IMG/VR virus record: IMGVR_UViG_3300028883_000041
Span: 1-64,000 of that record
Strand: one strand, 5' to 3'
Length of the DNA: 64,000 bases
Source: a virus
Shown here: one piece after another, positions 1-64,000 of the stretch
Numbering within the stretch: position 1 is the first letter of the stretch
How the letters are laid out: every line of letters begins with the position of its first letter
Made by a program: the position numbers and the translations under genes
The notes under the pieces: model-generated
What the model was told of the DNA's origin: nothing
Databases searched by the model: none
The model's input: only the letters and a program-made list of their open reading frames with translations

Positions 1-262
1 AAATATCATATCCGTCTTCAAGATTTTGGCTGAAGGTGATAACTTTGGGGAAATCGATTTTGATGTTTTGGTCTAACTCTTCTCCACACTTGACACAAAT
101 GAGAATGTTGTATGTGTGATAATAATCTTCTAAATCTCCATCTTCATCTGGATACTTCTGTTTGAACCCTTCATAAGCTTCTTTGGGTTCGTGCCAGAGC
201 CACCTAAAAGGTGTTTCTTCCTCACAAGTCTCACAATAATATAATCCTTCTGCTTCAATCAA
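1..262 (-). CDS. Partial zinc-ribbon protein, runs off left edge
   Basis: The reading frame is open from a TTG codon at 262 to the window edge, so the C-terminus is missing. A GAGG motif lies about 9 nt upstream of this TTG, and the codon overlaps the TGA of the preceding gene, as elsewhere in this operon. A GTG at 277 is the alternative start but has no ribosome binding site. Two cysteine pairs (CETC near residue 10 and CVKC near residue 57) suggest a zinc ribbon. Function unknown. Confidence 0.6.
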   Translation of the reverse strand, partial: MIEAEGLYYCETCEEETPFRWLWHEPKEAYEGFKQKYPDEDGDLEDYYHTYNILICVKCGEELDQNIKIDFPKVITFSQNLEDGYDI

Positions 263-863
263 CTGTATCAGCCTCACATTCTGCACAAACTTCTATCAAT
301 CCCTCAACACTGTCGATTACTGAAAGGTCTTTGATAGGGTTGAAAACTCTAATACCACATCTTTCACAAGTGCAACAAGTCTCACAATAATTATGTTGTG
401 GGTAAATCCATCTGTGGTGATTGAAATAATTAACAGAGAATGAAGAACCGCACTTATTACAAGTGATAAGTTCGTTGAAATCCCAATCAACCCAGAGGAC
501 AACTTTCTGTTCCATAAAAGCGTTAAAGGATTTCTCTTCCTCATCTATCCTTCTCTCAAATTCTTTACAGTGTGGAAAATCATCTTGAGTGAGTATATCG
601 ATGTCGAAGTAACATACTCGTTGTTGTAACTTCAATTCTCCTTTGTGTATTGTTGCTTTGTATTCGTAATTGAATTTTGCAAAGAATTGGTTCATTAGGT
701 TTCTATCAGTAGCACTGTATCCATTGAAGAACAAGACTTTTCTCTGGGTATGATTGACAAAGAGAATGTTAGTATCAAAGTGTCTGATGGTGATAAAAAT
801 ATCATTCAGTTCGTCAAACATTGGACTACCAGAGATGAGGACTTTAGCGTCTTTCTTACTCAT
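255..863 (-). CDS. Hypothetical protein with C-terminal zinc fingers
   Basis: This 202-residue protein has a mixed N-terminal half without a recognised family and a cysteine-rich C-terminal half. The cysteine pairs are CNKC, CETC followed directly by CERC, and CAEC, so two zinc sites are likely. It follows the 282-residue gene with a gap of 6 nt, in the same leftward unit. A role in protein or nucleic-acid binding is plausible from the zinc knuckles, but nothing identifies the partner. Confidence 0.7.
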   Translation of the reverse strand: MSKKDAKVLISGSPMFDELNDIFITIRHFDTNILFVNHTQRKVLFFNGYSATDRNLMNQFFAKFNYEYKATIHKGELKLQQRVCYFDIDILTQDDFPHCKEFERRIDEEEKSFNAFMEQKVVLWVDWDFNELITCNKCGSSFSVNYFNHHRWIYPQHNYCETCCTCERCGIRVFNPIKDLSVIDSVEGLIEVCAECEADTVD

Positions 864-869
864 TTGCTA

Positions 870-1718
870 TCAACAATCCTCAAAGAAAGCATAGTTAGGG
901 AGTTCAATATTACGTTCTCTCATCAATTCACCTAACTTCTCAAAGTGTTCGTACCAATCAAAATCTTCGTATTGGTGTAAGAGATTAAACCAAGCCTTAA
1001 TGAATGCTCTTCTTTGTTTCTCTGTATAATCATAACGGAATAATTCCATTATCTTCATAGCTACCCAAGTGCTGTGGTTCTCATCAAATCTCGAAGGAGA
1101 TGAAAACACTAACTGTAATCCAAAACTGAAATCTCCATCACATTTGAATAATTCCTCATAATCTTCTCTCTTGATAAAGAAATGAGTAGGTTCTAACCAA
1201 GTCTCTCCTTTCTCATCTTTGAACATCCACTCTTCTTTTTTGCTGATGTCTATCGAAGGATAAGCTCTGCGATACATCTCTTTCAATCTCCATTCAGCCA
1301 AACCGTAATGAGCTTCAAGATTTTCTTGTCTGTGTTCGTAAATGTCTGGTTTGATTTCAATCTCATCAAGAATGATATTATATCTTGTGTGATGTTTCTC
1401 TTCAGCTACTGAAGCAGAGAGATAAGCGTACCCTCTACCATAAGCAGAGGACTTAAGGTTGCTTCCATCTTTGAAGTAAGTCTTGAGCCAACAACCAAAA
1501 GAGACACCACTTAACATAAATCCTATGTTGCCTTTTTTGTTGTAATGCTCTGGTTCAAAGGAAATGACTTTGATATGCATATTACTTGCTGGTTCTATCA
1601 GTTCAGTTCCATTCAATTCTTTGAAGTTCTCTACTGAAATATCTTCAATTGCTAAAACGTCTCCTATCTTCATTTGGAAGTTTCGGATGACTTTCAGTTG
1701 TTCTGTTTCGTTTGACAT
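870..1718 (-). CDS. Hypothetical protein, first gene of a leftward unit
   Basis: The 282-residue soluble protein is rich in aromatic and acidic residues and shows no motif I recognise. Its ATG lies about 30 nt downstream of the centre of a TATA box (CTTTATAAAT at 1743-1752), so the transcript is probably near-leaderless. It is followed at 6 nt by the zinc-finger gene. It has its own promoter and sits beyond a terminator, so it is expressed independently of the operon to its right. Confidence 0.7.
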   Translation of the reverse strand: MSNETEQLKVIRNFQMKIGDVLAIEDISVENFKELNGTELIEPASNMHIKVISFEPEHYNKKGNIGFMLSGVSFGCWLKTYFKDGSNLKSSAYGRGYAYLSASVAEEKHHTRYNIILDEIEIKPDIYEHRQENLEAHYGLAEWRLKEMYRRAYPSIDISKKEEWMFKDEKGETWLEPTHFFIKREDYEELFKCDGDFSFGLQLVFSSPSRFDENHSTWVAMKIMELFRYDYTEKQRRAFIKAWFNLLHQYEDFDWYEHFEKLGELMRERNIELPNYAFFEDC

Positions 1719-1742
1719 AGTATGATACTTTTCTCAAGTTGA

Positions 1743-1752
1743 TTTATAAAGG
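1743..1752 (-). promoter_or_regulatory. Archaeal TATA box for the 282-residue gene
   Basis: On the minus strand the sequence CTTTATAAAT is centred about 30 nt upstream of the ATG at 1718. This is the spacing expected for an archaeal core promoter with a very short or absent leader. Confidence 0.6.
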
Positions 1753-1819
1753 TTAGTAATATCTCGCTGATAGTCGCTGGATGTCGCTACCTTTATATAG
1801 GTAAAAAATAATTATATCT

Positions 1820-1879
1820 TGAGACCAAAACTGATATTGTTTCGTTTAACAATTTGGGAGTAATTGGTCTCAACTCCCA
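1820..1879. repeat. Overlapping inverted repeats in intergenic region
   Basis: The 218-base gap 1719-1936 holds a promoter and a terminator. It also holds a 9-base inverted repeat, TGAGACCAA (1820-1828) with TTGGTCTCA (1864-1872), and a 6-base one, GGGAGT (1856-1861) with ACTCCC (1873-1878). The two pairings interleave and so compete. This could be an operator or an alternative RNA structure; no open frame of interest is present. Confidence 0.45.
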
Positions 1880-1924
1880 CCTCAAACATTTTTCTTTTAT
1901 TATAGGATGTAGGATGTTGGATGG

Positions 1925-1950
1925 AAAAAAATAGCCTCATCGAAGAGGCT
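1925..1950 (-). terminator. Hairpin plus T-run terminator
   Basis: On the minus strand a 6-base-pair stem (AGCCTC pairing with GAGGCT, 6-base loop) is followed by ATTTTTTT. The hairpin includes the stop codon of the gene ending at 1937. It ends the leftward operon that starts at 6149. Confidence 0.65.
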
Positions 1951-2137
1951 CTAATGGTTTATCACCTTGTATTGCTTCTATACAGACAATACAATATTTA
2001 CCTATACCATTAACACATTTCTGGCAGTAGATTTGGGAACATACTGGACAGCGATACATCTGTGTTATAGGAACATAGTTAAAACAGTTTTGACACTGAT
2101 AGGTCTCTTCTTCTGGTTTGCCGATTATGTCAGTCAT
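1937..2137 (-). CDS. RING/FYVE-like cysteine-rich protein
   Basis: The 66-residue protein has four CxxC pairs spaced C-x2-C-x10-C-x2-C-x4-C-x2-C-x6-C-x2-C. This resembles a cross-braced two-zinc treble-clef, RING or FYVE-type fold. It is the last gene of the leftward operon; its start overlaps the previous gene by 8 nt and its stop lies within the terminator hairpin. A ubiquitin-ligase role cannot be inferred from the cysteines alone, so protein-protein interaction is the cautious reading. Confidence 0.7.
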   Translation of the reverse strand: MTDIIGKPEEETYQCQNCFNYVPITQMYRCPVCSQIYCQKCVNGIGKYCIVCIEAIQGDKPLEPLR

Positions 2138-2657
2138 TATGTTCTATCTCTTCATATTTACTCATAAGCATTTCTATAATTTGCTCATCCCAATCGTGAT
2201 AATTGAACACATCAAATTGGTTCTGGGTATATTCTTTTGCTATCCTTACCACAAACAGAGCATTGGCTAACTTATCTTCATTGTTCAAACAGTTGTTACA
2301 GACATAAGCAACTTGCTTTCCTACTGTTCTGTTCTCAACTCTCTTATCGAGACAAACATTACAACAAATCTCTGTCCAACCAAAAGTTTTGAAATAAACT
2401 CTTTGACCTTTAACTGTTGGTACCCAACTGCCTTTTTTATCTTCTGCTGACCATTTAATCGAGTTTTTACAGCTGTTACAGAAGTAGAAAATAGTGTAGA
2501 TTTTAGTTCCATCATTGACATTAGTAATAACCAACTGAGCCTCATGTTTAGCTGGTTTCTTACACTTATGACAAGGTGGAATTGAGGAGGTGAGGTAAGA
2601 CCTCACTAACTCTCTCATTTCTTCAACGGATAAATCAAAGTCATCTTTAGTAATCAT
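2130..2657 (-). CDS. Hypothetical protein with two zinc ribbons
   Basis: This 175-residue protein has an N-terminal pair CHKC with CNSC and a second set CCNVC with CNNC, consistent with two zinc ribbons. The start overlaps the stop of the upstream small membrane-protein gene in an ATGA junction, implying translational coupling. No enzyme signature is seen. Confidence 0.7.
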   Translation of the reverse strand: MITKDDFDLSVEEMRELVRSYLTSSIPPCHKCKKPAKHEAQLVITNVNDGTKIYTIFYFCNSCKNSIKWSAEDKKGSWVPTVKGQRVYFKTFGWTEICCNVCLDKRVENRTVGKQVAYVCNNCLNNEDKLANALFVVRIAKEYTQNQFDVFNYHDWDEQIIEMLMSKYEEIEHND

Positions 2658-2812
2658 GAGAACACACCTACTAAAGTAACGAAAACCAGAAAACAGACAG
2701 AAAGTGTAGCAATGAATATAGTCATTCCTCTTACAGTTGCTTCGAGTTTTCTAACTCTTTCTTTCAATTCAATATAGTCTGGAGATATCGAGAATATTGC
2801 TTTCTTAATCAT
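2654..2812 (-). CDS. Small membrane protein, 52 residues
   Basis: The frame encodes a charged, probably coiled N-terminal half (residues 14-28) and a hydrophobic C-terminal half (residues about 30-52) that can span the membrane once. It is joined upstream by a TAATG overlap and downstream by an ATGA overlap, which supports it as a real gene despite its size. Function unknown. Confidence 0.65.
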   Translation of the reverse strand: MIKKAIFSISPDYIELKERVRKLEATVRGMTIFIATLSVCFLVFVTLVGVFS

Positions 2813-2955
2813 TACTCATCATCCTCTTCAATCAGTTCTACTTTACCGAACCAGATATCAACAAGACTTGAATAGGTATCACTGATTTGTTCGAGAACTA
2901 TCTTTAAATCCTCTCTATCTAAATCTGTATGGACTTCTACATTATAGACTTTCAT
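2812..2955 (-). CDS. Small acidic protein, 47 residues
   Basis: The ATG at 2955 is preceded by GGAGGTG at a spacing of 5 nt, overlapping the stop region of the upstream gene. The protein is acidic with a DDE C-terminus. The stop overlaps the next start as TAATG. No family recognised. Confidence 0.6.
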   Translation of the reverse strand: MKVYNVEVHTDLDREDLKIVLEQISDTYSSLVDIWFGKVELIEEDDE

Positions 2956-2957
2956 TG

Positions 2958-3206
2958 TTACACCTCCTCAAGTTTATGGTATTGAAAAAGACTTTTCATA
3001 TCAAAATCTACATCAGTAACATTAGAAGTATATTCCATTTTAAATGGTTTGGTTAAGGCTTTCCCACACCACATACATTCAAAATGAACATCAAATACAA
3101 CCTTTAATGGACTGAATTCTTTTATTCTGATATCATGTAATGCTACATGTTTTCCATACTCATTATGTTTTTTCGGACAGCTGTCTTGTATCTCTTTCCA
3201 ACTCAT
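2958..3206 (-). CDS. Hypothetical protein, 82 residues
   Basis: It contains one CMWC pair near residue 44 and no other recognised motif. It overlaps the upstream gene in TAATG, and its own stop codon is embedded in the ribosome binding site of the next gene. Function unknown. Confidence 0.6.
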   Translation of the reverse strand: MSWKEIQDSCPKKHNEYGKHVALHDIRIKEFSPLKVVFDVHFECMWCGKALTKPFKMEYTSNVTDVDFDMKSLFQYHKLEEV

Positions 3207-3397
3207 TATCTTATCCCATCCTCTCTGATGTTGAAACCTTCCATTTCTTGAATAAGGTCTTCAATAGCTATCTTGGTTTCTTTAGAAATCTCGATTGAAG
3301 CGACTGGTATCTCTTCTCTTCTTTTCAGTTCATTAAAGAATGGTAGATAGTCTATTCGATAAATCCTCATAACATATTTGTCTCCTTTCCAACTCAT
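3206..3397 (-). CDS. Hypothetical protein, 63 residues
   Basis: The start at 3397 forms an ATGA overlap with the upstream stop; an internal ATG at 3370 is the alternative. The N-terminus MSWK is shared with the next gene over about 12 nt. The protein is helical and charged, with no family recognised. Confidence 0.55.
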   Translation of the reverse strand: MSWKGDKYVMRIYRIDYLPFFNELKRREEIPVASIEISKETKIAIEDLIQEMEGFNIREDGIR

Positions 3398-3735
3398 TTG
3401 TCTTCATCTCCATTTTTAACCAAGTAATCTGGGAACTTCTTTAATTCATTATATAATCTTCTTGACATACTCATAATCTCTGATTTAGTTGTAGTCAAAT
3501 CTTTGGGAGTAAATTGGTCTCCATACTTGTCTCCATACTTCTCTTCAATGGCTCTCATCATGCTGGTTTCAAAGTCATCTTGGTCGAGCACAAACCACTG
3601 ATGAGGAACAGATACAATCTTCTCAATGATTATAACTCCACAAGCTTGACACTCATGGAAATGATACCATCCATTGATATTGTCTTCTGTCTTGATAGAG
3701 TTTTCTTTATACTTACAAACTGGACATTGTAACAT
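3394..3735 (-). CDS. Zinc-ribbon protein, 113 residues
   Basis: An N-terminal zinc ribbon is formed by CPVC (residues 4-7) and CQAC (near residue 30), followed by a helical C-terminal part. It resembles transcription-factor-like ribbons only in cysteine spacing. It is coupled to its neighbours by TAATG upstream and ATGA downstream. Confidence 0.65.
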   Translation of the reverse strand: MLQCPVCKYKENSIKTEDNINGWYHFHECQACGVIIIEKIVSVPHQWFVLDQDDFETSMMRAIEEKYGDKYGDQFTPKDLTTTKSEIMSMSRRLYNELKKFPDYLVKNGDEDK

Positions 3736-3890
3736 TATTCTAAATCCTCCTCTTCATATTCTCTGATGAGTTCTCTTGCTTTCTCTTCAGTTATCTCAAC
3801 TTCAAGTAAGTGACTAACAGTAATCATACCGTTCTTCCTCTTGGTTGTTTTTCTGATTTCAAGAATGAAGTGTCTTTCATGGGTACTCAT
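3735..3890 (-). CDS. Small charged protein, 51 residues
   Basis: The frame runs from an ATG at 3890, overlapping the upstream stop as ATGA, to a TAA that overlaps the next ATG as TAATG. It fills an otherwise empty gap in the operon exactly, which is the main evidence. The protein has a basic N-terminal half and a glutamate-rich C-terminal helix. Function unknown. Confidence 0.65.
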   Translation of the reverse strand: MSTHERHFILEIRKTTKRKNGMITVSHLLEVEITEEKARELIREYEEEDLE

Positions 3891-4084
3891 TCTTCTTCAC
3901 CATCCTCTAATATAGCTTCTTGTAGAATTTTCTGTAATCTGTTATATGTCTTTTCATCAATCTTGTAATACCTCTCATTACAAGTAGTCTGATTAGTCCA
4001 GTCTAAATTAGCTGTTGAAATAAGGAATTCCCATTTTCCTTTGTTCCTATATCTCATTATCTGAATTGTCTCATCTTCAATCAT
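3887..4084 (-). CDS. Hypothetical protein, 65 residues
   Basis: A small protein with a probable beta-rich N-terminal half and a helical acidic end. It overlaps both neighbours by 4 nt in ATGA junctions. No family recognised. Confidence 0.6.
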   Translation of the reverse strand: MIEDETIQIMRYRNKGKWEFLISTANLDWTNQTTCNERYYKIDEKTYNRLQKILQEAILEDGEEE

Positions 4085-4338
4085 TCTTCATACACCTTTT
4101 CTATATATTCAATATATACATTATTCATATCAAACTCAACAGTCTCTATGAATTTTTCATCCTCATAATCATTGAACTCTATCATCTCATAGATACCTTC
4201 ATCTATGTAATAATCTTCTGAGTTCAAATCCATATGAGCCAATACTACTGTGTCTTCAATAAAGTCATCTGGAACTTCAAACATTGCAGACATCTTTCTT
4301 GTCACAGTCTCATTCCATACTATTTTTACTTTTTTCAT
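4081..4338 (-). CDS. Hypothetical acidic protein, 85 residues
   Basis: A strongly acidic small protein, with more than a quarter of residues D or E, no cysteine pairs and no membrane segment. Its ATG lies 29 nt inside the upstream gene. DNA mimicry is conceivable for such acidity, but nothing else supports it. Confidence 0.6.
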   Translation of the reverse strand: MKKVKIVWNETVTRKMSAMFEVPDDFIEDTVVLAHMDLNSEDYYIDEGIYEMIEFNDYEDEKFIETVEFDMNNVYIEYIEKVYEE

Positions 4339-4567
4339 TGTGTTTTTCCTCCAAAATTTTTCTCTTTGCTTCGACTATATTATCGGTCAAAGCGATTGTG
4401 CCACTGCTGACAAATCTTTTGATAAATCGGTGTAGAGCATTAGCCAACTCTTGTTTAGTTTCACTATACTCTATCTTCAAATCGTTCAAGTATTGAGCCA
4501 CATTTCTCTCATCATTATCGAGAGCTAACATTGGCTCTCCATCAAGCCACTGGTATCTGAGTGTCAT
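4310..4567 (-). CDS. Hypothetical helical protein, 85 residues
   Basis: The predicted product is mostly alpha-helical with a lysine-rich C-terminal third. It is coupled upstream by an ATGA overlap and overlaps the next gene by 29 nt, the longest overlap in this operon. No family recognised. Confidence 0.55.
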   Translation of the reverse strand: MTLRYQWLDGEPMLALDNDERNVAQYLNDLKIEYSETKQELANALHRFIKRFVSSGTIALTDNIVEAKRKILEEKHNEKSKNSME

Positions 4568-4845
4568 TCTTCTTCCTCCAATTCAAGTTCTTCAAGTTCA
4601 AGTTCATAATCAAAAAGAGCTGAACAGTAATAAGTTACTGATTTCATCAGTCTATCGAACTCATAATCTTCTAACCAGACACCACGAAGGAAAGGCATTG
4701 TTTTAAGGGTTCTCTTTTCTGCTGTTTGTAGAATACCCTTCAATTCTTTCTCATAAGCATGAATTTTTTCAAAAGCACGAGAGGATTGAAGTTTTCTCTT
4801 TATCTCTTCTTTGGTTAATTTCTTATAAGTCATATCAGTCATCAT
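4564..4845 (-). CDS. Hypothetical protein with glutamate-rich tail
   Basis: The 93-residue product has a basic helical N-terminal half and ends in a run of glutamate and leucine residues. The start overlaps the upstream gene by 11 nt. Initiation could be at the first, second or fifth codon (all Met). Function unknown. Confidence 0.6.
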   Translation of the reverse strand: MMTDMTYKKLTKEEIKRKLQSSRAFEKIHAYEKELKGILQTAEKRTLKTMPFLRGVWLEDYEFDRLMKSVTYYCSALFDYELELEELELEEEE

Positions 4846-5152
4846 CCATCATCTCCTCTATTCCGAAATCTTCATGGTGGTTATAGACATAGTTTTCTAT
4901 GTAAGCCCAGATAGTTCTCTTATCTTCATTGTTTGATTGTTTAAACAATGTAGCAACAAACTCTCTGGCTGGAATTCTGGTTCGAATTCTCTCACCTATC
5001 CAAGAGGTTACTTCAACAATGAAATAATCCTTCTTCTTAAGCCAGTGTGTTTCGAATTGGTCTTCAACAAATTGTATAGCACTTATTCCATGCTCACCTT
5101 CTTTGTGGTCTTGGTCAATGTTTCTGATTGTCATTGGTTTCTTATCTATCAT
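4835..5152 (-). CDS. Hypothetical protein, 105 residues
   Basis: A soluble protein with an acidic C-terminus (MMDDD) and no recognised motif. It is joined to the upstream gene by an ATGA overlap. It belongs to the leftward operon driven from the promoter at about 6185. Confidence 0.6.
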   Translation of the reverse strand: MIDKKPMTIRNIDQDHKEGEHGISAIQFVEDQFETHWLKKKDYFIVEVTSWIGERIRTRIPAREFVATLFKQSNNEDKRTIWAYIENYVYNHHEDFGIEEMMDDD

Positions 5153-5589
5153 TGTATCAGTTCTCCTTTAGCTTTAGCGTTCAAGAACAACCACATCTCG
5201 TAGCTGTATAGGTAATGTTCCCTAACATAGTTTGGGAGTTCTATATCAACCTCTCCTAATGGGATTGGTAATTCCTCACCTAATTCTTCATTATACTTGA
5301 AGACTAATAGGTCATCTCTGATTGAGTTACCCCAACCATCTCTTTCTTCTCTGAATAGTTGAAGCATGTAAGAATAATATCCTCCATAAGTATCATCAAG
5401 TCTATCAATCCAAGAAATGATTTCTTTGAATTCATCTGACCTCATATACTCTTCAACATCTGATACTGTGTAGTTATCTGTGTCTTTATCCTTATCCCAG
5501 AGGAAAGTTTCCCAGAACCTATCGATAGTGTCACCCAATTCACTTACTTTAAGGTATCCGAGCATGTGGAATACTACTTCATCGGTCAT
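5149..5589 (-). CDS. Hypothetical acidic protein, 146 residues
   Basis: The protein is acidic and rich in tyrosine and tryptophan, with no cysteine motif. It overlaps both neighbours in ATGA junctions. Together with the 187-residue gene before it, it begins the operon, so both are likely made at high relative level. Function unknown. Confidence 0.65.
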   Translation of the reverse strand: MTDEVVFHMLGYLKVSELGDTIDRFWETFLWDKDKDTDNYTVSDVEEYMRSDEFKEIISWIDRLDDTYGGYYSYMLQLFREERDGWGNSIRDDLLVFKYNEELGEELPIPLGEVDIELPNYVREHYLYSYEMWLFLNAKAKGELIQ

Positions 5590-6149
5590 AATTTATCATC
5601 TATCCTTTCCCATAGGTTCAAGAGAATGGTTCTGCCAATCTCATATATCTCTGTCATAGCATAAAGTTGTGCTATCTGTAATCTTTGAAAAGCATCAACT
5701 TGTGGATAGCGATATTGTTCTAATGCTTCATCCATTATTGCTGGGTTATCTATTCTACTTGCATACCACTGTAGCAATTGACCAGTGTATAGGTCTGGTT
5801 CTAATTCAGAGATTATCTCATCATGCATATTATCTATCTCTTCTCTATCTAACTCTTCCCATTCTCTCAAATTCCACTCATTGTAGAGCCATTGAGATTG
5901 GAAAGATTGTAAATAGAAATACATCCATTCATAGTGATAATCATAGACTTCAAAACCTCTTGCAAACAGAGTGTTTCTCATACTGTCATCCCAGAAGTTA
6001 TCCAGAATGCTCTGTAGATACTCGTCATCAAAGAAATACAGTCTCTTCTTATCTCTATAAGGAGGGAACTCTCTCATTTCTGACTTCATTGCCTTCTGAA
6101 GAAACTCTCCAAAGGCTTGATTTTTTTGTAATCCGTTGTTGTCGGTCAT
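5586..6149 (-). CDS. Hypothetical protein, first gene of leftward operon
   Basis: The 187-residue product is aromatic-rich and helical, and has no known motif. It is the promoter-proximal gene of the operon that ends at 1937. A BRE/TATA element lies about 35 nt upstream of the ATG, with a TGTnnnACA dyad between promoter and start, so repression is likely to act here. A longer antisense frame on the opposite strand is a shadow. Confidence 0.7.
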   Translation of the reverse strand: MTDNNGLQKNQAFGEFLQKAMKSEMREFPPYRDKKRLYFFDDEYLQSILDNFWDDSMRNTLFARGFEVYDYHYEWMYFYLQSFQSQWLYNEWNLREWEELDREEIDNMHDEIISELEPDLYTGQLLQWYASRIDNPAIMDEALEQYRYPQVDAFQRLQIAQLYAMTEIYEIGRTILLNLWERIDDKL

Positions 6150-6180
6150 TTTTGTTCAAGATACCATTTTGTAACACAGT

Positions 6181-6195
6181 ATTTAAACCTTTCGG
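6181..6195 (-). promoter_or_regulatory. BRE/TATA promoter for the leftward operon
   Basis: The minus strand reads CCGAAAGGTTTAAAT, a purine-rich BRE followed by a TATA box, about 35 nt upstream of the ATG at 6149. Nearly the same element drives the genes at 11243 and 23768. Confidence 0.65.
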
Positions 6196-6200
6196 AAAAG

Positions 6201-6217
6201 TCGAAACATTTATATAT
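6201..6217 (+). promoter_or_regulatory. TATA promoter for small zinc-ribbon gene
   Basis: TCGAAACATTTATATAT is centred about 28 nt upstream of the ATG at 6240, the spacing expected for a leaderless archaeal transcript. Confidence 0.55.
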
Positions 6218-6239
6218 CACATTGTAACACAGTTTCAAT

Positions 6240-6377
6240 ATGAAAAACAAAGCCAAATGTCAAAAGTGTGGTAGTAAAACCTTCCATATTTTCAAGAAGC
6301 AACATAAATCAGAGCTCTTTTTATCTCTTGATGTTATATGCTCTCAATGTGGAGAACGTTGGTATGATAAAAAATAA
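6240..6377 (+). CDS. Small zinc-ribbon protein, 45 residues
   Basis: The ATG lies about 28 nt from a TATA box, and the frame is followed directly by a hairpin terminator, making a self-contained transcription unit. The product has CQKC (residues 7-10) and CSQC (residues 34-37), spaced like a rubredoxin-type zinc ribbon, and is basic overall. Such small ribbons often act as transcription-factor-like or RNA-binding proteins; that role is inference. Confidence 0.65.
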   Translation: MKNKAKCQKCGSKTFHIFKKQHKSELFLSLDVICSQCGERWYDKK

Positions 6378-6383
6378 GATGTA

Positions 6384-6410
6384 AGATGGGAGACCATCTC
6401 ACTTTTCTTT
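6384..6410. terminator. Bidirectional hairpin terminator
   Basis: A 6-base-pair stem AGATGG with CCATCT around a GAGA loop lies between two convergent genes. On the plus strand it is followed by CACTTTTCTTTT, and on the minus strand by TACATCTTATTTTTT, so it can serve both directions. Confidence 0.55.
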
Positions 6411-6610
6411 TAACAGTTTTCTATTTCTATTTCTATTTGCTCCCAATCTTGAGCAGATAGTTGTTCAGCACAGCTACCATCTATAGCAAAGTTAATGAGA
6501 TTAGAAGCACTTGTTATCAGATTATAAATATTAGCCTTCAGTGGATAGTCTTTACATTCTGATAGTCTCTCTAATGCTATACAGAGTATCATTTCGTTCT
6601 TACAATCCAT
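6410..6610 (-). CDS. Hypothetical protein, 66 residues
   Basis: The last gene of the leftward operon that starts at 9879. The product is helical with four scattered cysteines that do not form clear pairs. Function unknown. Confidence 0.55.
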   Translation of the reverse strand: MDCKNEMILCIALERLSECKDYPLKANIYNLITSASNLINFAIDGSCAEQLSAQDWEQIEIEIENC

Positions 6611-6616
6611 ATATAT

Positions 6617-6877
6617 TCAGTCCTCCTTTATCTGTTTATAGATTTTAGAAGCGAGTTTCCCAAAACCTAATGACATACAAAAGTTATCACTACAAGTCAA
6701 ACACTCTGGGTACATTTCATCTCCAGCAAAATGGTAGAATGCTGGGTTAGTTTTACAGAACTCACATACTGGTCTCTCATCCCAGTCTCTACCTACATCA
6801 TGTATCTCATAATGTTGGTCGAATTCCTCATCCCATCCAGCTACATCATGTTTAGAACTATATTTGTATATTCCCAT
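6617..6877 (-). CDS. Zinc-binding hypothetical protein, 86 residues
   Basis: The start is placed at ATG 6877 because GGAGAGG lies 7 nt upstream and because longer starts would overlap the previous gene by over 70 nt. Cysteine pairs CEFC and CLTC, about 20 residues apart, suggest one zinc site. No family recognised. Confidence 0.6.
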   Translation of the reverse strand: MGIYKYSSKHDVAGWDEEFDQHYEIHDVGRDWDERPVCEFCKTNPAFYHFAGDEMYPECLTCSDNFCMSLGFGKLASKIYKQIKED

Positions 6878-6878
6878 A

Positions 6879-7358
6879 TCATTCCTCTCCATAGTAATGT
6901 CTGATAGCTTCATTGACAAACTCATCATAGCTATCATATATCCATCCAAATTCTAATCCCAGAAAGTAATCGAATATATAATCTATTAGGTCATTGAATT
7001 CTCTATCGTCCATAGTTCTATTAGTTCTGTCACAGAATTGTTCTACACAACACTCGACATCTCCTCTGTTCCAGTAGCCTCCAAGTATCTGACCTATGTG
7101 ATATGATTTCTTTTTCTGCCTACTAAAGAGCAATTCTAACAGTTCTTTCTGTTCAAATGCATCCAATCTATCGAACCTATTGAATAACTCCTCTCTAATC
7201 TGCTCTTTGGGTGGTTCTTCTAACATCTTCAGTCTCTTGTCTATCCACTTATAAGTTGCTCTGGTCATTCTACAGAGAACACCAACATTATCTTCCATGA
7301 TATTCTCTACATCATGTATCATAACAAGAGAGGTAGGAGTTAGTTTATCTCTGTTCAT
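6879..7358 (-). CDS. Hypothetical protein, 159 residues
   Basis: A helical acidic protein with two adjacent cysteines near residue 94 and no recognised motif. It is joined to the upstream gene by an ATGA overlap, and its final codons carry the ribosome binding site of the next gene. Function unknown. Confidence 0.65.
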   Translation of the reverse strand: MNRDKLTPTSLVMIHDVENIMEDNVGVLCRMTRATYKWIDKRLKMLEEPPKEQIREELFNRFDRLDAFEQKELLELLFSRQKKKSYHIGQILGGYWNRGDVECCVEQFCDRTNRTMDDREFNDLIDYIFDYFLGLEFGWIYDSYDEFVNEAIRHYYGEE

Positions 7359-7660
7359 ACACCCACATCCTCAAAGTAGAACACGATTGTAGCATCATAG
7401 GTTATTTCGGCTGGGTTTGACTGGGAAGAGGTAATAAGAAAGGCACTTAAGATTAGACCGTTCTCATGAGAGTACTTCTTTAAGTCAGTAATCAAACTCA
7501 AGACATCAAAGTATAGATGCTCATTAACATCTCTGGTGATAAACATATCAAATCTTTGTGTGTTCTCATATCTTGTAAAGGTCTCCTTATCAGTGTTCCA
7601 AGAGTTGTCTTGGATTAGTTGTATGAGTTCCAGTTTCATTGTATAGGTTAGCATCCTCAT
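7355..7660 (-). CDS. Hypothetical protein, 101 residues
   Basis: A soluble alpha/beta protein with no recognised motif. The first ATG forms an ATGA overlap with the upstream stop; Met at codon 3 is an alternative start. It is part of the 9879-6410 operon. Confidence 0.6.
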   Translation of the reverse strand: MRMLTYTMKLELIQLIQDNSWNTDKETFTRYENTQRFDMFITRDVNEHLYFDVLSLITDLKKYSHENGLILSAFLITSSQSNPAEITYDATIVFYFEDVGV

Positions 7661-7932
7661 ATCAATTCCTCCACTACGAAAGATAGATATCCAGTATATT
7701 CATCAACCCATGCTTTGTCACCAAAACCATAGATAATACAGTCACCAGAGGCATTTTCTAAATCACTCATAATGTCTTCTAAAGCTCCATTACCTTTTGC
7801 ATAATGAAACCGTTCTGACATCTTTGATTTCCAATCAACTGGAAGTTGTTCTCTGATATCTTCCCAAGATAGAGCACACCATTGAGTTGTGTTCAATACT
7901 AATGTAACATCAGTTGCTAATTTTATTCCCAT
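7657..7932 (-). CDS. Hypothetical protein, 91 residues
   Basis: A small alpha/beta protein without cysteine pairs or membrane segments. It overlaps the upstream gene by 10 nt and the downstream one by 4 nt. No family recognised. Confidence 0.6.
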   Translation of the reverse strand: MGIKLATDVTLVLNTTQWCALSWEDIREQLPVDWKSKMSERFHYAKGNGALEDIMSDLENASGDCIIYGFGDKAWVDEYTGYLSFVVEELI

Positions 7933-8384
7933 GCTGTAGCCTCCTTATAGTTATCACAGTTAAGAGTAAATCTTTGTAATGTTCCTTTTATCAAATCTTC
8001 TATGGTTATAGTCCATTTAACATCTTTATCATTAGTCATGAAGGTCATAGGTAGTTCAATTTCTATAGTGTAGAGCCATTTACTATCTCCAGCTTGGTCA
8101 TAGTCAATACTGTAATCACTCCACAACTCACTTTTTCCTACAATAATCATCTCACCAGTTCTGTAATCCCATTCTTTTTCTATTGAAGTATTATAGACAA
8201 TGAAAGCTGTAGCAATTTTATATCCATAGGTCATCCAATGATAATGAGGGTTCTTTTCTTCCATCATAGTCTGGAATAAGTGTCTAATGTCTGGAACAAC
8301 AGCTGATGGATAACCATCACAGTGTTTGTATAACCAGAGAACGTTTTTACCACTTACAATCTTGATATTTGCTCTTGTTCCCAT
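7923..8384 (-). CDS. Phage-type protein with MGTRAN N-terminus
   Basis: The 153-residue protein starts MGTRANIKI and has a motif of the form LYKHCDGYPS near residue 18. The combination MGTR plus a later aromatic-x-x-DGYP resembles a small conserved protein family seen in many tailed-phage genomes, whose function is not known to me. It sits in the small-protein operon, coupled to the upstream gene by a 1-nt overlap. Confidence 0.65.
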   Translation of the reverse strand: MGTRANIKIVSGKNVLWLYKHCDGYPSAVVPDIRHLFQTMMEEKNPHYHWMTYGYKIATAFIVYNTSIEKEWDYRTGEMIIVGKSELWSDYSIDYDQAGDSKWLYTIEIELPMTFMTNDKDVKWTITIEDLIKGTLQRFTLNCDNYKEATAWE

Positions 8385-8833
8385 TATTGATTAGCCTCCT
8401 TAAAGACTGTCTCTTGGACGAAGTTAAGAGCTTCTTGTAACTCTTGTGTATCAGCATTCATCTTATCTTTGATTGCTTTGATGATTACATCAAGGTTCTT
8501 TGATAAGAATAGAATGTCATCTCTGGATAGTTTGTTATCTAATGGGTTAATGTTCTTCCATGCATCGTAGTCAAGAGTAATCTTGGTATCAGCGAAATAC
8601 CAGTCAGTAACATAGGTTAGAGGGTCTAATTTCTTGGCTATTCTATAGTGGTGTTGAGGGTAGTAATTTTGTTCAGATTTAGGTTTAAAATGAATGAAGA
8701 ACCCAACTGGGATTACTTCATCTAACCACTTAAAGACCTTCTGAAGAGTATCATAGAGTTGTTTGGTCATATAGTCTCGACCTTCAGTTGCTTTTCTCAA
8801 CCTTCTTAACTCTTCTTTAGTCAGTACGGTCAT
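8384..8833 (-). CDS. Hypothetical protein, 149 residues
   Basis: The start at 8833 has an AGGTG motif about 8 nt upstream and overlaps the previous gene by 17 nt; a longer frame to 8887 is less likely. The product is a helical, basic soluble protein with no recognised domain. Confidence 0.6.
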   Translation of the reverse strand: MTVLTKEELRRLRKATEGRDYMTKQLYDTLQKVFKWLDEVIPVGFFIHFKPKSEQNYYPQHHYRIAKKLDPLTYVTDWYFADTKITLDYDAWKNINPLDNKLSRDDILFLSKNLDVIIKAIKDKMNADTQELQEALNFVQETVFKEANQ

Positions 8834-9638
8834 CTTTCTTTTCACCTCTTGTCTTTTCGTAGATATCAATAACCCACTTACTCGCATATTGATAGATTTT
8901 GTATTCGAAGTATTTATCTGGGAGTTTGTTCTTTATGAATATCTCTGTTGCTTCTGCTCCAAAGAAACCCATCAATTCATCGATATCTAATAGTTCTATC
9001 TTAATCAGACTGTTGAAATTAACAGTTACAGACCACATGTTATCAACAATGTGAGCTGGTGAAAATCCGATTACGAATTCCTTATCATACTTCTCTTTCA
9101 TGATTGTATGAGCCTTTTCTAAAGCCAACATGATAACTTCTTTCCTATCTACTTCTGGTGGTTTAGGTTCAGTTATACCGAGTTTGAGTTCTAATGATGC
9201 TAACTTTTCGAGTTTTAAAAGTCTTGCATATATGTCTTGAACCTCATCGTTCAAATCATCAATAGTGCTTTCAGTTCCATCAATCTTATCTGATAGTTCA
9301 GATAGGTCATCATTAGTAACAAAGTTTTCATAGTCAAAGTCATCTGTGGTATAGATATCATGATTACTGATTATAGAATACCAATCAAGGTTACTTATAG
9401 CTTCATCTACATCTCCTTGAATTCTATCATCTACAACATCATTGACTAAATCATCAATTCTTCCAGTTTGAATGACGTCTTCTATCCCTTGTTCTACATC
9501 TATCTCATCAAATATCTCGTTTTTGAGTTCTTTGATTAGAGCATCAAAACTTTGTCTGGCATCAACTGGAATAAGGTCTCGTATTTTCATATAGACTGGA
9601 GTATAATTTTTAGATAATTGTTCATCAGAACCGTTCAT
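8817..9638 (-). CDS. Coiled-coil hypothetical protein, 273 residues
   Basis: The chosen ATG at 9638 is preceded by GGTGGAG and overlaps the upstream gene by 14 nt; an ATG at 9674 is possible. The N-terminal half is very acidic. A coiled-coil stretch of heptads (about residues 115-150) links it to an alpha/beta C-terminal domain. It is the largest product of this operon. An oligomeric scaffold or binding role is possible, but no family is recognised. Confidence 0.6.
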   Translation of the reverse strand: MNGSDEQLSKNYTPVYMKIRDLIPVDARQSFDALIKELKNEIFDEIDVEQGIEDVIQTGRIDDLVNDVVDDRIQGDVDEAISNLDWYSIISNHDIYTTDDFDYENFVTNDDLSELSDKIDGTESTIDDLNDEVQDIYARLLKLEKLASLELKLGITEPKPPEVDRKEVIMLALEKAHTIMKEKYDKEFVIGFSPAHIVDNMWSVTVNFNSLIKIELLDIDELMGFFGAEATEIFIKNKLPDKYFEYKIYQYASKWVIDIYEKTRGEKKDDRTD

Positions 9639-9879
9639 TGCTCTCCACCACATACTCTTCGATTGAACTACCATGATAGTAGTTTAAAGCCATCTCAACA
9701 AAATCGTTGATAGTCACCTCAATGTAAAGTCTTAATTTACAATGAGTGCATTCTACTGTAGCCCATAGAGAGCCATAGCAGAAATATTCGTTTGCTGGGG
9801 TTACTTGAACCCAGTCATGAGCTCCAGCATCTTCACATTCTTGCTGGGCTTTGGTCAGTTTGGTCATTTGTGTCGCCAT
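9625..9879 (-). CDS. Zinc-binding protein, first gene of leftward operon
   Basis: The start is placed at ATG 9879 because it lies about 27 nt from the TATA box at 9901-9912, giving a leaderless message; the frame upstream of it is fortuitous. The 84-residue protein has a CTHC pair plus two upstream cysteines, suggesting one zinc site. A TGTnnnACA dyad touches the start codon, so the operon is probably repressible. Confidence 0.6.
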   Translation of the reverse strand: MATQMTKLTKAQQECEDAGAHDWVQVTPANEYFCYGSLWATVECTHCKLRLYIEVTINDFVEMALNYYHGSSIEEYVVESNERF

Positions 9880-9912
9880 GTAATACAATATGGAGGGGGT
9901 GTTTATAAACCT
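9880..9912 (-). promoter_or_regulatory. TATA promoter with overlapping TGTnnnACA dyad
   Basis: The minus strand carries AAAAGGTTTATAAAC as BRE/TATA. TTGTATTAC then directly precedes the ATG at 9879, completing TGT-ATT-ACA with the A of the start codon. The dyad matches those at 6169, 6222 and 11225. Confidence 0.55.
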
Positions 9913-9993
9913 TTTGCTTTTTACACCGAGCCATACCAAATTTACACCATTTTTGATATACTGGAGTTAAATTAGAAGCGTTCTAACCGCAAT

Positions 9994-10002
9994 CTTTAAA
10001 TG
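9994..10002 (+). promoter_or_regulatory. TATA box for rightward operon
   Basis: CTTTAAATG is centred about 26 nt upstream of the ATG at 10024, consistent with a leaderless transcript. The gap 9880-10023 otherwise holds only the divergent promoter at 9880-9912. Confidence 0.55.
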
Positions 10003-10023
10003 TTTCGAAGGTTTTGATAATAC

Positions 10024-10278
10024 ATGAAGTGTCGCTATGTAGAATTCGAAAGATTATCGGAAGTTTTTCGAGAACATCGAGATGATGTGAAGCCATATGT
10101 AGAGTTTAGAGATATTAAAGAGGTGGAGAGCTTCTTGTATGAATGTCTTAATGAAGAAGAAGACATCCATTTCTTTTCTCTCTATGGTCAATTAGCAGTG
10201 ACAACATATCCAAGAGAATTGAAAGAGATAATGATTGATATCATCACAGAATTTAGGAGGTTTGCTAATGCAAGTTGA
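10024..10278 (+). CDS. Hypothetical acidic protein, 84 residues
   Basis: The first gene of the plus-strand operon, starting about 26 nt from its TATA box. The product is acidic and helical, with no recognised motif. Its last codons include AGGAGGT, the ribosome binding site of the next gene. Confidence 0.6.
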   Translation: MKCRYVEFERLSEVFREHRDDVKPYVEFRDIKEVESFLYECLNEEEDIHFFSLYGQLAVTTYPRELKEIMIDIITEFRRFANAS

Positions 10279-10474
10279 TGATTTACCAGAGGACTTTTTA
10301 GAGGTCTATGACTATATAGCATGGTATGGAGAAGATTGTAACTTACATGAGAGTTCTATATATCAGAGATTTAGTGGGAGTATGACATCAGAGAACATAG
10401 AAGAGATAATTAACAAACTACTGAAACTGGGGTTCATCTATGAACCAAGAGCCCACTACTATAGAGCTGTTTAA
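10268..10474 (+). CDS. Putative winged-helix protein, 68 residues
   Basis: ATG 10268 is chosen because AGGAGGT lies 7 nt upstream. The pattern of helices followed by the stretch around KLLKLGFIYE and a short aromatic strand at the end fits a small winged helix-turn-helix. It may be a transcription regulator for this region. The inference rests on secondary-structure pattern alone. Confidence 0.5.
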   Translation: MQVDDLPEDFLEVYDYIAWYGEDCNLHESSIYQRFSGSMTSENIEEIINKLLKLGFIYEPRAHYYRAV

Positions 10475-10501
10475 GATGTAAGATGTTAGAAGGTAATTAT
10501 A

Positions 10502-10942
10502 ATGAGTGAATGGTTTGAAAAGCTAAAGTCAAAAACAAGGGTAATAGAATTGAATGATAACACTTACTGGAAGGTAAAGAAGGATGCTCCTAAAACTGAA
10601 AAATGTCTGAATGCTTTTACTAATCTGCTCAAGAAGAAAGGAAAGTCTGTGAAACCTAATAAGATATTTGTTTCTTTCGATGGTTATTATCTTGGAGTAT
10701 ATTTCATATACAAAGACCTAAAAGAATTTGATTGGACAGAACATATTTATGAGCTTGTATGGATGATGTTAAAGAAGAAGGCTATCTTTCGTAATATTAA
10801 GATATCAGAAGGTGAAATTGTTGCCTTTTTTGCCATGAAAAACGCTGAGGACGTATATATTAATGATGGGTCCATCTATTATATTAAAGAAGACGATTTT
10901 AAGTCTTATTTATCTACTTTTAGGGATTTGAACGGTGTATGA
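10502..10942 (+). CDS. Hypothetical protein, 146 residues
   Basis: A basic alpha/beta soluble protein with lysine-rich segments and no recognised family. Its stop overlaps the start of the SemiSWEET-like gene in an ATGA junction, so the two are translated together. Confidence 0.6.
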   Translation: MSEWFEKLKSKTRVIELNDNTYWKVKKDAPKTEKCLNAFTNLLKKKGKSVKPNKIFVSFDGYYLGVYFIYKDLKEFDWTEHIYELVWMMLKKKAIFRNIKISEGEIVAFFAMKNAEDVYINDGSIYYIKEDDFKSYLSTFRDLNGV

Positions 10943-11208
10943 GTGTAGAATTAGTAATAGGTTGGATAGCAACTATCTTAACCACCTCATGTAATCTACC
11001 TCAATCTATAAAGGTTTTCAGAACTGGTAGAAGTGAAGATATATCTTATGTTTTTATTTTGTTCTTACTTATAGGTATGGTATTCTGGTTATCCTATTCT
11101 ATTCTTATTAATGATGTTCCATTAATGGTAACTAATATCATAGGTCTTGTTACAACTGCCCCCATTTTGTTACATAAACTAATTGTTCAAAACAACCGAA
11201 AGGTTTAA
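10939..11208 (+). CDS. SemiSWEET/PQ-loop family membrane transporter
   Basis: The 89-residue protein has three predicted transmembrane helices (about residues 4-25, 37-57 and 62-83). It carries the family signature: LTTSCNLPQ with the PQ pair at residues 21-22, followed by IKVFRTGRSEDIS. In bacterial SemiSWEETs a protein of this size dimerises to make a sugar transporter. The length matches that single three-helix unit. It sits between two small soluble genes in a virus operon, where a transporter is unexpected. The substrate cannot be read from the sequence, and other PQ-loop proteins carry other solutes. Confidence 0.8.
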   Translation: MSVELVIGWIATILTTSCNLPQSIKVFRTGRSEDISYVFILFLLIGMVFWLSYSILINDVPLMVTNIIGLVTTAPILLHKLIVQNNRKV

Positions 11209-11235
11209 ATATTGTATTACCATATTGTATCACAG
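11196..11235 (+). promoter_or_regulatory. BRE/TATA promoter with two operator-like repeats
   Basis: CCGAAAGGTTTAAATA (11196-11211) is a near-perfect BRE/TATA. It is followed by TTGTATTAC (11212-11220) and TTGTATCACAG (11225-11235) before the ATG at 11243. The second repeat is a TGTnnnACA dyad shared with three other promoters in the window. The gene downstream encodes an HTH protein, so autoregulation is plausible. Confidence 0.6.
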
Positions 11236-11242
11236 AACTAAA

Positions 11243-11908
11243 ATGACCGAAAACATATTCAAAGAATTCACCTTACCAACACGCAGACAGCTGATGATTT
11301 TGAAAGGAAAAAGTGAGCTGACTGTTAAAGAGGTAGCAGATTTATTCGGCTACCATGATGGAACGGTGAGAAGGAAGATACATCAAGGGGAAATCCCAGC
11401 GATGAAGCGTGACAAATACTATATACCAGCAAAGAGTATGTATAAAATAGTCTCAACACTTATGTTAGCATTGTCTAATATAGAGATTAAAGAGAAGGAT
11501 ACTCCATCAATATATAGTAGAACCATTTATACAGCAACTTTAATGCATCCAGAACTGGATTTAAAAGTGAGAATAACTTTTGATGTGAAAGTAGATTACA
11601 TAGCAGATAATCTGGTAGATTTCAATATTCATATATTGAAGATTAATGGTGCTGAACCAAACGCTTCTGGTAAGAATTGTATAGCTAAAGTAGAAGTAAG
11701 ATATGATGACAAGAACCTCATAGAACATATGTATATCAGTAAAAAATGGATAGGAGAGAATGACTATGATTCTCAATCAATGTTTCAAACAATGGGGTAT
11801 AAATGGAAAATGGTAATCTATTGGATTGCTAACTATTTCATACTCAAGTTCCATAGAGAAGAGATGAGAGACTTTATTCCACAACTGGAGGAAAAAGGAA
11901 ATGAGTAA
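11243..11908 (+). CDS. Excisionase-type HTH DNA-binding protein
   Basis: The start at 11243 is chosen from the promoter; the frame upstream lies inside the promoter. Residues about 24-65 form an excisionase/MerR-type helix-turn-helix (LTVKEVADLFGYHDGTVRRK, then a basic turn around EIPAMKRDKYYIP). The remaining 150 residues are an alpha/beta domain I do not recognise. Its promoter carries the same dyads as the promoters at 6149/6240 and 9879, so it is the best candidate for the regulator of the small-protein operons. No integrase is present, so an excisionase role is unlikely. Confidence 0.7.
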   Translation: MTENIFKEFTLPTRRQLMILKGKSELTVKEVADLFGYHDGTVRRKIHQGEIPAMKRDKYYIPAKSMYKIVSTLMLALSNIEIKEKDTPSIYSRTIYTATLMHPELDLKVRITFDVKVDYIADNLVDFNIHILKINGAEPNASGKNCIAKVEVRYDDKNLIEHMYISKKWIGENDYDSQSMFQTMGYKWKMVIYWIANYFILKFHREEMRDFIPQLEEKGNE

Positions 11909-12194
11909 GGTAAAAAATTTTAGAGTACCAGACAGTATTAAAGATTACTTCAAAGAAAGAGGAGAAAAGATAGCAAACATATTCAGACTTGCAAGAATTA
12001 CTCCTATAGTTGTAGAGAAGTCAATCATAAATGAGTATTATGCTGGGTCAGAGACACCAATAAGATTGTCTGATGATGAGTATGATACTATCAAAGATGA
12101 AGCAGATAAGTTAGATATGTTGCCTACAGTATATATGAGATTACTGATGATTAACTACTACCAGCTTGAGAATATGGAGGGTTATCAGCAATGA
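11901..12194 (+). CDS. Ribbon-helix-helix-like protein
   Basis: The 97-residue protein ends in a segment (about residues 52-85) with a short strand IRLSD followed by two helices, the pattern of CopG/MetJ-type ribbon-helix-helix DNA-binding proteins. It overlaps the HTH gene upstream by 8 nt and the next gene in an ATGA junction. It may cooperate with or counter that regulator. Confidence 0.5.
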   Translation: MSKVKNFRVPDSIKDYFKERGEKIANIFRLARITPIVVEKSIINEYYAGSETPIRLSDDEYDTIKDEADKLDMLPTVYMRLLMINYYQLENMEGYQQ

Positions 12195-12361
12195 CAGTAA
12201 TATGTCCAAACTGCCAATATCATACAACTAAGAACAATGAATACAGACAATTTACAAGTTCTGTCGTTTATAAGTGTAACAATGAGAACTGTGGAATGGT
12301 GTTCAAAGTAGTGATATTCAAAGAGCCTAAAGAATGGATTAACTTGGAGGAGAATGAATAA
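12191..12361 (+). CDS. Small zinc-ribbon protein, 56 residues
   Basis: The frame overlaps the upstream stop (ATGA) and the downstream start (TAATG), which supports translation. It has CPNC (residues 5-8) and a second pair C29 and C34, consistent with one zinc ribbon. Function unknown. Confidence 0.65.
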   Translation: MTVICPNCQYHTTKNNEYRQFTSSVVYKCNNENCGMVFKVVIFKEPKEWINLEENE

Positions 12362-12555
12362 TGCCAAAATGTGATATGTGTGGAGACGAAACCAGTTCTT
12401 CTGATTTGACTACTTATGGTATATGGGAATTCTGTGAAGAGTGTGATATTGATGCTGATTGGGCAATCAGAAACATGCTCAGAGAATATGAGAAACAACT
12501 TGAGAACAATCCAGAAACAGAAGCTCAAAGATTAAGAGATAAAGGAATTGATTAA
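12361..12555 (+). CDS. Small zinc-binding protein, 64 residues
   Basis: Two pairs, CDMC (residues 4-7) and CEEC (near residue 26), make a probable zinc site, followed by an acidic helix. It is part of the plus-strand operon, coupled upstream by TAATG. Confidence 0.6.
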   Translation: MPKCDMCGDETSSSDLTTYGIWEFCEECDIDADWAIRNMLREYEKQLENNPETEAQRLRDKGID

Positions 12556-12556
12556 A

Positions 12557-13003
12557 ATGACATTAGTAGATGTAGAATTTGGATTTGATGATTTAACAGA
12601 AAAAGAGAAAAAAGAGTTCAGAAAAGTATTTACTCTACCAAAAAACTACAAAGGTTTTAGAGGTATCTATACTGGAGGAGTATTGACACCAGATAGTTAT
12701 CTTCCAAACGATAAAGTAAAGAGCTTTCCAGACAGAATGCCTCTTGGAGTAGAGAATTACGGAGTAGCTGATAACATAGACCAAGTTATCTTTCTTTATG
12801 GAAACATTCTGGAAGAGGACGAGAGAAAGTGGTTTATCCATTTTGATGTTATCAAAAAGAAACACCAGCCTAAATTATGGGGTTGGAGATGGCATAAGTG
12901 GGGACCTTACATTGGTTGCCAAGAACCCACTGAAGAATACTTGAAAGATGAGCCTAAAATCAAGAAGGTGATAATCTTTCATTTATATGAGGTGATAAAA
13001 TGA
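12557..13003 (+). CDS. Hypothetical protein, 148 residues
   Basis: The start is placed at ATG 12557; an in-frame TTG at 12548 would overlap the upstream gene. The protein is rich in aromatic residues and lysine, with no recognised domain. Its stop overlaps the next start as ATGA. Confidence 0.6.
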   Translation: MTLVDVEFGFDDLTEKEKKEFRKVFTLPKNYKGFRGIYTGGVLTPDSYLPNDKVKSFPDRMPLGVENYGVADNIDQVIFLYGNILEEDERKWFIHFDVIKKKHQPKLWGWRWHKWGPYIGCQEPTEEYLKDEPKIKKVIIFHLYEVIK

Positions 13004-13224
13004 AAAAATACAGATATAAAGTAAAATGTATCTACTATTGGCAAGTTGATGGAGAGCAAGATGGACCAGAACAAGATAGTACATTGTTCCATTTTTCTGA
13101 CCGTGAGGATTTGACAGTAGAAGAGATTGTGTATAATATTGAACATGCAGCTTTTGATGCAGAAGAGACCGCCTTTGTAAAAATAAAGGGTATCCATGAG
13201 ATTACTATGGAGGAGATTGAATGA
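13000..13224 (+). CDS. Hypothetical acidic protein, 74 residues
   Basis: A small alpha/beta protein that is basic at the start and acidic after residue 15, with no cysteine pairs. It overlaps both neighbours in ATGA junctions. Its tail encodes GGAGGAG-type ribosome binding sequence for the next gene. Confidence 0.6.
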   Translation: MKKYRYKVKCIYYWQVDGEQDGPEQDSTLFHFSDREDLTVEEIVYNIEHAAFDAEETAFVKIKGIHEITMEEIE

Positions 13225-13664
13225 AATTCACAGCACTATTTAGAGATATTGGTGAGAACGCCAAACACACTGAACCATGGGAAGAGACCCATGAAATAGA
13301 TGAAGTGAAGTCTGAAGAGGATGCTATAGAGTGGTGTAAGAAGACCATTGAATGGTTCAATCGAACACATCCAGACCCTAAAGAAGCTGACCGAGAATTT
13401 ATTGGTTTAAAGAAGTTCTATGGGGAAATTTCTTATGCTAATCACGATTGGCATAAAGATTGCCTTCATACTCTCAAAGATAAGAGAGGATTATATGACA
13501 AACAGAAATGTGGTAGATGTGGGATTACTGGAAAGAGACGTGGTCTTAGAGGTTTTGTTGAAAGAGATTATCGATACAGACATAAAGACTTTGCCAGATG
13601 CGATACCTCTCTCAAGAGACTTGGAATGTGGGAAGATTTCATAGGAGACGAAGAAGATGAGTAG
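13221..13664 (+). CDS. Hypothetical protein with zinc-knuckle region
   Basis: The 147-residue protein has an N-terminal alpha/beta part. It then has a basic segment with CGRC and upstream C/H residues (about residues 77-105) that may bind zinc and nucleic acid. It overlaps the next gene by 8 nt. Function unknown. Confidence 0.6.
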   Translation: MKFTALFRDIGENAKHTEPWEETHEIDEVKSEEDAIEWCKKTIEWFNRTHPDPKEADREFIGLKKFYGEISYANHDWHKDCLHTLKDKRGLYDKQKCGRCGITGKRRGLRGFVERDYRYRHKDFARCDTSLKRLGMWEDFIGDEEDE

Positions 13665-13899
13665 TCCAGTATGCTTTTTCTGCGGAAAAAACCACTATCC
13701 TCTTTGGATATGTACCAAATGTGGTTTCATAAACTGTGATGGTTGTGATGACGAATTAATAGAAGAAATCGGTAGATATTATGAAATAAACTGTCCTAAT
13801 TGTCATACTGATGAATATTGGGAAGAGCTTTGGTATGACAAAAAGGAGAAAGTATGGAAAGTAGGAGATGAACTATATAAGGAGGAGGACTGGGAATGA
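13657..13899 (+). CDS. Zinc-binding protein with three CxxC pairs and one C-x4-C
   Basis: Eighty residues with CFFC, CTKC and CPNC pairs and a C-x4-C-x2-C stretch between them, suggesting a two-zinc cross-braced fold like that of the protein ending at 1937. The C-terminal third is acidic. It is part of the plus-strand operon. Confidence 0.6.
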   Translation: MSSPVCFFCGKNHYPLWICTKCGFINCDGCDDELIEEIGRYYEINCPNCHTDEYWEELWYDKKEKVWKVGDELYKEEDWE

Positions 13900-13940
13900 T
13901 ATCAAAGACAAAATATCAAAAGAAATATTAGGAGACTTGG

Positions 13941-14309
13941 ATGAAGATGAGTAGAGCAATAGTAGTTGATGAATTCAAAGTAGGTAAAAGAAAGTGCGTA
14001 GTAGTCAAGATGATTGACAAAGGAAGATATGTTACATCTCTTGGATACTGGCATAATGGCTATGTCCAGAAGCATAAGAGAACCAAGAAAAGAGGTTGGT
14101 CTTATGATAAGGCTATGTCAGAATGTGGCGAAGACCTCCCAGAAGAACTGACCTTTGAAGGAAAGTTAGGAGCATTATTAACTGATGAGACCGAATATTG
14201 GGGATTTGATACTATGCATGTAGGAGATAATGCAGAAACACAGAAATTTGAAACTGTTAGATACAGAACCATAGAGTTAGCAAAGTATCTGATTAAAAAG
14301 AGGATATAG
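13941..14309 (+). CDS. Hypothetical basic protein, 122 residues
   Basis: AGGAG lies 8 nt before the ATG at 13941; Met at codon 3 is an alternative. The middle of the protein is lysine- and arginine-rich, so nucleic-acid binding is possible. The 41-base gap upstream encodes nothing longer than 11 codons. No family recognised. Confidence 0.6.
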   Translation: MKMSRAIVVDEFKVGKRKCVVVKMIDKGRYVTSLGYWHNGYVQKHKRTKKRGWSYDKAMSECGEDLPEELTFEGKLGALLTDETEYWGFDTMHVGDNAETQKFETVRYRTIELAKYLIKKRI

Positions 14310-14311
14310 AA

Positions 14312-14725
14312 ATGACAACAAAGCGTGAATTAGCAGAAATTAAGGAAATAGGAGTATTAGAGTATATAGCCAGTGTTGAAGGAAAACTTGAAAAAGATTT
14401 TATCAATGGAGACATCATGGAGTTGTATGAAGATGAAGAGGTCAACAGACTGATAAATCATTTGAAACAGCTCGAAAGTGAAGTCAAGAGCATAAAATCG
14501 ACACTCAAGAAAGTAGATGAAGTAGCTATGGATGCTTTATCCAGAAGAGGGATAAAGAAAGCAGAGAACAACTTCATGAAGATTGCACTGGTTGAACAGA
14601 CCAGATATTCTATAGATGACCAGAAACTCGAAACCTTTTTATCCAAATATGGTAAATCTAAAACAGAGTTTCAGAAATCTAAGGAAATTAAATTCCTTAA
14701 GAAGACCATGAAAAAAGGTGATTAA
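14312..14725 (+). CDS. Coiled-coil hypothetical protein, 137 residues
   Basis: A central coiled coil (about residues 45-75) is followed by a basic alpha/beta C-terminus. The arrangement recalls phage-encoded helper proteins such as Gam-like nuclease inhibitors, but no diagnostic motif is seen and I do not assign it. It starts 2 nt after the preceding stop and directly abuts the membrane-protein gene. Confidence 0.6.
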   Translation: MTTKRELAEIKEIGVLEYIASVEGKLEKDFINGDIMELYEDEEVNRLINHLKQLESEVKSIKSTLKKVDEVAMDALSRRGIKKAENNFMKIALVEQTRYSIDDQKLETFLSKYGKSKTEFQKSKEIKFLKKTMKKGD

Positions 14726-14947
14726 ATGCTCTGGTATCAATTAATAGCTTTAGTAGTAGTTTGGGTAGCAATGTTTGCTACACCAGCTTTTTTCTATTTA
14801 ATCATAGCATGGATACAATTAGCTCTAAGAGACAGAACAAAGTTTAAAGAAAAAAAATATGTCTTGTGGATGATTGTTTTAGTTTTAATGGAAGTAATTT
14901 GTATTGTTACTATAGTTTTAATAGGAATGAGCGGAACTCTATCATGA
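14726..14947 (+). CDS. Small two-helix membrane protein
   Basis: The 73-residue product has two hydrophobic segments (about residues 4-34 and 46-69) separated by a basic loop. Size and topology would fit a holin, but such a guess needs a neighbouring lysis enzyme and none is seen. It is the last gene of the plus-strand operon and overlaps the convergent gene by 6 nt. Confidence 0.55.
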   Translation: MLWYQLIALVVVWVAMFATPAFFYLIIAWIQLALRDRTKFKEKKYVLWMIVLVLMEVICIVTIVLIGMSGTLS

Positions 14948-15226
14948 GTGCATTCTTGTTTTATGAATGTTTAATCCTCTTTTTGAGGATAACTCTTTTC
15001 CGCAAACATCACATATGAAGTAAATTGATGCTTCAATTTCTATGTTTTTATCGAGTTCTTCTGGAAATTCCTCTTCAACATCTACTTCTGCAACCAGTTC
15101 TTCTGGAGTTTCAACGTTTAAAGTAGAAGGCTCTACTTCAATTTGGTAACTCGCTGGAACTTCTATTCTAACAATCTTTTTTTCTGGTATCTCTAACTTC
15201 TTTTTCTTTCGTTTAAATAATCCCAT
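14942..15226 (-). CDS. C2H2 zinc-finger protein
   Basis: The 94-residue protein has a basic N-terminus (residues 5-10) and an acidic proline/valine-rich middle. It ends in a single classical C2H2 finger at about residues 70-93 (C-x2-C-x12-H-x4-H). Single C2H2 fingers of this type occur in archaeal viruses and usually bind DNA or protein. It follows the winged-helix gene by 4 nt, so the two are probably co-expressed. Confidence 0.75.
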   Translation of the reverse strand: MGLFKRKKKKLEIPEKKIVRIEVPASYQIEVEPSTLNVETPEELVAEVDVEEEFPEELDKNIEIEASIYFICDVCGKELSSKRGLNIHKTRMHS

Positions 15227-15230
15227 AATA

Positions 15231-15566
15231 TCACTTCTTTTTCTTTCTTAAAATCTTCCTCTCAGAAGTTTTGATATCTCCATTATTGATTTTCTCTTTA
15301 ATTTCATAATATCTACTCAATTTGAGAGGGTCAATCTTATACACTGGTGTTTGACTGTTTTTCTTATCGAATGCAATCTCTAACACATCGTAGTATCTGA
15401 AAGAATTGATGTGATGATGCACTGTACCAGCTGCAACTCCAGCTTTTTCTGCTAACTCTTTAGCGGACCACCACTGAAACTTGCCCAATGCGTTTTTTTC
15501 CTCAAGACAGTTAAATATTATATCTCTTGTTGTTAATGGTACAACTTCACCGTTGTTTAGTGGCAT
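15231..15566 (-). CDS. Winged-helix transcription regulator
   Basis: The 111-residue protein contains a helix-turn-helix around residues 30-60 (SAKELAEKAGVAAGTVHHHI) followed by a strand and a basic tail of lysines. This fits an archaeal winged-helix DNA-binding protein. It is promoter-proximal in a two-gene unit with the C2H2 protein. It could control the replication genes to its right or its own unit. Confidence 0.7.
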   Translation of the reverse strand: MPLNNGEVVPLTTRDIIFNCLEEKNALGKFQWWSAKELAEKAGVAAGTVHHHINSFRYYDVLEIAFDKKNSQTPVYKIDPLKLSRYYEIKEKINNGDIKTSERKILRKKKK

Positions 15567-15597
15567 TTTTTCATCACTAATTTAAAGATATCAATAC

Positions 15598-15608
15598 CTT
15601 TATATAAG
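15598..15608 (-). promoter_or_regulatory. TATA box for winged-helix/C2H2 unit
   Basis: The minus strand reads CTTATATAAAG, about 37 nt upstream of the ATG at 15566, implying a leader of roughly 10 nt. A second AT-rich element (TTTAAATTAG) lies at about 15582-15590 and is less well spaced. Confidence 0.45.
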
Positions 15609-15654
15609 TTTATTGTTTTGAACTCTTTGAATTCGCATATGGAAATTAGTTATG

Positions 15655-15683
15655 AAAAAAAAATGAAAAAGGACGATATATCG
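15655..15683 (-). terminator. Palindrome plus T-run terminator
   Basis: After the stop at 15685 the minus strand has the palindrome CGATATATCG, then TCC, five T, CA and nine T. A long T-run is typical of archaeal termination. It would end the operon containing PolB. Confidence 0.5.
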
Positions 15684-15684
15684 A

Positions 15685-15963
15685 TTATTTCGCCTTATTC
15701 TTGTATTTTATGAAATTTTCTGGGGTGGTGTAAAAGTTCGCACCCACTTTGATTAATTTTCCTTCTCCAACCAATTCATTGACAGATTTTGCAATATGAA
15801 ATTTATCAGCATAAGGATACTCTCTGGGAACGTTCATTATTCTCCCAAGGTCTTTTATTGACACAAAGTATTCAGTTGCCTCTAATTTTTCTAAAAGTCG
15901 GTCTTTGATTGCTTGGATATGTCTTTCAAATGTTGTTGCTACATCATCATCTTGTAGTGGCAT
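15685..15963 (-). CDS. Winged-helix protein downstream of PolB
   Basis: The start at 15963 overlaps the end of PolB by 17 nt and gives an N-terminus MPLQ, like that of the next winged-helix gene (MPLN). The 92-residue product has helices around KDLGRIMNV and HIAKSVNELVGEGKLIKV followed by a wing-like strand pair, fitting a winged helix. Its coupling to PolB suggests a regulator or accessory of replication. Confidence 0.6.
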   Translation of the reverse strand: MPLQDDDVATTFERHIQAIKDRLLEKLEATEYFVSIKDLGRIMNVPREYPYADKFHIAKSVNELVGEGKLIKVGANFYTTPENFIKYKNKAK

Positions 15964-18667
15964 TACCATCACCAAAATCACCTATTGATGTTTGTTTAAT
16001 TTCTTTCTTCGGCATAGCCATTTTGATTGGTAATATTAATTGACTATAGACACTATTTAAGATATTAATATATTCTATCGTGTCTATGTCTCTCATATCA
16101 GCCAATTCTATAGGCAATACATGTTTGATTTTTTTCTTCTTAGGTTTAATAGCATGGACATATTCTATTACTGAACCTTTTTTAAATAGTAAATTATCAC
16201 TGATAGGATATGGACTCTTTTGCTTATAAACTTCTAATAACTTTTTAGCTGCTCTTACTTGAGGAACGTTAGCCTTATAATCAGATAAAGTTCTTGATAA
16301 TGTAGTACCTATACTATAATCATCAAGAGTTCCAGACCTATTCATTATTGCTAACTCATAGCTCTTTCTTGATGCTTCCAGTTTGTTTATAAGATGAGGG
16401 ATGTCAGACAGAGTAGAGCAGTTATCTCGTATGATATCGGTCCATCTTTTGAATGCATCTTTGACTATACGTGGGGTATGTTTCTTTTTACCTACTAATC
16501 CTTTAATAATCTTGCCTTTACTACCATCTTTTTTTAATTCTACTACATAGTAATTCTTTTTAGCATGAAATACTATTACTATACCACGTTCTTCCACTTC
16601 TAAATCAACGTTGTAAGTATTACGTATATAATTCACTACCTCTTCATATGCTTCTTCTTTTAGTCTGGTTAGGAACACACTGTCAGTGTCACCTCCTATC
16701 ACCAGAGCACCTATCTCTTCAAACTTCTTCTTGATTGAGAGGGTAGTCTGTTTACCAGTAGCAGTTGTACATTCAGCTGATGGAGCACAGAAAAACGGAA
16801 ATCTATCAAAAGCATTCACACCATAGGATGCATTTATTACAACTTTAAGATATTGTTCTACTGCTTTATATCCTATGACATCATCTTTATGTTGTTTGAA
16901 ATAATACACTCTAACATCTTTAACGAACCCTACCATTGTACTAAAAGTACCATCATATCTGGTGCAGACATGATGAGATGGAACAATAGATTTAAGGTCT
17001 TTTGCAAACTTTAACTCCTTATCTATCTTTTCAATAGGAACACTAAGAGTTGGATATATCTTATTGTTTTTACATTCTGGATGACCACAGTTCATAGTAT
17101 CATAACTTAGATTATGATTGACTATCATAGTAGGATACAATGATGCTACGTCTGCTACTACCAGATTAAAATGTGTTCCCATGACTGGTTCAAGAACTAT
17201 AGCACCAGCAAACTTCTTACCAGTGACAGAGACAGAATGATAACCTCCTATTTGTTCCAGTTCATACTTGTTGATATTAGGCATCTTATAATAGACTAAC
17301 AACCTCCTCATCAAATTTAAGATGACAGATGCTACCTTAGACCTACAAGCATCTTCTACTGCTTTGGTTGCTATCCTCATGGTCATCATTATCAGTTGCA
17401 TTACAATTTCATTATCAAATGTACATAAATCTAATACAAGAGAGTTATCTTGAGCATTATAATAACACAATTCTTGAGTAGGTAGGTTTGTTATTCTCCC
17501 TTCATAATCATATTTTTGTTCATCAAGTAAAGACTTAGATACATCATTAAGACTGTTCCTATCATATTTTCCTTTGAAGGCATAGTTTTTTATAGAAGGA
17601 TTACTAAAAAATCTATAGAGGTCTATGAGATACTTATCAGACACTCCTTTATTCACTCTCTCATATGACCTCTCTTCATTTTCTACTATTGTTTTATAAC
17701 CCCATATCTTATTATTTTTGATATTAAGATAGTTCATTCTACTACATAGATATGGTATATCAAACTCATCTACATTGAACCCAACAATAAACTTCTGTGG
17801 CATACCAACAAGATACTTAACTGCTTCTTTAACAAGTTCTCTTTCGTTACTGAACTCTCTTATCATATGGTTTTCATGCCTTTCATCAAAGGAACTTGCT
17901 TTAGTATTTCTGGTCACATCATCCAGTGCAAAGGTTAGATGTATCATGTTTCCATCTCTATACCAACTGAGAGTGACAGAACTAATAGGTGCTACAGCTT
18001 CAAATGCATCTATAGCATCACGATAATTGAAATCACATTCTATATCTACAGCCAATATATGTTCTTTGAATTGAGGGAATGGTGTAGTAAAGACAGACAT
18101 CAACCAATCAAAAGCAGTCTTTGGCATCTTTCCCATATACTTTTCTATTTCTGGCATAACATAGATAGGATGTTTTTTAATAGCCTTCCAATCTACATCG
18201 AGTTTCATAGTCTCTAAATCATAGGGCATACCCATTGATAGATTGTTCTCATAACAATATACTTCGTGATATTTGACATGATTATTATATACAAATTTAG
18301 GGTCAATTAATTGGCTTAGACCATTACCTTCCTTAGTATTAGTAACATAATGAGGTTTTGTTACAATGACTTTAGTTAATTTGATTGGTTGTCTTGTTCG
18401 TGGATGTGTTAATTCTATCCTCTTACAATCAACTACTTTAGCACTGTTCCAAGTAGGTTTCCCATTTACCATTAGTGTGTATTTATCTGTTTGAACTTGA
18501 AAGATATTCATTATCTGTTTTTCTGTAAGAGTGGTATAAAAAAAAGGTAAGTGGTCTTCTTCATAGGGTTTTTCTATTATCTTTCCAGTTTCGTCATCAA
18601 AGAACCTAAGTATTTGACCACTTTTAGACTTCTCTTTTGGATACATGGTCGACATGAGCCATCTCAT
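15947..18667 (-). CDS. polB: Family B DNA polymerase with 3'-5' exonuclease
   Basis: This 906-residue enzyme should replicate the viral genome. The proofreading motifs are present: Exo I (DIECD near residue 210), Exo II (FNVDEFD) and Exo III (YYNAQD). So are the polymerase motifs: A (DVASLYP), B (KVVINASYG) and C (GGDTDS). In motif C the usual tyrosine before GDTDS is glycine, and motif B has alanine where serine is common; the catalytic aspartates are intact. The start at 18667 has AGGAG 9 nt upstream; a longer frame to 18724 overlaps the previous gene more. The length is normal to slightly long for archaeal PolB. It lies between small accessory genes and a methyltransferase. Confidence 0.95.
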   Translation of the reverse strand: MRWLMSTMYPKEKSKSGQILRFFDDETGKIIEKPYEEDHLPFFYTTLTEKQIMNIFQVQTDKYTLMVNGKPTWNSAKVVDCKRIELTHPRTRQPIKLTKVIVTKPHYVTNTKEGNGLSQLIDPKFVYNNHVKYHEVYCYENNLSMGMPYDLETMKLDVDWKAIKKHPIYVMPEIEKYMGKMPKTAFDWLMSVFTTPFPQFKEHILAVDIECDFNYRDAIDAFEAVAPISSVTLSWYRDGNMIHLTFALDDVTRNTKASSFDERHENHMIREFSNERELVKEAVKYLVGMPQKFIVGFNVDEFDIPYLCSRMNYLNIKNNKIWGYKTIVENEERSYERVNKGVSDKYLIDLYRFFSNPSIKNYAFKGKYDRNSLNDVSKSLLDEQKYDYEGRITNLPTQELCYYNAQDNSLVLDLCTFDNEIVMQLIMMTMRIATKAVEDACRSKVASVILNLMRRLLVYYKMPNINKYELEQIGGYHSVSVTGKKFAGAIVLEPVMGTHFNLVVADVASLYPTMIVNHNLSYDTMNCGHPECKNNKIYPTLSVPIEKIDKELKFAKDLKSIVPSHHVCTRYDGTFSTMVGFVKDVRVYYFKQHKDDVIGYKAVEQYLKVVINASYGVNAFDRFPFFCAPSAECTTATGKQTTLSIKKKFEEIGALVIGGDTDSVFLTRLKEEAYEEVVNYIRNTYNVDLEVEERGIVIVFHAKKNYYVVELKKDGSKGKIIKGLVGKKKHTPRIVKDAFKRWTDIIRDNCSTLSDIPHLINKLEASRKSYELAIMNRSGTLDDYSIGTTLSRTLSDYKANVPQVRAAKKLLEVYKQKSPYPISDNLLFKKGSVIEYVHAIKPKKKKIKHVLPIELADMRDIDTIEYINILNSVYSQLILPIKMAMPKKEIKQTSIGDFGDGNATTR

Positions 18668-18806
18668 TTCTAATCTCCTCTTGTTTCTCAAACTTATCAA
18701 AGGTAATTCTTTTGAGTCTCCCATTCTCTAATACATAGAGATTGTTTGTATAATCAGAGATATACAGTCCTTCTACTTCTGTCTCCCTAACACTAACAAA
18801 GCTCAT
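18624..18806 (-). CDS. Hypothetical protein, 60 residues
   Basis: ATG 18806 is preceded by GAGGAG at 7 nt. The product is a small alpha/beta protein with no recognised motif. It overlaps PolB by 44 nt and the zinc-ribbon gene by 14 nt, so it is embedded in a coupled replication operon. Confidence 0.55.
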   Translation of the reverse strand: MSFVSVRETEVEGLYISDYTNNLYVLENGRLKRITFDKFEKQEEIRNEMAHVDHVSKREV

Positions 18807-18942
18807 CACTATGCTCCTCTTTAGTTTGGGTTACATGACCGCATTTCATACATGTTATCTCTATAGTATAAGGGTCCTTCAGTCTTACTCTAAACTGTTT
18901 ACTTCCACATTCTGTACATGGTTTTATTTCTGGTTTTGACAT
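18793..18942 (-). CDS. Small zinc-ribbon protein, 49 residues
   Basis: The frame from ATG 18942 to TAG 18793 bridges the methyltransferase and the next gene, overlapping both. It has CTEC (residues 9-12) and CMKC (residues 31-34) with strand-like residues between, the layout of a TFIIS/TFIIB-type ribbon. A role near PolB is possible, but function is unknown. Confidence 0.65.
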   Translation of the reverse strand: MSKPEIKPCTECGSKQFRVRLKDPYTIEITCMKCGHVTQTKEEHSDELC

Positions 18943-19763
18943 TCTTTTATTCTCCTTTTAGTTGTGTTTATAGATGCATCACTGATATCACAGACATAGT
19001 AATTACATCCAAGTTCTTCTGCTACAACAGCTGTTGTTCCACCACCACAAAATGGGTCGTATACAGTCACTGGTTCTATCCCAAATTTAGGATGTGATTT
19101 GATACACCATTCTGGTAATTGAGGGGGAAACTCGGCTGGATTGTAACGTCTGAGGTTCTGACCATATTTTAAAATAGGTATAACCCACACATCTCCTACG
19201 TCTTTATATGCTCTATCAAACTTATCTATCATACGTTGGATTGCTGGTTTATATCTTTTGTCTTTTAGATATTCTGGTGTGAGTTCTTCACCTATATTTG
19301 CTCTATTAATGAGTGTCTTTCCTTTACTAAATAGGAATATCTTCTCATAGTATCTTGAAAACGATTTATCTGTCCTCATAGCATTGGTATGTTGTTTGTT
19401 TGGCATCACCCAAATGATTTCTTGAACGAATTTCCAACTACTATTAGCCACTATTTCCCTTACGACAAAATTCATATCTTCCATACTTTGTAGGGGTGAT
19501 TTTCTATCACCTTTTAAGTTCAAATACATCAAAGAAGGTTCGTTACAGATTTTGTCGGTGGGGTGTAGGCTATAGATTAATAGGTCCAACCAATGTTCTC
19601 TGGAAACATCATCTTTGTAACCAGTATATGGGACACCGATATTATAAGGAGGTGATGTTACTACGACATCAACTTTAGGATATCCATAATGTTCGGTGTA
19701 TCCGTATACAAAGTTATGAAATGATATTGCATCGTATTGTTTAACAATCATTTTATTGGTCAT
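18924..19763 (-). CDS. DNA amino-methyltransferase (N4/N6, beta class)
   Basis: The 279-residue enzyme should methylate an exocyclic amino group of cytosine or adenine in DNA using S-adenosylmethionine. The catalytic motif IV TSPPY is at residues 36-40 and the cofactor motif DPFCGGGTT is near the C-terminus. The order IV then I marks the beta class; the target-recognition region lies between. TSPPY is common in N4-cytosine enzymes but does not decide the base. The start at 19763 is about 27 nt from the TATA box, implying a leaderless message. No cognate nuclease is adjacent, so self-protection against host restriction is the likely role. Confidence 0.9.
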   Translation of the reverse strand: MTNKMIVKQYDAISFHNFVYGYTEHYGYPKVDVVVTSPPYNIGVPYTGYKDDVSREHWLDLLIYSLHPTDKICNEPSLMYLNLKGDRKSPLQSMEDMNFVVREIVANSSWKFVQEIIWVMPNKQHTNAMRTDKSFSRYYEKIFLFSKGKTLINRANIGEELTPEYLKDKRYKPAIQRMIDKFDRAYKDVGDVWVIPILKYGQNLRRYNPAEFPPQLPEWCIKSHPKFGIEPVTVYDPFCGGGTTAVVAEELGCNYYVCDISDASINTTKRRIKECQNQK

Positions 19764-19785
19764 ATAAGTTACATTATGTTTGACC

Positions 19786-19803
19786 ATATTTAAACCTTTT
19801 GAA
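19786..19803 (-). promoter_or_regulatory. BRE/TATA promoter for the methyltransferase-PolB operon
   Basis: The minus strand reads CAAAAGGTTTAAATATGG, centred about 27 nt upstream of the ATG at 19763. This favours that start over upstream ATGs, which lie within or before the promoter. Confidence 0.6.
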
Positions 19804-19839
19804 TGCTCGTGTATGGAAAGTGCTTCCAAAAATTTTTTG

Positions 19840-19869
19840 AAAAAACGAGAAGGCTGACCAGACCTTCTC
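19840..19869 (-). terminator. Hairpin terminator after the primase-helicase gene
   Basis: On the minus strand a 7-base-pair stem GAGAAGG with CCTTCTC is followed by G and six T. It lies about 100 nt after the stop at 19971 and just before the methyltransferase promoter. The rest of the gap 19764-19970 holds no convincing gene. Confidence 0.6.
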
Positions 19870-19970
19870 CGAGAAACAAAGAACCCAAACAAGGAGCAAC
19901 ACAATGAGTTCAGAAATGTATCTATACGAGCATATAATATTCACAATACAAATATTTAAAGGTTTCTATC

Positions 19971-22900
19971 CTATTGACCAGTGTCTTTAATGAACATTAA
20001 GTCATCTAATCTATCATGTTTGACCAGAGAAATGCCAAAGTATTCGAGTAGGTCTTTGGCTACCATGATTTCTTGAATAAACTTTTTCGGTTCAGCAACA
20101 CGTTCATTCCTATTCTTCTTAACTATGTTGTGTGCATTAGAAACAAGAAGATAATTATGTTTATCAAGATATTTGAGTAGTTTATTGAACCTATAGTCAA
20201 CAAGATAACCAAATTTCTTCCATACCTTACCTATTACAAGCATCTCTTCTTTAGTAATTAATTTATTAGTCTTTGCAATATGAGGCATAGGAACATCATC
20301 ATCCATCTTGATAGTCTTCATCACTTCATTATAACTCATACCCCAGTTATAAACAACACTGAAATCTTTAGCCATTGGGTCTTTGGCTCTACCTATTGTC
20401 TGATAGAATGTTTGATGAGCATTCATTATTTCTAATCTACCAGATAACTCTTCTATATCCATACCTACAAACATCCCTTGCTCTTGGTAGTAGTTTGCTA
20501 ACCAAAGAGATGAGTTCTTTGGAGGATTAGGAGGACAGATAGTTACCATCACTCTTTCCTCTTTAGCTACACCTATCGTTTCGTCAGACCTATAGTAGGT
20601 TACTGCTACTTGAGGTATCTCTTCCTTCTTTTTTAAATCCCACATCATATTGAATGTAAAAATATTAGACACAATCAACAACACATTTTGAGTTCCATGT
20701 TGCTTACAAACATTCTTTATGAACTGTTTTAAATCTTCTAAGTCATCATACTTACCAGTAGCTTTGGTTTTTGACAATAGAGTTCTGATATTTATTACCT
20801 TGTTAGATGGAACAATTAATTGTTTATCACAAGTATTTCGTGGGTCTCCTACATTGAACCTTTCAAAGTCTAACCCAAATACATCAGAAGGTTTAGCTAA
20901 AGGCATGGTAGCATCAGTAACTATGATTTGTTTTCCTCTGTTATGCATTTCAGTAACAAATCCAGTAACTTTTCTTATCTTAGGAGAGGTAACAAAACAA
21001 GCATTAATTTTTTTATCAATTGTTGGTGTGTTCTGTAACCACCATACATCAGACTGCAATAACTGTAGCATCTTAATGATATTAGGTAGAGGTTCATTGG
21101 TTCTCTTAACGAAACTCGATATAACAGATAGATAAGCAAAGAAGTTATCTCTGAATTCTTCAAGTTCTTCTGGACCATTCTTAAGTAATACATTCTCTAC
21201 CTTCTCACAATAAACTTTGTCTAATTCACCATCAAACTTTTTAGTCATAACAAACTTCTCATAATGAAGGCAAAACTTTTCTTTGATAAGTCTAAGCTTA
21301 TCTATAGTTTTCATTTGATTGGTATTAAAGCTGACATGAGTATTAGGATTAGGAGGTCCATCAAGTCTATTGAATTCTTCATGAAGATTTTGTATAAAGT
21401 TTCTTGAATTGATTGTGGTCTTGTTGTCATTAGCATCATAATAACTCTCATCATATACAGTTATAGCAAGAGGAGATGATTGAACAAGATTAGATATCTC
21501 ATCCATGAACACCACATCAAATGCATCAAAAATCATATTTAATAATGCTTTAGACTCTGGCTCATTATTTTTAGCAAGAGCAGACATTTTGTCATAGGTC
21601 ATGAACAATACATCATAGTCATATATCCTCTGCATCACAGTTTGGTAGGCACAATACCCTTGTTTCTGTTGATACTGTTGATATTGACTATCATCTGATT
21701 TCCAGATAGGCATAGGAGTTCCATCCTCTTCTCGATGTGGAAACACAAAAGTCTCTCTATAATAAGGACACTCTACCTTTTGACCAGTCTCTTTTGTGAC
21801 TATACAAGAAGGTTTAGTATGGAATGGCATATTCAACCACTCCACCTCTGGTGTAGGACCCCAGTTAGGTTCTTCTTTCTTCTTATTTTTAAGGTCAGTT
21901 ATCTGAAACCTAAGTTTAAGGCAAGAGTTTTTGTTTGAGGAAAGAACAGCACCATTAATCCTCTCTCCATACTGCTCGTAAATTATTCTCATTGCACTGC
22001 TGAATACTTCTTCTGCTATCCTATTTGTAGGAACTAAGACCAACGTACGTTTCTTCATATAGGTTGCAACTCGTATCAAAGTTGTTGTTAGACCAGCACG
22101 AGTAGTTTTGATTGCCTCAAAATGTTTGTGTGGTTGTTGTAACATCTGTGATACTCTATGCGTTATAACATCGAAGTCTCTTTCTTCTTGTGCTTCTGTT
22201 AGAGCTTGGACTATAACTGGTGACGGTTTCTTCCTCAAACAATAACTCCTCCCACACTTGGGTGCATCCTTTGCTGGGTCACAGAAATAAAAATCACTAT
22301 GAATGTCTTGCATCTTGGAACAAGACGGAGGTTTATCTGGCTCTTCTGGATTACCAAGATAAGCTCTTATACTTGTAAAGAGTTTGTTCTTATTTTGTGG
22401 TAGGTTATCTTCTTCATCATTAATTCTAAATCTAAAAAACATTGCCAAGTCGTCTGGAGAGTAGTTCTTATTATGAGAATAGTAATCATATTTCATTGAT
22501 GCTAAGTATCTTAATAGCACCACGTTCTTATGATGACCCCCAGCATGTAGAGCATTATAAATACATGGTGGTGTCTTCTCTGGGTCATTACTTGAGATGA
22601 GTTTAAACATTTCATCTACTTTCTTCTCTTGTTTTTCATCCAGTAAATCATGTGGTTCTGGACATGTAATTTTATAGTAAATTAATGGCTTCTTGAATTC
22701 TTTGATTGTACCTACTCTCTGAACTTTTCTTGACAATTCTTCTATGTCTTCTGTATCCATACTTCTTGTAATATAATCAATGAATTGGAACGGAGGAACT
22801 ACTATTGGTGCAACTTGTATGTTACCTAATTCTGTTTGTTTAATTGTTTCCTCTACATTATATGCACCATTTTGTTTAACAACTGGGACACAATAAAAGG

Positions 22901-23549
22901 TCTTATACCCAAACTTCTGGTATGCAGAATATGGCACCCTAAATATATGTCCTCCTCTCTTATATAACACTGTATCAATAATGATAAGGTATTCAACTGA
23001 TTTATATGTAAACTTTTTACATATCCCTTGGTGGCGTTTAGACTTCTTTCCCTCTTTATTCTTAGGGTAATAAAGGCTAAAGCCTTCATTCTTCTTAAAT
23101 AAGCCATTAACATTATCATCATCCCAGAGCACTGGTAGAAATACGAGTTTACTAACTGCTTTATTATATTTCTGTACTCTATACATTCCTTTACCAGAAA
23201 CATAATCATAGAAACTGATATCTGGATGGTTTTTATCCCACTCTTCCCAAAATTTCATGACTGCTGTCAGTATCATCTTTCTTTGTTGTTCTTTGGTGTT
23301 TAGTTGCTTAGCATAAGGGGTAAGTATCTTCACATCTGTATCAATAACAAACATGGTATGGTCTTTACCTTCTATTGTTCTAAACAAAGGAGTTAAAGGA
23401 TTAATAGCATTAAGGTCAAACTCAGTTTGCCACTTACCAATCTTTTCTCCTCCACCAGTAGCTCTTTCTGCTTTTGATATAGCATTAGCTCCTTTAACAA
23501 AGGGCTTGATAGCATTCCTCATCTTTAGAATTTTACTGTCTTCGGTCAC
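19971..23549 (-). CDS. Fused primase / PriL-like Fe-S / XPD-like helicase
   Basis: This 1192-residue protein should unwind and prime viral DNA. Residues about 66-205 carry archaeo-eukaryotic primase motifs: FVIDTD (D70, D72), SGKGMYR (118-124) and IIID (D192) with R204. Residues 327-437 resemble the C-terminal Fe-S domain of the large primase subunit PriL: PPC (C329), PPSC (C410), then C423, C432 and C437. Residues from about 470 form a superfamily 2 helicase. Between its motif I and motif II DE box (FMDEIS, 681-686) lie C543, C582, C594 and C633, the position of the XPD/DinG Fe-S cluster. TDATMP (878-883) and QTIGRAKDP (about 1049-1057) fit motifs III and VI. The P-loop is unusual (TRAGLTTT, no lysine). 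A GTG start lies about 28 nt from a TATA-like box. Confidence 0.85.
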   Translation of the reverse strand: MTEDSKILKMRNAIKPFVKGANAISKAERATGGGEKIGKWQTEFDLNAINPLTPLFRTIEGKDHTMFVIDTDVKILTPYAKQLNTKEQQRKMILTAVMKFWEEWDKNHPDISFYDYVSGKGMYRVQKYNKAVSKLVFLPVLWDDDNVNGLFKKNEGFSLYYPKNKEGKKSKRHQGICKKFTYKSVEYLIIIDTVLYKRGGHIFRVPYSAYQKFGYKTFYCVPVVKQNGAYNVEETIKQTELGNIQVAPIVVPPFQFIDYITRSMDTEDIEELSRKVQRVGTIKEFKKPLIYYKITCPEPHDLLDEKQEKKVDEMFKLISSNDPEKTPPCIYNALHAGGHHKNVVLLRYLASMKYDYYSHNKNYSPDDLAMFFRFRINDEEDNLPQNKNKLFTSIRAYLGNPEEPDKPPSCSKMQDIHSDFYFCDPAKDAPKCGRSYCLRKKPSPVIVQALTEAQEERDFDVITHRVSQMLQQPHKHFEAIKTTRAGLTTTLIRVATYMKKRTLVLVPTNRIAEEVFSSAMRIIYEQYGERINGAVLSSNKNSCLKLRFQITDLKNKKKEEPNWGPTPEVEWLNMPFHTKPSCIVTKETGQKVECPYYRETFVFPHREEDGTPMPIWKSDDSQYQQYQQKQGYCAYQTVMQRIYDYDVLFMTYDKMSALAKNNEPESKALLNMIFDAFDVVFMDEISNLVQSSPLAITVYDESYYDANDNKTTINSRNFIQNLHEEFNRLDGPPNPNTHVSFNTNQMKTIDKLRLIKEKFCLHYEKFVMTKKFDGELDKVYCEKVENVLLKNGPEELEEFRDNFFAYLSVISSFVKRTNEPLPNIIKMLQLLQSDVWWLQNTPTIDKKINACFVTSPKIRKVTGFVTEMHNRGKQIIVTDATMPLAKPSDVFGLDFERFNVGDPRNTCDKQLIVPSNKVINIRTLLSKTKATGKYDDLEDLKQFIKNVCKQHGTQNVLLIVSNIFTFNMMWDLKKKEEIPQVAVTYYRSDETIGVAKEERVMVTICPPNPPKNSSLWLANYYQEQGMFVGMDIEELSGRLEIMNAHQTFYQTIGRAKDPMAKDFSVVYNWGMSYNEVMKTIKMDDDVPMPHIAKTNKLITKEEMLVIGKVWKKFGYLVDYRFNKLLKYLDKHNYLLVSNAHNIVKKNRNERVAEPKKFIQEIMVAKDLLEYFGISLVKHDRLDDLMFIKDTGQ

Positions 23550-23570
23550 GTGTTGGTCTCCACATGAATG

Positions 23571-23584
23571 GTAATTTAACTTAA
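23571..23584 (-). promoter_or_regulatory. TATA-like box for primase-helicase gene
   Basis: The minus strand reads TTAAGTTAAATTAC, centred about 28 nt from the GTG at 23549. It is weaker than the BRE/TATA elements elsewhere. Confidence 0.4.
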
Positions 23585-23628
23585 TTTTTTGTACCTTAAA
23601 AACATTTCTTATGAGTGTACCACGAATA

Positions 23629-23646
23629 TTCGAAAGGTTTAAATAC
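23629..23646 (+). promoter_or_regulatory. BRE/TATA promoter for the RPA-like operon
   Basis: TTCGAAAGGTTTAAATAC repeats almost exactly the promoters at 6185 and 11200. Transcription should start near 23667, about 100 nt before the main start codon, so this message has a long leader. Confidence 0.65.
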
Positions 23647-23682
23647 CATCAAGAAAATAGTAATTTACTAGCTTGAATTAGG

Positions 23683-23766
23683 ATGCTTTCAATACTGAAA
23701 GTTAAGGAGGATTTCCTCCTTCCTCCTTTAAGTTATAGAAAACAAGTAAAAAAAGTAAGTGATTGA
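23683..23766 (+). CDS. Possible 27-residue leader peptide
   Basis: An ATG 16 nt after the predicted transcription start opens a 27-codon frame. It ends in TGA, one base before the ATG of the RPA-like gene. The same junction, GATTGA-A-ATG, joins the RPA-like gene to the next gene, which suggests translational coupling. The product is basic (9 K/R) with a hydrophobic middle. It overlaps two hairpins. It could equally be a chance frame in a structured leader. Confidence 0.35.
   Translation: MLSILKVKEDFLLPPLSYRKQVKKVSD
23686..23728 (+). promoter_or_regulatory. Structured leader with alternative hairpins
   Basis: Two hairpins follow one another: CTTTCA with TGAAAG (23686-23701, 4-base loop) and AAGGAGGA (23704-23711) with TCCTCCTT (23714-23721). 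A second TCCTCCTT at 23721-23728 can compete for the same AAGGAGGA, which itself looks like a Shine-Dalgarno sequence. This would allow alternative RNA structures. Confidence 0.5.
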
Positions 23767-23767
23767 A

Positions 23768-25204
23768 ATGGTTGATGAACTATTTTTAATGAAAAAACTG
23801 AAAGAAGTCGAATTTGAAGACTTTGATGTATCTGTGGATGATTATCTACAGAAGCAAACTGACCTTGATAAAATCAAGGAGTATTACAAAGACGATGCCA
23901 ACATGGATGCTCAGCTTACTGAGGTAGCAAAGGAAATATTTGATGATAAGATATATCAGATTACTACAGTAAGAGGAGCTATCAATGCAGTGCTCGGAAA
24001 AGTAAGAGAACAAGTCTATGCCAAACTAAGCGAAAATGCTTTAGAGGAAAAGATTGAAGAAGGAGATTATATCATAGAAACTGGTACAATCTTAGGAGCT
24101 TATGATTTTCCAATCCGTAAGGATGATGGGTCTACCTTTACTAAGAACTTTATGGTTCTATCTACTGATGATGGGATAATAGAGATTACATGTATTGGTG
24201 ATAAGATTGGTCCAAGAAAACGTGCTGTTCCTATACCCTTTATGAAAAGAGCATCTTATGTTATTAATCCTAAGAAATTCACCAGAGCTAATGGTGTTCA
24301 AGATGTGGATTATGCAGCGATGAGAGTAGGTGAGGTTAGTGATGAGTTTGATATCATAACTGAACACTTAGCAGCTGCTGAGAATACAGAAGGTGGTCTG
24401 TGGGATATTGATAGAATTGTTGATGAGTTCCCACCAGAAGGTCAACTCAAGAGAGGAGATTGGATTTGGTTTAAAGGGATAATCAGAAACATTGAACCTT
24501 TCCCAATATTTGAAGGAAGAGAGATGACTGGTCAATACCATCATTTAGTTACATATGATAAATATAATGAACCTACTTATGCTTTCAATTTATCTGCAAG
24601 AGGTAAGTTCTTTGATGATGAGGCTTTCTATCCTACTATAAGATTACAGCCAACTGAGATTGGATATACACAAGTAGAATGGGATGGTGTTGAAGAGTTA
24701 GTAACAGCATTAACAGAAGCTCAGAATGATATGGACCCTTCAGACCAATTCAAAACTCTTGATAACGAGATTACTGATAGAGTGTTTTATGCTCTTGTAA
24801 AAGTAGCAAAGATTGAACAACGTAAAGGTCAAAGCAGACAAGAAGGTAGAGAAGGAGAAACAGTAGATAGGTTCTTCATTAATCTAAATGCAGTATATGT
24901 CAGAATAACTGATGAGATTATTCCATGGAAACCTCAAACCAATGAGGAAGAAGAGGAAGAAGAAGAGAAACCAGCTAAAGCTCCAGCTAAGAAATCTCCT
25001 CCTAAAAAGAAACCAGCGACACCAGCTAAAGCAACAGCATGGAAAGCACAAGCAGTAAAGCAAATTACTGAATGGAGAAAAGCTATTCCAGATGCAGATT
25101 TTGAAACACTCGTAGACAACGATGCTTTCGATGATGATGTGTTCAAAGGCGTAGACGAAGCAGCCCTTAAAACTGTCTTTGAAGATTTAATAAAGGATGA
25201 TTGA
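23768..25204 (+). CDS. Putative RPA-like single-stranded DNA-binding protein
   Basis: The 478-residue product has a helical N-terminus and beta-rich central regions (about residues 95-180 and 225-390) that look like OB-folds. An acidic run of glutamates and a linker rich in lysine, proline and alanine follow (about residues 393-425), then a C-terminal helical domain. It lies directly before a RecA-like ATPase and opposite the primase-helicase, the usual neighbours of a viral single-strand binding protein. No zinc motif of RPA is seen. ATG 23768 is preferred over the GTG at 23759. Fold assignment is inference from pattern and context. Confidence 0.55.
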   Translation: MVDELFLMKKLKEVEFEDFDVSVDDYLQKQTDLDKIKEYYKDDANMDAQLTEVAKEIFDDKIYQITTVRGAINAVLGKVREQVYAKLSENALEEKIEEGDYIIETGTILGAYDFPIRKDDGSTFTKNFMVLSTDDGIIEITCIGDKIGPRKRAVPIPFMKRASYVINPKKFTRANGVQDVDYAAMRVGEVSDEFDIITEHLAAAENTEGGLWDIDRIVDEFPPEGQLKRGDWIWFKGIIRNIEPFPIFEGREMTGQYHHLVTYDKYNEPTYAFNLSARGKFFDDEAFYPTIRLQPTEIGYTQVEWDGVEELVTALTEAQNDMDPSDQFKTLDNEITDRVFYALVKVAKIEQRKGQSRQEGREGETVDRFFINLNAVYVRITDEIIPWKPQTNEEEEEEEEKPAKAPAKKSPPKKKPATPAKATAWKAQAVKQITEWRKAIPDADFETLVDNDAFDDDVFKGVDEAALKTVFEDLIKDD

Positions 25205-25205
25205 A

Positions 25206-26051
25206 ATGTCAAGAAGAGCAAGAACAGTAAGTAATATAACTTTGAAGGATACTACAGCCAATAGTATCTATACTCCATATGTTAAAGGTATAGTGTATGG
25301 TGGAACTAACTTAGGCAAGACTTATTTGGTTCTTAACTCTTATTTCAATACTGAAAAGAAGAAGAAAGTATTATTCATTAATACTGACCAACCAGAGAAC
25401 TTTCTCAAGAACTTTAATCATTTGACAGATGCACAAAAACTGCGAGTAGTACAACCACATGAAGAGATGAAGATAGGACATACATTAGATGATGTAAAGA
25501 ATATCTCACCTCTCATCAAACAAATTTTAACTCCTCCTATCTCAAAAGAGATACATGATGGAACCATAGGTCTCATTGTTATTGATACTATTGATGTTAT
25601 TCAAGAGGCATATGAGAACAATGCTATGGACAACGATTTTAGTGGTACTCCAGAAATGTTTGTTAAAGGAAGAGGTAGAGCACAGATGGAACGAGAGTTC
25701 CTCAAACCTCTTATCAAACTTCCATGTAACTTCATTGCTACTTCTGCATTTGACATTGTTTACAAAGAAGGTAAAGGTCCTCTAAAAGATATTGCTACTA
25801 AAGAAGTAGATGGTAAAGATATCCATATTCATAAGCCAAGACTTAACGCTAAGATGTGGAAACACTTTACAAATATCATGGAACTCAGAGACATTTACCA
25901 ATTCGATGAGAAAAAGAGTCAGATTAATGGATACTTCATTAAATCAAAAAGAGACCAAGGGTTATATACCTATAATGTATTAAAAGGAGATAAAGAGTCT
26001 GGAAAAGGTCCAAGCTATGCTAAGTACATGGCTTATGACAGAGGACTCTAA
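25206..26051 (+). CDS. RecA/Sak4-like recombination ATPase
   Basis: The 281-residue product is a RecA-fold ATPase with Walker A GGTNLGKT near residue 35 and Walker B LIVIDTID near residue 122. Its size and P-loop resemble the phage Sak4/AAA_24 group of single-strand annealing or RadA-like proteins, which work with a single-strand binding protein. It starts one base after the RPA-like stop, so the two are probably made in proportion. No N-terminal helix-hairpin-helix of true RadA is present. Confidence 0.8.
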   Translation: MSRRARTVSNITLKDTTANSIYTPYVKGIVYGGTNLGKTYLVLNSYFNTEKKKKVLFINTDQPENFLKNFNHLTDAQKLRVVQPHEEMKIGHTLDDVKNISPLIKQILTPPISKEIHDGTIGLIVIDTIDVIQEAYENNAMDNDFSGTPEMFVKGRGRAQMEREFLKPLIKLPCNFIATSAFDIVYKEGKGPLKDIATKEVDGKDIHIHKPRLNAKMWKHFTNIMELRDIYQFDEKKSQINGYFIKSKRDQGLYTYNVLKGDKESGKGPSYAKYMAYDRGL

Positions 26052-26076
26052 TCCTATTTTTTTTTCGGTGAGAGAA

Positions 26077-26391
26077 ATGAGACTTGGAGAGTTAGATGAA
26101 CATACACAGTACCAGATACTCAAGAGATACTTAGATGGACATGAACCAGAGTATGAAGGGAAACCAGTAGTAATACCAAACAGTATTACCGTAAGGTTTA
26201 CTTGTTCTAACTATATGTGTGGTAAGTTAATCATGCCTTCCTATTATAAGTCTGACTTAGAAAACATACCTAATAGGATTATGTGTCCTCTTTGTGGTCA
26301 ATGGGCAACCAGACATTATATGGGTGCTACTGTAGATTTACAGAAGGAAGTCAAGAGAACAGTGCAAAAGCGGATGATTGATTACCAATAA
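26077..26391 (+). CDS. Zinc-binding protein, 104 residues
   Basis: ATG 26077 is chosen because GGTGAGAG precedes it; the frame upstream overlaps the ATPase gene. The product has C-x4-C and CPLC pairs about 30 residues apart, suggesting one zinc site. It is the last gene of the RPA-like operon and may be a replication accessory. Confidence 0.6.
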   Translation: MRLGELDEHTQYQILKRYLDGHEPEYEGKPVVIPNSITVRFTCSNYMCGKLIMPSYYKSDLENIPNRIMCPLCGQWATRHYMGATVDLQKEVKRTVQKRMIDYQ

Positions 26392-26419
26392 AAGAATTGG
26401 AGTCATATATAACAGAAAA

Positions 26420-26430
26420 GTTTTAATATT
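26420..26430 (+). promoter_or_regulatory. TATA box for membrane-protein gene
   Basis: GTTTTAATATT is centred about 32 nt upstream of the ATG at 26458, consistent with a short leader. Confidence 0.45.
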
Positions 26431-26457
26431 TACTAATAGTAGGTAAACACGATACAT

Positions 26458-26889
26458 ATGGTCGATTTAAGTAATGCTGATTTCTGGATACAAGTAGGAT
26501 TTTACGTAGCAGCTATTAGTGCTGGTATATTCTATTACTTCAGAGCAAAGAAAAAAGGAGAGGCAGCTCCTCCTCAATTGATGCAACTATTTCAAAGCCA
26601 AACATCCATGTTAATGGAATGGTTCTTTAAAGCAGTTGCAGATGGTGTTATAACAAAAGAAGAAGCTCAAGAGCTAAAGGCAAAGTTCACAGCTAATCTG
26701 GATGATACTTTGGAAACTATTTTAAGGTTTTATTTACCCACGGAAGACGTGATTATAGAACCAGAACCAGTTCCAGTTCCAGAACCAGTAGTGGTTGAAG
26801 AACCAGTGGTTGAAGAACCAGAAGTAATTGATGAAATTGCTTCAGAAGAACCTCCAGTTGAAGAACCAGTAGAAGACACACCAGAATAA
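26458..26889 (+). CDS. Membrane-anchored protein with Pro/Glu/Val-rich tail
   Basis: One transmembrane helix (about residues 8-29) is followed by a basic stop-transfer segment. A helical domain (about residues 38-95) comes next, then a C-terminal tail of about 45 residues made of repeated proline, glutamate and valine. The tail is probably extended and strongly acidic. It has its own promoter and converges tail to tail, with no gap, on the membrane-anchored receiver gene. Function unknown; a membrane scaffold is possible. Confidence 0.65.
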   Translation: MVDLSNADFWIQVGFYVAAISAGIFYYFRAKKKGEAAPPQLMQLFQSQTSMLMEWFFKAVADGVITKEEAQELKAKFTANLDDTLETILRFYLPTEDVIIEPEPVPVPEPVVVEEPVVEEPEVIDEIASEEPPVEEPVEDTPE

Positions 26890-27711
26890 TTAGATTAATC
26901 TATCTTTACCTCTTTTTCCTCTTTCCATTTTTTTAGGAAAGTTAGTATTTAGTTCAAGCCAGTATTTGTTTCTGTCTTCAGAGGTAACTTTCTTTCTGTT
27001 CTTTTTCTTGATTATCATAGGTAATACCCAAAAACCAGTGAGACCTAATGTCACTGCGATGAGTAGAATAGCAAGAGGGTTGTTGATAATCCATGCAATG
27101 ATACCGCTGTCATAGTTAAGTAATGATAAAGCAGTAATTAAAATAGATGAGATGTAACCACCAGCAAGTATCCCTTTCTTACCAGAACTGAGAGAACCTT
27201 TGAAAGTTTCCACTACACTGGAACTTTTTTCTGCTACTCTCATAATAAGCATAGTTTGTTGTTCAATCATACTTTCTAAATCAACAGTCCTTTGAGCAAG
27301 TTGAGCAACAGATGTTTCAAGAGTATATATTCTTGCTCTCATAATATTAACAGAGACCTTATCTACATGTGCTTCGATTGATGATAGTAAGGTAGGTAGA
27401 TTGATTGCTTTCTTGGAGAAATGAGCCTTAACTCCTTCAGCCATCTGTTCTATTTCTTGATGACCAGAGATAGTTATAATGTTAGCATCTGGGTCCATCT
27501 CTAAGATTTTTTCAGTTGCTTCTTCTCCACCCATGGTTGGCATAACTAAATCCATGAGTACTAAGTCTGGCATATTTCTCCTATATACCTTTACAGCATC
27601 CTCTCCACTGAACACTTGGATGATATCATATCTATCTTTGAGTTTATCTCTAAGTCCATTAGAGTATATCTCATTATCATCCACAATCATAATAGTACTC
27701 TTGTATTCCAT
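26890..27711 (-). CDS. Membrane-anchored response-regulator receiver protein
   Basis: Residues 1-115 are a CheY-like receiver with the full phosphorylation set: D11 and D12, phosphoacceptor D54 in LMDLVMP, S82 in TISG and K100. A coiled coil (about residues 125-165), two hydrophobic helices (about 178-198 and 203-233) and a basic C-terminal tail follow. It has no DNA-binding output domain and no histidine kinase beside it. A cytoplasmic receiver tethered to the membrane could respond to, or titrate, host phosphorelay signalling. It has its own TATA box and ends flush against the convergent membrane-protein gene. Confidence 0.85.
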   Translation of the reverse strand: MEYKSTIMIVDDNEIYSNGLRDKLKDRYDIIQVFSGEDAVKVYRRNMPDLVLMDLVMPTMGGEEATEKILEMDPDANIITISGHQEIEQMAEGVKAHFSKKAINLPTLLSSIEAHVDKVSVNIMRARIYTLETSVAQLAQRTVDLESMIEQQTMLIMRVAEKSSSVVETFKGSLSSGKKGILAGGYISSILITALSLLNYDSGIIAWIINNPLAILLIAVTLGLTGFWVLPMIIKKKNRKKVTSEDRNKYWLELNTNFPKKMERGKRGKDRLI

Positions 27712-27736
27712 AGACCTCTATGTTTTATTAGCAAGA

Positions 27737-27750
27737 TGATTATAAAAACT
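27737..27750 (-). promoter_or_regulatory. TATA box for receiver-protein gene
   Basis: The minus strand reads AGTTTTTATAATCA, centred about 32 nt upstream of the ATG at 27711. Confidence 0.45.
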
Positions 27751-27751
27751 A

Positions 27752-27934
27752 TTAGGTGTTTAGAACAACTGTTGATAATTCATTAATCAAATCAATTAGT
27801 TCTATACTAACTTCATGAGGTCCATAAAGTATCTTATCACAGACAGCACATTCTCTGCTATAGATAATAATATTCTCATTATCTGTAGGTTTAAAGCAAG
27901 TCTTAGGAATATGCTTCCCAAACCGACATCTCAT
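27752..27934 (-). CDS. Small cysteine-containing protein
   Basis: The product has one CAVC pair and two other cysteines and may bind zinc. Starts at 27961 or 27934 are possible; all overlap the nuclease gene, the shorter by 32 nt. No family recognised. It could be a small partner of the Cas4-like nuclease. Confidence 0.5.
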   Translation of the reverse strand: MRCRFGKHIPKTCFKPTDNENIIIYSRECAVCDKILYGPHEVSIELIDLINELSTVVLNT

Positions 27935-28859
27935 CTTCATCCAAAATTGTGTAACTTTCATCTTTCATCACTGGTATTTCTAATTCGCCCATAAGATACT
28001 CTCCACACTCAAGTATATGTTCACACACTGCACATATTCCTCCAGTCAATCCTACATGACCAGAACGAGTGTTTATTGGAAGCGGTCTTGGGTCACGAAA
28101 TTTTTTCTGTGCTTTCCTAAAGTCGTTTACATTTACACTGTACCACTTTGCTTTATATTTTGATGCACCTAACAACACACACAGAACTTGAGGTTTTCCG
28201 TCCTCTATATAATAAGGATATTTTTCTAAGAACCCTTGCTTAGCTAACTCAGCATAATACTCACTCTCTACGAGTAGAGGATTGTAGTATCCAGATAACT
28301 GTAGATAATGTGATGGAATAACAGTAGAACCACTCTTCCAATCTATGATTAATAATCTCCATCCATGCTCTGTCTTATACAAAGCAAGTAGGTCTATGGT
28401 ACCAGCTAAACTATTATATGGGTCCACCTTACCATTAGGTAGTTTTTTTATGTTTCTTATTTTCTTTTCGACAGCTATAATTCTGATATAGTCTTTATAC
28501 TCATTCCAAAATTGTAGGAAGTTGTTGAATGCTTTCTCTATCTTATCCAAGAATATCCTATACCTTTCTGGCTTCTTTATCAGAGCCTTTATCTGTGCTT
28601 GGTCTGCTTTACTTAGAACCAACGTCTGAGCTGGTATTCCTATCAGTTCTCTTAGAAATGTTTCTATCCTATCATGGACTATTGTCCCAGCAACAGCAGC
28701 AAGATTGTATCTAACTATAGGATTAGAATGTATCCCCTCCCACTCATCTCTCTCTTTTTTATTAACTGGGTTAAGCCAAGCTGTCATCTCACATTGTAAA
28801 GCAGATGCTACCTCTGTTACTCTTGGTATTAAGTCATCTTTGTCGTATAGATATGGCAT
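27903..28859 (-). CDS. Cas4/RecB-like PD-(D/E)xK nuclease with Fe-S cysteines
   Basis: The 318-residue enzyme should degrade or trim DNA ends. Its PD-(D/E)xK core is visible as GTIDLLAL (catalytic D), then IIDWKSG (D-x-K) and the helix motif YLQLSGYY. Four cysteines, C23 near the N-terminus and three clustered near residues 278-288 (C-x2-C-x5-C), match the split Fe-S cluster of Cas4 and AddB nucleases. There is no CRISPR array or other cas gene nearby, so this is the stand-alone viral type, probably paired with the RecA-like ATPase and the XPB-like helicase. Confidence 0.85.
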   Translation of the reverse strand: MPYLYDKDDLIPRVTEVASALQCEMTAWLNPVNKKERDEWEGIHSNPIVRYNLAAVAGTIVHDRIETFLRELIGIPAQTLVLSKADQAQIKALIKKPERYRIFLDKIEKAFNNFLQFWNEYKDYIRIIAVEKKIRNIKKLPNGKVDPYNSLAGTIDLLALYKTEHGWRLLIIDWKSGSTVIPSHYLQLSGYYNPLLVESEYYAELAKQGFLEKYPYYIEDGKPQVLCVLLGASKYKAKWYSVNVNDFRKAQKKFRDPRPLPINTRSGHVGLTGGICAVCEHILECGEYLMGELEIPVMKDESYTILDEDEMSVWEAYS

Positions 28860-28860
28860 C

Positions 28861-29448
28861 TTAATCTTTCCTCAAGTTTTGAAGATTGCTTAAGCTGTTA
28901 ATCCTTTTCTGTGCTTTCAATGCAACATCAGTATAACCTTTTTTCTCTGCATCTTTCATCATGATAGATAACATCTTCAAGTCAGAACAACTCTTAATCT
29001 CTTCTTCCATATTTTTCTTCTCTTCTTCAATTATCTTAACATTATCCTCAGTAGGCTTATCATCTTCAATATAAGAAGTAGAAGGGATTTCAGATGCTGT
29101 TTCTTTTTCCTTCATTCCTAAAGCCTTAAGGATATCAGTAGGATTAGCATAACTTTGTACTGGAGGAGTAGGAGCATTTAACTCTTCAAGTGTCATAGAA
29201 GGTGGTTCTGGTATTGGAGTTTGTGATGAGATTGCTTCTTGTAGTAATCTTTGATGTTCTTCTTCTTCTTTAGCCATCTCTTCATTATAATACATATCAT
29301 ATCGAGCCATATAGATAGGGTTATGAACACACTGATATTGACCACACCATCCATGAGGTTTGGCTTTACCAGTGGCACTATCAATCATTCTAATATAACG
29401 GTCACATTTTTTAGATTTTATCTGACCTACATAATAATTACATTCCAT
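28861..29448 (-). CDS. Cysteine-containing coiled-coil protein
   Basis: The 195-residue product has four cysteines within the first 40 residues (C3, C15, C35, C40), which may bind zinc or an Fe-S cluster. A long glutamate-rich, partly coiled region and a basic helical end follow. It precedes the Cas4-like nuclease by one base in a unit driven by its own promoter. It may be an adaptor in DNA processing; function unknown. Confidence 0.6.
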   Translation of the reverse strand: MECNYYVGQIKSKKCDRYIRMIDSATGKAKPHGWCGQYQCVHNPIYMARYDMYYNEEMAKEEEEHQRLLQEAISSQTPIPEPPSMTLEELNAPTPPVQSYANPTDILKALGMKEKETASEIPSTSYIEDDKPTEDNVKIIEEEKKNMEEEIKSCSDLKMLSIMMKDAEKKGYTDVALKAQKRINSLSNLQNLRKD

Positions 29449-29460
29449 AGGAGTGTATTG

Positions 29461-29480
29461 TATTTAAATCTTTTAAACCT
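29461..29480 (-). promoter_or_regulatory. Tandem TATA-like elements
   Basis: The minus strand has GGTTTAAAAG (29479-29470) and GATTTAAATA (29470-29461) upstream of the ATG at 29448. The first is centred about 27 nt away, the better spacing. Confidence 0.45.
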
Positions 29481-29509
29481 TTCTATAATAAAAAGTAATC
29501 GAGAGAATG

Positions 29510-30334
29510 TTACTCTGTGAGTTTGTGGCACCATTCTCTAAATTTGTTTTCTATCCTATCCCAGATGCTTTGGATAAACGTTTCTATGGAAGTAGCACTT
29601 ATCTCATCATCAACCAGTTTCTTAGTGACTTCTTTCAAGAATATCATCTGGTCATTGATGAAACAATCAAACTCTGCTTTCATTCTCCAAAACTCTAAAC
29701 CAGTCATAATCTTTCTGACTGAGCCATCGGATTTGATACCATATTTGCTTTCTTTACCGTCTTTTATGATGACTTTTTCTATCATCTCTTTATCGAATAT
29801 CTTAGGCATCTCTTCTTCTCCACCAACTGAATAGTCATCATGATAATACTTCTCAGCATCATCGTAGCATTTGATTTTGTTCATGGTATCATCGTAGCTC
29901 TTTGTTTTTATAGCACTAAGGTCTCCAGCAGAGGATTGAAAATGGTCTGCTATTGACTCTATCTCCAGTGTTCTGTCTCTTTCTGGTATATCAAAAGCCT
30001 CATCATGACATAGAGATGTGTATCTCTGCTTCATACGATAATCATAGTCATCGAACAACGCACTTTTTATATCTCCAGATACATAGGCTATGAACTTCTT
30101 ATCACTATCATCTTCCTTTTCTATGATGAATAATTTATCAGTTATCTCGTCTCTAAAGAGAGGGGGATAGTAACCATCACGATATTTTATATCAATGTTG
30201 TTGTCAAGCCAACCCATAAGAGTTATGTCTTTTGATACTAACTCTTTATTCACAGATGAAATAGTTATTCTATTCATCTTTTTACCTTCACAAATCCACC
30301 ACAGTTTTTCTATTAGTTCTCTGTCTTCAGTCAT
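29510..30334 (-). CDS. Hypothetical protein, 274 residues
   Basis: A large acidic soluble protein with alpha/beta N-terminal and helical C-terminal parts and no recognised motif. It is the last gene of the leftward unit that starts at 34308 and overlaps the upstream gene by 8 nt. Function unknown. Confidence 0.65.
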   Translation of the reverse strand: MTEDRELIEKLWWICEGKKMNRITISSVNKELVSKDITLMGWLDNNIDIKYRDGYYPPLFRDEITDKLFIIEKEDDSDKKFIAYVSGDIKSALFDDYDYRMKQRYTSLCHDEAFDIPERDRTLEIESIADHFQSSAGDLSAIKTKSYDDTMNKIKCYDDAEKYYHDDYSVGGEEEMPKIFDKEMIEKVIIKDGKESKYGIKSDGSVRKIMTGLEFWRMKAEFDCFINDQMIFLKEVTKKLVDDEISATSIETFIQSIWDRIENKFREWCHKLTE

Positions 30335-30632
30335 CGTAAGTCACTGCTCCTTGATGTTCCATTGACACACGGAATTTGATATAATTATTATCAAGCATTT
30401 TAACTTCTGCTTCTATTTCTATGGCTTTATTATGTTCTATTATGATATCATATCTATCTCCAAGTTCTTCTTTAAATTTACATCTACCTAATACAGCAAC
30501 TCTTACCAACTCATTACCTAATGAGATAGGGTCTATACTATCTGTTAAATCAAAATACATCTGGAAATACATATAATATTCCATAGCACCTTTTCTCAGT
30601 TTATTGTTTTCATCATGCACATTATTCTGCAT
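30327..30632 (-). CDS. Hypothetical protein, 101 residues
   Basis: A small alpha/beta protein without cysteine pairs or membrane segments. It overlaps the upstream gene by 11 nt. No family recognised. Confidence 0.6.
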   Translation of the reverse strand: MQNNVHDENNKLRKGAMEYYMYFQMYFDLTDSIDPISLGNELVRVAVLGRCKFKEELGDRYDIIIEHNKAIEIEAEVKMLDNNYIKFRVSMEHQGAVTYDD

Positions 30633-30873
30633 TCTTAATCTCCTCTATTATTTCTTCTAATATTCCATCTTCTACTTCATAATGGAAGGCAATTCGATTG
30701 ATTAATTTAACAAAGAACTCATCCTTTGGATACCGTCCAACGTCATAAAACCATTCTTCTTCATATCTATCTCCTCTAAATATATCATTTAGAACTGCTT
30801 TTGTTAATGGATGAAATGATTTATCATTATTATAATCATAATATCCATCTCTAAATTTGTCTTTTTTACTCAT
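30622..30873 (-). CDS. Hypothetical protein, 83 residues
   Basis: A small charged, mainly helical protein with an acidic end. It overlaps the helicase gene by 8 nt and the next gene by 11 nt, so it is coupled to the helicase. Function unknown. Confidence 0.6.
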   Translation of the reverse strand: MSKKDKFRDGYYDYNNDKSFHPLTKAVLNDIFRGDRYEEEWFYDVGRYPKDEFFVKLINRIAFHYEVEDGILEEIIEEIKNAE

Positions 30874-32410
30874 TGAAATTCACCTCTTCTATTATTTCTA
30901 ATTCTGGTATTCGTTCTAAGAAGGTTCCGTCCAGAATTACATCGAACCCTTCTGCTCTCCAAGCTTTCACTCGTTCTACAGAGTGCTCCCATAAATATTC
31001 ACAGTTGTTTGCGTAGTCTATGAATATAGCATTATTCTTATCAGCAGATGTTCTGATTAAACGACCCAATGTCTGGATGCTTCTGGTCTTACTCTTCCAT
31101 GTACCAGCCAATACCATTGCACCTAAGTTAGGAAAGTCAAACCCTTCTCCTACTAATTGGACCGTGCATATCATGATATCTATCTCATCAGTATTCATCC
31201 ACTTATCAAACATCTCTTCTCTGTCTGGATGGTTAGCATCTACACCTACAGCTCTACCCATAGTTTCTTCATCTAAGCTCATCATGGCTTCCAGCATTTT
31301 GATATGTTTTACCCTATCAGTAAGCACTAAAACTTTCTTACCTTTTAACATCCATTTGGCAGCTTCTGTTACTATGAGTGAGTTTCTATGGTCATTATAA
31401 ACAATATAGTCTTCTACTATCTCATTATACTTCTTGTTTCTTGGATAAGACCTCTGTCCTACTGGTCTAAATATCACTGTTGCTTCGGTTGCTCTACCCA
31501 TCTCTACCAAGTCTTTCTGTGTTATTTTTCCTACTACTGGACCAAGATATCCAAGATAGATTATGTCAGTATTATCAGACCTCATATTTACTGTTCCAGA
31601 TAGACCTATTCTATAGTATGCATTAACAGCATCTAATATCTCTCTGGACTGCTTTGTTGAGGCATGATGACATTCATCATAGATGACAGTACCCACATCT
31701 CTCAAAAACAGTCTACAAAGCTCATACTCCTCTTGTTTTTTAGAATTAGTCTTATAGTATATGTTATGGGTATAACTTCTCGTAGCGACCATAAAAACAG
31801 CCTTATTTTTGATTTGGTAAACCCTTGGCATATCAGTTTCTTGCATATCAAAATGGTTCTTCATTCTGGCAACCCATTGTTTTTCTAAGGTGGCGTTAGG
31901 CACGACAATAAGAGTTTTAGTTTTGAATAAATTAATCAGAAACATGGCAAGTTCTGTCTTACCTCCACCAGTACCAACATCTACTATACAACGACCATCA
32001 TACTCAATGATTTCATCAACTACAGCATCTTGAAAATCAAAGAGGTTAATATCATTATATGTTTCTATTTCTTCATACTCTATTGGTGTTATAAAGTTGC
32101 CTTCAACCTCACTATCTGGATATAGACCTAAGACCAGATACCATAATCCAGCTGGAAAAGTCAGTCTCCACTTATCAAGCAGATGAATTCTTCCATCCCA
32201 ATCAAGCCACTCTCTTTTCTTATCAAGTAAATCGAGTTCTTCTTTTCTGGTCTTGGCTCTTGACATCTTATGAGTAATCTCACTAAGTCTGTAATCTCTT
32301 ACCCTTTCTTTTTCTGGATGCTCGTATGACATAACAGAACGTAGTCTTGATATCTGTTCTTTTGTAGCATCTCTCAATTCTGCATGTATGTTACCTATTA
32401 TTATTTTCAA
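30866..32410 (-). CDS. XPB/RadD-like superfamily 2 DNA helicase
   Basis: The 514-residue enzyme should translocate on double-stranded DNA using ATP. After an N-terminal domain of about 120 residues come Walker A GTGGGKT (146-152), motif II DECH (245-248), motif III GLSGTV and, in the second lobe, motif VI QTLGRLIRTS. This set fits XPB/RAD25 and RadD-type helicases of archaea and phages. It lies in one leftward unit with zinc-ribbon and AbrB-like genes, near the Cas4-like nuclease, suggesting a role in recombination-dependent replication or end processing. Confidence 0.88.
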   Translation of the reverse strand: MKIIIGNIHAELRDATKEQISRLRSVMSYEHPEKERVRDYRLSEITHKMSRAKTRKEELDLLDKKREWLDWDGRIHLLDKWRLTFPAGLWYLVLGLYPDSEVEGNFITPIEYEEIETYNDINLFDFQDAVVDEIIEYDGRCIVDVGTGGGKTELAMFLINLFKTKTLIVVPNATLEKQWVARMKNHFDMQETDMPRVYQIKNKAVFMVATRSYTHNIYYKTNSKKQEEYELCRLFLRDVGTVIYDECHHASTKQSREILDAVNAYYRIGLSGTVNMRSDNTDIIYLGYLGPVVGKITQKDLVEMGRATEATVIFRPVGQRSYPRNKKYNEIVEDYIVYNDHRNSLIVTEAAKWMLKGKKVLVLTDRVKHIKMLEAMMSLDEETMGRAVGVDANHPDREEMFDKWMNTDEIDIMICTVQLVGEGFDFPNLGAMVLAGTWKSKTRSIQTLGRLIRTSADKNNAIFIDYANNCEYLWEHSVERVKAWRAEGFDVILDGTFLERIPELEIIEEVNFNE

Positions 32411-32741
32411 TGTTATAACCTCTCTTTTTCATCTCATCTACTATGTTTTTAGTTGTAGCCATCCTAATATATTTAGGAGTAGGTAATCTTGGTATTGTTT
32501 CTTCTTGTGGTGTTGGTATTATTGGCAACTCCTTTATCTCTATACAGAAATCTGCTTTTTCGATAAATTCTGGATGGTCTTCTACATCATGTAAAATCGG
32601 ATAAATAACATCACCGTTCCAACCACATCTACAAGAGATATGATTATATAAATCAAATTCAACACCAAGTAATACTTCATGGTTACATCTTGGACACATA
32701 ATATGTTGACAATCATATTCTGTAATTATTTCCATTATCAT
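32391..32741 (-). CDS. Zinc-ribbon protein, 116 residues
   Basis: CPRC (near residue 17) and CRCG (near residue 33) form a zinc ribbon in the N-terminal third; the rest is proline-rich and basic at the end. It overlaps the helicase by 20 nt, suggesting a helicase partner. Met at codon 3 is an alternative start. Confidence 0.6.
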   Translation of the reverse strand: MIMEIITEYDCQHIMCPRCNHEVLLGVEFDLYNHISCRCGWNGDVIYPILHDVEDHPEFIEKADFCIEIKELPIIPTPQEETIPRLPTPKYIRMATTKNIVDEMKKRGYNIENNNR

Positions 32742-32742
32742 T

Positions 32743-33186
32743 TCAATCTCTCCTTATCTCAATTCTTGCTTCACCATCATCGCCTACTACTAATTGCATA
32801 TGCTGGAAGTGTATTATTCTATCTCTATACTCTTCATTCCCTCTTGGGTCAATAGGACTAACTATAACTTCTATACCTTTTTCATTTTCTAATATAACAG
32901 TATAACATTTACCATGAACCATTAACATCTGGTCTTCTGCTACTCTGGTTTTTGTAGTTATTGTTCTAATCTGGTCTGCAACTATATCAGTAGGTTTGGA
33001 TATCTCTTCCAACTCTTTTTCTATCTTCATAAGTTCTAATCGCTTGTTTTCTTTTGCATCTTGAATTTTTATTAATAGTAAATCTCTGTCTTCTCGCTTT
33101 TCTGGTATAGGTATTGTCTTGATATATTCTAACAGTTCTTCATCTGACATTCTTTCTATTTCATTTCTTTTCTTCTCGTTGTACAT
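32743..33186 (-). CDS. Hypothetical helical protein, 147 residues
   Basis: A highly charged helical N-terminal half, probably partly coiled (about residues 40-68), is followed by a beta-rich C-terminal half. It overlaps the AbrB-like gene by 26 nt. No family recognised. Confidence 0.6.
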   Translation of the reverse strand: MYNEKKRNEIERMSDEELLEYIKTIPIPEKREDRDLLLIKIQDAKENKRLELMKIEKELEEISKPTDIVADQIRTITTKTRVAEDQMLMVHGKCYTVILENEKGIEVIVSPIDPRGNEEYRDRIIHFQHMQLVVGDDGEARIEIRRD

Positions 33187-33388
33187 TTAACCAATCTTCC
33201 TTATCTAAAAACACATATTGGTGTTGTGATAAATCTCGTCCTCCTTCTACTGGACGTTGCTTTTCTATGACTAACAATGTGAGGAAATCTCCATCTTGTA
33301 TATCATATAGTTTTCTTACGGTCTTTGGTATTGTAACCCTACCGTTCTTCTGGACTTCTACCAGTATCTCTCTGTTTTTTAAACTCAT
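33161..33388 (-). CDS. AbrB/SpoVT-type DNA-binding protein
   Basis: The 75-residue protein carries the swapped-hairpin pattern of AbrB-like domains: VQKNGRVTIPKTVRKLY followed by DGDFLTLLV. Such proteins bind DNA as dimers and are common in archaea and their viruses. It overlaps the winged-helix/terminase-like gene by 4 nt, so both are translated together, and it may regulate this unit. Confidence 0.8.
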   Translation of the reverse strand: MSLKNREILVEVQKNGRVTIPKTVRKLYDIQDGDFLTLLVIEKQRPVEGGRDLSQHQYVFLDKEDWLNVQREEKK

Positions 33389-34308
33389 AGTATTGCCTCC
33401 TCTATTCTTCTTACAAAGTTAAAATTACAAGTAAATTCTGTTATGAACTTATCTTCTGGTAAGTTAGATTTGATTACTCCTACTTCTTTTTTACCAAGTT
33501 TCTTAGGTTCAGTAGGAACAAAACTGGTGTTCATAAATACTGTCTTACCAAAATCATAGTATCCATTGTATAAGTCTTCAATATAATTGTTAAGTCTGAT
33601 ACTCTTTTCTCTGTCTTTCTTCATAAGTTCTGGTGTAGCAAATATCACTAACCTTACATTGTCCTCTTTAATGAGTGTATCTATAACTTTATCTCCGTTA
33701 GGATAGACATTATCTAATATGATTGTCATCATAGTTTCTTGACCTAATACATCTCTGGCTATGAAATATCTTTTCAGATAGTCTTCTTGAGAGGCTACAA
33801 ATCCTCTATATCCTTTGAAAGCATTAGGTAACAGCTTGGACCAATGACTCAAATGATAATACAATATTTTCTTGGCTGCTTTTTTATCTCGTCCTATAAT
33901 TAAGGTAGGCTCACCAGATTTTATTGATGCTAAGGTTGCTGTTGTTGTTTTACCAGTTAATCTTCCCCATAGATTTATATATAAACCATATTTATTAATG
34001 TCTTCTATCAATCCTTTTTGGTATTTGTAAAGGACTATATTATCTGGTTTATATCCATCTACAAAGAACATGGTCATTGGTCTTCCTCTTTTACTCACAC
34101 TAACACTATATGATTTTACTAACTTTCTATTCATCAGATGATTAAGATGGTCATACAGTGTTGTTCGTGGTATCTCGATATAATTTAACAGTTCATCTCT
34201 ATATGATGCTCCTTTCAGCTTTAAAAGATTGTAAATCGTATTACAAACTGGACAGTCTGTTAAATCATCTAACTCATTATGATAAATCAACTTCTTCATT
34301 CTATTCAA
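33385..34308 (-). CDS. Winged-helix fused to degenerate terminase-like ATPase
   Basis: Residues 1-85 hold a winged helix (RTTLYDHLNHLMNRKLVKSY) with CPVC at 19-22. From residue 93 the layout follows the TerL ATPase encoded at 34970: YQKGLIE, then LWGRLTGKT (113-121, compare CWARQTGKS), LIIGRDKKAAKKI, ILDN (197-200, compare ILDE) and FATPE (223-227, compare ISTPS). The Walker A lysine K120 is kept, but the Walker B glutamate is asparagine. No RNase H nuclease domain follows; the protein ends after the segment matching the TerL linker. It may be a regulator or DNA-recognition partner of packaging. Homology to TerL is my inference. Confidence 0.65.
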   Translation of the reverse strand: MNRMKKLIYHNELDDLTDCPVCNTIYNLLKLKGASYRDELLNYIEIPRTTLYDHLNHLMNRKLVKSYSVSVSKRGRPMTMFFVDGYKPDNIVLYKYQKGLIEDINKYGLYINLWGRLTGKTTTATLASIKSGEPTLIIGRDKKAAKKILYYHLSHWSKLLPNAFKGYRGFVASQEDYLKRYFIARDVLGQETMMTIILDNVYPNGDKVIDTLIKEDNVRLVIFATPELMKKDREKSIRLNNYIEDLYNGYYDFGKTVFMNTSFVPTEPKKLGKKEVGVIKSNLPEDKFITEFTCNFNFVRRIEEAIL

Positions 34309-34324
34309 TACGTTAAAAAGGGTA

Positions 34325-34338
34325 ATATATAAAAGTTT
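34325..34338 (-). promoter_or_regulatory. TATA box for the winged-helix/terminase-like unit
   Basis: The minus strand reads CTTTTATATATTAC, centred about 24 nt upstream of the ATG at 34308, giving a leaderless start for the six-gene unit that follows. Confidence 0.55.
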
Positions 34339-34358
34339 CGATAAAAATAGTTAGAAGC

Positions 34359-34919
34359 CTAATCATCTTCATTTTCTATTTCTTCTCTAATCTTAGCCAG
34401 ATGTATTGAAAACGAGTCTTCATTAGATTTGGCAACTGTTTTACTTCTACGTTCTTTAGGTGTAGCGAGTAATTCTTTTTGAACACGAAGATATTCTTTA
34501 GTATAATCAGAAATAGTTTTATGATTGGATTTTAATAGTTGTACTGCTTCTTTAACCCCTTGGAATTCTGAACGTTCATCAAAGATAGCAAGTTTGGACG
34601 CACTTCTCCAAGCACCTTTGAGCTGGATAAACCCTAACATGATTAACATTTTATCTTTAGGATTACCCCCTTGAGCCATAATCTCTTTAAGATGTTCTCT
34701 GAAAAGATTACGTTCTATCTGGCAGTTACCATGCTCTTGATATACTTTACACCCATGCTGGGCAAATATACAGTTATCGCAACGAGTATAAGTATACTCA
34801 ATAAAATCTTCTGTTTCAAGTAGTATAATTTTTTCATCTGCATCTACAACAGCTGAAGGCATGTTAATAAAGTCTTCGTTTTCTAAATCTGTCATAGGGT
34901 TAGGCAAATCTTCACTCAT
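34359..34919 (-). CDS. Candidate small terminase subunit
   Basis: The 186-residue product has four cysteines (C-x2-C-x7-C-x8-C, about residues 47-66), a helical middle and a C-terminal part with the sequence ELLATPKERRSKT. This resembles the arginine-rich ends of small terminases. It is divergent from TerL and shares its TATA box, so the two are made together. Small terminases are poorly conserved, so the call rests mainly on position and size. Confidence 0.5.
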   Translation of the reverse strand: MSEDLPNPMTDLENEDFINMPSAVVDADEKIILLETEDFIEYTYTRCDNCIFAQHGCKVYQEHGNCQIERNLFREHLKEIMAQGGNPKDKMLIMLGFIQLKGAWRSASKLAIFDERSEFQGVKEAVQLLKSNHKTISDYTKEYLRVQKELLATPKERRSKTVAKSNEDSFSIHLAKIREEIENEDD

Positions 34920-34937
34920 GAGTTATATTACAAGAAA

Positions 34938-34948
34938 GTATATATAAA
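34938..34948. promoter_or_regulatory. Single TATA element shared by divergent genes
   Basis: GTATATATAAA is the only TATA-like element between the divergent starts at 34919 and 34970. It lies about 25 nt from each ATG. Its core TATATATA is palindromic, so a TBP bound here could direct leaderless transcription both ways. Confidence 0.6.
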
Positions 34949-34969
34949 GGTAGTCACTCTCATATAATC

Positions 34970-36601
34970 ATGGACAGCGATGATATCATACATAAGATTG
35001 CCAGAGGGATGGTAGAAAATCCAGTATTATTCATCGAGCAGACCATGGGAAGAACACCTTACTATTATCAAGAAGAGTTGCTTAGAAGTGAGGATAGGTT
35101 CTTAGTAGCATGTTGGGCAAGACAGACTGGTAAGAGTTGGATAGTTAGACAGAAGGCTATCTATGAAGCTTTTACTAAACCAGACCAATTGATTATTATT
35201 ATCTCAGCAACAGAAAGACAAGCACTACATTTCTATCGTTTGATGATGCAAGAGATAGAGAGTTCTGATTTGTTGGTTAATGAGATAGCAAGATTTACTA
35301 AGACCATGGCAGTTCTAAAAAACGGTAGTCAGATTATCTGTCTGGCACCAAGTGAGAAATCTGTCAGAGGTTACTCAGCAGATATGGTTATCTTAGATGA
35401 AGCAGATTTTATACCAAGAGAAGTAATCGTTGCTGTAGAACAGACCATAGTAGCAAGAAGAGGAAAGATGATAATGATATCTACCCCATCACCAGAAGGT
35501 GTGGGAGGATTATTCTATCAATACTTTAATGATGCTATGGAAGCACATAAGAGAGGAGAAGAATTTGGAAGTGCTGGATATAAAGCATTTCATTATGATT
35601 ACACAGTAGGCTTACAAGTCACTCGTAAAGAAGGTAAGCATTGGGTTACTCAGTTGGACCCAGAAATGGTTAGAAGAAAACAACAGACCATGGCTGAGTG
35701 GGAGTGGAAGAGAGAATACATGGCTACATGGGCTGATGATGTAGGAACGTATTACAACAGATTACATATAGAAGCATGTACCAATCCAGATTATAAGATG
35801 GTCTATAGACAGTTAGAGAAAGGAGTTAAAGAATATGTTGGAGAATTCCCAGACCAATTTGGTGGAGTGACTTTCGCTGGGATGGATTTTGCTAAGCAAA
35901 TAGACAACACTGTCTTATGTATTATTAGAATGGTCTCTGATGGTAAATATAAGATAGTTTATTTCTTAGAAATGAATGGAACAGACTATGCTAAGCAAGG
36001 TGCATATATCATAGCAGCAATAACAAAATACAGAGTAGAAAAAGCATGGGCTGATAGAACTGGTGTAGGAGAAGCTTTTGTTGATTACCTTAATAGGATT
36101 ACCAGAAATTCTAACGCTTCATTATATCTTCAACAAATTGAACCAGTATATTTAACTAACATGAAGAAACAAGAAATATTTGGTAATTCTTTTCCTTATG
36201 TAGCACAACAATTAGTAGAGTTTCCAGTCCATAAACAATTCAAACAAGAGATGATACATCTTAAGAGAGAAGTAACTCCAGAAGGGAACTTGAAGATAGT
36301 AGGACCAGAAGAGATGAGTGATGTCAATGATGATTACCCAATGGCTTTTGCTCTGGCTATGATGTGTGAATATAATCCTAACTATGGACCAGCCTTTGTA
36401 CAAAATACTCCTTCTTATGCTGATAGTCCTATTCATAAAGAAAGACAACGAGATGCTTTTAGTGAAAAACAGATACCAGCTTATAGAGATGATGATGACT
36501 TATCTATGTTCTATAATCCAGATAAATTAAATACTACCTTTGGTTTTTCTTTCAATAGAGGTAGTGCAAGAGGTAGAAAAAGAAGGAAAGATTTATTATA
36601 A
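34970..36601 (+). CDS. terL: Terminase large subunit
   Basis: The 543-residue motor packages viral DNA into the capsid. The ATPase half has Walker A ARQTGKS (50-56), Walker B with catalytic glutamate ILDEAD (141-146) and coupling motif ISTPSP (about 170). The RNase H-like nuclease half has aspartates in GMDFAKQIDN, KAWADRTGVG and NDDYPMA. The C-terminus is basic. It is the only plus-strand gene among minus-strand structural genes and ends 2 nt from the convergent fibre gene. No portal gene follows it, which is unusual. Confidence 0.95.
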   Translation: MDSDDIIHKIARGMVENPVLFIEQTMGRTPYYYQEELLRSEDRFLVACWARQTGKSWIVRQKAIYEAFTKPDQLIIIISATERQALHFYRLMMQEIESSDLLVNEIARFTKTMAVLKNGSQIICLAPSEKSVRGYSADMVILDEADFIPREVIVAVEQTIVARRGKMIMISTPSPEGVGGLFYQYFNDAMEAHKRGEEFGSAGYKAFHYDYTVGLQVTRKEGKHWVTQLDPEMVRRKQQTMAEWEWKREYMATWADDVGTYYNRLHIEACTNPDYKMVYRQLEKGVKEYVGEFPDQFGGVTFAGMDFAKQIDNTVLCIIRMVSDGKYKIVYFLEMNGTDYAKQGAYIIAAITKYRVEKAWADRTGVGEAFVDYLNRITRNSNASLYLQQIEPVYLTNMKKQEIFGNSFPYVAQQLVEFPVHKQFKQEMIHLKREVTPEGNLKIVGPEEMSDVNDDYPMAFALAMMCEYNPNYGPAFVQNTPSYADSPIHKERQRDAFSEKQIPAYRDDDDLSMFYNPDKLNTTFGFSFNRGSARGRKRRKDLL

Positions 36602-36603
36602 TC

Positions 36604-38226
36604 TTACCAATCGTAATTTTCTGTTATAGAATACAGAGCTATTGATGAGGTATTTCCTACATTGACTGTATTAGCTTCTATTTTGACCCTATATTGTCTT
36701 GTAGAACTAACTACTGGAGTAACTGCAACTTCTAATGTCCAGTATTCTGTTAACGTTTCATCAGCATCACAAGCTTCACAATTATGAGTGTCAGAACCAC
36801 AAGAAGTCCAAGAACCTAAAGTAGGACTGCTATCTCTGTATTGTAAAGTCATAGTAATGCTTTGACTTCCTAACCAAGTTTCAGTTAATTCATTATACCA
36901 ACCAATAGTAATACATTTCCCTCTTAAATCGAGTTGACTACAACCTTCAGATATATTTATAGGTAAATAAATTATATTCTCATGAGTTCCTTGAGACCAA
37001 CTTTCAGCTAAATGATTATGATATGTAGCATCATCCCAATCAAAATTAGCAGTATCTCCAGTCGCATTAAGATAATTCTCAAATGTATGAGTTCTCTTTC
37101 TTGTTTCAGTAACTGTCAAATCATTGACTGTAACATCTTTAAGATTAGCATCCCCAGCGTTATCTACATAATAGGTTGTACCACCAGCAAAATTGACTTG
37201 ACCAGTTACACTGAGAGCACCAGTAACATCAAGCGTTTCTGCTACAGTACCACTACCAGTTATATCTACATCATGAACTGTAGTTTTTCCAGTAACATCT
37301 AAAGTCTCAGTAACAGTTCCGCTACCTCCTATGACTAAATCATCTACTGTAGTTAATCCAGTTACATCGAGAGTTTCTGCAATAGTACCAGACCCACCTA
37401 TTACAATATCATCCACTGTGGTTAATCCAGTGATGTCTAAAGTCTCTGCTATTGTACCGCTACCACCAATAACTAAATCATCAACGGTTGTAAGACCAGT
37501 TACATCTAACGTCTCTGCTATGGTTCCACTTCCTCCAACAACTAAATCATCTATAGTTCCAATTTTGGTTACGGTTAAATTGTCTGGAACAGTAATAGTT
37601 CCAGATGTCATTGTTAAAAGGACTTTCCCTTTATAATCTTTAACTCTCATAGACTCTTCGTTTAATGATATCCATTCATTAGCTCTAACTTCTGGATAAT
37701 CATCACTATGAAGATTAGTTACAGCAGATACGCCACTGGCTGCATCTCTGGTTATTAACGCTATTGGTAATACATTATCTGGTATTTCAGCATCAGAACC
37801 ACTCTCCCAAACATAAAATACTTCTCCACTTTCATCTCTGATATTACCAACACTGTCGGTAATACTATCAGCAGCTTCATTAACGTAAATACCTACTATT
37901 CTCTCACCAGCTACTGTTGTTTCTTGATATAAATCTGTAACAAGAATATTAGTTGTTCCACTTGTGAACCACCATCTCCCATTTACTAAAGCTGCACCAG
38001 ATGATATATCGAAAGAAGTTCCAGCACCACTGCTGATACCAAGACCCCATCTAACTCTTGATTGTGGACCTAAATCTAACATATCTTCTATAGTTCTTTG
38101 AGCATTGGTAAGTATAGACCTTTCATTTCCAGAAGCATTCCACTGCATATCTTCTATTACTATACCTCCACCGTCTTGAACATTTGATTGAGTTATATGT
38201 CTTTTACTAATTGATTCTTTTGCCAT
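36604..38226 (-). CDS. Tail fibre protein with 23-residue repeats
   Basis: The 540-residue protein has an N-terminal baseplate-attachment-like region (about residues 1-210). Five tandem 23-residue repeats with core GGSGTIAETLDVTGLTTVDD (about residues 220-337) follow, and then a C-terminal beta-rich domain with two close cysteines that probably binds the host. Repeats of this kind form a fibrous shaft. The same repeats occur in the 949-residue fibre encoded at 42915. It is the last gene of the tail module. Confidence 0.75.
   Translation of the reverse strand: MAKESISKRHITQSNVQDGGGIVIEDMQWNASGNERSILTNAQRTIEDMLDLGPQSRVRWGLGISSGAGTSFDISSGAALVNGRWWFTSGTTNILVTDLYQETTVAGERIVGIYVNEAADSITDSVGNIRDESGEVFYVWESGSDAEIPDNVLPIALITRDAASGVSAVTNLHSDDYPEVRANEWISLNEESMRVKDYKGKVLLTMTSGTITVPDNLTVTKIGTIDDLVVGGSGTIAETLDVTGLTTVDDLVIGGSGTIAETLDITGLTTVDDIVIGGSGTIAETLDVTGLTTVDDLVIGGSGTVTETLDVTGKTTVHDVDITGSGTVAETLDVTGALSVTGQVNFAGGTTYYVDNAGDANLKDVTVNDLTVTETRKRTHTFENYLNATGDTANFDWDDATYHNHLAESWSQGTHENIIYLPINISEGCSQLDLRGKCITIGWYNELTETWLGSQSITMTLQYRDSSPTLGSWTSCGSDTHNCEACDADETLTEYWTLEVAVTPVVSSTRQYRVKIEANTVNVGNTSSIALYSITENYDW
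37216..37560 (-). repeat. Five tandem 69-bp protein-coding repeats
   Basis: Five in-frame units of 69 bp encode near-identical 23-residue segments of the fibre shaft, but their codons differ freely at third positions. Related units lie at about 43540-43870 in the other fibre gene. Confidence 0.7.
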
Positions 38227-38227
38227 T

Positions 38228-38926
38228 TTATCTCACTTCTACTTTTATTCTAAATTTAATGCCTAAAGGCTTTACTAAGTTTACTACTTGTCTAAGTAAT
38301 AATCTTTTTTCTGTTTGGTTCCAGTATTCGTATCCACGAGTGTCTGTAATATCATACGTTCCACTGATTAAATATATTGTTATATCAAACGCTTCTGCAT
38401 CAGAATTTGTAGACCAATAACTGTAATGAACTGTTTCATCTCTGGGACCACTTGCTATGGTACTCCATAAAGACACACCAGCATCATTATAATAATATAT
38501 CGTTCCATCTTGAGATGGGTCTTCGATACGGATGTTTGTGGTAGTTTGCCAAGTTTCACTTTGGAAGGCACCACTACCTATGTAATGATAAATTGCTCGT
38601 TTAATACTGTCTTCATTTCCTCCTCCTTCAAACTCAGACCAATATTTTTCTGCTCTTGTAGATAAGTTTGTAGTTGTTTCTTGAGGGAATTTAGTCATAC
38701 CCCAATACAATATGTTATCTTCAAGAGGTTGCCCAACAGCATTGATAAGTTCTCTATCTTCATCTCTGATATCATGATAATTCTTCAATGTATCATAAAC
38801 TTGCATGATTGCTAAGAATAATCTGTGAGCATTACTATCATCATCTTTGAAAAAAGCAGACGGATAATATTGATACGGACCACTGCCAATCAGTTCTCCA
38901 AATGTTTTTTCATATGCTGTTGTCAT
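38228..38926 (-). CDS. Baseplate wedge protein, tail protein I-like
   Basis: The 232-residue protein lies directly after the J-like gene and before the fibre gene, the place of P2 gpI. The segment around residues 58-70 (RELINAVGQPLEDN) and the C-terminal LVNLVKPLGIKF-like part fit that family, in which the protein joins the J-like wedge to the fibre. Sequence support is moderate; gene order is the stronger evidence. Confidence 0.6.
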   Translation of the reverse strand: MTTAYEKTFGELIGSGPYQYYPSAFFKDDDSNAHRLFLAIMQVYDTLKNYHDIRDEDRELINAVGQPLEDNILYWGMTKFPQETTTNLSTRAEKYWSEFEGGGNEDSIKRAIYHYIGSGAFQSETWQTTTNIRIEDPSQDGTIYYYNDAGVSLWSTIASGPRDETVHYSYWSTNSDAEAFDITIYLISGTYDITDTRGYEYWNQTEKRLLLRQVVNLVKPLGIKFRIKVEVR

Positions 38927-38931
38927 TTATA

Positions 38932-41247
38932 TCATTCCTTTGCTGAGTTAGTAAATACAATATCATATAATATTGCTACTTCTGACTTATAAATCACGTT
39001 ATCAATTGTAGCATTATTAGTTCCACTTATAGGCATCATCACTGAAAATTTAGCATGGTTAGTGTTAAGAGCCCAAGCTGCTGGACCAGCTTCTTCATCC
39101 CATACCATTGCGTATTCTCCAGTCCATGGAACATTACCATCTGTATCAGTACCTACATAAGTATTAGAACCGCTGAAAGCCGAACCAGATATCACTACCC
39201 AATGTTTGGCTGTTGGGTCTGCTAATGTTAATCTACTTGCAAGTTCTACATAGATGTTTTGAGCTGTAGTTGTAGTTAAAGTATGACTTCCGCTTTCTAA
39301 AGCACTTCCAGAAGGACCAGCATCTGTTCCAGAAAATATATAAACATCAAGAGCATCACCAGTTGTTCCGCTGACATTAAGTAAAACTGCATCAATGTCT
39401 GTATAATCATAGTTCTCATAATTGAAGATAAGAGTATCTGTTCCACTTGTAAGATATGGGTCAGCAGAACCAGAACTTCCAGAAGTAATTGTAATAGTTG
39501 TCCCATCATGAGTTGAATAAAAGTCTTGAGCATATAATGGGTCTCTAATCCATACACCATCATTGTCTTGTTTAGCACGAAAAACTGTTGGTGTAGCTCT
39601 TGATACTTGAGATATTTGTGTTCCACTCATAGTAACTGCACCAGCACCAGAATAAGTAAAAATATCTTTATAAGATTTAGTTCCCATTTGGAATTGGTGT
39701 GCATATGAAGCAGTTCCACTTGTTTGTAAATCTATGCTATAAGTTAAACCATATGGTGTGTAAGAATAGGTAGAAATATCAAAATCATCAATATCTAAAG
39801 CATAGACACCATTAATTCCCATTCCTTCTTCTATGATTTGTGAATAAACTACATCCTCTCCAACTTTAAGAGTATCGATATAATCATCTATAGCATTCTC
39901 TACAGATGTATTTAGGGTTGTTCTATTAGCCCACCAATCACTATCTGGTGTTAAATCTATTTCTAAATAGACCCATTTTAACATAGGTTGGTAAATTTGA
40001 TATCTTGTTCCTACTGGTCTTTTCGATGATACCGTATCTTCTACAGTATCAATCAACGCACTATTGGTTATAAGTTTGCTATCTCCTACAACAAACACAT
40101 GAATTTGATTAGCAGCGATATAAGGTTTGTTTTCTAAATCATAGACTTTACAATCAGAAATTCCATCTATATCTTCTACTGCTGCTTCTATTGCACTGTA
40201 AGTTGCAGACCCTTGTTTCTTTGAGGCTCTATATATTCTTGTTCTCAGCTGCTCATCAGTTTCTTGGTCTGCACCATTATTAAATAGATTTGTTGAACCT
40301 AAATGAGTTGATGGATTACTGCAAGTTAAATCAGATACTTGTGTAGCTAATGATGTGTCTGTCCAAATTCTATTTATAGTTGTTGGAGCAACATTATATG
40401 ATTTACCAGTTGCTACTGCTCTAACTTCTACTGCTTCTGTTGCACCACTTGCTATATCTACTTCTACTAAAGGTTCATAGACTAATGACCTATCTGCTAT
40501 AGAACATCTATATGAAGTAGTTACTGTAGTATCACTACCAGAATTAGTAACATATACATATCCAGTAGATTTGGTTGCAGCAGTTCTGGTTAATCCCCAT
40601 GGATAAGCCAGTTCATCTAAAGCATCTCCAGTTGCTGTTCTAACAAAACTGTTCTTGAAAATAGTATAATTATTACTATCTAATTCATGAAGATAACTTG
40701 CTATTGCTTCTACTAATGATGTGACAACGGTTCCGTCTGAAAAATTATTTAAGCTTGATTGAACAGTGCTATCATAAACTTTGTATGTTACCTTAAATAT
40801 AGAACCATCTTTAGGTCTATAACCAGAAGCATTGTTCCATTTTATAGCATTAAATACATAATCCCCATCATAAACTGAAGTATCTTGATTGATTGTTTGT
40901 TCAGTTCCAGACCAATACATATAATAATTAATTGTTGGTTCATCATTTTCTACAGCTCCACTCATTGCTGCTGAACCTTCTGCTATTTGTCCTCTACTAC
41001 CTTCTGTCCAAGCAGAAATACCATTAAATGTTCCAGTTGGAGGAACCCAATTTCCATCTTCATCTGTTCCTTCAACAGAAATAATTTCAACAACATTAGG
41101 TGTGGTAGTAGTTGAACCACTAAGAACATAAGTAGCAGTATTCTGGTCAAAGGTATATTGCTCTCTTTCTATCCTAACTATACCATCTCTCATCTGTTCA
41201 ATAATCTGATTTTTTATTTCTGTAGTAGTTTTAGTTTCATAACTCAT
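38932..41247 (-). CDS. Baseplate J-like protein with C-terminal extension
   Basis: The family signature GADQETDEQLRTR is present at about residues 340-352, within a central region typical of P2 gpJ and T4 gp6-like wedge proteins that encircle the baseplate. The protein is long (771 residues): residues from about 510 form an added beta-rich region with many serine, threonine and glycine residues, perhaps a carbohydrate-binding or fibre-docking domain. It overlaps the gp25-like gene by 4 nt. Confidence 0.85.
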   Translation of the reverse strand: MSYETKTTTEIKNQIIEQMRDGIVRIEREQYTFDQNTATYVLSGSTTTTPNVVEIISVEGTDEDGNWVPPTGTFNGISAWTEGSRGQIAEGSAAMSGAVENDEPTINYYMYWSGTEQTINQDTSVYDGDYVFNAIKWNNASGYRPKDGSIFKVTYKVYDSTVQSSLNNFSDGTVVTSLVEAIASYLHELDSNNYTIFKNSFVRTATGDALDELAYPWGLTRTAATKSTGYVYVTNSGSDTTVTTSYRCSIADRSLVYEPLVEVDIASGATEAVEVRAVATGKSYNVAPTTINRIWTDTSLATQVSDLTCSNPSTHLGSTNLFNNGADQETDEQLRTRIYRASKKQGSATYSAIEAAVEDIDGISDCKVYDLENKPYIAANQIHVFVVGDSKLITNSALIDTVEDTVSSKRPVGTRYQIYQPMLKWVYLEIDLTPDSDWWANRTTLNTSVENAIDDYIDTLKVGEDVVYSQIIEEGMGINGVYALDIDDFDISTYSYTPYGLTYSIDLQTSGTASYAHQFQMGTKSYKDIFTYSGAGAVTMSGTQISQVSRATPTVFRAKQDNDGVWIRDPLYAQDFYSTHDGTTITITSGSSGSADPYLTSGTDTLIFNYENYDYTDIDAVLLNVSGTTGDALDVYIFSGTDAGPSGSALESGSHTLTTTTAQNIYVELASRLTLADPTAKHWVVISGSAFSGSNTYVGTDTDGNVPWTGEYAMVWDEEAGPAAWALNTNHAKFSVMMPISGTNNATIDNVIYKSEVAILYDIVFTNSAKE

Positions 41248-41696
41248 ACTGTCAACCCCATAGTTATTTTTCCACCGTTTGTGGTTTTAATATAAACATC
41301 AAAATAAACTATCCCATTACTCTTTAAAGTTGCTGATGAAAAATCTATTCCAACTATAAGGTCTCCAAAGAATTTGTAGATAGAAGTAATGACTTCAGAC
41401 TTGATAATTTCTATGAAGTCATCATCTGGAACTGGGTTCATTATTAAGAACTTGAACGCAGAACCAAACTCTGGATGAAAAGGAAGTTCTCCCCTTCCTT
41501 TATTATAATCATAAACAGTTAATAACAAAAACAACGAGCCATTGGATACTAATTCAGTTAATCCATTGGTAAGTTTGAAATCTCCTCCATCACTTACAAC
41601 AAAGTCTAAATAGCCATCTGAGCAACCTAATTTCATATCTCTGCCAAAGATAATATTCTCTTGAGCTGTAGTAAGAGTGTTTATTTTAAAGGACAT
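41244..41696 (-). CDS. gp25/gpW-like baseplate wedge protein
   Basis: The 150-residue protein has the family motif GRGELPFHPEFGSAF (about residues 66-80) of T4 gp25 and P2 gpW, the conserved baseplate protein that primes sheath assembly. It is immediately upstream of the J-like gene, as in most contractile systems. Confidence 0.85.
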   Translation of the reverse strand: MSFKINTLTTAQENIIFGRDMKLGCSDGYLDFVVSDGGDFKLTNGLTELVSNGSLFLLLTVYDYNKGRGELPFHPEFGSAFKFLIMNPVPDDDFIEIIKSEVITSIYKFFGDLIVGIDFSSATLKSNGIVYFDVYIKTTNGGKITMGLTV

Positions 41697-41707
41697 CTGT
41701 TATGGTA

Positions 41708-41731
41708 ATTATATAAAGCAATATAATAACT
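41708..41731 (-). promoter_or_regulatory. TATA-like elements before the gp25-like gene
   Basis: The minus strand has TTATTATATTG (centre about 41726) and CTTTATATAAT (centre about 41713), 30 and 17 nt from the ATG at 41696. The first has the usual spacing. Confidence 0.4.
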
Positions 41732-41739
41732 TTATGCTT

Positions 41740-41976
41740 CTAAGGAACAACCTCTTCATAATTATACATGACATTCAAATATCCTAAACCAGCAGATATA
41801 CTAAACCCAGATACTTCATCATATCTGTTAATAATATGGTCTAATTGGTTATCTGTATATGTACCATCTATCCTTAAGAGAATAACATCTGTTCCGCTGG
41901 GATATGCTTTCCCATCAACCCCTTGGGTTGCAGCTAAATCGTTAATATAATCAACTATTTCTTGTAAAGTTGCCAT
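41740..41976 (-). CDS. Small duplicated-domain structural protein, single copy
   Basis: ATG 41976 is chosen because a TATA-like GGATATAAG lies about 24 nt upstream. The 78-residue product matches, in spacing of key residues, each half of the 157-residue protein at 42433: an N-terminal helix after MATL, then QLDHIINRYDE and an aromatic-rich end. It is probably a small baseplate or fibre-associated protein. Confidence 0.6.
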   Translation of the reverse strand: MATLQEIVDYINDLAATQGVDGKAYPSGTDVILLRIDGTYTDNQLDHIINRYDEVSGFSISAGLGYLNVMYNYEEVVP

Positions 41977-42014
41977 GATAAAAAAGTAGAAAGAGGGATA
42001 TAAGAACTTTATGC

Positions 42015-42392
42015 TTAGAGGATATCCAAGTATCTCTTCCATTTTTTCTTGACGACTGGTTGAGATGTATAATCTAACTTAGTCTCTCTGTCTGTTATGA
42101 ATACTATGTCTGATAATAAATCACCAACAAACTCTAACTCCATATCACATTCCCCACAATCACAAGCAAAGGTATAATGAAGGTCTCCTCTTGCTTCTGG
42201 ACCTCTTAACTTTCCAGTCCATTCTTCTGGGTCATATTTAACAGATTTCATATTGAGTTCTTTTTCGTTGCTACCTACTATTCGTATTCCAGTTCTTAAG
42301 TTTCCCACAAATTCAAGATATCTACCACAACCACACTTACACATACAGTAATAGCTTCTATCTTCTGGTATAATTTCAACTTCTTCTGACAT
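42015..42392 (-). CDS. Cysteine-rich protein with internal duplication
   Basis: ATG 42392 lies about 29 nt from the BRE/TATA at 42416-42426, so it is preferred over a longer frame. The 125-residue product contains two similar halves: CMCKCGCG followed by LEFVGNL, and CDCGEC followed by LEFVGDL. The cysteines may bind metal. It sits among small tail genes and is probably a structural accessory. Confidence 0.6.
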   Translation of the reverse strand: MSEEVEIIPEDRSYYCMCKCGCGRYLEFVGNLRTGIRIVGSNEKELNMKSVKYDPEEWTGKLRGPEARGDLHYTFACDCGECDMELEFVGDLLSDIVFITDRETKLDYTSQPVVKKKWKRYLDIL

Positions 42393-42415
42393 GAATAAAA
42401 AAAGGAAGGGAAGAT

Positions 42416-42430
42416 ATTTAAACCTTTTGA
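42416..42430 (-). promoter_or_regulatory. BRE/TATA promoter inside the 3' end of a gene
   Basis: The minus strand reads TCAAAAGGTTTAAAT, about 29 nt upstream of the ATG at 42392. It overlaps the stop region of the preceding gene. Confidence 0.55.
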
Positions 42431-42432
42431 CA

Positions 42433-42906
42433 CTATGAACCAGATAATGTTTCGTCATAGAGATAGTAGATTACAATTGGTCCATCACCTTCATAGAGAG
42501 TGAAAGTGGTTATCTCATCTGGATAATGATTGATAAGGTGTTCAAGACCAGTTTTATTATATTGACCAATAAATCTAATCTTAACATTCTCATCATCTGG
42601 TGTCCAAACCATAGCCTCTATCTTATCATTATTATCTATCAAATTCTGAACATAATCAACGATATCTCCTATAGTGTTACTACCAGAAGTATAAGGATAA
42701 ATCAAGTCTAACCATCCCCTAATACTTTGAACAGCATAACTATATATCTCTGAGTATTGGTTGATAAGCCAATCTAATTGACCTTTACTATAACTTCCTT
42801 TAGAAGTAATTCTGATATTACTACCAGTCCATAGTCCTATGGCTTCTAAATCTTGAGCCTTTATCAAGTTTTGAACAGTTGTTTCTATTTCGCCTAATGT
42901 TGCCAT
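42433..42906 (-). CDS. Two-copy small structural protein
   Basis: The 157-residue product consists of two related units of about 75 residues. Each has a helix, a strand and then QLDWLINQYSE or GLEHLINHYPD, followed by an aromatic-rich beta hairpin. A third copy is the separate protein at 41740. It follows the long fibre gene by 8 nt. It may be a fibre or baseplate accessory; no known family recognised. Confidence 0.6.
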   Translation of the reverse strand: MATLGEIETTVQNLIKAQDLEAIGLWTGSNIRITSKGSYSKGQLDWLINQYSEIYSYAVQSIRGWLDLIYPYTSGSNTIGDIVDYVQNLIDNNDKIEAMVWTPDDENVKIRFIGQYNKTGLEHLINHYPDEITTFTLYEGDGPIVIYYLYDETLSGS

Positions 42907-42914
42907 TTAATCAC

Positions 42915-45764
42915 CTAACTATAATAATATTCACACAACGGAGCTTTACAGTCTAAATCGTTTGCATTGGTACAGATGAAATCCAATCTAAGATGTACCC
43001 AATCATAAGCACTAACGTCTGTAGTTGTCCAACCTATATCTGTTCTAAGACTGTATTCTATACCAGTATTGTAATTATTCAATGCTGTTTGACTGTCTAA
43101 CAGAGTACTGGTTCTACCACTATGAGCGTAGACATATACTCGGTCCCATTCATCACCATTATCAGCATCAAGAAGATTGACTAAGAAATCGTATATCTGT
43201 AATTCTAAAGTTCCTTCTCCTCTAACAGTTGGTAGAGGCACTACGCCTACAGCTATAAAGTCTTGAGCACCTACGTTAGATATAGTCATAGCTGAAGAGT
43301 TCCATCTCCAATCATCATAATATCCAGCTGCTGTATTACCATTCATCATGATAGGTATCTTATGTCTGTCAGTAGATTTGGAAGACCAACCTATGACTTT
43401 AGATGCTCCTCTACTAATAGACCCATCACTTGTAGATAAGTTTCCTTCTATCCACAATTCATCTATCGCTGCACCAGAAGCACCTATACTGTAACTATCA
43501 TCAGTATCTACGAGAATATCTCCACCTATGGTTGTTGTGCCTCCTATGGTGACGTTTCCAGTGACATCTAAAGTCTCACCTATAGTTCCAGACCCACCTA
43601 CAACTAAGTCATCCACGGTAGCCTCACCATCAACAACTAAGGTTCCAAAACCTCCTTCTCCAGTAACTTCTAAGTCTTCTGTTACAGAAGCAGAAGTACC
43701 AACAGACAAACCAGCGGCTGTAGAAATATTTCCAGTCACATCCAGTGTTTCAGCCACAGTTCCAGAACCACCAATGACCAAATCATCCACCGTAGTTAAA
43801 CCAGTTACATCTAAGGTTTCAGCAATGGTACCGCTTCCTCCTATGGTTATATCATCGACTGTGGTTGAACCACTCATGGTTGATGTTCCAGAAACGATAA
43901 GATTACCAGCAACTGTCGCATCCGTACCATCATCGAAAAGGATACTATCAGTTATATCTTTAGCTGTTCCACTTTCCCATTTGGTAAGATAATTATCTGT
44001 ATGACTTGTCCCTTGAACTACATCTCCAGAACCGCTTCCAGCAGCACCAGAAACTGCTGATGGTTCCCATTTACTGTTAGCTTCTACCCAAACAAGAGAG
44101 TCACCATCACTTGGAGACCCAGCATCTACATCATCTAATTCGTTTAAAACTATACCGCTTGTTGCACCACTAAAAGCAACGGTTCCACTAAAGACTGTTG
44201 AACCACTGAAAGCCCAATCTCCAGTAACTATCTCGTTCTGAGCTAAGGATGCGTATTGTGGATGGTCATCATCTGATAACCCAGCTAAATCTCCGTGGTC
44301 CGTAACTGGAACAACAGTAAATTGTGTATCAAGAGGACTGAGAATAAGGTCTATATTGGAAGCATCTCGTTCTATGATGACTTTACCAACAAGTAACCCA
44401 AAATCTCTTAACAAAGGAGGAGGAGTTGGTATTGCAGATGCTTCTGCTTCTCCTAATTTATTATAATCATCTTGACCATATTGAACATGTAAACTACCGT
44501 CTTGTAAAACATAAACTAAATGAACACCATAATCATTACTACCAACTGTTCCTAAAGTTCCGTCTCCATCATCATAATTAGTATTACTTATCTGTGCTTG
44601 GTCAGTAACTTCTGTCCAACCACCGCCATTAGCCCTATACCAATAACTAAATCTATCACCATTATTTGTATTTAGAGCACTGATAGTCTCTCTATTATGA
44701 GCACAATATAAGACCCCAGCAGTTAATGAAAGATATCGTTCTCCTTCTTCTGCTAAACTCAATCCACTTGCTCGTTCAAAGCCATGTATTTCAAAGTCTC
44801 TATAACATGCCTTAGTCATATAGTCAGTGATATCTTGACCTACATTATAGATGTAAAGAGTTGTTCCGTCTCTATACACTCTTCCAATAACTATTTCTGT
44901 ATGAAGGTCTAATGAAGTAATATCTACTGTTGCATCAACTTCTGGTGACCCACTACTATAAGACAAATAAATCCAATTGGTATTGTTATCTGTTAATGAT
45001 ACACTATCATCCTCAGCCCAATCAAAGAACACATTACTTCCTATATCACTATCTGTTGTTTTGATGATACCAGTTCCAGAGCCAACAGTAGCTGAACCAT
45101 CACCATTATCACTTATAGTACCACCAGTGATAAATCCAGCACTTTGAGTATTGTTCCACCAGTCTTCTAAAGTCTTATAAGTAGAACCAGAAATGATACT
45201 ATGATTGATTTGTTCATCATCTAATTCAAATGATGAAACAGCCATAGATTGTAACTCTCCACTATCTTCAAAGAGAATATTATCTGTAAGAGCAGCTGCA
45301 TCAATAGTATCAACTACCAGTTTTCCTCCTACTGTGATAGTATCATCACCAGCATTCTGTGTTACAATACTGTCTGCTAATTCGTTAGCAGCACCACTCC
45401 ACATAGGGATAGTTCTTATTGTTCCAGAACCACCTACACCGTAGTAAGTTCCAGAACCCCACGCTTCATAAGGTATGGCTACTCCAGATATGATAACGAA
45501 TATATTATTATCATCTGCTCTGAACCCATATTTTGTTCCATCTACTATAGTATCTTTAACATCACCTATAGTTCCACTTCCAAACCCCAACATGGCTTTG
45601 GCTGCATCAAATTCTACATAACCGCTGTTATTAGTCCATGTTTTATTAGTTACTGTTCCACTTACTAAATCAACATCATATCCATCTGTATCAACATACA
45701 ATACAGTATAACAATCACTTGAACCACTTACTAAATTATCAGAACCTATATAATATGTCGCCAT
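42915..45764 (-). CDS. Large tail fibre protein
   Basis: The 949-residue protein is rich in serine, threonine, glycine and aspartate. It has repeats with the core GGSGTIAETLDVTG (about residues 640-760) shared with the fibre at 36604. Further segments, such as AGLSDDDHPQY (about residue 493), are typical of fibre collars and shafts. The C-terminal 150 residues differ and probably carry receptor binding. It follows the spike gene directly, with a 1-nt overlap. Confidence 0.75.
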   Translation of the reverse strand: MATYYIGSDNLVSGSSDCYTVLYVDTDGYDVDLVSGTVTNKTWTNNSGYVEFDAAKAMLGFGSGTIGDVKDTIVDGTKYGFRADDNNIFVIISGVAIPYEAWGSGTYYGVGGSGTIRTIPMWSGAANELADSIVTQNAGDDTITVGGKLVVDTIDAAALTDNILFEDSGELQSMAVSSFELDDEQINHSIISGSTYKTLEDWWNNTQSAGFITGGTISDNGDGSATVGSGTGIIKTTDSDIGSNVFFDWAEDDSVSLTDNNTNWIYLSYSSGSPEVDATVDITSLDLHTEIVIGRVYRDGTTLYIYNVGQDITDYMTKACYRDFEIHGFERASGLSLAEEGERYLSLTAGVLYCAHNRETISALNTNNGDRFSYWYRANGGGWTEVTDQAQISNTNYDDGDGTLGTVGSNDYGVHLVYVLQDGSLHVQYGQDDYNKLGEAEASAIPTPPPLLRDFGLLVGKVIIERDASNIDLILSPLDTQFTVVPVTDHGDLAGLSDDDHPQYASLAQNEIVTGDWAFSGSTVFSGTVAFSGATSGIVLNELDDVDAGSPSDGDSLVWVEANSKWEPSAVSGAAGSGSGDVVQGTSHTDNYLTKWESGTAKDITDSILFDDGTDATVAGNLIVSGTSTMSGSTTVDDITIGGSGTIAETLDVTGLTTVDDLVIGGSGTVAETLDVTGNISTAAGLSVGTSASVTEDLEVTGEGGFGTLVVDGEATVDDLVVGGSGTIGETLDVTGNVTIGGTTTIGGDILVDTDDSYSIGASGAAIDELWIEGNLSTSDGSISRGASKVIGWSSKSTDRHKIPIMMNGNTAAGYYDDWRWNSSAMTISNVGAQDFIAVGVVPLPTVRGEGTLELQIYDFLVNLLDADNGDEWDRVYVYAHSGRTSTLLDSQTALNNYNTGIEYSLRTDIGWTTTDVSAYDWVHLRLDFICTNANDLDCKAPLCEYYYS

Positions 45765-46681
45765 TATTCCACCTTTTCCTTTCTGTTTTGACCACTTATA
45801 GTTCCACCTAATTGTGTTGTACCAGCATTAGCAGTAAGATTAGTCATAGGAGATTGTAACAAAGCGATAGGGATAGGAGCACCACTAATAGGACACGCTG
45901 CTAAAGTTCCCCCTACACAACTAAAAGTAGATGCAGCAGTTATTTGAATTTGTCCGTTGGTTCCTAATGTTATAGAGTCTCCATCTGCTACAACAGAATT
46001 ACTCCCACTTTGAAATAATACATTACCATCAGAATTAATATTAATAGCTCCTTTAGCATTAACATCAATACTACCATCAGCATTAAGAACAATGGATGTT
46101 CCACTTGTAGACTCTGAACTTCTGAGGGTGATACTCCCAGAAGACATATGAAATATATCACCATTATCTGTCTCTATGTAGAACCCTTCTTCTGGATAGG
46201 TAGGAGAATATGTTGGGTCAGCACTCATAAAAGTTTTTGTATCTCCCTTAAAATCAGCACTGGCAAACTCTCTGTTGAAATGTTGATTAAAATCTGTTAC
46301 ATCTCCTACAGACAAAACAACTCTTTTACCACTTAATGATAATGAACCAGCACCAGAAGCAGCTTCTGTAAAACCAGAACCATCTCCTAAATGAACCTTT
46401 GCTCCTTCACTATCTAATAATACTGTTTCTCTGTTTAATATACCACTAACACTATGAGTTGAACCTAAAATATAACCAATATCTCCTTCTATGAATACTA
46501 AAACATTCTCATTTGGAGAGTAAGTAGGAATAAATCCAGCTCTTGCACCACTCATTGTTCCCATAATTGATATAGGACTACAAGATATGTCTGTTCCGTC
46601 TATATTTATTGTATAAACATTACTATACCCCTCATCCTCTTCTTCCCTTTGGACGTTTTTTATTGTTGCCGATTTAATCAT
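45764..46681 (-). CDS. Tail spike / baseplate assembly protein V-like
   Basis: The 305-residue protein has an N-terminal OB-like domain (about residues 1-90). A long series of short beta strands follows (about 100-250), as in the membrane-piercing spikes of P2 gpV and T4 gp5. The C-terminus contains small residues and PAAR-like short turns but no clear PAAR motif. It lies between the hub-like gene and the fibre, as expected for the spike. Confidence 0.7.
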   Translation of the reverse strand: MIKSATIKNVQREEEDEGYSNVYTINIDGTDISCSPISIMGTMSGARAGFIPTYSPNENVLVFIEGDIGYILGSTHSVSGILNRETVLLDSEGAKVHLGDGSGFTEAASGAGSLSLSGKRVVLSVGDVTDFNQHFNREFASADFKGDTKTFMSADPTYSPTYPEEGFYIETDNGDIFHMSSGSITLRSSESTSGTSIVLNADGSIDVNAKGAININSDGNVLFQSGSNSVVADGDSITLGTNGQIQITAASTFSCVGGTLAACPISGAPIPIALLQSPMTNLTANAGTTQLGGTISGQNRKEKVE

Positions 46682-46682
46682 C

Positions 46683-49600
46683 TTATACCATCCTTTTCCA
46701 ACTTAAAGGCAAATTCTCTGATAATGAAGACCTTTGTAAAAATGTCGATAATTGTCTTGTAATCACATTGTCTTCATCAAAAGGCATGTTACTGTTAATT
46801 GGGTCATCTACTAAATATATTTTACTCATGAACCCACTTGTTGTTCCGAAGTTACCGATATATTGAACATGTCTATAAACAAACCATCTTACTACCTCAT
46901 TCTCTTTTGCAGTATTTAGTTTAACAATATCATCATCTATAAATGCAGACCCTTCTCCATTATTTTCTAAATCTCTTATATACTTTTTTTCATTCAACAT
47001 AGAAGTAAATTCTTTAGTCTTTCCAATAGCAGCACTCGCTATACTGACTACTCTATCTGTATCAATAATATCTACTGGTGCTACTCTTTTAGACAATTTT
47101 TCTAAGTAATAGTTTGCAAATCCTTCTCTCTTTTCTTGTAAAAAGATGGTATCACCAACTTGTATATTAGGTCTGGCTCCCATATATATTGAACCATTTC
47201 TCCCTTGCATTGTAGCCAATTCTATTAACATTGTCTCTACTGTTTTACAAGTCATCTCTATTATTCCAAATATTAAAGCTACCATAAACTTTTTTATTGG
47301 TATTGCTTTTTGTGTGATGTTTCTAACAAATTCATAATATGGTTCTTGACCAACTTGATAATCTGATATTTCAGTTGCATTATACTTTACAACCTCTGAT
47401 AAAAATCTCAACGTGTCATCTGCATCATCTAAATATTGATATATACTTTTCATCACTTGGGTTACAGCATTAAGACTGCTTTTTCCTATTGACTTAGCAG
47501 TTAGGTAGGTGTTTTTGATATGATAATCAATGTCTTTACTTACACCAAATACAGTTTGACCTATACTTTCTAAACTACTATCTGATAGAAAATCTTGACA
47601 CATCTCAAAGAACTCATTATAACTATATTTTTCTTTTAGTTGGAATGTTTTACTGCTACTATATTTGATATTGAATGTACCAGTTTGTTTTATTTTCTCA
47701 CTGATGGGAACAGCTATAGAAGAAAAAGAACCAAATAAACCATTGAGATTGAATTCTAATTCAAAGGTTTTAGGGTTAATACCATAAGAATTAAGAGTAT
47801 CGGTAATAGGATTATTAGAAGTGACAGATACCCCTTGTGTGTATGATAACATGTTATCTACTTTTTCTCTTAGTTCTAAGTAATAACCATCTTCCAAAGA
47901 TACAGAAGAAGTATTAACTGTTGACTCTTTATAATCTACTAAAGGTTTTTGTGTTTCAAAAACAACCATCTTAGGAACATTAGAATAGATGTTGTTCTTC
48001 GTAGAAAAATTATTTTTTAAAGACACAGACATTATAGGAGCAGAATTAACATCATCTGGGTCCACTAAATGACATTCTGCTATCTGTCCTCTTCTGTTTA
48101 CCTCAAAGATATCTATTTCAGACACCTCATCAAGATAAAGTTTGTGTTTTCTATCTGGAACTAATAAATTACCAGCAGCATCTCTCCCACTAAATGTAAA
48201 TAATAAGCATATAACTATTCCAGTTCCTTTCTTTCTATTTGGAACATCTTGGTTAATGAACATATCAGATTTAACCCATAAGTTCTTTGAAGCATCACCA
48301 TAGATAATCTTGTTAATATAGATAAAATTACTTAGATACATATTAACAAAATCTATTATTGATGGTGTGTTAAAGGTTGTATCTAACTCTGGTCTGGTAT
48401 AGAGGTCCAACTTATCTGGCGTCCATCTCTCACTTGTTCTAACATTAAGAACATTAGTTAATGCACGAGCAAGAGGTATAGTTCCAGAAGCTTTACCACT
48501 TTTATCATCTAAATAAAGATAAAACTGTTCTGCTTTTCCCCCCTTATCTGCTACTAAAAATGATATCTTACCAGAACCATCTTTCTTAATCTTACCAAAT
48601 AAATTCATGATTATCTTATCAAAAGAAATAAGCAGTTTATCAGTCTCATTTTCTTGTACTCTTCTTGTTTCAGCAAACACCCTATCACCAAAAGCAGCAA
48701 AAAATCTGCTTGAAGTTATCATAAATTTTTTCATGGTTCTTCCTCTATTATCTGGGTCATCAACCTCTGTTGCTGGAAGAACACTGGTAGTCATACCATT
48801 ATTAATACAAAACTTTACTGCTTTTGATATGGTTGTTTGCCATAAAGTATTTTTATCATAATCTTTTAATGTATAAGCTTCGTTATTATCGTTATCTTCT
48901 TTCTTGATACCATAATTAATTTTAAGATGTTGGAACATTCTTGCTGGGTCTTGAGCATTCATCCTTAACTGAGTAGAACCTCCCATATGAAGGTTTTTAA
49001 CTGTAATAAACCCAGAAAAATGAGGTCTGTCTCTCTCTATTCTGGTAGTAAATCTACTCTTCTTAATCTTCTGTTCTTTTTCTCCAGACTTACATAACGT
49101 ACCTATTAAAGAGGTATTTGTAATAGAAACGTTTTGAAGATTTGTACCAATCTTCTTTTTTGTTAAGAAGTCTTTAACTCCTACAGCATATTTAACATCT
49201 TGATTATACATCTCATAAAACAATAACTTTGAAGCAGCAAAATCCGCTCCAGATATAGCAGCAGAAGCCAAAGTTTTAGAAAGGTTCTGCGTCCAAACGA
49301 ATATCACATCATCTGTTCTAACTATCTTATAAAGTAATCTTTCATAATCAGAAAAAGTTATTTCTATTTTAACACCGTATCTCGAACTTTCATCAATTTG
49401 AACACCAAGAAGAGTATTCTGTTCATAAGAATTTGTAAAAGGATTTGATACCAAGTTCTTGCTTAAATATCTCATAGATTTATCTGGTTCAGTTACAGCA
49501 CCTACAGCTTCATCTTCATGAAGTCTTGTAAGTTCTTCTTGGCTTAATACTTTTGTATCAACTTCAAACTTATAATAAGGTTTGAGGTCAACAAACTTGA

Positions 49601-49721
49601 ACATACCTTTTTCAGTTCTTCTCCATATTTCAACAGCAACAATAACATGTTGTTCATTATCGAAATTGAATTTAAGAACTTCTGATGATGTTGGTTGTAA
49701 AAACTGAGAAAGGTCTGACAT
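46683..49721 (-). CDS. Large baseplate hub-like protein
   Basis: The 1012-residue protein lies between the tape-measure/initiator genes and the spike gene, the position of hub proteins of the gpD/gp27 group. It is mixed alpha/beta with no catalytic motif I can see. It is about twice the usual hub length, so it may fuse hub and other baseplate functions. Family assignment rests on gene order. Confidence 0.55.
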   Translation of the reverse strand: MSDLSQFLQPTSSEVLKFNFDNEQHVIVAVEIWRRTEKGMFKFVDLKPYYKFEVDTKVLSQEELTRLHEDEAVGAVTEPDKSMRYLSKNLVSNPFTNSYEQNTLLGVQIDESSRYGVKIEITFSDYERLLYKIVRTDDVIFVWTQNLSKTLASAAISGADFAASKLLFYEMYNQDVKYAVGVKDFLTKKKIGTNLQNVSITNTSLIGTLCKSGEKEQKIKKSRFTTRIERDRPHFSGFITVKNLHMGGSTQLRMNAQDPARMFQHLKINYGIKKEDNDNNEAYTLKDYDKNTLWQTTISKAVKFCINNGMTTSVLPATEVDDPDNRGRTMKKFMITSSRFFAAFGDRVFAETRRVQENETDKLLISFDKIIMNLFGKIKKDGSGKISFLVADKGGKAEQFYLYLDDKSGKASGTIPLARALTNVLNVRTSERWTPDKLDLYTRPELDTTFNTPSIIDFVNMYLSNFIYINKIIYGDASKNLWVKSDMFINQDVPNRKKGTGIVICLLFTFSGRDAAGNLLVPDRKHKLYLDEVSEIDIFEVNRRGQIAECHLVDPDDVNSAPIMSVSLKNNFSTKNNIYSNVPKMVVFETQKPLVDYKESTVNTSSVSLEDGYYLELREKVDNMLSYTQGVSVTSNNPITDTLNSYGINPKTFELEFNLNGLFGSFSSIAVPISEKIKQTGTFNIKYSSSKTFQLKEKYSYNEFFEMCQDFLSDSSLESIGQTVFGVSKDIDYHIKNTYLTAKSIGKSSLNAVTQVMKSIYQYLDDADDTLRFLSEVVKYNATEISDYQVGQEPYYEFVRNITQKAIPIKKFMVALIFGIIEMTCKTVETMLIELATMQGRNGSIYMGARPNIQVGDTIFLQEKREGFANYYLEKLSKRVAPVDIIDTDRVVSIASAAIGKTKEFTSMLNEKKYIRDLENNGEGSAFIDDDIVKLNTAKENEVVRWFVYRHVQYIGNFGTTSGFMSKIYLVDDPINSNMPFDEDNVITRQLSTFLQRSSLSENLPLSWKRMV

Positions 49722-50234
49722 CTAAAAAGCCACCTCTAATGGATACTTTATCACTGGAGGAATTCTTAATACTTCATATAACTCTAAAGTATATTTATAG
49801 ACCATTCTTTCATCTCCAGACTGTTCCCAACTCATCTTATCTATAGTTACAAAAGCCATATCTAAATCTGCTTTCATAAATATAGGAGAATCGTAAGTAT
49901 AAAGATACTCTATGAAATACTTTACTGCTCTTGCATCATAGGAAAAGAAGAACCAAGCCTTTTCCCCTCCAACACCAGCAAGACCTTTGAAATATCTATT
50001 CCATTTTCTAAAGAGGTTCTCAAAATTGAGTTCTCCTTTGATTACAAACTTAGTACTTTTTGTACCGAACTTTTGTCGGATAGAGCCTATCCTACCTATT
50101 GGATTTAACTCATTCACCCTTTTTTCATATGTCCCTTGCCAGAAATTGGCTTGTGGGTCTATAAGAAAAACTGGTGGTACATAAAGTAGAACTTTTCTTG
50201 AAACTAATGATTTTAATGTATCTATCGTTGACAT
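49722..50234 (-). CDS. Baseplate initiator or hub-adaptor protein
   Basis: The 170-residue protein ends with a beta-rich part (DMAFVTIDKMSW then YKYTLELYEV) like tail proteins of the gpU/LysM-adaptor type that link tape measure and hub. It starts 2 nt after the tape-measure gene and abuts the hub gene. The assignment is by position and strand pattern. Confidence 0.5.
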   Translation of the reverse strand: MSTIDTLKSLVSRKVLLYVPPVFLIDPQANFWQGTYEKRVNELNPIGRIGSIRQKFGTKSTKFVIKGELNFENLFRKWNRYFKGLAGVGGEKAWFFFSYDARAVKYFIEYLYTYDSPIFMKADLDMAFVTIDKMSWEQSGDERMVYKYTLELYEVLRIPPVIKYPLEVAF

Positions 50235-50236
50235 TT

Positions 50237-51577
50237 TTATTCTTCACCTATATCATATTCTGGATTAATCGCAAATCTTTTTGTAGTATTGATATTAAAC
50301 TCTTTTTCAACACGTGTTATACCTATTGCCATACCCTTTGCTGCTGTAGATACTCTACCTAATTTGTTTTGTAATGAAGCGAAATCTGAAGACCTATTCA
50401 AGAAGTCACTTATTGTACTGTATAGTTCCCCTTGCTGTCTCCTCATCTCTCCTAAATTGAAATCTATAGTCAATAAATTATCTAATTTTAACTTACTAAA
50501 CAATCCATCGACAACACCAGTTATCACTTTATTTGATAGTCCTTCTTGGTCTATGGTTGCAGTAATCACTCCTCCAGAAGATGAACCACTTCGAGATGGA
50601 GTAGAAGCAGTTGAAATAGAAGACTTAGAACCCATCTTATCTAACAAACTTTCTATGACTGTATCTACCATAGTATATGACTCAGTAAAAGCATTTGGGT
50701 CTGGAGCTTCAGAAGTTCTTGTCCTTAATTCTCCTACAAACATTTCTTCTATAGCACTTCTTACCTCTGGTTTTTTAGATGCTTCTTCAAATGATAAACC
50801 ATTAGCTCTTGCATATTGTGTTATCACATATTCAGCATCAGATAAATTTTTACCCATATGTTTAGCAACCATATCTGGTCTAAGCTCTGGGTTTGGTAAT
50901 GATGAGAGGTATCTTGAGCTGTAGTATCTTTCCACTTCTAATGCTTTTGATTCTTGTGGTCCTCCAAACGACTTCATGATATTAGATACTTCGTTATTAA
51001 GATATTCAAATACAGATAACATATTTGGAGAATCCTTAACCAAAGACAACAAATCTCTTGTTTGGTTTTGAGCATTTTTACTTCCTTTAATTTGTGGGAA
51101 TAAATCATTTAATTTAGAAAGAAACATTAATGATTTGTCCATGATTTCTGACCACTTATCTGGGTCTTGTTCAAATCCTACACTTCTAATCATGGCTTCT
51201 AAATTATTCAAATACTCAAAAGGACTTACACCACCAAACACTGTTTCACTAATAACATCTTTGTTTATTTTTAGTCTTGCTAACTGGTTTCTTGTTTGAT
51301 TGATAGCAGTCTGTGTTTGGAGAGTAGGAGCAGAAGAAGAATATTTAGTACTGGTTAAGAGACTATAGTTCATCTTTACATATTCTTTTATTTCATGTAA
51401 CAAATCCCAGTTCCCACCAACTTTACTAACACCTCCTTCACTCATAGAATTAACTGCTGTAGTAAAATTGTTTTTAACAGTATCACTAAGAGCACCAAAA
51501 TCACTAAAAGCCTTATAGATTTCTGACATGTTAGTTATTTCAGCTTGAGCACTTAGTTTGATATTTAGTTCAGCCAT
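50237..51577 (-). CDS. Probable tape measure protein, short
   Basis: The 446-residue product is largely helical, with many serine, asparagine and leucine residues and few cysteines. It lies directly after the frameshifted tail chaperone, the standard place for a tape measure. No transmembrane segment is obvious. At about 0.15 nm per residue the tail would be roughly 65-70 nm, short for a myovirus. The start overlaps the chaperone extension's stop as TAATG. Confidence 0.6.
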   Translation of the reverse strand: MAELNIKLSAQAEITNMSEIYKAFSDFGALSDTVKNNFTTAVNSMSEGGVSKVGGNWDLLHEIKEYVKMNYSLLTSTKYSSSAPTLQTQTAINQTRNQLARLKINKDVISETVFGGVSPFEYLNNLEAMIRSVGFEQDPDKWSEIMDKSLMFLSKLNDLFPQIKGSKNAQNQTRDLLSLVKDSPNMLSVFEYLNNEVSNIMKSFGGPQESKALEVERYYSSRYLSSLPNPELRPDMVAKHMGKNLSDAEYVITQYARANGLSFEEASKKPEVRSAIEEMFVGELRTRTSEAPDPNAFTESYTMVDTVIESLLDKMGSKSSISTASTPSRSGSSSGGVITATIDQEGLSNKVITGVVDGLFSKLKLDNLLTIDFNLGEMRRQQGELYSTISDFLNRSSDFASLQNKLGRVSTAAKGMAIGITRVEKEFNINTTKRFAINPEYDIGEE

Positions 51578-52115
51578 TATAAATCACTTTCATATTGTTC
51601 TACACACTCACTAATAAAAAGGATTTCTGTCCAATTCATTCTTATCAGTTCTCGGAGAGGAAGAGAGATTTTCTTTGACAGAGCATAAAGAAATCTACCC
51701 ACATTTGTATGTGCTAATTTTCTAATTTCTTGCTCTCCGAGTGCTGAGAAAAAGAGATTTCTTCCACAGCACTGATTAGTGATTGTTGCATACCAAGAGG
51801 CATCATATCTACTTCTTTATAACTCAAAGGACGACCATCTGTAGTTGTTACCAACTTGGTTATCATATGTTTATACCGTTCTAACGGAGTGTTGAACATT
51901 TCTAATTCTAATTGTATTGCAACAGTAAGAGGTTTGACTATGAAAGACATCCCATCATCAATATCATCATAAATAATATTAACAGTAACTTCTTTGGCAT
52001 CAAGTATTTGCTGAAGTTTTTCTATGATGTTTTCTTTCTTAATTTCTCCCACAGCTTTTTTTAATTCACCAATAGTAGTGATAACTTCTTTCTGTCGTTG
52101 TTCTTCTTCTTCCAT
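51577..52115 (-). CDS. Tail assembly chaperone, -1 frameshift (gpGT-like) form
   Basis: At ATC-TCT-TTT-TCT (51758-51747) a -1 shift on TTT joins the upstream 122 codons to a 57-codon frame beginning FSALGEQEIRKLAHT. That frame has no start of its own, and its TAA overlaps the tape-measure ATG as TAATG. The predicted product has 179 residues. A -1 shift between two chaperone genes before the tape measure is conserved across tailed phages. The exact slip codon is inferred. Confidence 0.75.
51714..52115 (-). CDS. Tail assembly chaperone, short (gpG-like) form
   Basis: The 133-residue protein is acidic at the N-terminus, with a helical and beta core, and precedes the tape measure as lambda gpG does. 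It probably coats the tape measure during assembly. Its last codons include a run of five T at 51753-51749 where ribosomes can slip into the longer form. Its promoter lies 25 nt upstream (52135-52145). Confidence 0.75.
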   Translation of the reverse strand: MEEEEQRQKEVITTIGELKKAVGEIKKENIIEKLQQILDAKEVTVNIIYDDIDDGMSFIVKPLTVAIQLELEMFNTPLERYKHMITKLVTTTDGRPLSYKEVDMMPLGMQQSLISAVEEISFSQHSESKKLEN

Positions 52116-52134
52116 GGGAGGTAGTTATCAGAAC

Positions 52135-52145
52135 TAATATTTAGA
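52135..52145 (-). promoter_or_regulatory. TATA box for chaperone/tape-measure unit
   Basis: The minus strand reads TCTAAATATTA, centred about 25 nt upstream of the ATG at 52115. Confidence 0.45.
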
Positions 52146-52153
52146 TGTTTCTG

Positions 52154-52738
52154 TTAGAGGTGTCTTAAAGAACTATCAATAAGAGGAAGGTTTGATGCGT
52201 TGGGGAAAGACCTTTCTGTATATTCTTTAACATCTAAAGCAGTAAAACTTAGTGTCTCAGCCATAAATTGACCTTGATTAATACCACCTTCTACAGAAGT
52301 TGGAGTAATTCTTGAAAACACATATCCTTTCCCTACCCCTTGAGCATAAAACCTTAACCTAACATCACTAAAAGGTATAAGTAACTCTCCTACATTATCA
52401 AAACCACTACCAACTTGATGTTTCAAATCATAAGTTCCAAGAAGAAGTTTTGTTCCAATGTCTATATAATCAAAATTAGCACTTGAGTGTTTGATAACCA
52501 CAGAAGATAACTGTCCTTCTGCTGATAGATTGTTTCTAAAAATGTCTGAACCTAAAGGATTATCATCTCCTATAGCACGATAAGTTCTTGTGTTCCAAAC
52601 ATATCTCCAAGAAAGCTTGTCTGCAAACCCTATTGGAAAGTTTTGAAATAGAAACTCATCATCTCTCTGTCCTTTAACTGTTAGAAATATTGCTACATCA
52701 TCAGCATGAATAGTATTATTTTGTGTTGAATAACTCAT
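52154..52738 (-). CDS. Tail tube-like protein 2
   Basis: The 194-residue protein is beta-rich and lies between the first tube-like gene and the chaperone. Its length and the alternation of strands with a long loop (about residues 55-80) fit tail tube proteins. Two tube-like genes in tandem may mean one minor tube or a tail-completion ring. No catalytic motif is seen. Confidence 0.5.
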   Translation of the reverse strand: MSYSTQNNTIHADDVAIFLTVKGQRDDEFLFQNFPIGFADKLSWRYVWNTRTYRAIGDDNPLGSDIFRNNLSAEGQLSSVVIKHSSANFDYIDIGTKLLLGTYDLKHQVGSGFDNVGELLIPFSDVRLRFYAQGVGKGYVFSRITPTSVEGGINQGQFMAETLSFTALDVKEYTERSFPNASNLPLIDSSLRHL

Positions 52739-52745
52739 TATGAAT

Positions 52746-52778
52746 AAAAAAAGGATAAGAAGATTAAAAATCTTTCTT
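52746..52778 (-). terminator. Hairpin terminator between tube-like genes
   Basis: On the minus strand a 9-base-pair stem (AAGAAAGATT with AATCTTCTT, one bulge) overlaps the stop codon at 52777. It is followed by ATCC and seven T. It would end the sheath/tube message. Confidence 0.6.
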
Positions 52779-53355
52779 ATGGATGAGAAGTTATTGAGGA
52801 AGATGGGTTACTATAACCGAATTCACCTTCCATTTCAATTATGGTGAAGTCCCCTTGACCAATATCTTTTGACCTTCTGGTAAAGATACAATCGTGTAAT
52901 GTATCTTCGAACCCAGTTCTTAGGTTTCTTATCTGGATAGTAAATCTTAAAGGAGCAACATATTTACTTGGGTCATCCGCAGTACCAGCACCATGCATTT
53001 CTGGAGGAGTAACTGTTCCAGCACTAATAGCATCGGAAAGCAATGAATTGACATCAGATGTCCCTTCATTCATTCGAGCACCTAATGCTTGTTGTATCAA
53101 CCGCATGTTGATGGCAGTAGCTCTAAATCTGCATCTGAAGACACCTCTATAGTTAGTTGTTCGAGCATCAACTCGAAACTTAGTTCCGATAGCTCTTACT
53201 TCTCTTAACTCTTCACTGTCTTCATATCTGATACTGTCTAATCTTCCAAGAGTATATTCTACTAAATCATTAGTTAGATTATCTCCACCAACAACGAGCA
53301 TCTTGAGGATTATATCGTCCCCAAATTCTGTATTATAATAGTTTAGATTTGACAT
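52777..53355 (-). CDS. Tail tube-like protein 1
   Basis: The 192-residue beta-rich protein lies directly after the sheath gene, where the major tube protein of contractile tails is encoded. Its start has GGTGAT just upstream. The size fits the family (about 150-200 residues). The call is by position and size, since tube proteins diverge strongly. Confidence 0.65.
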   Translation of the reverse strand: MSNLNYYNTEFGDDIILKMLVVGGDNLTNDLVEYTLGRLDSIRYEDSEELREVRAIGTKFRVDARTTNYRGVFRCRFRATAINMRLIQQALGARMNEGTSDVNSLLSDAISAGTVTPPEMHGAGTADDPSKYVAPLRFTIQIRNLRTGFEDTLHDCIFTRRSKDIGQGDFTIIEMEGEFGYSNPSSSITSHP

Positions 53356-53361
53356 TTTTTA

Positions 53362-54657
53362 TCACCCTATTTGTAATGTTGCTGTAAGATTTATCACTAT
53401 CTTCAGTGTCTCAAAGACTGGTGTCACATCAACTTGACATCTCATAATGTTGTTTGCTTCATCATTAGCAGAAGCATACACATTTGCAGCAAATGCTTTA
53501 ATCATCCCTTGTCTCTTTCTATCAGCAAGTTTAGTTTCTATCGAAGTTTTCGCAGAAGCTCTTGTACTTGAAGTGTTAGAACTGAACAAGTATTGTCTCA
53601 TAATGTTTCTTGCATCTTTTGCAATCGTATCTAAGATTTGTCTTGTAGTTATCAATGTTACATCTGCAGCTGAACTTGCAGTAAACGTCCAACCTTTGTC
53701 GTAAGACCAAGTACTATTTGTACCATTGGTCCATCTTCTTGGAAATATCACGTGGTCTCCCCACATGCTTTCCAATGTTGTCTTACCAAATATATGTAAG
53801 TTTTCATCACCTTTGTAAGAAGGCGACCATCCAGTAATATAACTCAGTGGAGTATGAGCATCTTGGCTTGATAATCTTCCAGCAACATAAGCTGCTAAGA
53901 AGTTTCCACCTATTTCATGTGTTCCACTTGCGAAAGTTGTATAATCTTTCAGATGTGTATCTGTAGTTTCAGTAGAACCGCTTGTTGCAGTAAATTTATA
54001 GGTTGTATTAGCAAGAAGACATATCACTCTTCCAGTATCGCTTTGTTGAGTATCAGCAGTTGGGAATGAATATGTATATGAAGAACCACTCAATGCTCTT
54101 TGCAAAGAAGTTCCAGTAACATAAACCCTTTCTTTACCTTCTGAAGCTGCTGAAGCAGCAACTACTTCTGTTACGACAGCTGCTATTGGATTAGCACCAG
54201 CCACAACCAAATAATAAACATCATCGAATGCTCTTAAAGCTGATAAAGCTTCTGAAAGACCAGTTGGTGATGTTTCAGCGTCAGTTCCAGTTCCACTAAG
54301 AACACAACCATAAACTTTTTTAGCACCACCAGCAAAAGCTAATTCTACTGCTCTCATAAAGTTATGGTCTGGGCAATAAGGAGAGTCGCTTGTAGCACCT
54401 AAATCATAAGTTCCACTTGACCAATTGGTACCTAATGCAATTCCCATCTTATTCTTATAATCAACAAGTGAGTCATATACAAAAACTGTCCCAGTATTAC
54501 CAGTTGTAAATAAATCACTGTCTGCTACATCATAATCTGAACTACCAGATGCCATATGTCCTATGACAGCAACATATCGACCAGTATCTAATGGGCTGGG
54601 TCTGATATCGTCTGTGGTTTGTTCCACATAAACACCAGCTAAAGTATATTCGCTCAT
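53362..54657 (-). CDS. Tail sheath protein
   Basis: The 431-residue protein starts with the typical LAGVYVEQ and ends with a C-terminal domain (KLADRKRQGMIKAF, then VTPVFETLKIVINL) characteristic of contractile sheaths. It should contract to drive the tube into the host. It is followed by the tube-like gene at 6 nt. This gene makes the virus a myovirus type. Confidence 0.85.
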   Translation of the reverse strand: MSEYTLAGVYVEQTTDDIRPSPLDTGRYVAVIGHMASGSSDYDVADSDLFTTGNTGTVFVYDSLVDYKNKMGIALGTNWSSGTYDLGATSDSPYCPDHNFMRAVELAFAGGAKKVYGCVLSGTGTDAETSPTGLSEALSALRAFDDVYYLVVAGANPIAAVVTEVVAASAASEGKERVYVTGTSLQRALSGSSYTYSFPTADTQQSDTGRVICLLANTTYKFTATSGSTETTDTHLKDYTTFASGTHEIGGNFLAAYVAGRLSSQDAHTPLSYITGWSPSYKGDENLHIFGKTTLESMWGDHVIFPRRWTNGTNSTWSYDKGWTFTASSAADVTLITTRQILDTIAKDARNIMRQYLFSSNTSSTRASAKTSIETKLADRKRQGMIKAFAANVYASANDEANNIMRCQVDVTPVFETLKIVINLTATLQIG

Positions 54658-54664
54658 AAGCTAT

Positions 54665-54690
54665 TCTCTACATAATGAGTATAAAAAGAT
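54665..54690 (-). promoter_or_regulatory. Sheath promoter with conserved CTCATTATGTAG block
   Basis: A TATA-like CTTTTTATA (centre about 54684) lies 27 nt before the sheath ATG. It is followed by CTCATTATGTAG, which recurs upstream of the adaptor gene at 61190. Confidence 0.5.
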
Positions 54691-54695
54691 TATTA

Positions 54696-55442
54696 TCAAC
54701 TTCCACTCTCTGTACCAGACCAAGAAAGTGTTCCGCTCTCGGTATCAACACTTTCTAAGACCCCAGAACTGGTTTGATAGACTTCTATAGGAACTTCTCC
54801 TACAAGATAACCATCTGAACCACTTCCAGTTGGAGGAATAAACCTTACTTCAGTTGTAATCAATAAATCAAGATATCTACGATAGACCATGGTCGCACCA
54901 TTATGATGAGCTACATCTTTAATAAATCTATCAGCATCATCATATCCTATAAGGTCACTACTAACAGTTTTAACTTGTTTAATACCTAAATCATAAAGAG
55001 TATTAGACTGTGGAGACTTATACCAATTAAACAGATTATCTATTTTACCAGACAAAGAGTCTCTCATCCATGGGTCCTTAGCCCAAGAGTCACATCTGAC
55101 AATGTAGATTTTTTCATGACCGTATACTGTATCATATGAACCAGAAGAAGCAACCCCACCACCACTATTTACATATTCAAAAAGAAAGTTACCTATATAC
55201 TCACTCATCTCTCTTTGCCCTTGGACACTAACTACAATAGTAGGAAGTTCCATATTCTCTGCTGTAGGATAATCACCATAACAATTAATTGTTGTTTCTG
55301 TACCAGAAGTACCTAATGATATAGTTCCAATATTAGTCCTTATGAAGTCAACTATATGTGCTTTAAGAGTATCTGTATCAAATAAATAACCATCTTTAGA
55401 CGATAATACTGAACCGCTATAACTTTCCCATGTCCAAGTCAT
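54696..55442 (-). CDS. Probable tail terminator protein
   Basis: The 248-residue protein lies between the neck-like gene and the sheath gene, the usual place of a tail terminator or sheath-capping protein. It has an N-terminal helix, a central beta region and a serine/glycine-rich C-terminus. No signature motif is seen; the call rests on order. Confidence 0.5.
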   Translation of the reverse strand: MTWTWESYSGSVLSSKDGYLFDTDTLKAHIVDFIRTNIGTISLGTSGTETTINCYGDYPTAENMELPTIVVSVQGQREMSEYIGNFLFEYVNSGGGVASSGSYDTVYGHEKIYIVRCDSWAKDPWMRDSLSGKIDNLFNWYKSPQSNTLYDLGIKQVKTVSSDLIGYDDADRFIKDVAHHNGATMVYRRYLDLLITTEVRFIPPTGSGSDGYLVGEVPIEVYQTSSGVLESVDTESGTLSWSGTESGS

Positions 55443-55480
55443 TGTTATTACCTTTTATTCATGCCTTTTGAAGTTTTCCC

Positions 55481-56923
55481 TTATTCATCATCATTAAAGA
55501 ATTCTCCAAGAGATTTGTTTTTCCTTTTGTTTTCCATTTCTTTTTGTCTTCTGGCAACTCTATTACGTTGGTTTATTCTTTCTCTACGTAGAGATACTGT
55601 TGGCTTTGCTTTTGTAGGTAATTTTTGTTCTGGAGTTTTATTTATGAAATTCCACACATTATAACCCATAAACTTATGATATAATCTTTTTGCTGCTTTA
55701 TAGGATAAAGGTGTTTTACCACCCCCATGTTTTCTTGCAATAGCCTCTACTGTATCATGAAACTTAACTCTCTCTTTTGCTCTTTCTATCCTTTGTTCTT
55801 CTATTAACTGTGCTTCATTTTCTATCTTTAATTTTCCACTCCTAATGAACTGGTTCAAATTACCTCTGTTTTCTATTATTTTGTTTCTTAAAATTTGTTG
55901 CTTTCTGTCCAATGATTTTACTTTTCTTTTTGCTTCTTGTGTTTCTTTCCTTTCTCTTTCTTTCTTTGTAGGTTGACCCATAACTACACGGTCATGAAAA
56001 TCATCACTATTCTCATAGTTAATATCTATAATCATTTGTTTTTCTCTAAAGGCTCTACTTGCAGCTCTCTTCTGTGCTCCTTCGCTATATCTCCATTTCT
56101 TTCCCTTATAATCTCCATCAACTTCTTCTCCAGCTTCATTTAACCAAATAGTTGAAAACTTTTTCCCTAAACTTTGTAATTCCTTCTTTCTTGCTTTCTC
56201 TCTTTCTTTGAGTTCCTCTAATTTGGCTTTACCTATTTCACTTGTAGCTGGTAATCTACTCAAAGGAACTTTTGCTGGTGCTATACCTTTTGTCGCATCT
56301 CCCCATGAATCTTTAATCCAATCTTCTGCTGATAATAAAACCTCATTATATATTGTTGGTTGCAGCATAGGTCTGGAGTCAAAAGGATACCCTTTAAATT
56401 CAAAATAACCATGACCTCTAATATCCATATAACCATCATAAGTTTCTTCATCTGTATTTTGAACAACATGAACATCAGAAACATAAGAGTCTCTTGCAGC
56501 ACTGGCTTCTGCTGTATAATCTACTGTCAGTCCTTCTGGTGTGGTCGTAGAAGACTCATTAGTCCATGAATGACCTTTCTTGTTAAAAAAGGTTTCATAT
56601 AACCCTCTAAGAGTTTCACCAGTATCAATCATACCGCTTCTATTATCTGGATTAGGATGAGGAGTTTTCTTTGGAGGAAAACCATATTTAGAATAGGCAT
56701 GTTCTACAACATCTATAGCTATAAGATTAATATTATCTAAACAGTTTTCAAAGAACTGAGCAAATACTCTTTCAAATCTATCTATTGCATGAGCATTTTT
56801 CCTTAATACAAATCCGTGTTTTGTATATATTGCTTCAGTAAGAAAATTAATTCCGATATGTAACTCTAACTCAGCCATTCTCATTAATACGTCTTTTTCA
56901 TATGAAGTTAAAGTTATCATCAA
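55481..56923 (-). CDS. HK97 gp10-like neck protein with long basic extension
   Basis: Residues 1-210 fit the HK97 gp10-like tail-completion group: helical start, MIDTGETLRGLYE near residue 97, and the end motif SRPMLQPTIYNEV near residue 182. Residues about 230-480 are an added, highly charged, mainly helical region rich in lysine, arginine and glutamate, with no family recognised. It may reach into the head or bind DNA. The second Met is an alternative start. Confidence 0.6.
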   Translation of the reverse strand: MMITLTSYEKDVLMRMAELELHIGINFLTEAIYTKHGFVLRKNAHAIDRFERVFAQFFENCLDNINLIAIDVVEHAYSKYGFPPKKTPHPNPDNRSGMIDTGETLRGLYETFFNKKGHSWTNESSTTTPEGLTVDYTAEASAARDSYVSDVHVVQNTDEETYDGYMDIRGHGYFEFKGYPFDSRPMLQPTIYNEVLLSAEDWIKDSWGDATKGIAPAKVPLSRLPATSEIGKAKLEELKEREKARKKELQSLGKKFSTIWLNEAGEEVDGDYKGKKWRYSEGAQKRAASRAFREKQMIIDINYENSDDFHDRVVMGQPTKKERERKETQEAKRKVKSLDRKQQILRNKIIENRGNLNQFIRSGKLKIENEAQLIEEQRIERAKERVKFHDTVEAIARKHGGGKTPLSYKAAKRLYHKFMGYNVWNFINKTPEQKLPTKAKPTVSLRRERINQRNRVARRQKEMENKRKNKSLGEFFNDDE

Positions 56924-56952
56924 ATAATAAAAAGAAAAAGGAGTAAAAAAAG

Positions 56953-57303
56953 TTATTGTTTGTCTTTAGGCACAAGTTTATCTTCGATATCTTGTTTATC
57001 AAATTCAGTTACATCTTCAAAGTTGTTATTTGCTGAGTAGTGTTTAGGTAACAATCCTATGAAATCGTCATCCCATACCACATCTTGAGCATGACCTACA
57101 ACACGAGTAAAACCGAGAACTACTTGTTCTCTTATCCATTCACCTTGATGTAAATCAAACTGTCTTTGTAACTTTATATGTTGAACACCATTAAGGTCTT
57201 CTATACCAACAAATTGCATGAGTTTTACAATTCTTTGGTCTAAACCAACATCATCCAACTCTTCAGTTTCTTCTTCTAACTCTTCAAAATCATCCTCTGT
57301 CAT
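56953..57303 (-). CDS. Hypothetical acidic protein, 116 residues
   Basis: An acidic N-terminus (about residues 3-20) is followed by a small alpha/beta core. It overlaps the glycosyltransferase gene by 14 nt and lies before the neck-like gene. It may be a connector protein; no family recognised. Confidence 0.55.
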   Translation of the reverse strand: MTEDDFEELEEETEELDDVGLDQRIVKLMQFVGIEDLNGVQHIKLQRQFDLHQGEWIREQVVLGFTRVVGHAQDVVWDDDFIGLLPKHYSANNNFEDVTEFDKQDIEDKLVPKDKQ

Positions 57304-58417
57304 CAGTAATCACATCCGCAAGTTTCTTGGCTGCTGATTTCCAAGTCCATTTCTTGACATCTTTTAGCCCTTGAACTGACCTCTTCTTTCTTCCTTCAAC
57401 ATCATCAACAACTTTTCTCATTATATTACGAATATTCTTTATTGAAGGTTTAGCCCAATAAAGCCCTTGGTTTCTATCGTAAGGACCTCTACCATCAGTG
57501 ATATCCATTGTTTCTGGTTTAATGATGTAGGAGTTCTTAGTATTCATATATTCCAATTGACCACCAAACTTTTGTGTGATACATGGAACACCACAAGCCA
57601 TAGATTGAATATAGGGTAATCCCCAACTCTCACCTTTGCTTGGTAATATGAACGCATTAGCAGAGTTATATAATCTTCTCATATTAGGTTCAGTTAGCAT
57701 CTGACCATTGATTACAATTTTTGGAGGGTTCTTATTCTTGAATTGAAAGGTTCTGGTTTTGATAGCATTAGTTATTCCTAACATAGTTGAGAAATTATTA
57801 TCCATACCATATGTTTTTAACATTAACACTACTTTATCATCTCCAGTAAATTCTTTAAGATAAGCATCTACAAGTTCTTCAAACCCTTTTCGTTTAATCC
57901 ACTGACCTACAGCCAAAAATACGAAGTCATCACCAAAGTCAAATAATTTGTCTTTATCTGGATAGAATATAGAAGTATCTATACCATGAGGAACTATATG
58001 AATTGGTCTGGCATCTGGACCTTTTTCTGTTATGGCTCTTTCTATAGAGTCTTTACAAAACTTAGTATTTGTTATGAACTCATCATAAAGGGTGAGCTCT
58101 TTCTTCCATAGAGGAGGTAAATCAAGTAATTCCCAAACAAACATGAGTATGTTTCTATTGTGGTCTGGAGGAGACCTATCAAATACTACTGGAGTTCCAT
58201 ATCTTATATAAGGAACTGTTTTATCAGAAGTCTTAGCAAACATATCTTGGAATATCGCTGCTTGGTCTGCTGGTAATCTAATTATTAAATCATCCATTTT
58301 TCTTTCTTGAAGATGAACATCTAATCCTTCTTCATGAAGACCTAACACCATTTTTCTGGCTGCATAAGCATAACCAGAAGGAGATAATACTGTTGTTTCT
58401 ATTCTTACATCAACCAT
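57290..58417 (-). CDS. GT-B glycosyltransferase (GT4-like)
   Basis: The 375-residue enzyme should transfer a sugar from a nucleotide sugar. The second lobe carries the family signature SKGESWGLPYIQSMACGVP (about residues 262-280), with the two glutamate/acidic positions around the nucleotide site. It has no signal peptide. With its neighbour it probably glycosylates virion proteins, perhaps the neighbouring tail or capsid proteins. Confidence 0.85.
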   Translation of the reverse strand: MVDVRIETTVLSPSGYAYAARKMVLGLHEEGLDVHLQERKMDDLIIRLPADQAAIFQDMFAKTSDKTVPYIRYGTPVVFDRSPPDHNRNILMFVWELLDLPPLWKKELTLYDEFITNTKFCKDSIERAITEKGPDARPIHIVPHGIDTSIFYPDKDKLFDFGDDFVFLAVGQWIKRKGFEELVDAYLKEFTGDDKVVLMLKTYGMDNNFSTMLGITNAIKTRTFQFKNKNPPKIVINGQMLTEPNMRRLYNSANAFILPSKGESWGLPYIQSMACGVPCITQKFGGQLEYMNTKNSYIIKPETMDITDGRGPYDRNQGLYWAKPSIKNIRNIMRKVVDDVEGRKKRSVQGLKDVKKWTWKSAAKKLADVITDDRG

Positions 58418-59749
58418 TTACATCACCAACTCTATATTGGTATTAACTTTTTCAAATAAGTCAATCCACATCTTATTTACTACCGTCCAATCATAATGAC
58501 TGACTGCCCAATCACGAGCATTTTTACCATGTAGTTTTCGTAGTTCTTCATCTTTCCAATATTTCTGGAAAGCTTGAGCCATCTTCTTAACATCTATCCA
58601 AGCCTTTCTAACTCCACATCTTTCCATATAAGCAGTTACATAAGGAACAGCAATTCCTCTTTGTTCTTCTTTAGGAACAACTTCTTCATTATCACCAAGA
58701 AGTAAAAACTCTTCTGTGGTTGTATAATTGGTTGCTACTGTTGGAAGACCACAAGCCATGCCTTCTACTATAGGAATTCCAAATCCTTCTCCACCAGTTG
58801 ATAGAGCATGAACGTCAAAACAATTATATAACAACGATAAATCTTGTGGGGGTATCCCTTCTAAGAAATTATATTTTTTTCTGGATTGATTTGATGCTGG
58901 AGTAATGATAACGTTCTCTCCTATTCCTCTACATTCAATCTGCTCTAAGAAGAAATAATCGTGGTTAGCATCCCCTATATATAATGGGTCTTTAGCATCT
59001 AAATGAAGATAGAGATAACAAGTTTCTTTCTTCAACTTTTTCTCTTCTTTACTTCCAGCATTCATAAACATCCTAAATGCTTCAAGTAATCTCATATGAT
59101 GTTTTCGTTTATTCAATCTGGCTACGCAACCTATAATGAACATATCTTTAGGGTCTGTTTTAAACTTCATACCATATTCACCAAAGAATGCTTGTCTTGC
59201 TGCTAATTTGTTTATAGGACTAAATATAGATGTATTTATACCATGGGGTACATATTCTGCATCAATTTTAAGTTGTTCTTTAGTAAGTTTTTGACCATAT
59301 TTACTCATTGCTATTGGAACATCAACAGCCATTAGAACTGACTCTATCATACTGTTGATTGGGTCTCCATCAAGAGGATAATATAACATCCAAAAAGGTC
59401 TTGGTTGTCTTGCTAATACATCAACCATATGAGCATCCCCTTGAGTAAAGAGAACATCTGGAGCTATTTCATGAAATACGTCTTGATAACTATCCTTACC
59501 AAACATAGCATTTCCTCTCACTCCATGAACTTTATAGTTAAATCCAGAAATTGGAGGATTGCCTCTTGTTTGCCATCCTAAATAATGAGTATCCCAATTG
59601 AAGAACTTAGATACTGTATTAGCTATAGTTCCACATTGTATAGCAAACCCAGTAGGATAGTAAGGGCTATCAGAAGCAAAAAGTATAGTTGGTCTTCTTC
59701 TATTCAACTTAATTTCGGTTTTTGTCTCTATATCTACTTTTTTTGACAT
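58418..59749 (-). CDS. GT-B glycosyltransferase (GT4-like), second copy
   Basis: The 443-residue enzyme has the same fold, with motif TGGEGFGIPIVEGMACGLP near residues 316-334 and an N-terminal segment DSPYYPTGFA typical of the acceptor-side lobe. It abuts the first glycosyltransferase with no gap. The two differ well beyond recent duplication, so they may act in sequence on one glycan. Confidence 0.85.
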   Translation of the reverse strand: MSKKVDIETKTEIKLNRRRPTILFASDSPYYPTGFAIQCGTIANTVSKFFNWDTHYLGWQTRGNPPISGFNYKVHGVRGNAMFGKDSYQDVFHEIAPDVLFTQGDAHMVDVLARQPRPFWMLYYPLDGDPINSMIESVLMAVDVPIAMSKYGQKLTKEQLKIDAEYVPHGINTSIFSPINKLAARQAFFGEYGMKFKTDPKDMFIIGCVARLNKRKHHMRLLEAFRMFMNAGSKEEKKLKKETCYLYLHLDAKDPLYIGDANHDYFFLEQIECRGIGENVIITPASNQSRKKYNFLEGIPPQDLSLLYNCFDVHALSTGGEGFGIPIVEGMACGLPTVATNYTTTEEFLLLGDNEEVVPKEEQRGIAVPYVTAYMERCGVRKAWIDVKKMAQAFQKYWKDEELRKLHGKNARDWAVSHYDWTVVNKMWIDLFEKVNTNIELVM

Positions 59750-59793
59750 GTATATATATAAACACCTAATCTTATTAAATCTTTTGATGGCTT

Positions 59794-60330
59794 CTAACTC
59801 ATTGGCTTTGTTGGGTCAGTCTCACCAGTCTCTGAATAAGGCTTTCTAACAATCTTTAATAAAGTATAAACTTTCTGACCAAATGAACCGTATTTTGTTT
59901 CGTTTAGCATTATATCATATTCGTACCTTGTATAATTGGTATCAATAGGAAAAATGATTATGTCACCAACTGCAAAGTTATCGTGTTCCCAGCCATAAGT
60001 CCATAACCGATGAGTATAACGTTGAACTAAACCAGCTGGTGTCACATAATCACCTACTCCACTTCTTCCAGTAGGAGGTATTTGCTCTACGTAAGCTTTT
60101 ACTTTTCGTTCAGATGATGTCCCCTCAGTAAAGATAAATCCAGACCCATTACATACAGAACAAGTAGAATTAGGACGACCATATAAACTATTCCAACAAG
60201 TACATTTAGTAGCACTTTTTTTAGACCTATGAATGACATCTTGTCCTACATTAGTTAAGATATGTCTCATATAATAGTCATCAATAATAGGAACATGAGG
60301 TGTTCCCATAGTCCATTGTCTAAATGCCAT
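59794..60330 (-). CDS. Putative head-closure protein with zinc knuckle
   Basis: ATG 60330, just after the upstream stop, is preferred over a longer overlapping frame. The 178-residue protein has a zinc-like motif C-x-C-x11-C-x2-C-x-G-x-G (about residues 43-62) and a beta-rich C-terminal domain. Small cysteine-knuckle proteins of this form occur next to adaptor genes in phages. A head-closure or stopper role is inferred from its place. Confidence 0.55.
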   Translation of the reverse strand: MAFRQWTMGTPHVPIIDDYYMRHILTNVGQDVIHRSKKSATKCTCWNSLYGRPNSTCSVCNGSGFIFTEGTSSERKVKAYVEQIPPTGRSGVGDYVTPAGLVQRYTHRLWTYGWEHDNFAVGDIIIFPIDTNYTRYEYDIMLNETKYGSFGQKVYTLLKIVRKPYSETGETDPTKPMS

Positions 60331-60332
60331 AG

Positions 60333-64000: not shown

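What the first reader, a model, noticed from the sequence alone, without database searches (positions are those of the whole stretch)
19971..23549. Single-chain primase, PriL-like Fe-S domain and XPD-like helicase
One 1192-residue polypeptide carries catalytic primase aspartates, a PriL-CTD-like set of cysteines (C329, C410, C423, C432, C437), and a helicase with four cysteines placed as in the XPD/DinG Fe-S domain. Fused PriS-PriL-like primases are known from archaeal mobile elements. The addition of an Fe-S helicase would put two Fe-S clusters and both primosome activities in one chain.
Basis: partly seen in the sequence, partly recalled or inferred. Interest (0 to 1): 0.8.

Follow-up and report, generated by a model that had tools for sequence, protein, structure and literature searches.

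The report
Viral primase fused to XPD-like helicase
A tailed virus, probably of archaea, and eight relatives encode one large protein that joins a DNA primase, a PriL-like iron-sulfur module and an XPD-like iron-sulfur helicase; the helicase has an unusual ATP-binding loop without the standard lysine, so the protein may be a one-piece primosome of a previously undescribed kind.

Summary
The 1192-aa ORF (19971-23549, minus strand) is intact and lies in an 85.6-kb virus record. The library families tested give at most sub-threshold matches. I recovered eight full-length homologs (23-51% identical) in other IMG/VR virus contigs. In seven of the eight the gene sits next to a family B DNA polymerase (PolB).

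Across all nine proteins:
- The primase aspartates D70 and D72 are invariant; D192 is conserved in 8/9.
- Exactly seven cysteines are invariant: C329, C410, C432 (PriL-like set, plus a fourth at variable position) and C543, C582, C594, C633 (XPD-like set).
- An AlphaFold model of the C-terminal half (pLDDT 85, pTM 0.82) matches XPD/DinG structures (best 3crv, E=1e-14; ranks 1-18 all XPD/DinG).

Primase support is good but indirect. PriL-CTD support is motif-level only: an 81-residue first Cys spacing as in yeast PriL, and a positioned Arg.

A lysine six residues upstream is invariant, the layout of phage lambda terminase. DExx, motif III and motif VI stay invariant, which favours an active motor over a dead one.

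Most likely it is the virus's primase-helicase, working like T7 gp4. Activity, direction and clusters are untested.

The parts
19971..23549 (-). Primase / PriL-like / XPD-like fused protein, 1192 aa, GTG start
   Evidence: eight full-length homologs
22770..23390 (-). AEP (PriS-like) catalytic domain, approx. aa 54-260
   Evidence: motifs I-IV; weak Foldseek matches to CAPP and Prim-PolC and to several viral primases
23334..23342 (-). AEP motif I, D70-x-D72
   Evidence: 9/9 conserved
23178..23198 (-). AEP motif II, SGKGMYR (aa 118-124); catalytic His position is Tyr here, His in three homologs
22974..22976 (-). AEP motif III, D192
   Evidence: 8/9 conserved
22938..22940 (-). R204, aligned with the essential motif IV Arg (R231) of PolpTN2
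   Evidence: 8/9 Arg, 1/9 Lys; alignment register (not statistically significant)
22215..22652 (-). PriL-CTD-like helical domain, aa 300-445, Cys 329/410/423/432 and Arg 347
   Evidence: C329, C410, C432 9/9; R347 7/9 plus one Lys
20220..22172 (-). XPD/DinG-like SF2 helicase domain, aa 460-1110
   Evidence: AF2 pLDDT 85; Foldseek ranks 1-18 all XPD/DinG
22083..22109 (-). Deviant Walker A, K481-TTRAG-L487-TT (aa 481-489)
   Evidence: K..TR.G.TT pattern with canonical Lys position L/V/F in 9/9
21651..21923 (-). Fe-S domain cysteines C543, C582, C594, C633
   Evidence: 9/9 invariant, between motifs I and II as in XPD; sub-threshold DEAD_2 match over aa 528-688
21492..21503 (-). Walker B / motif II, DEIS (aa 683-686)
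   Evidence: D, E and S 9/9
20901..20918 (-). SF2 motif III, TDATMP (aa 878-883)
   Evidence: TDAT and P 9/9
20379..20402 (-). SF2 motif VI, QTIGRAKD (aa 1050-1057)
   Evidence: Q, I, G, R1054 and K1056 9/9
19974..20219 (-). C-terminal region aa 1111-1192, possibly winged helix
   Evidence: helices plus beta hairpin in the model; E2F_TDP winged-helix hit E=0.009 in homolog L053; weak
15947..18724 (-). Family B DNA polymerase, conserved neighbour
   Evidence: next to the primase-helicase in seven of eight relatives
18924..19904 (-). N6/N4 DNA methyltransferase between the two
23759..25204 (+). Divergent 481-aa conserved neighbour, possibly ssDNA-binding (unverified)
   Evidence: detected in two relatives by tblastn; no family hit
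25197..26051 (+). RecA-like AAA_24 ATPase, conserved neighbour
   Evidence: sub-threshold Pfam AAA_24 E=9.5e-6
30866..32410 (-). Separate XPB/UvsW-like SF2 helicase
   Evidence: phrog_16 E=5e-60, ResIII; canonical GGGKT P-loop

Best explanation
The protein is the replicative primase-helicase of a lineage of head-tailed, probably archaeal viruses. Shown: one chain with an AEP-type motif set, a PriL-CTD-like four-cysteine domain with an arginine close to the spacing of the PriL initiation arginine, and an XPD/DinG-fold Fe-S-type SF2 domain with a remodelled ATP site; encoded beside PolB. Inferred: the XPD-like part translocates on ssDNA 5' to 3' along the lagging-strand template, and the PriS/PriL-like part in the same chain lays primers that the neighbouring PolB extends, i.e. 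it works like phage T7 gp4 or the herpesvirus helicase-primase, but with an Fe-S SF2 motor. Inferred: the invariant K481 (six residues before the canonical lysine position), possibly with R484, takes over the phosphate-binding role of the missing Walker A lysine, as the displaced lysine does in phage lambda terminase.
For: Nine full-length proteins with conserved motifs in all three modules. Helicase fold: AF2 pLDDT 85, pTM 0.82; Foldseek ranks 1-18 are all XPD/DinG, best E=1.2e-14. AEP: motifs I and III; a C..HxC...C zinc-type motif between motifs II and III in five homologs (PMC4434180 reports zinc near the active site of nearly all AEPs, with a 3Cys+1His set in P. furiosus); AEPs as the coherent top Foldseek hits and an independent NCBIfam hit to the same CAPP family, E=0.0026. 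PriL: C329 to C410 is 81 residues, as yeast Cys336 to Cys417 (PMC2852410); R347 is Cys+18 versus yeast R355 Cys+19 (PMC5700102); archaeal PriL-CTDs carry the last two Cys on a short variable linker (PMC2852410), as here. Motif II Tyr/His changes together with the motif IV +6 position (Tyr/Asn/His); PMC5862659 reports strong covariation of the matching positions in PrimPol-PV1. PolB is adjacent in seven of eight relatives. No MCM, DnaB or PriS family match in the nine records and no PriL match in the window record. ATPase motifs other than the P-loop lysine are invariant, which suggests selection for nucleotide hydrolysis.
Against: No significant profile match to PriS, PriL or XPD families. The N-terminal model is only fair (pLDDT 72), with best Foldseek E=0.07. 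The Walker A lysine is absent in all nine members, and the second motif VI Arg of XPD is not conserved. No activity, polarity or metal data exist. All records are linear and may be incomplete, so another replicative helicase cannot be excluded. A separate XPB-like helicase (normal P-loop in the window copy) is present in the window virus and several relatives and could be the fork motor.
Confidence: 0.6

Rival explanations
1. The XPD-like half is a pseudo-helicase: having lost the P-loop lysine it binds ssDNA (and perhaps nucleotide) but does not hydrolyse ATP, serving as a DNA-tracking or fork-junction clamp for the primase, while the separate XPB-like helicase or a host MCM unwinds.
For: Canonical Lys is L/V/F in 9/9 and no other Walker A exists in the chain; the second Arg of XPD motif VI is replaced; a neighbouring XPB-like helicase has an intact P-loop.
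Against: Walker B D683/E684, T488/T489, motif III TDAT, R987 and Q1050/R1054 are invariant across proteins as low as 23% identical, unlikely for a dead site; K481 and R484 are also 9/9, with the same layout K-x-x-R-x-G-x-[ST] as the lambda gpA P-loop.
Confidence: 0.2
2. It is an active PrimPol-helicase used mainly for origin melting and first priming, recombination-dependent replication or repriming at lesions, rather than as the processive fork primosome.
For: XPD/DinG relatives are chiefly repair or junction helicases and not known as fork motors (own knowledge); neighbours include RecA-like, RecB-like nuclease and UvsW/XPB-like genes.
Against: The gene sits with PolB in seven of eight relatives and no alternative primase or replicative helicase family was detected.
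Confidence: 0.2
3. The cysteines hold Zn rather than Fe-S at one or both sites.
For: Ligand identity cannot be read from sequence; the PriL-like set is compact (C410/C423/C432), and loss of the AEP zinc-type motif in the window copy shows metal sites turn over.
Against: The helicase cysteines lie where XPD/DinG carry Fe-S, in an XPD fold; the first PriL-like spacing equals that of yeast PriL, and PolpTN2, with a similar set, was purified light brown (PMC3973330).
Confidence: 0.15
4. The fusion is an assembly or gene-calling artefact.
For: Single metagenomic contig; no library hit.
Against: Eight full-length homologs in other contigs with the same order and no internal stops.
Confidence: 0.01

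Closest known systems
PolpTN2 of Thermococcus nautili plasmid pTN2 (fused PriS-PriL, PrimPol-PV1 supergroup)
   Same: Single-chain AEP plus PriL-like Fe-S domain; relaxed motif II; an Arg matching motif IV R231; last two Cys 9 apart in both
   Different: PolpTN2 ends in a winged helix and has no helicase (PMC3973330, PMC5862659); no significant sequence similarity
XPD / DinG family Fe-S SF2 helicases
   Same: Fold and the four cysteines between motifs I and II
   Different: No Walker A lysine; altered motif VI; fused to a primase; Pfam DEAD_2 only sub-threshold
AEP-helicase fusions of plasmids and viruses (pRN1 ORF904 SF3, All3500 SF2-like, PrimQH DUF927/VirE, lactococcal phage 1706 GP55)
   Same: Primase and helicase in one replication protein of a mobile element
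   Different: Helicases there are SF3, RepA/DnaB, AAA+, MCM or UL9-like SF2; in the papers read, none joins a PriL-CTD-like domain to an XPD-like Fe-S helicase (PMC5862659, PMC12205980, PMC4158269)
Phage T7 gp4 and herpesvirus UL5/UL8/UL52
   Same: Proposed way of working: motor on the lagging-strand template carrying its own primase
   Different: Unrelated folds in T7 (TOPRIM, SF4); SF1 helicase in a separate subunit in herpesviruses (own knowledge)
Phage lambda terminase gpA P-loop (KSARVGYSK, residues 76-84)
   Same: Lysine displaced to the start of the loop, Arg at +3, Gly-hydrophobic-Ser/Thr
   Different: Packaging motor, a different protein family; resemblance in motif only
CRISPR-associated primase-polymerase (CAPP), Marinitoga
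   Same: Best structural and best profile lead for the AEP domain
   Different: Matches are weak; no helicase domain in the structures matched

Membership tests
Archaeo-eukaryotic primase (AEP) superfamily | Motif I hhhDhD/E | tested here: met
   VIDTD, D70 and D72 9/9
Archaeo-eukaryotic primase (AEP) superfamily | Motif II sxH | tested here: inconclusive
   Tyr in the window copy and five homologs, His in three; a relaxed motif II is known in PrimPol-PV1 (PMC5862659)
Archaeo-eukaryotic primase (AEP) superfamily | Motif III hD/E | tested here: met
   D192 8/9
Archaeo-eukaryotic primase (AEP) superfamily | AEP fold | tested here: inconclusive
   AEPs are the coherent top PDB hits, but best E=0.07, TMt 0.37
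Cellular PriS (Pfam PF01896) | Profile match above cut-off | tested here: not met
   no match in nine records
PriL C-terminal Fe-S domain | Four Cys, first pair about 80 apart | tested here: met
   C329-C410 81 apart, C329/C410/C432 invariant, fourth Cys present in all nine at variable place
PriL C-terminal Fe-S domain | Initiation-site Arg about 19 residues after the first Cys | tested here: met
   R347 (Cys+18), Arg in 7/9, Lys in one
PriL C-terminal Fe-S domain | Profile match (PF04104) or PriL fold | tested here: not met
   no PF04104 match in the window record at E<=10; PriL not among Foldseek hits of the whole N-terminal model; domain not folded alone
PriL C-terminal Fe-S domain | Bound 4Fe-4S cluster | not testable with these tools
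   needs biochemistry
XPD/DinG Fe-S SF2 helicases | XPD fold | tested here: met
   ranks 1-18 all XPD/DinG, E to 1.2e-14
XPD/DinG Fe-S SF2 helicases | Four Cys between motifs I and II | tested here: met
   C543, C582, C594, C633 9/9
XPD/DinG Fe-S SF2 helicases | Walker A GK[ST] | tested here: not met
   L/V/F at the Lys position 9/9; no other Walker A in the chain
XPD/DinG Fe-S SF2 helicases | Walker B DExx and motif VI QxxGR | tested here: met
   DE(I/V)S and QxIGR 9/9; the second motif VI Arg is absent
XPD/DinG Fe-S SF2 helicases | Pfam DEAD_2 above gathering score | tested here: not met
   15.4 bits against 21; best E=0.0053 in homologs
PrimPol-PV1 / PolpTN2-like | Motif IV arginine | tested here: inconclusive
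   R204 aligns with R231, 8/9 Arg, but hhalign is not significant
PrimPol-PV1 / PolpTN2-like | Significant sequence relation to PolpTN2 | tested here: not met
   hhalign probability below 1%

The most novel reading that the evidence does not exclude
A virus lineage replicates with a one-chain primosome whose motor is an XPD-fold Fe-S helicase that hydrolyses NTP with a relocated P-loop lysine, a lambda-terminase-like solution evolved independently in SF2, and in which a PriL-type and an XPD-type Fe-S cluster sit in the same chain and could communicate through DNA.
Probability: 0.35. Interest if true: 0.78.

Novelty: new variant of a known kind. Interest (0 to 1): 0.62.

Why it matters
AEP-helicase fusions are common in mobile elements, but in the papers I could read none joins a PriL-type initiation domain to an XPD-type Fe-S helicase. 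The protein makes two debates testable in one tractable polypeptide: whether the PriL Fe-S cluster matters for priming (contested, PMC5700102), and whether an XPD-like 5'-3' motor can serve as a fork helicase. The family-wide loss of the Walker A lysine with retention of the other ATPase motifs is a natural test of how movable the P-loop lysine is. It also gives a marker gene for a virus lineage with no match in the public phage and plasmid collections searched.

Tried and rejected
Exact-peptide scans with the single protein or PolB found nothing; tblastn against phages and plasmids found no relative. PDB sequence profiles gave no trustworthy hit; the top one (SAMD9 helical stretch) was judged spurious. 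Sub-threshold Pfam hits RPN5_C, DM10 and DUF354 were judged chance: each in one member only. hhalign against single DinG and against PolpTN2 orthologs was not significant; one search used the wrong pTN2 ORF. Gene fusion artefact: rejected by eight homologs. Ascertainment bias for the odd P-loop: only one homolog was found with a P-loop pattern; the others came from patterns in other motifs, and a final scan with DE-box and TYDK patterns returned only the same eight records. No genome contigs relative was found. Host: not determined; an archaeal host is inferred from the PolB family and TATA-like upstream elements (post hoc).
Full report
What is there. The window is bases 1-64000 of an 85,587-bp virus record with TerL, a contractile-tail sheath and a baseplate. 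The ORF at 19971-23549 (minus) is 1192 codons, uninterrupted. Pfam, PHROGs, NCBIfam and PDB sequence searches give only sub-threshold hits, of which DEAD_2 (the XPD helicase family) at aa 528-688 is the sensible one.

Relatives. Because the protein is so divergent, relatives were found stepwise: a degenerate DNA pattern for the P-loop, then real alignments and patterns from other motifs. This gave eight full-length homologs in IMG/VR contigs, 23-51% identical to the window copy. A last scan with unrelated motifs returned the same eight only. None is in the phage or plasmid records or the genome contigs searched, at the sensitivity available.

Primase domain. D70 and D72 are 9/9 and D192 is 8/9. 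The motif II histidine is Tyr in six proteins including this one and His in three. Where motif II has Tyr, the residue six after R204 is Tyr; where it has His, that residue is Asn or His. Kazlauskas et al. report strong covariation of the matching positions in PrimPol-PV1 primases (PMC5862659), but there are only a few lineages here. Five homologs keep a C..HxC...C motif between motifs II and III that looks like the zinc element of AEPs; the window copy and its nearest relative have lost it. The AlphaFold model of aa 1-462 is fair (pLDDT 72, best over the AEP part). Its coherent top Foldseek matches are AEPs (CAPP, Prim-PolC; best E=0.07), and an unrelated profile search gives the same CAPP family for homolog L143 (E=0.0026). 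The BFVD search lists several annotated viral primases and replication proteins among its top hits, none significant.

PriL-like domain. C329, C410 and C432 are invariant and a fourth Cys is always present, either at 423 or just before 432; C437 is not conserved. The 81-residue first spacing equals that of yeast PriL (Cys336/417, PMC2852410). R347 lies near the position of the yeast initiation arginine (Cys+18 against Cys+19; PMC5700102). Archaeal PriL-CTDs carry the last two ligands on a short variable linker (PMC2852410), as here. No profile test was significant, so this is the least secure part.

Helicase. The AlphaFold model of aa 452-1192 is good (pLDDT 85, pTM 0.82). Foldseek ranks 1-18 are all XPD or DinG. 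The four Fe-S-type cysteines are 9/9, as are D683/E684/S686, TDAT-P of motif III, and QxIGR of motif VI. The canonical Walker A lysine is not there. The loop reads K481-T-T-R484-A-G486-L487-T488-T489, with L, V or F at the lysine position in all nine and no other Walker A in any chain. In the model, beta strand 476-481 ends at K481 and the helix starts at 487, so L487 is where the lysine should be. HMMER also aligns it with the lysine of a DEAD-box helicase. K481 is six residues upstream, the same layout as lambda gpA KSARVGYSK at residue 76. [quoted passage not shown] Since the other catalytic residues are invariant, I think an active enzyme with a relocated lysine is likelier than a dead one, but this is inference.

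Context. The gene lies beside PolB in seven of eight relatives, often with the methyltransferase between, and in several relatives near XPB-like helicase, RecA-like ATPase and RecB-like nuclease genes (the eighth, G007, showed none of these in the stretch read). No MCM, DnaB or PriS match was found in the nine records, nor PriL in the window record. TerL homologs are in six of the eight relatives and the sheath in four. PolB's nearest curated family is a DNA polymerase I group that I know as archaeal, and TATA-like elements occur upstream of 6 of 34 gene starts against about 1 expected (post hoc), so an archaeal host is likely but not shown.

Mechanism. I propose a one-chain primosome: an Fe-S SF2 motor moving 5' to 3' on the lagging-strand template (the polarity of XPD/DinG; own knowledge) and a PriS/PriL-like primase laying primers for the adjacent PolB. 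Shown: domain content, conservation, fold of the motor, genomic linkage. Inferred: activities, polarity, clusters, use at the fork. The main rival is an ATPase-dead clamp.

Novelty. Literature searches and the papers read describe AEP fusions to SF3, MCM, DnaB/RepA, AAA+, SF1 and UL9-like SF2 helicases, and a PriS-PriL fusion without helicase, but not this combination. The library is open-access only, so an earlier description cannot be excluded.

Noticed in passing
L020:4046-7675 (minus): The PolB of a related virus appears to carry an intein inserted within motif C (YGD/TDS); the window PolB has no insert.
   Followed up: no
window 26890-27711 (minus): A CheY-like receiver domain (PF00072, 5e-16) joined to predicted membrane segments, conserved beside the primase in several of these viruses; function unclear.
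   Followed up: partly
window 23636-23721: The divergent intergenic stretch upstream of the primase holds a TATA-like palindrome GGTTTAAATACC and an inverted repeat AAGGAGGATTTCCTCCTT; possible promoter, regulatory or origin site.
   Followed up: no
L020:1-1206 and L086:5158-6063: ORFs that by eye resemble topoisomerase VI subunit A (Spo11-like) in two related viruses; not checked against a family library.
   Followed up: no
window 57290-62971: Two glycosyltransferases, a methyltransferase and a sulfotransferase-like protein beside the structural genes, suggesting virion or host-surface glycan modification.
   Followed up: partly
L086:6630-8009: By eye a TnpB-like ORF in a related viral contig; not checked.
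   Followed up: no
L051, L053, L054, L063, L064 primase domains: A C..HxC...C motif between AEP motifs II and III, lost in the window copy and L055: a metal site gained or lost within one family.
   Followed up: partly
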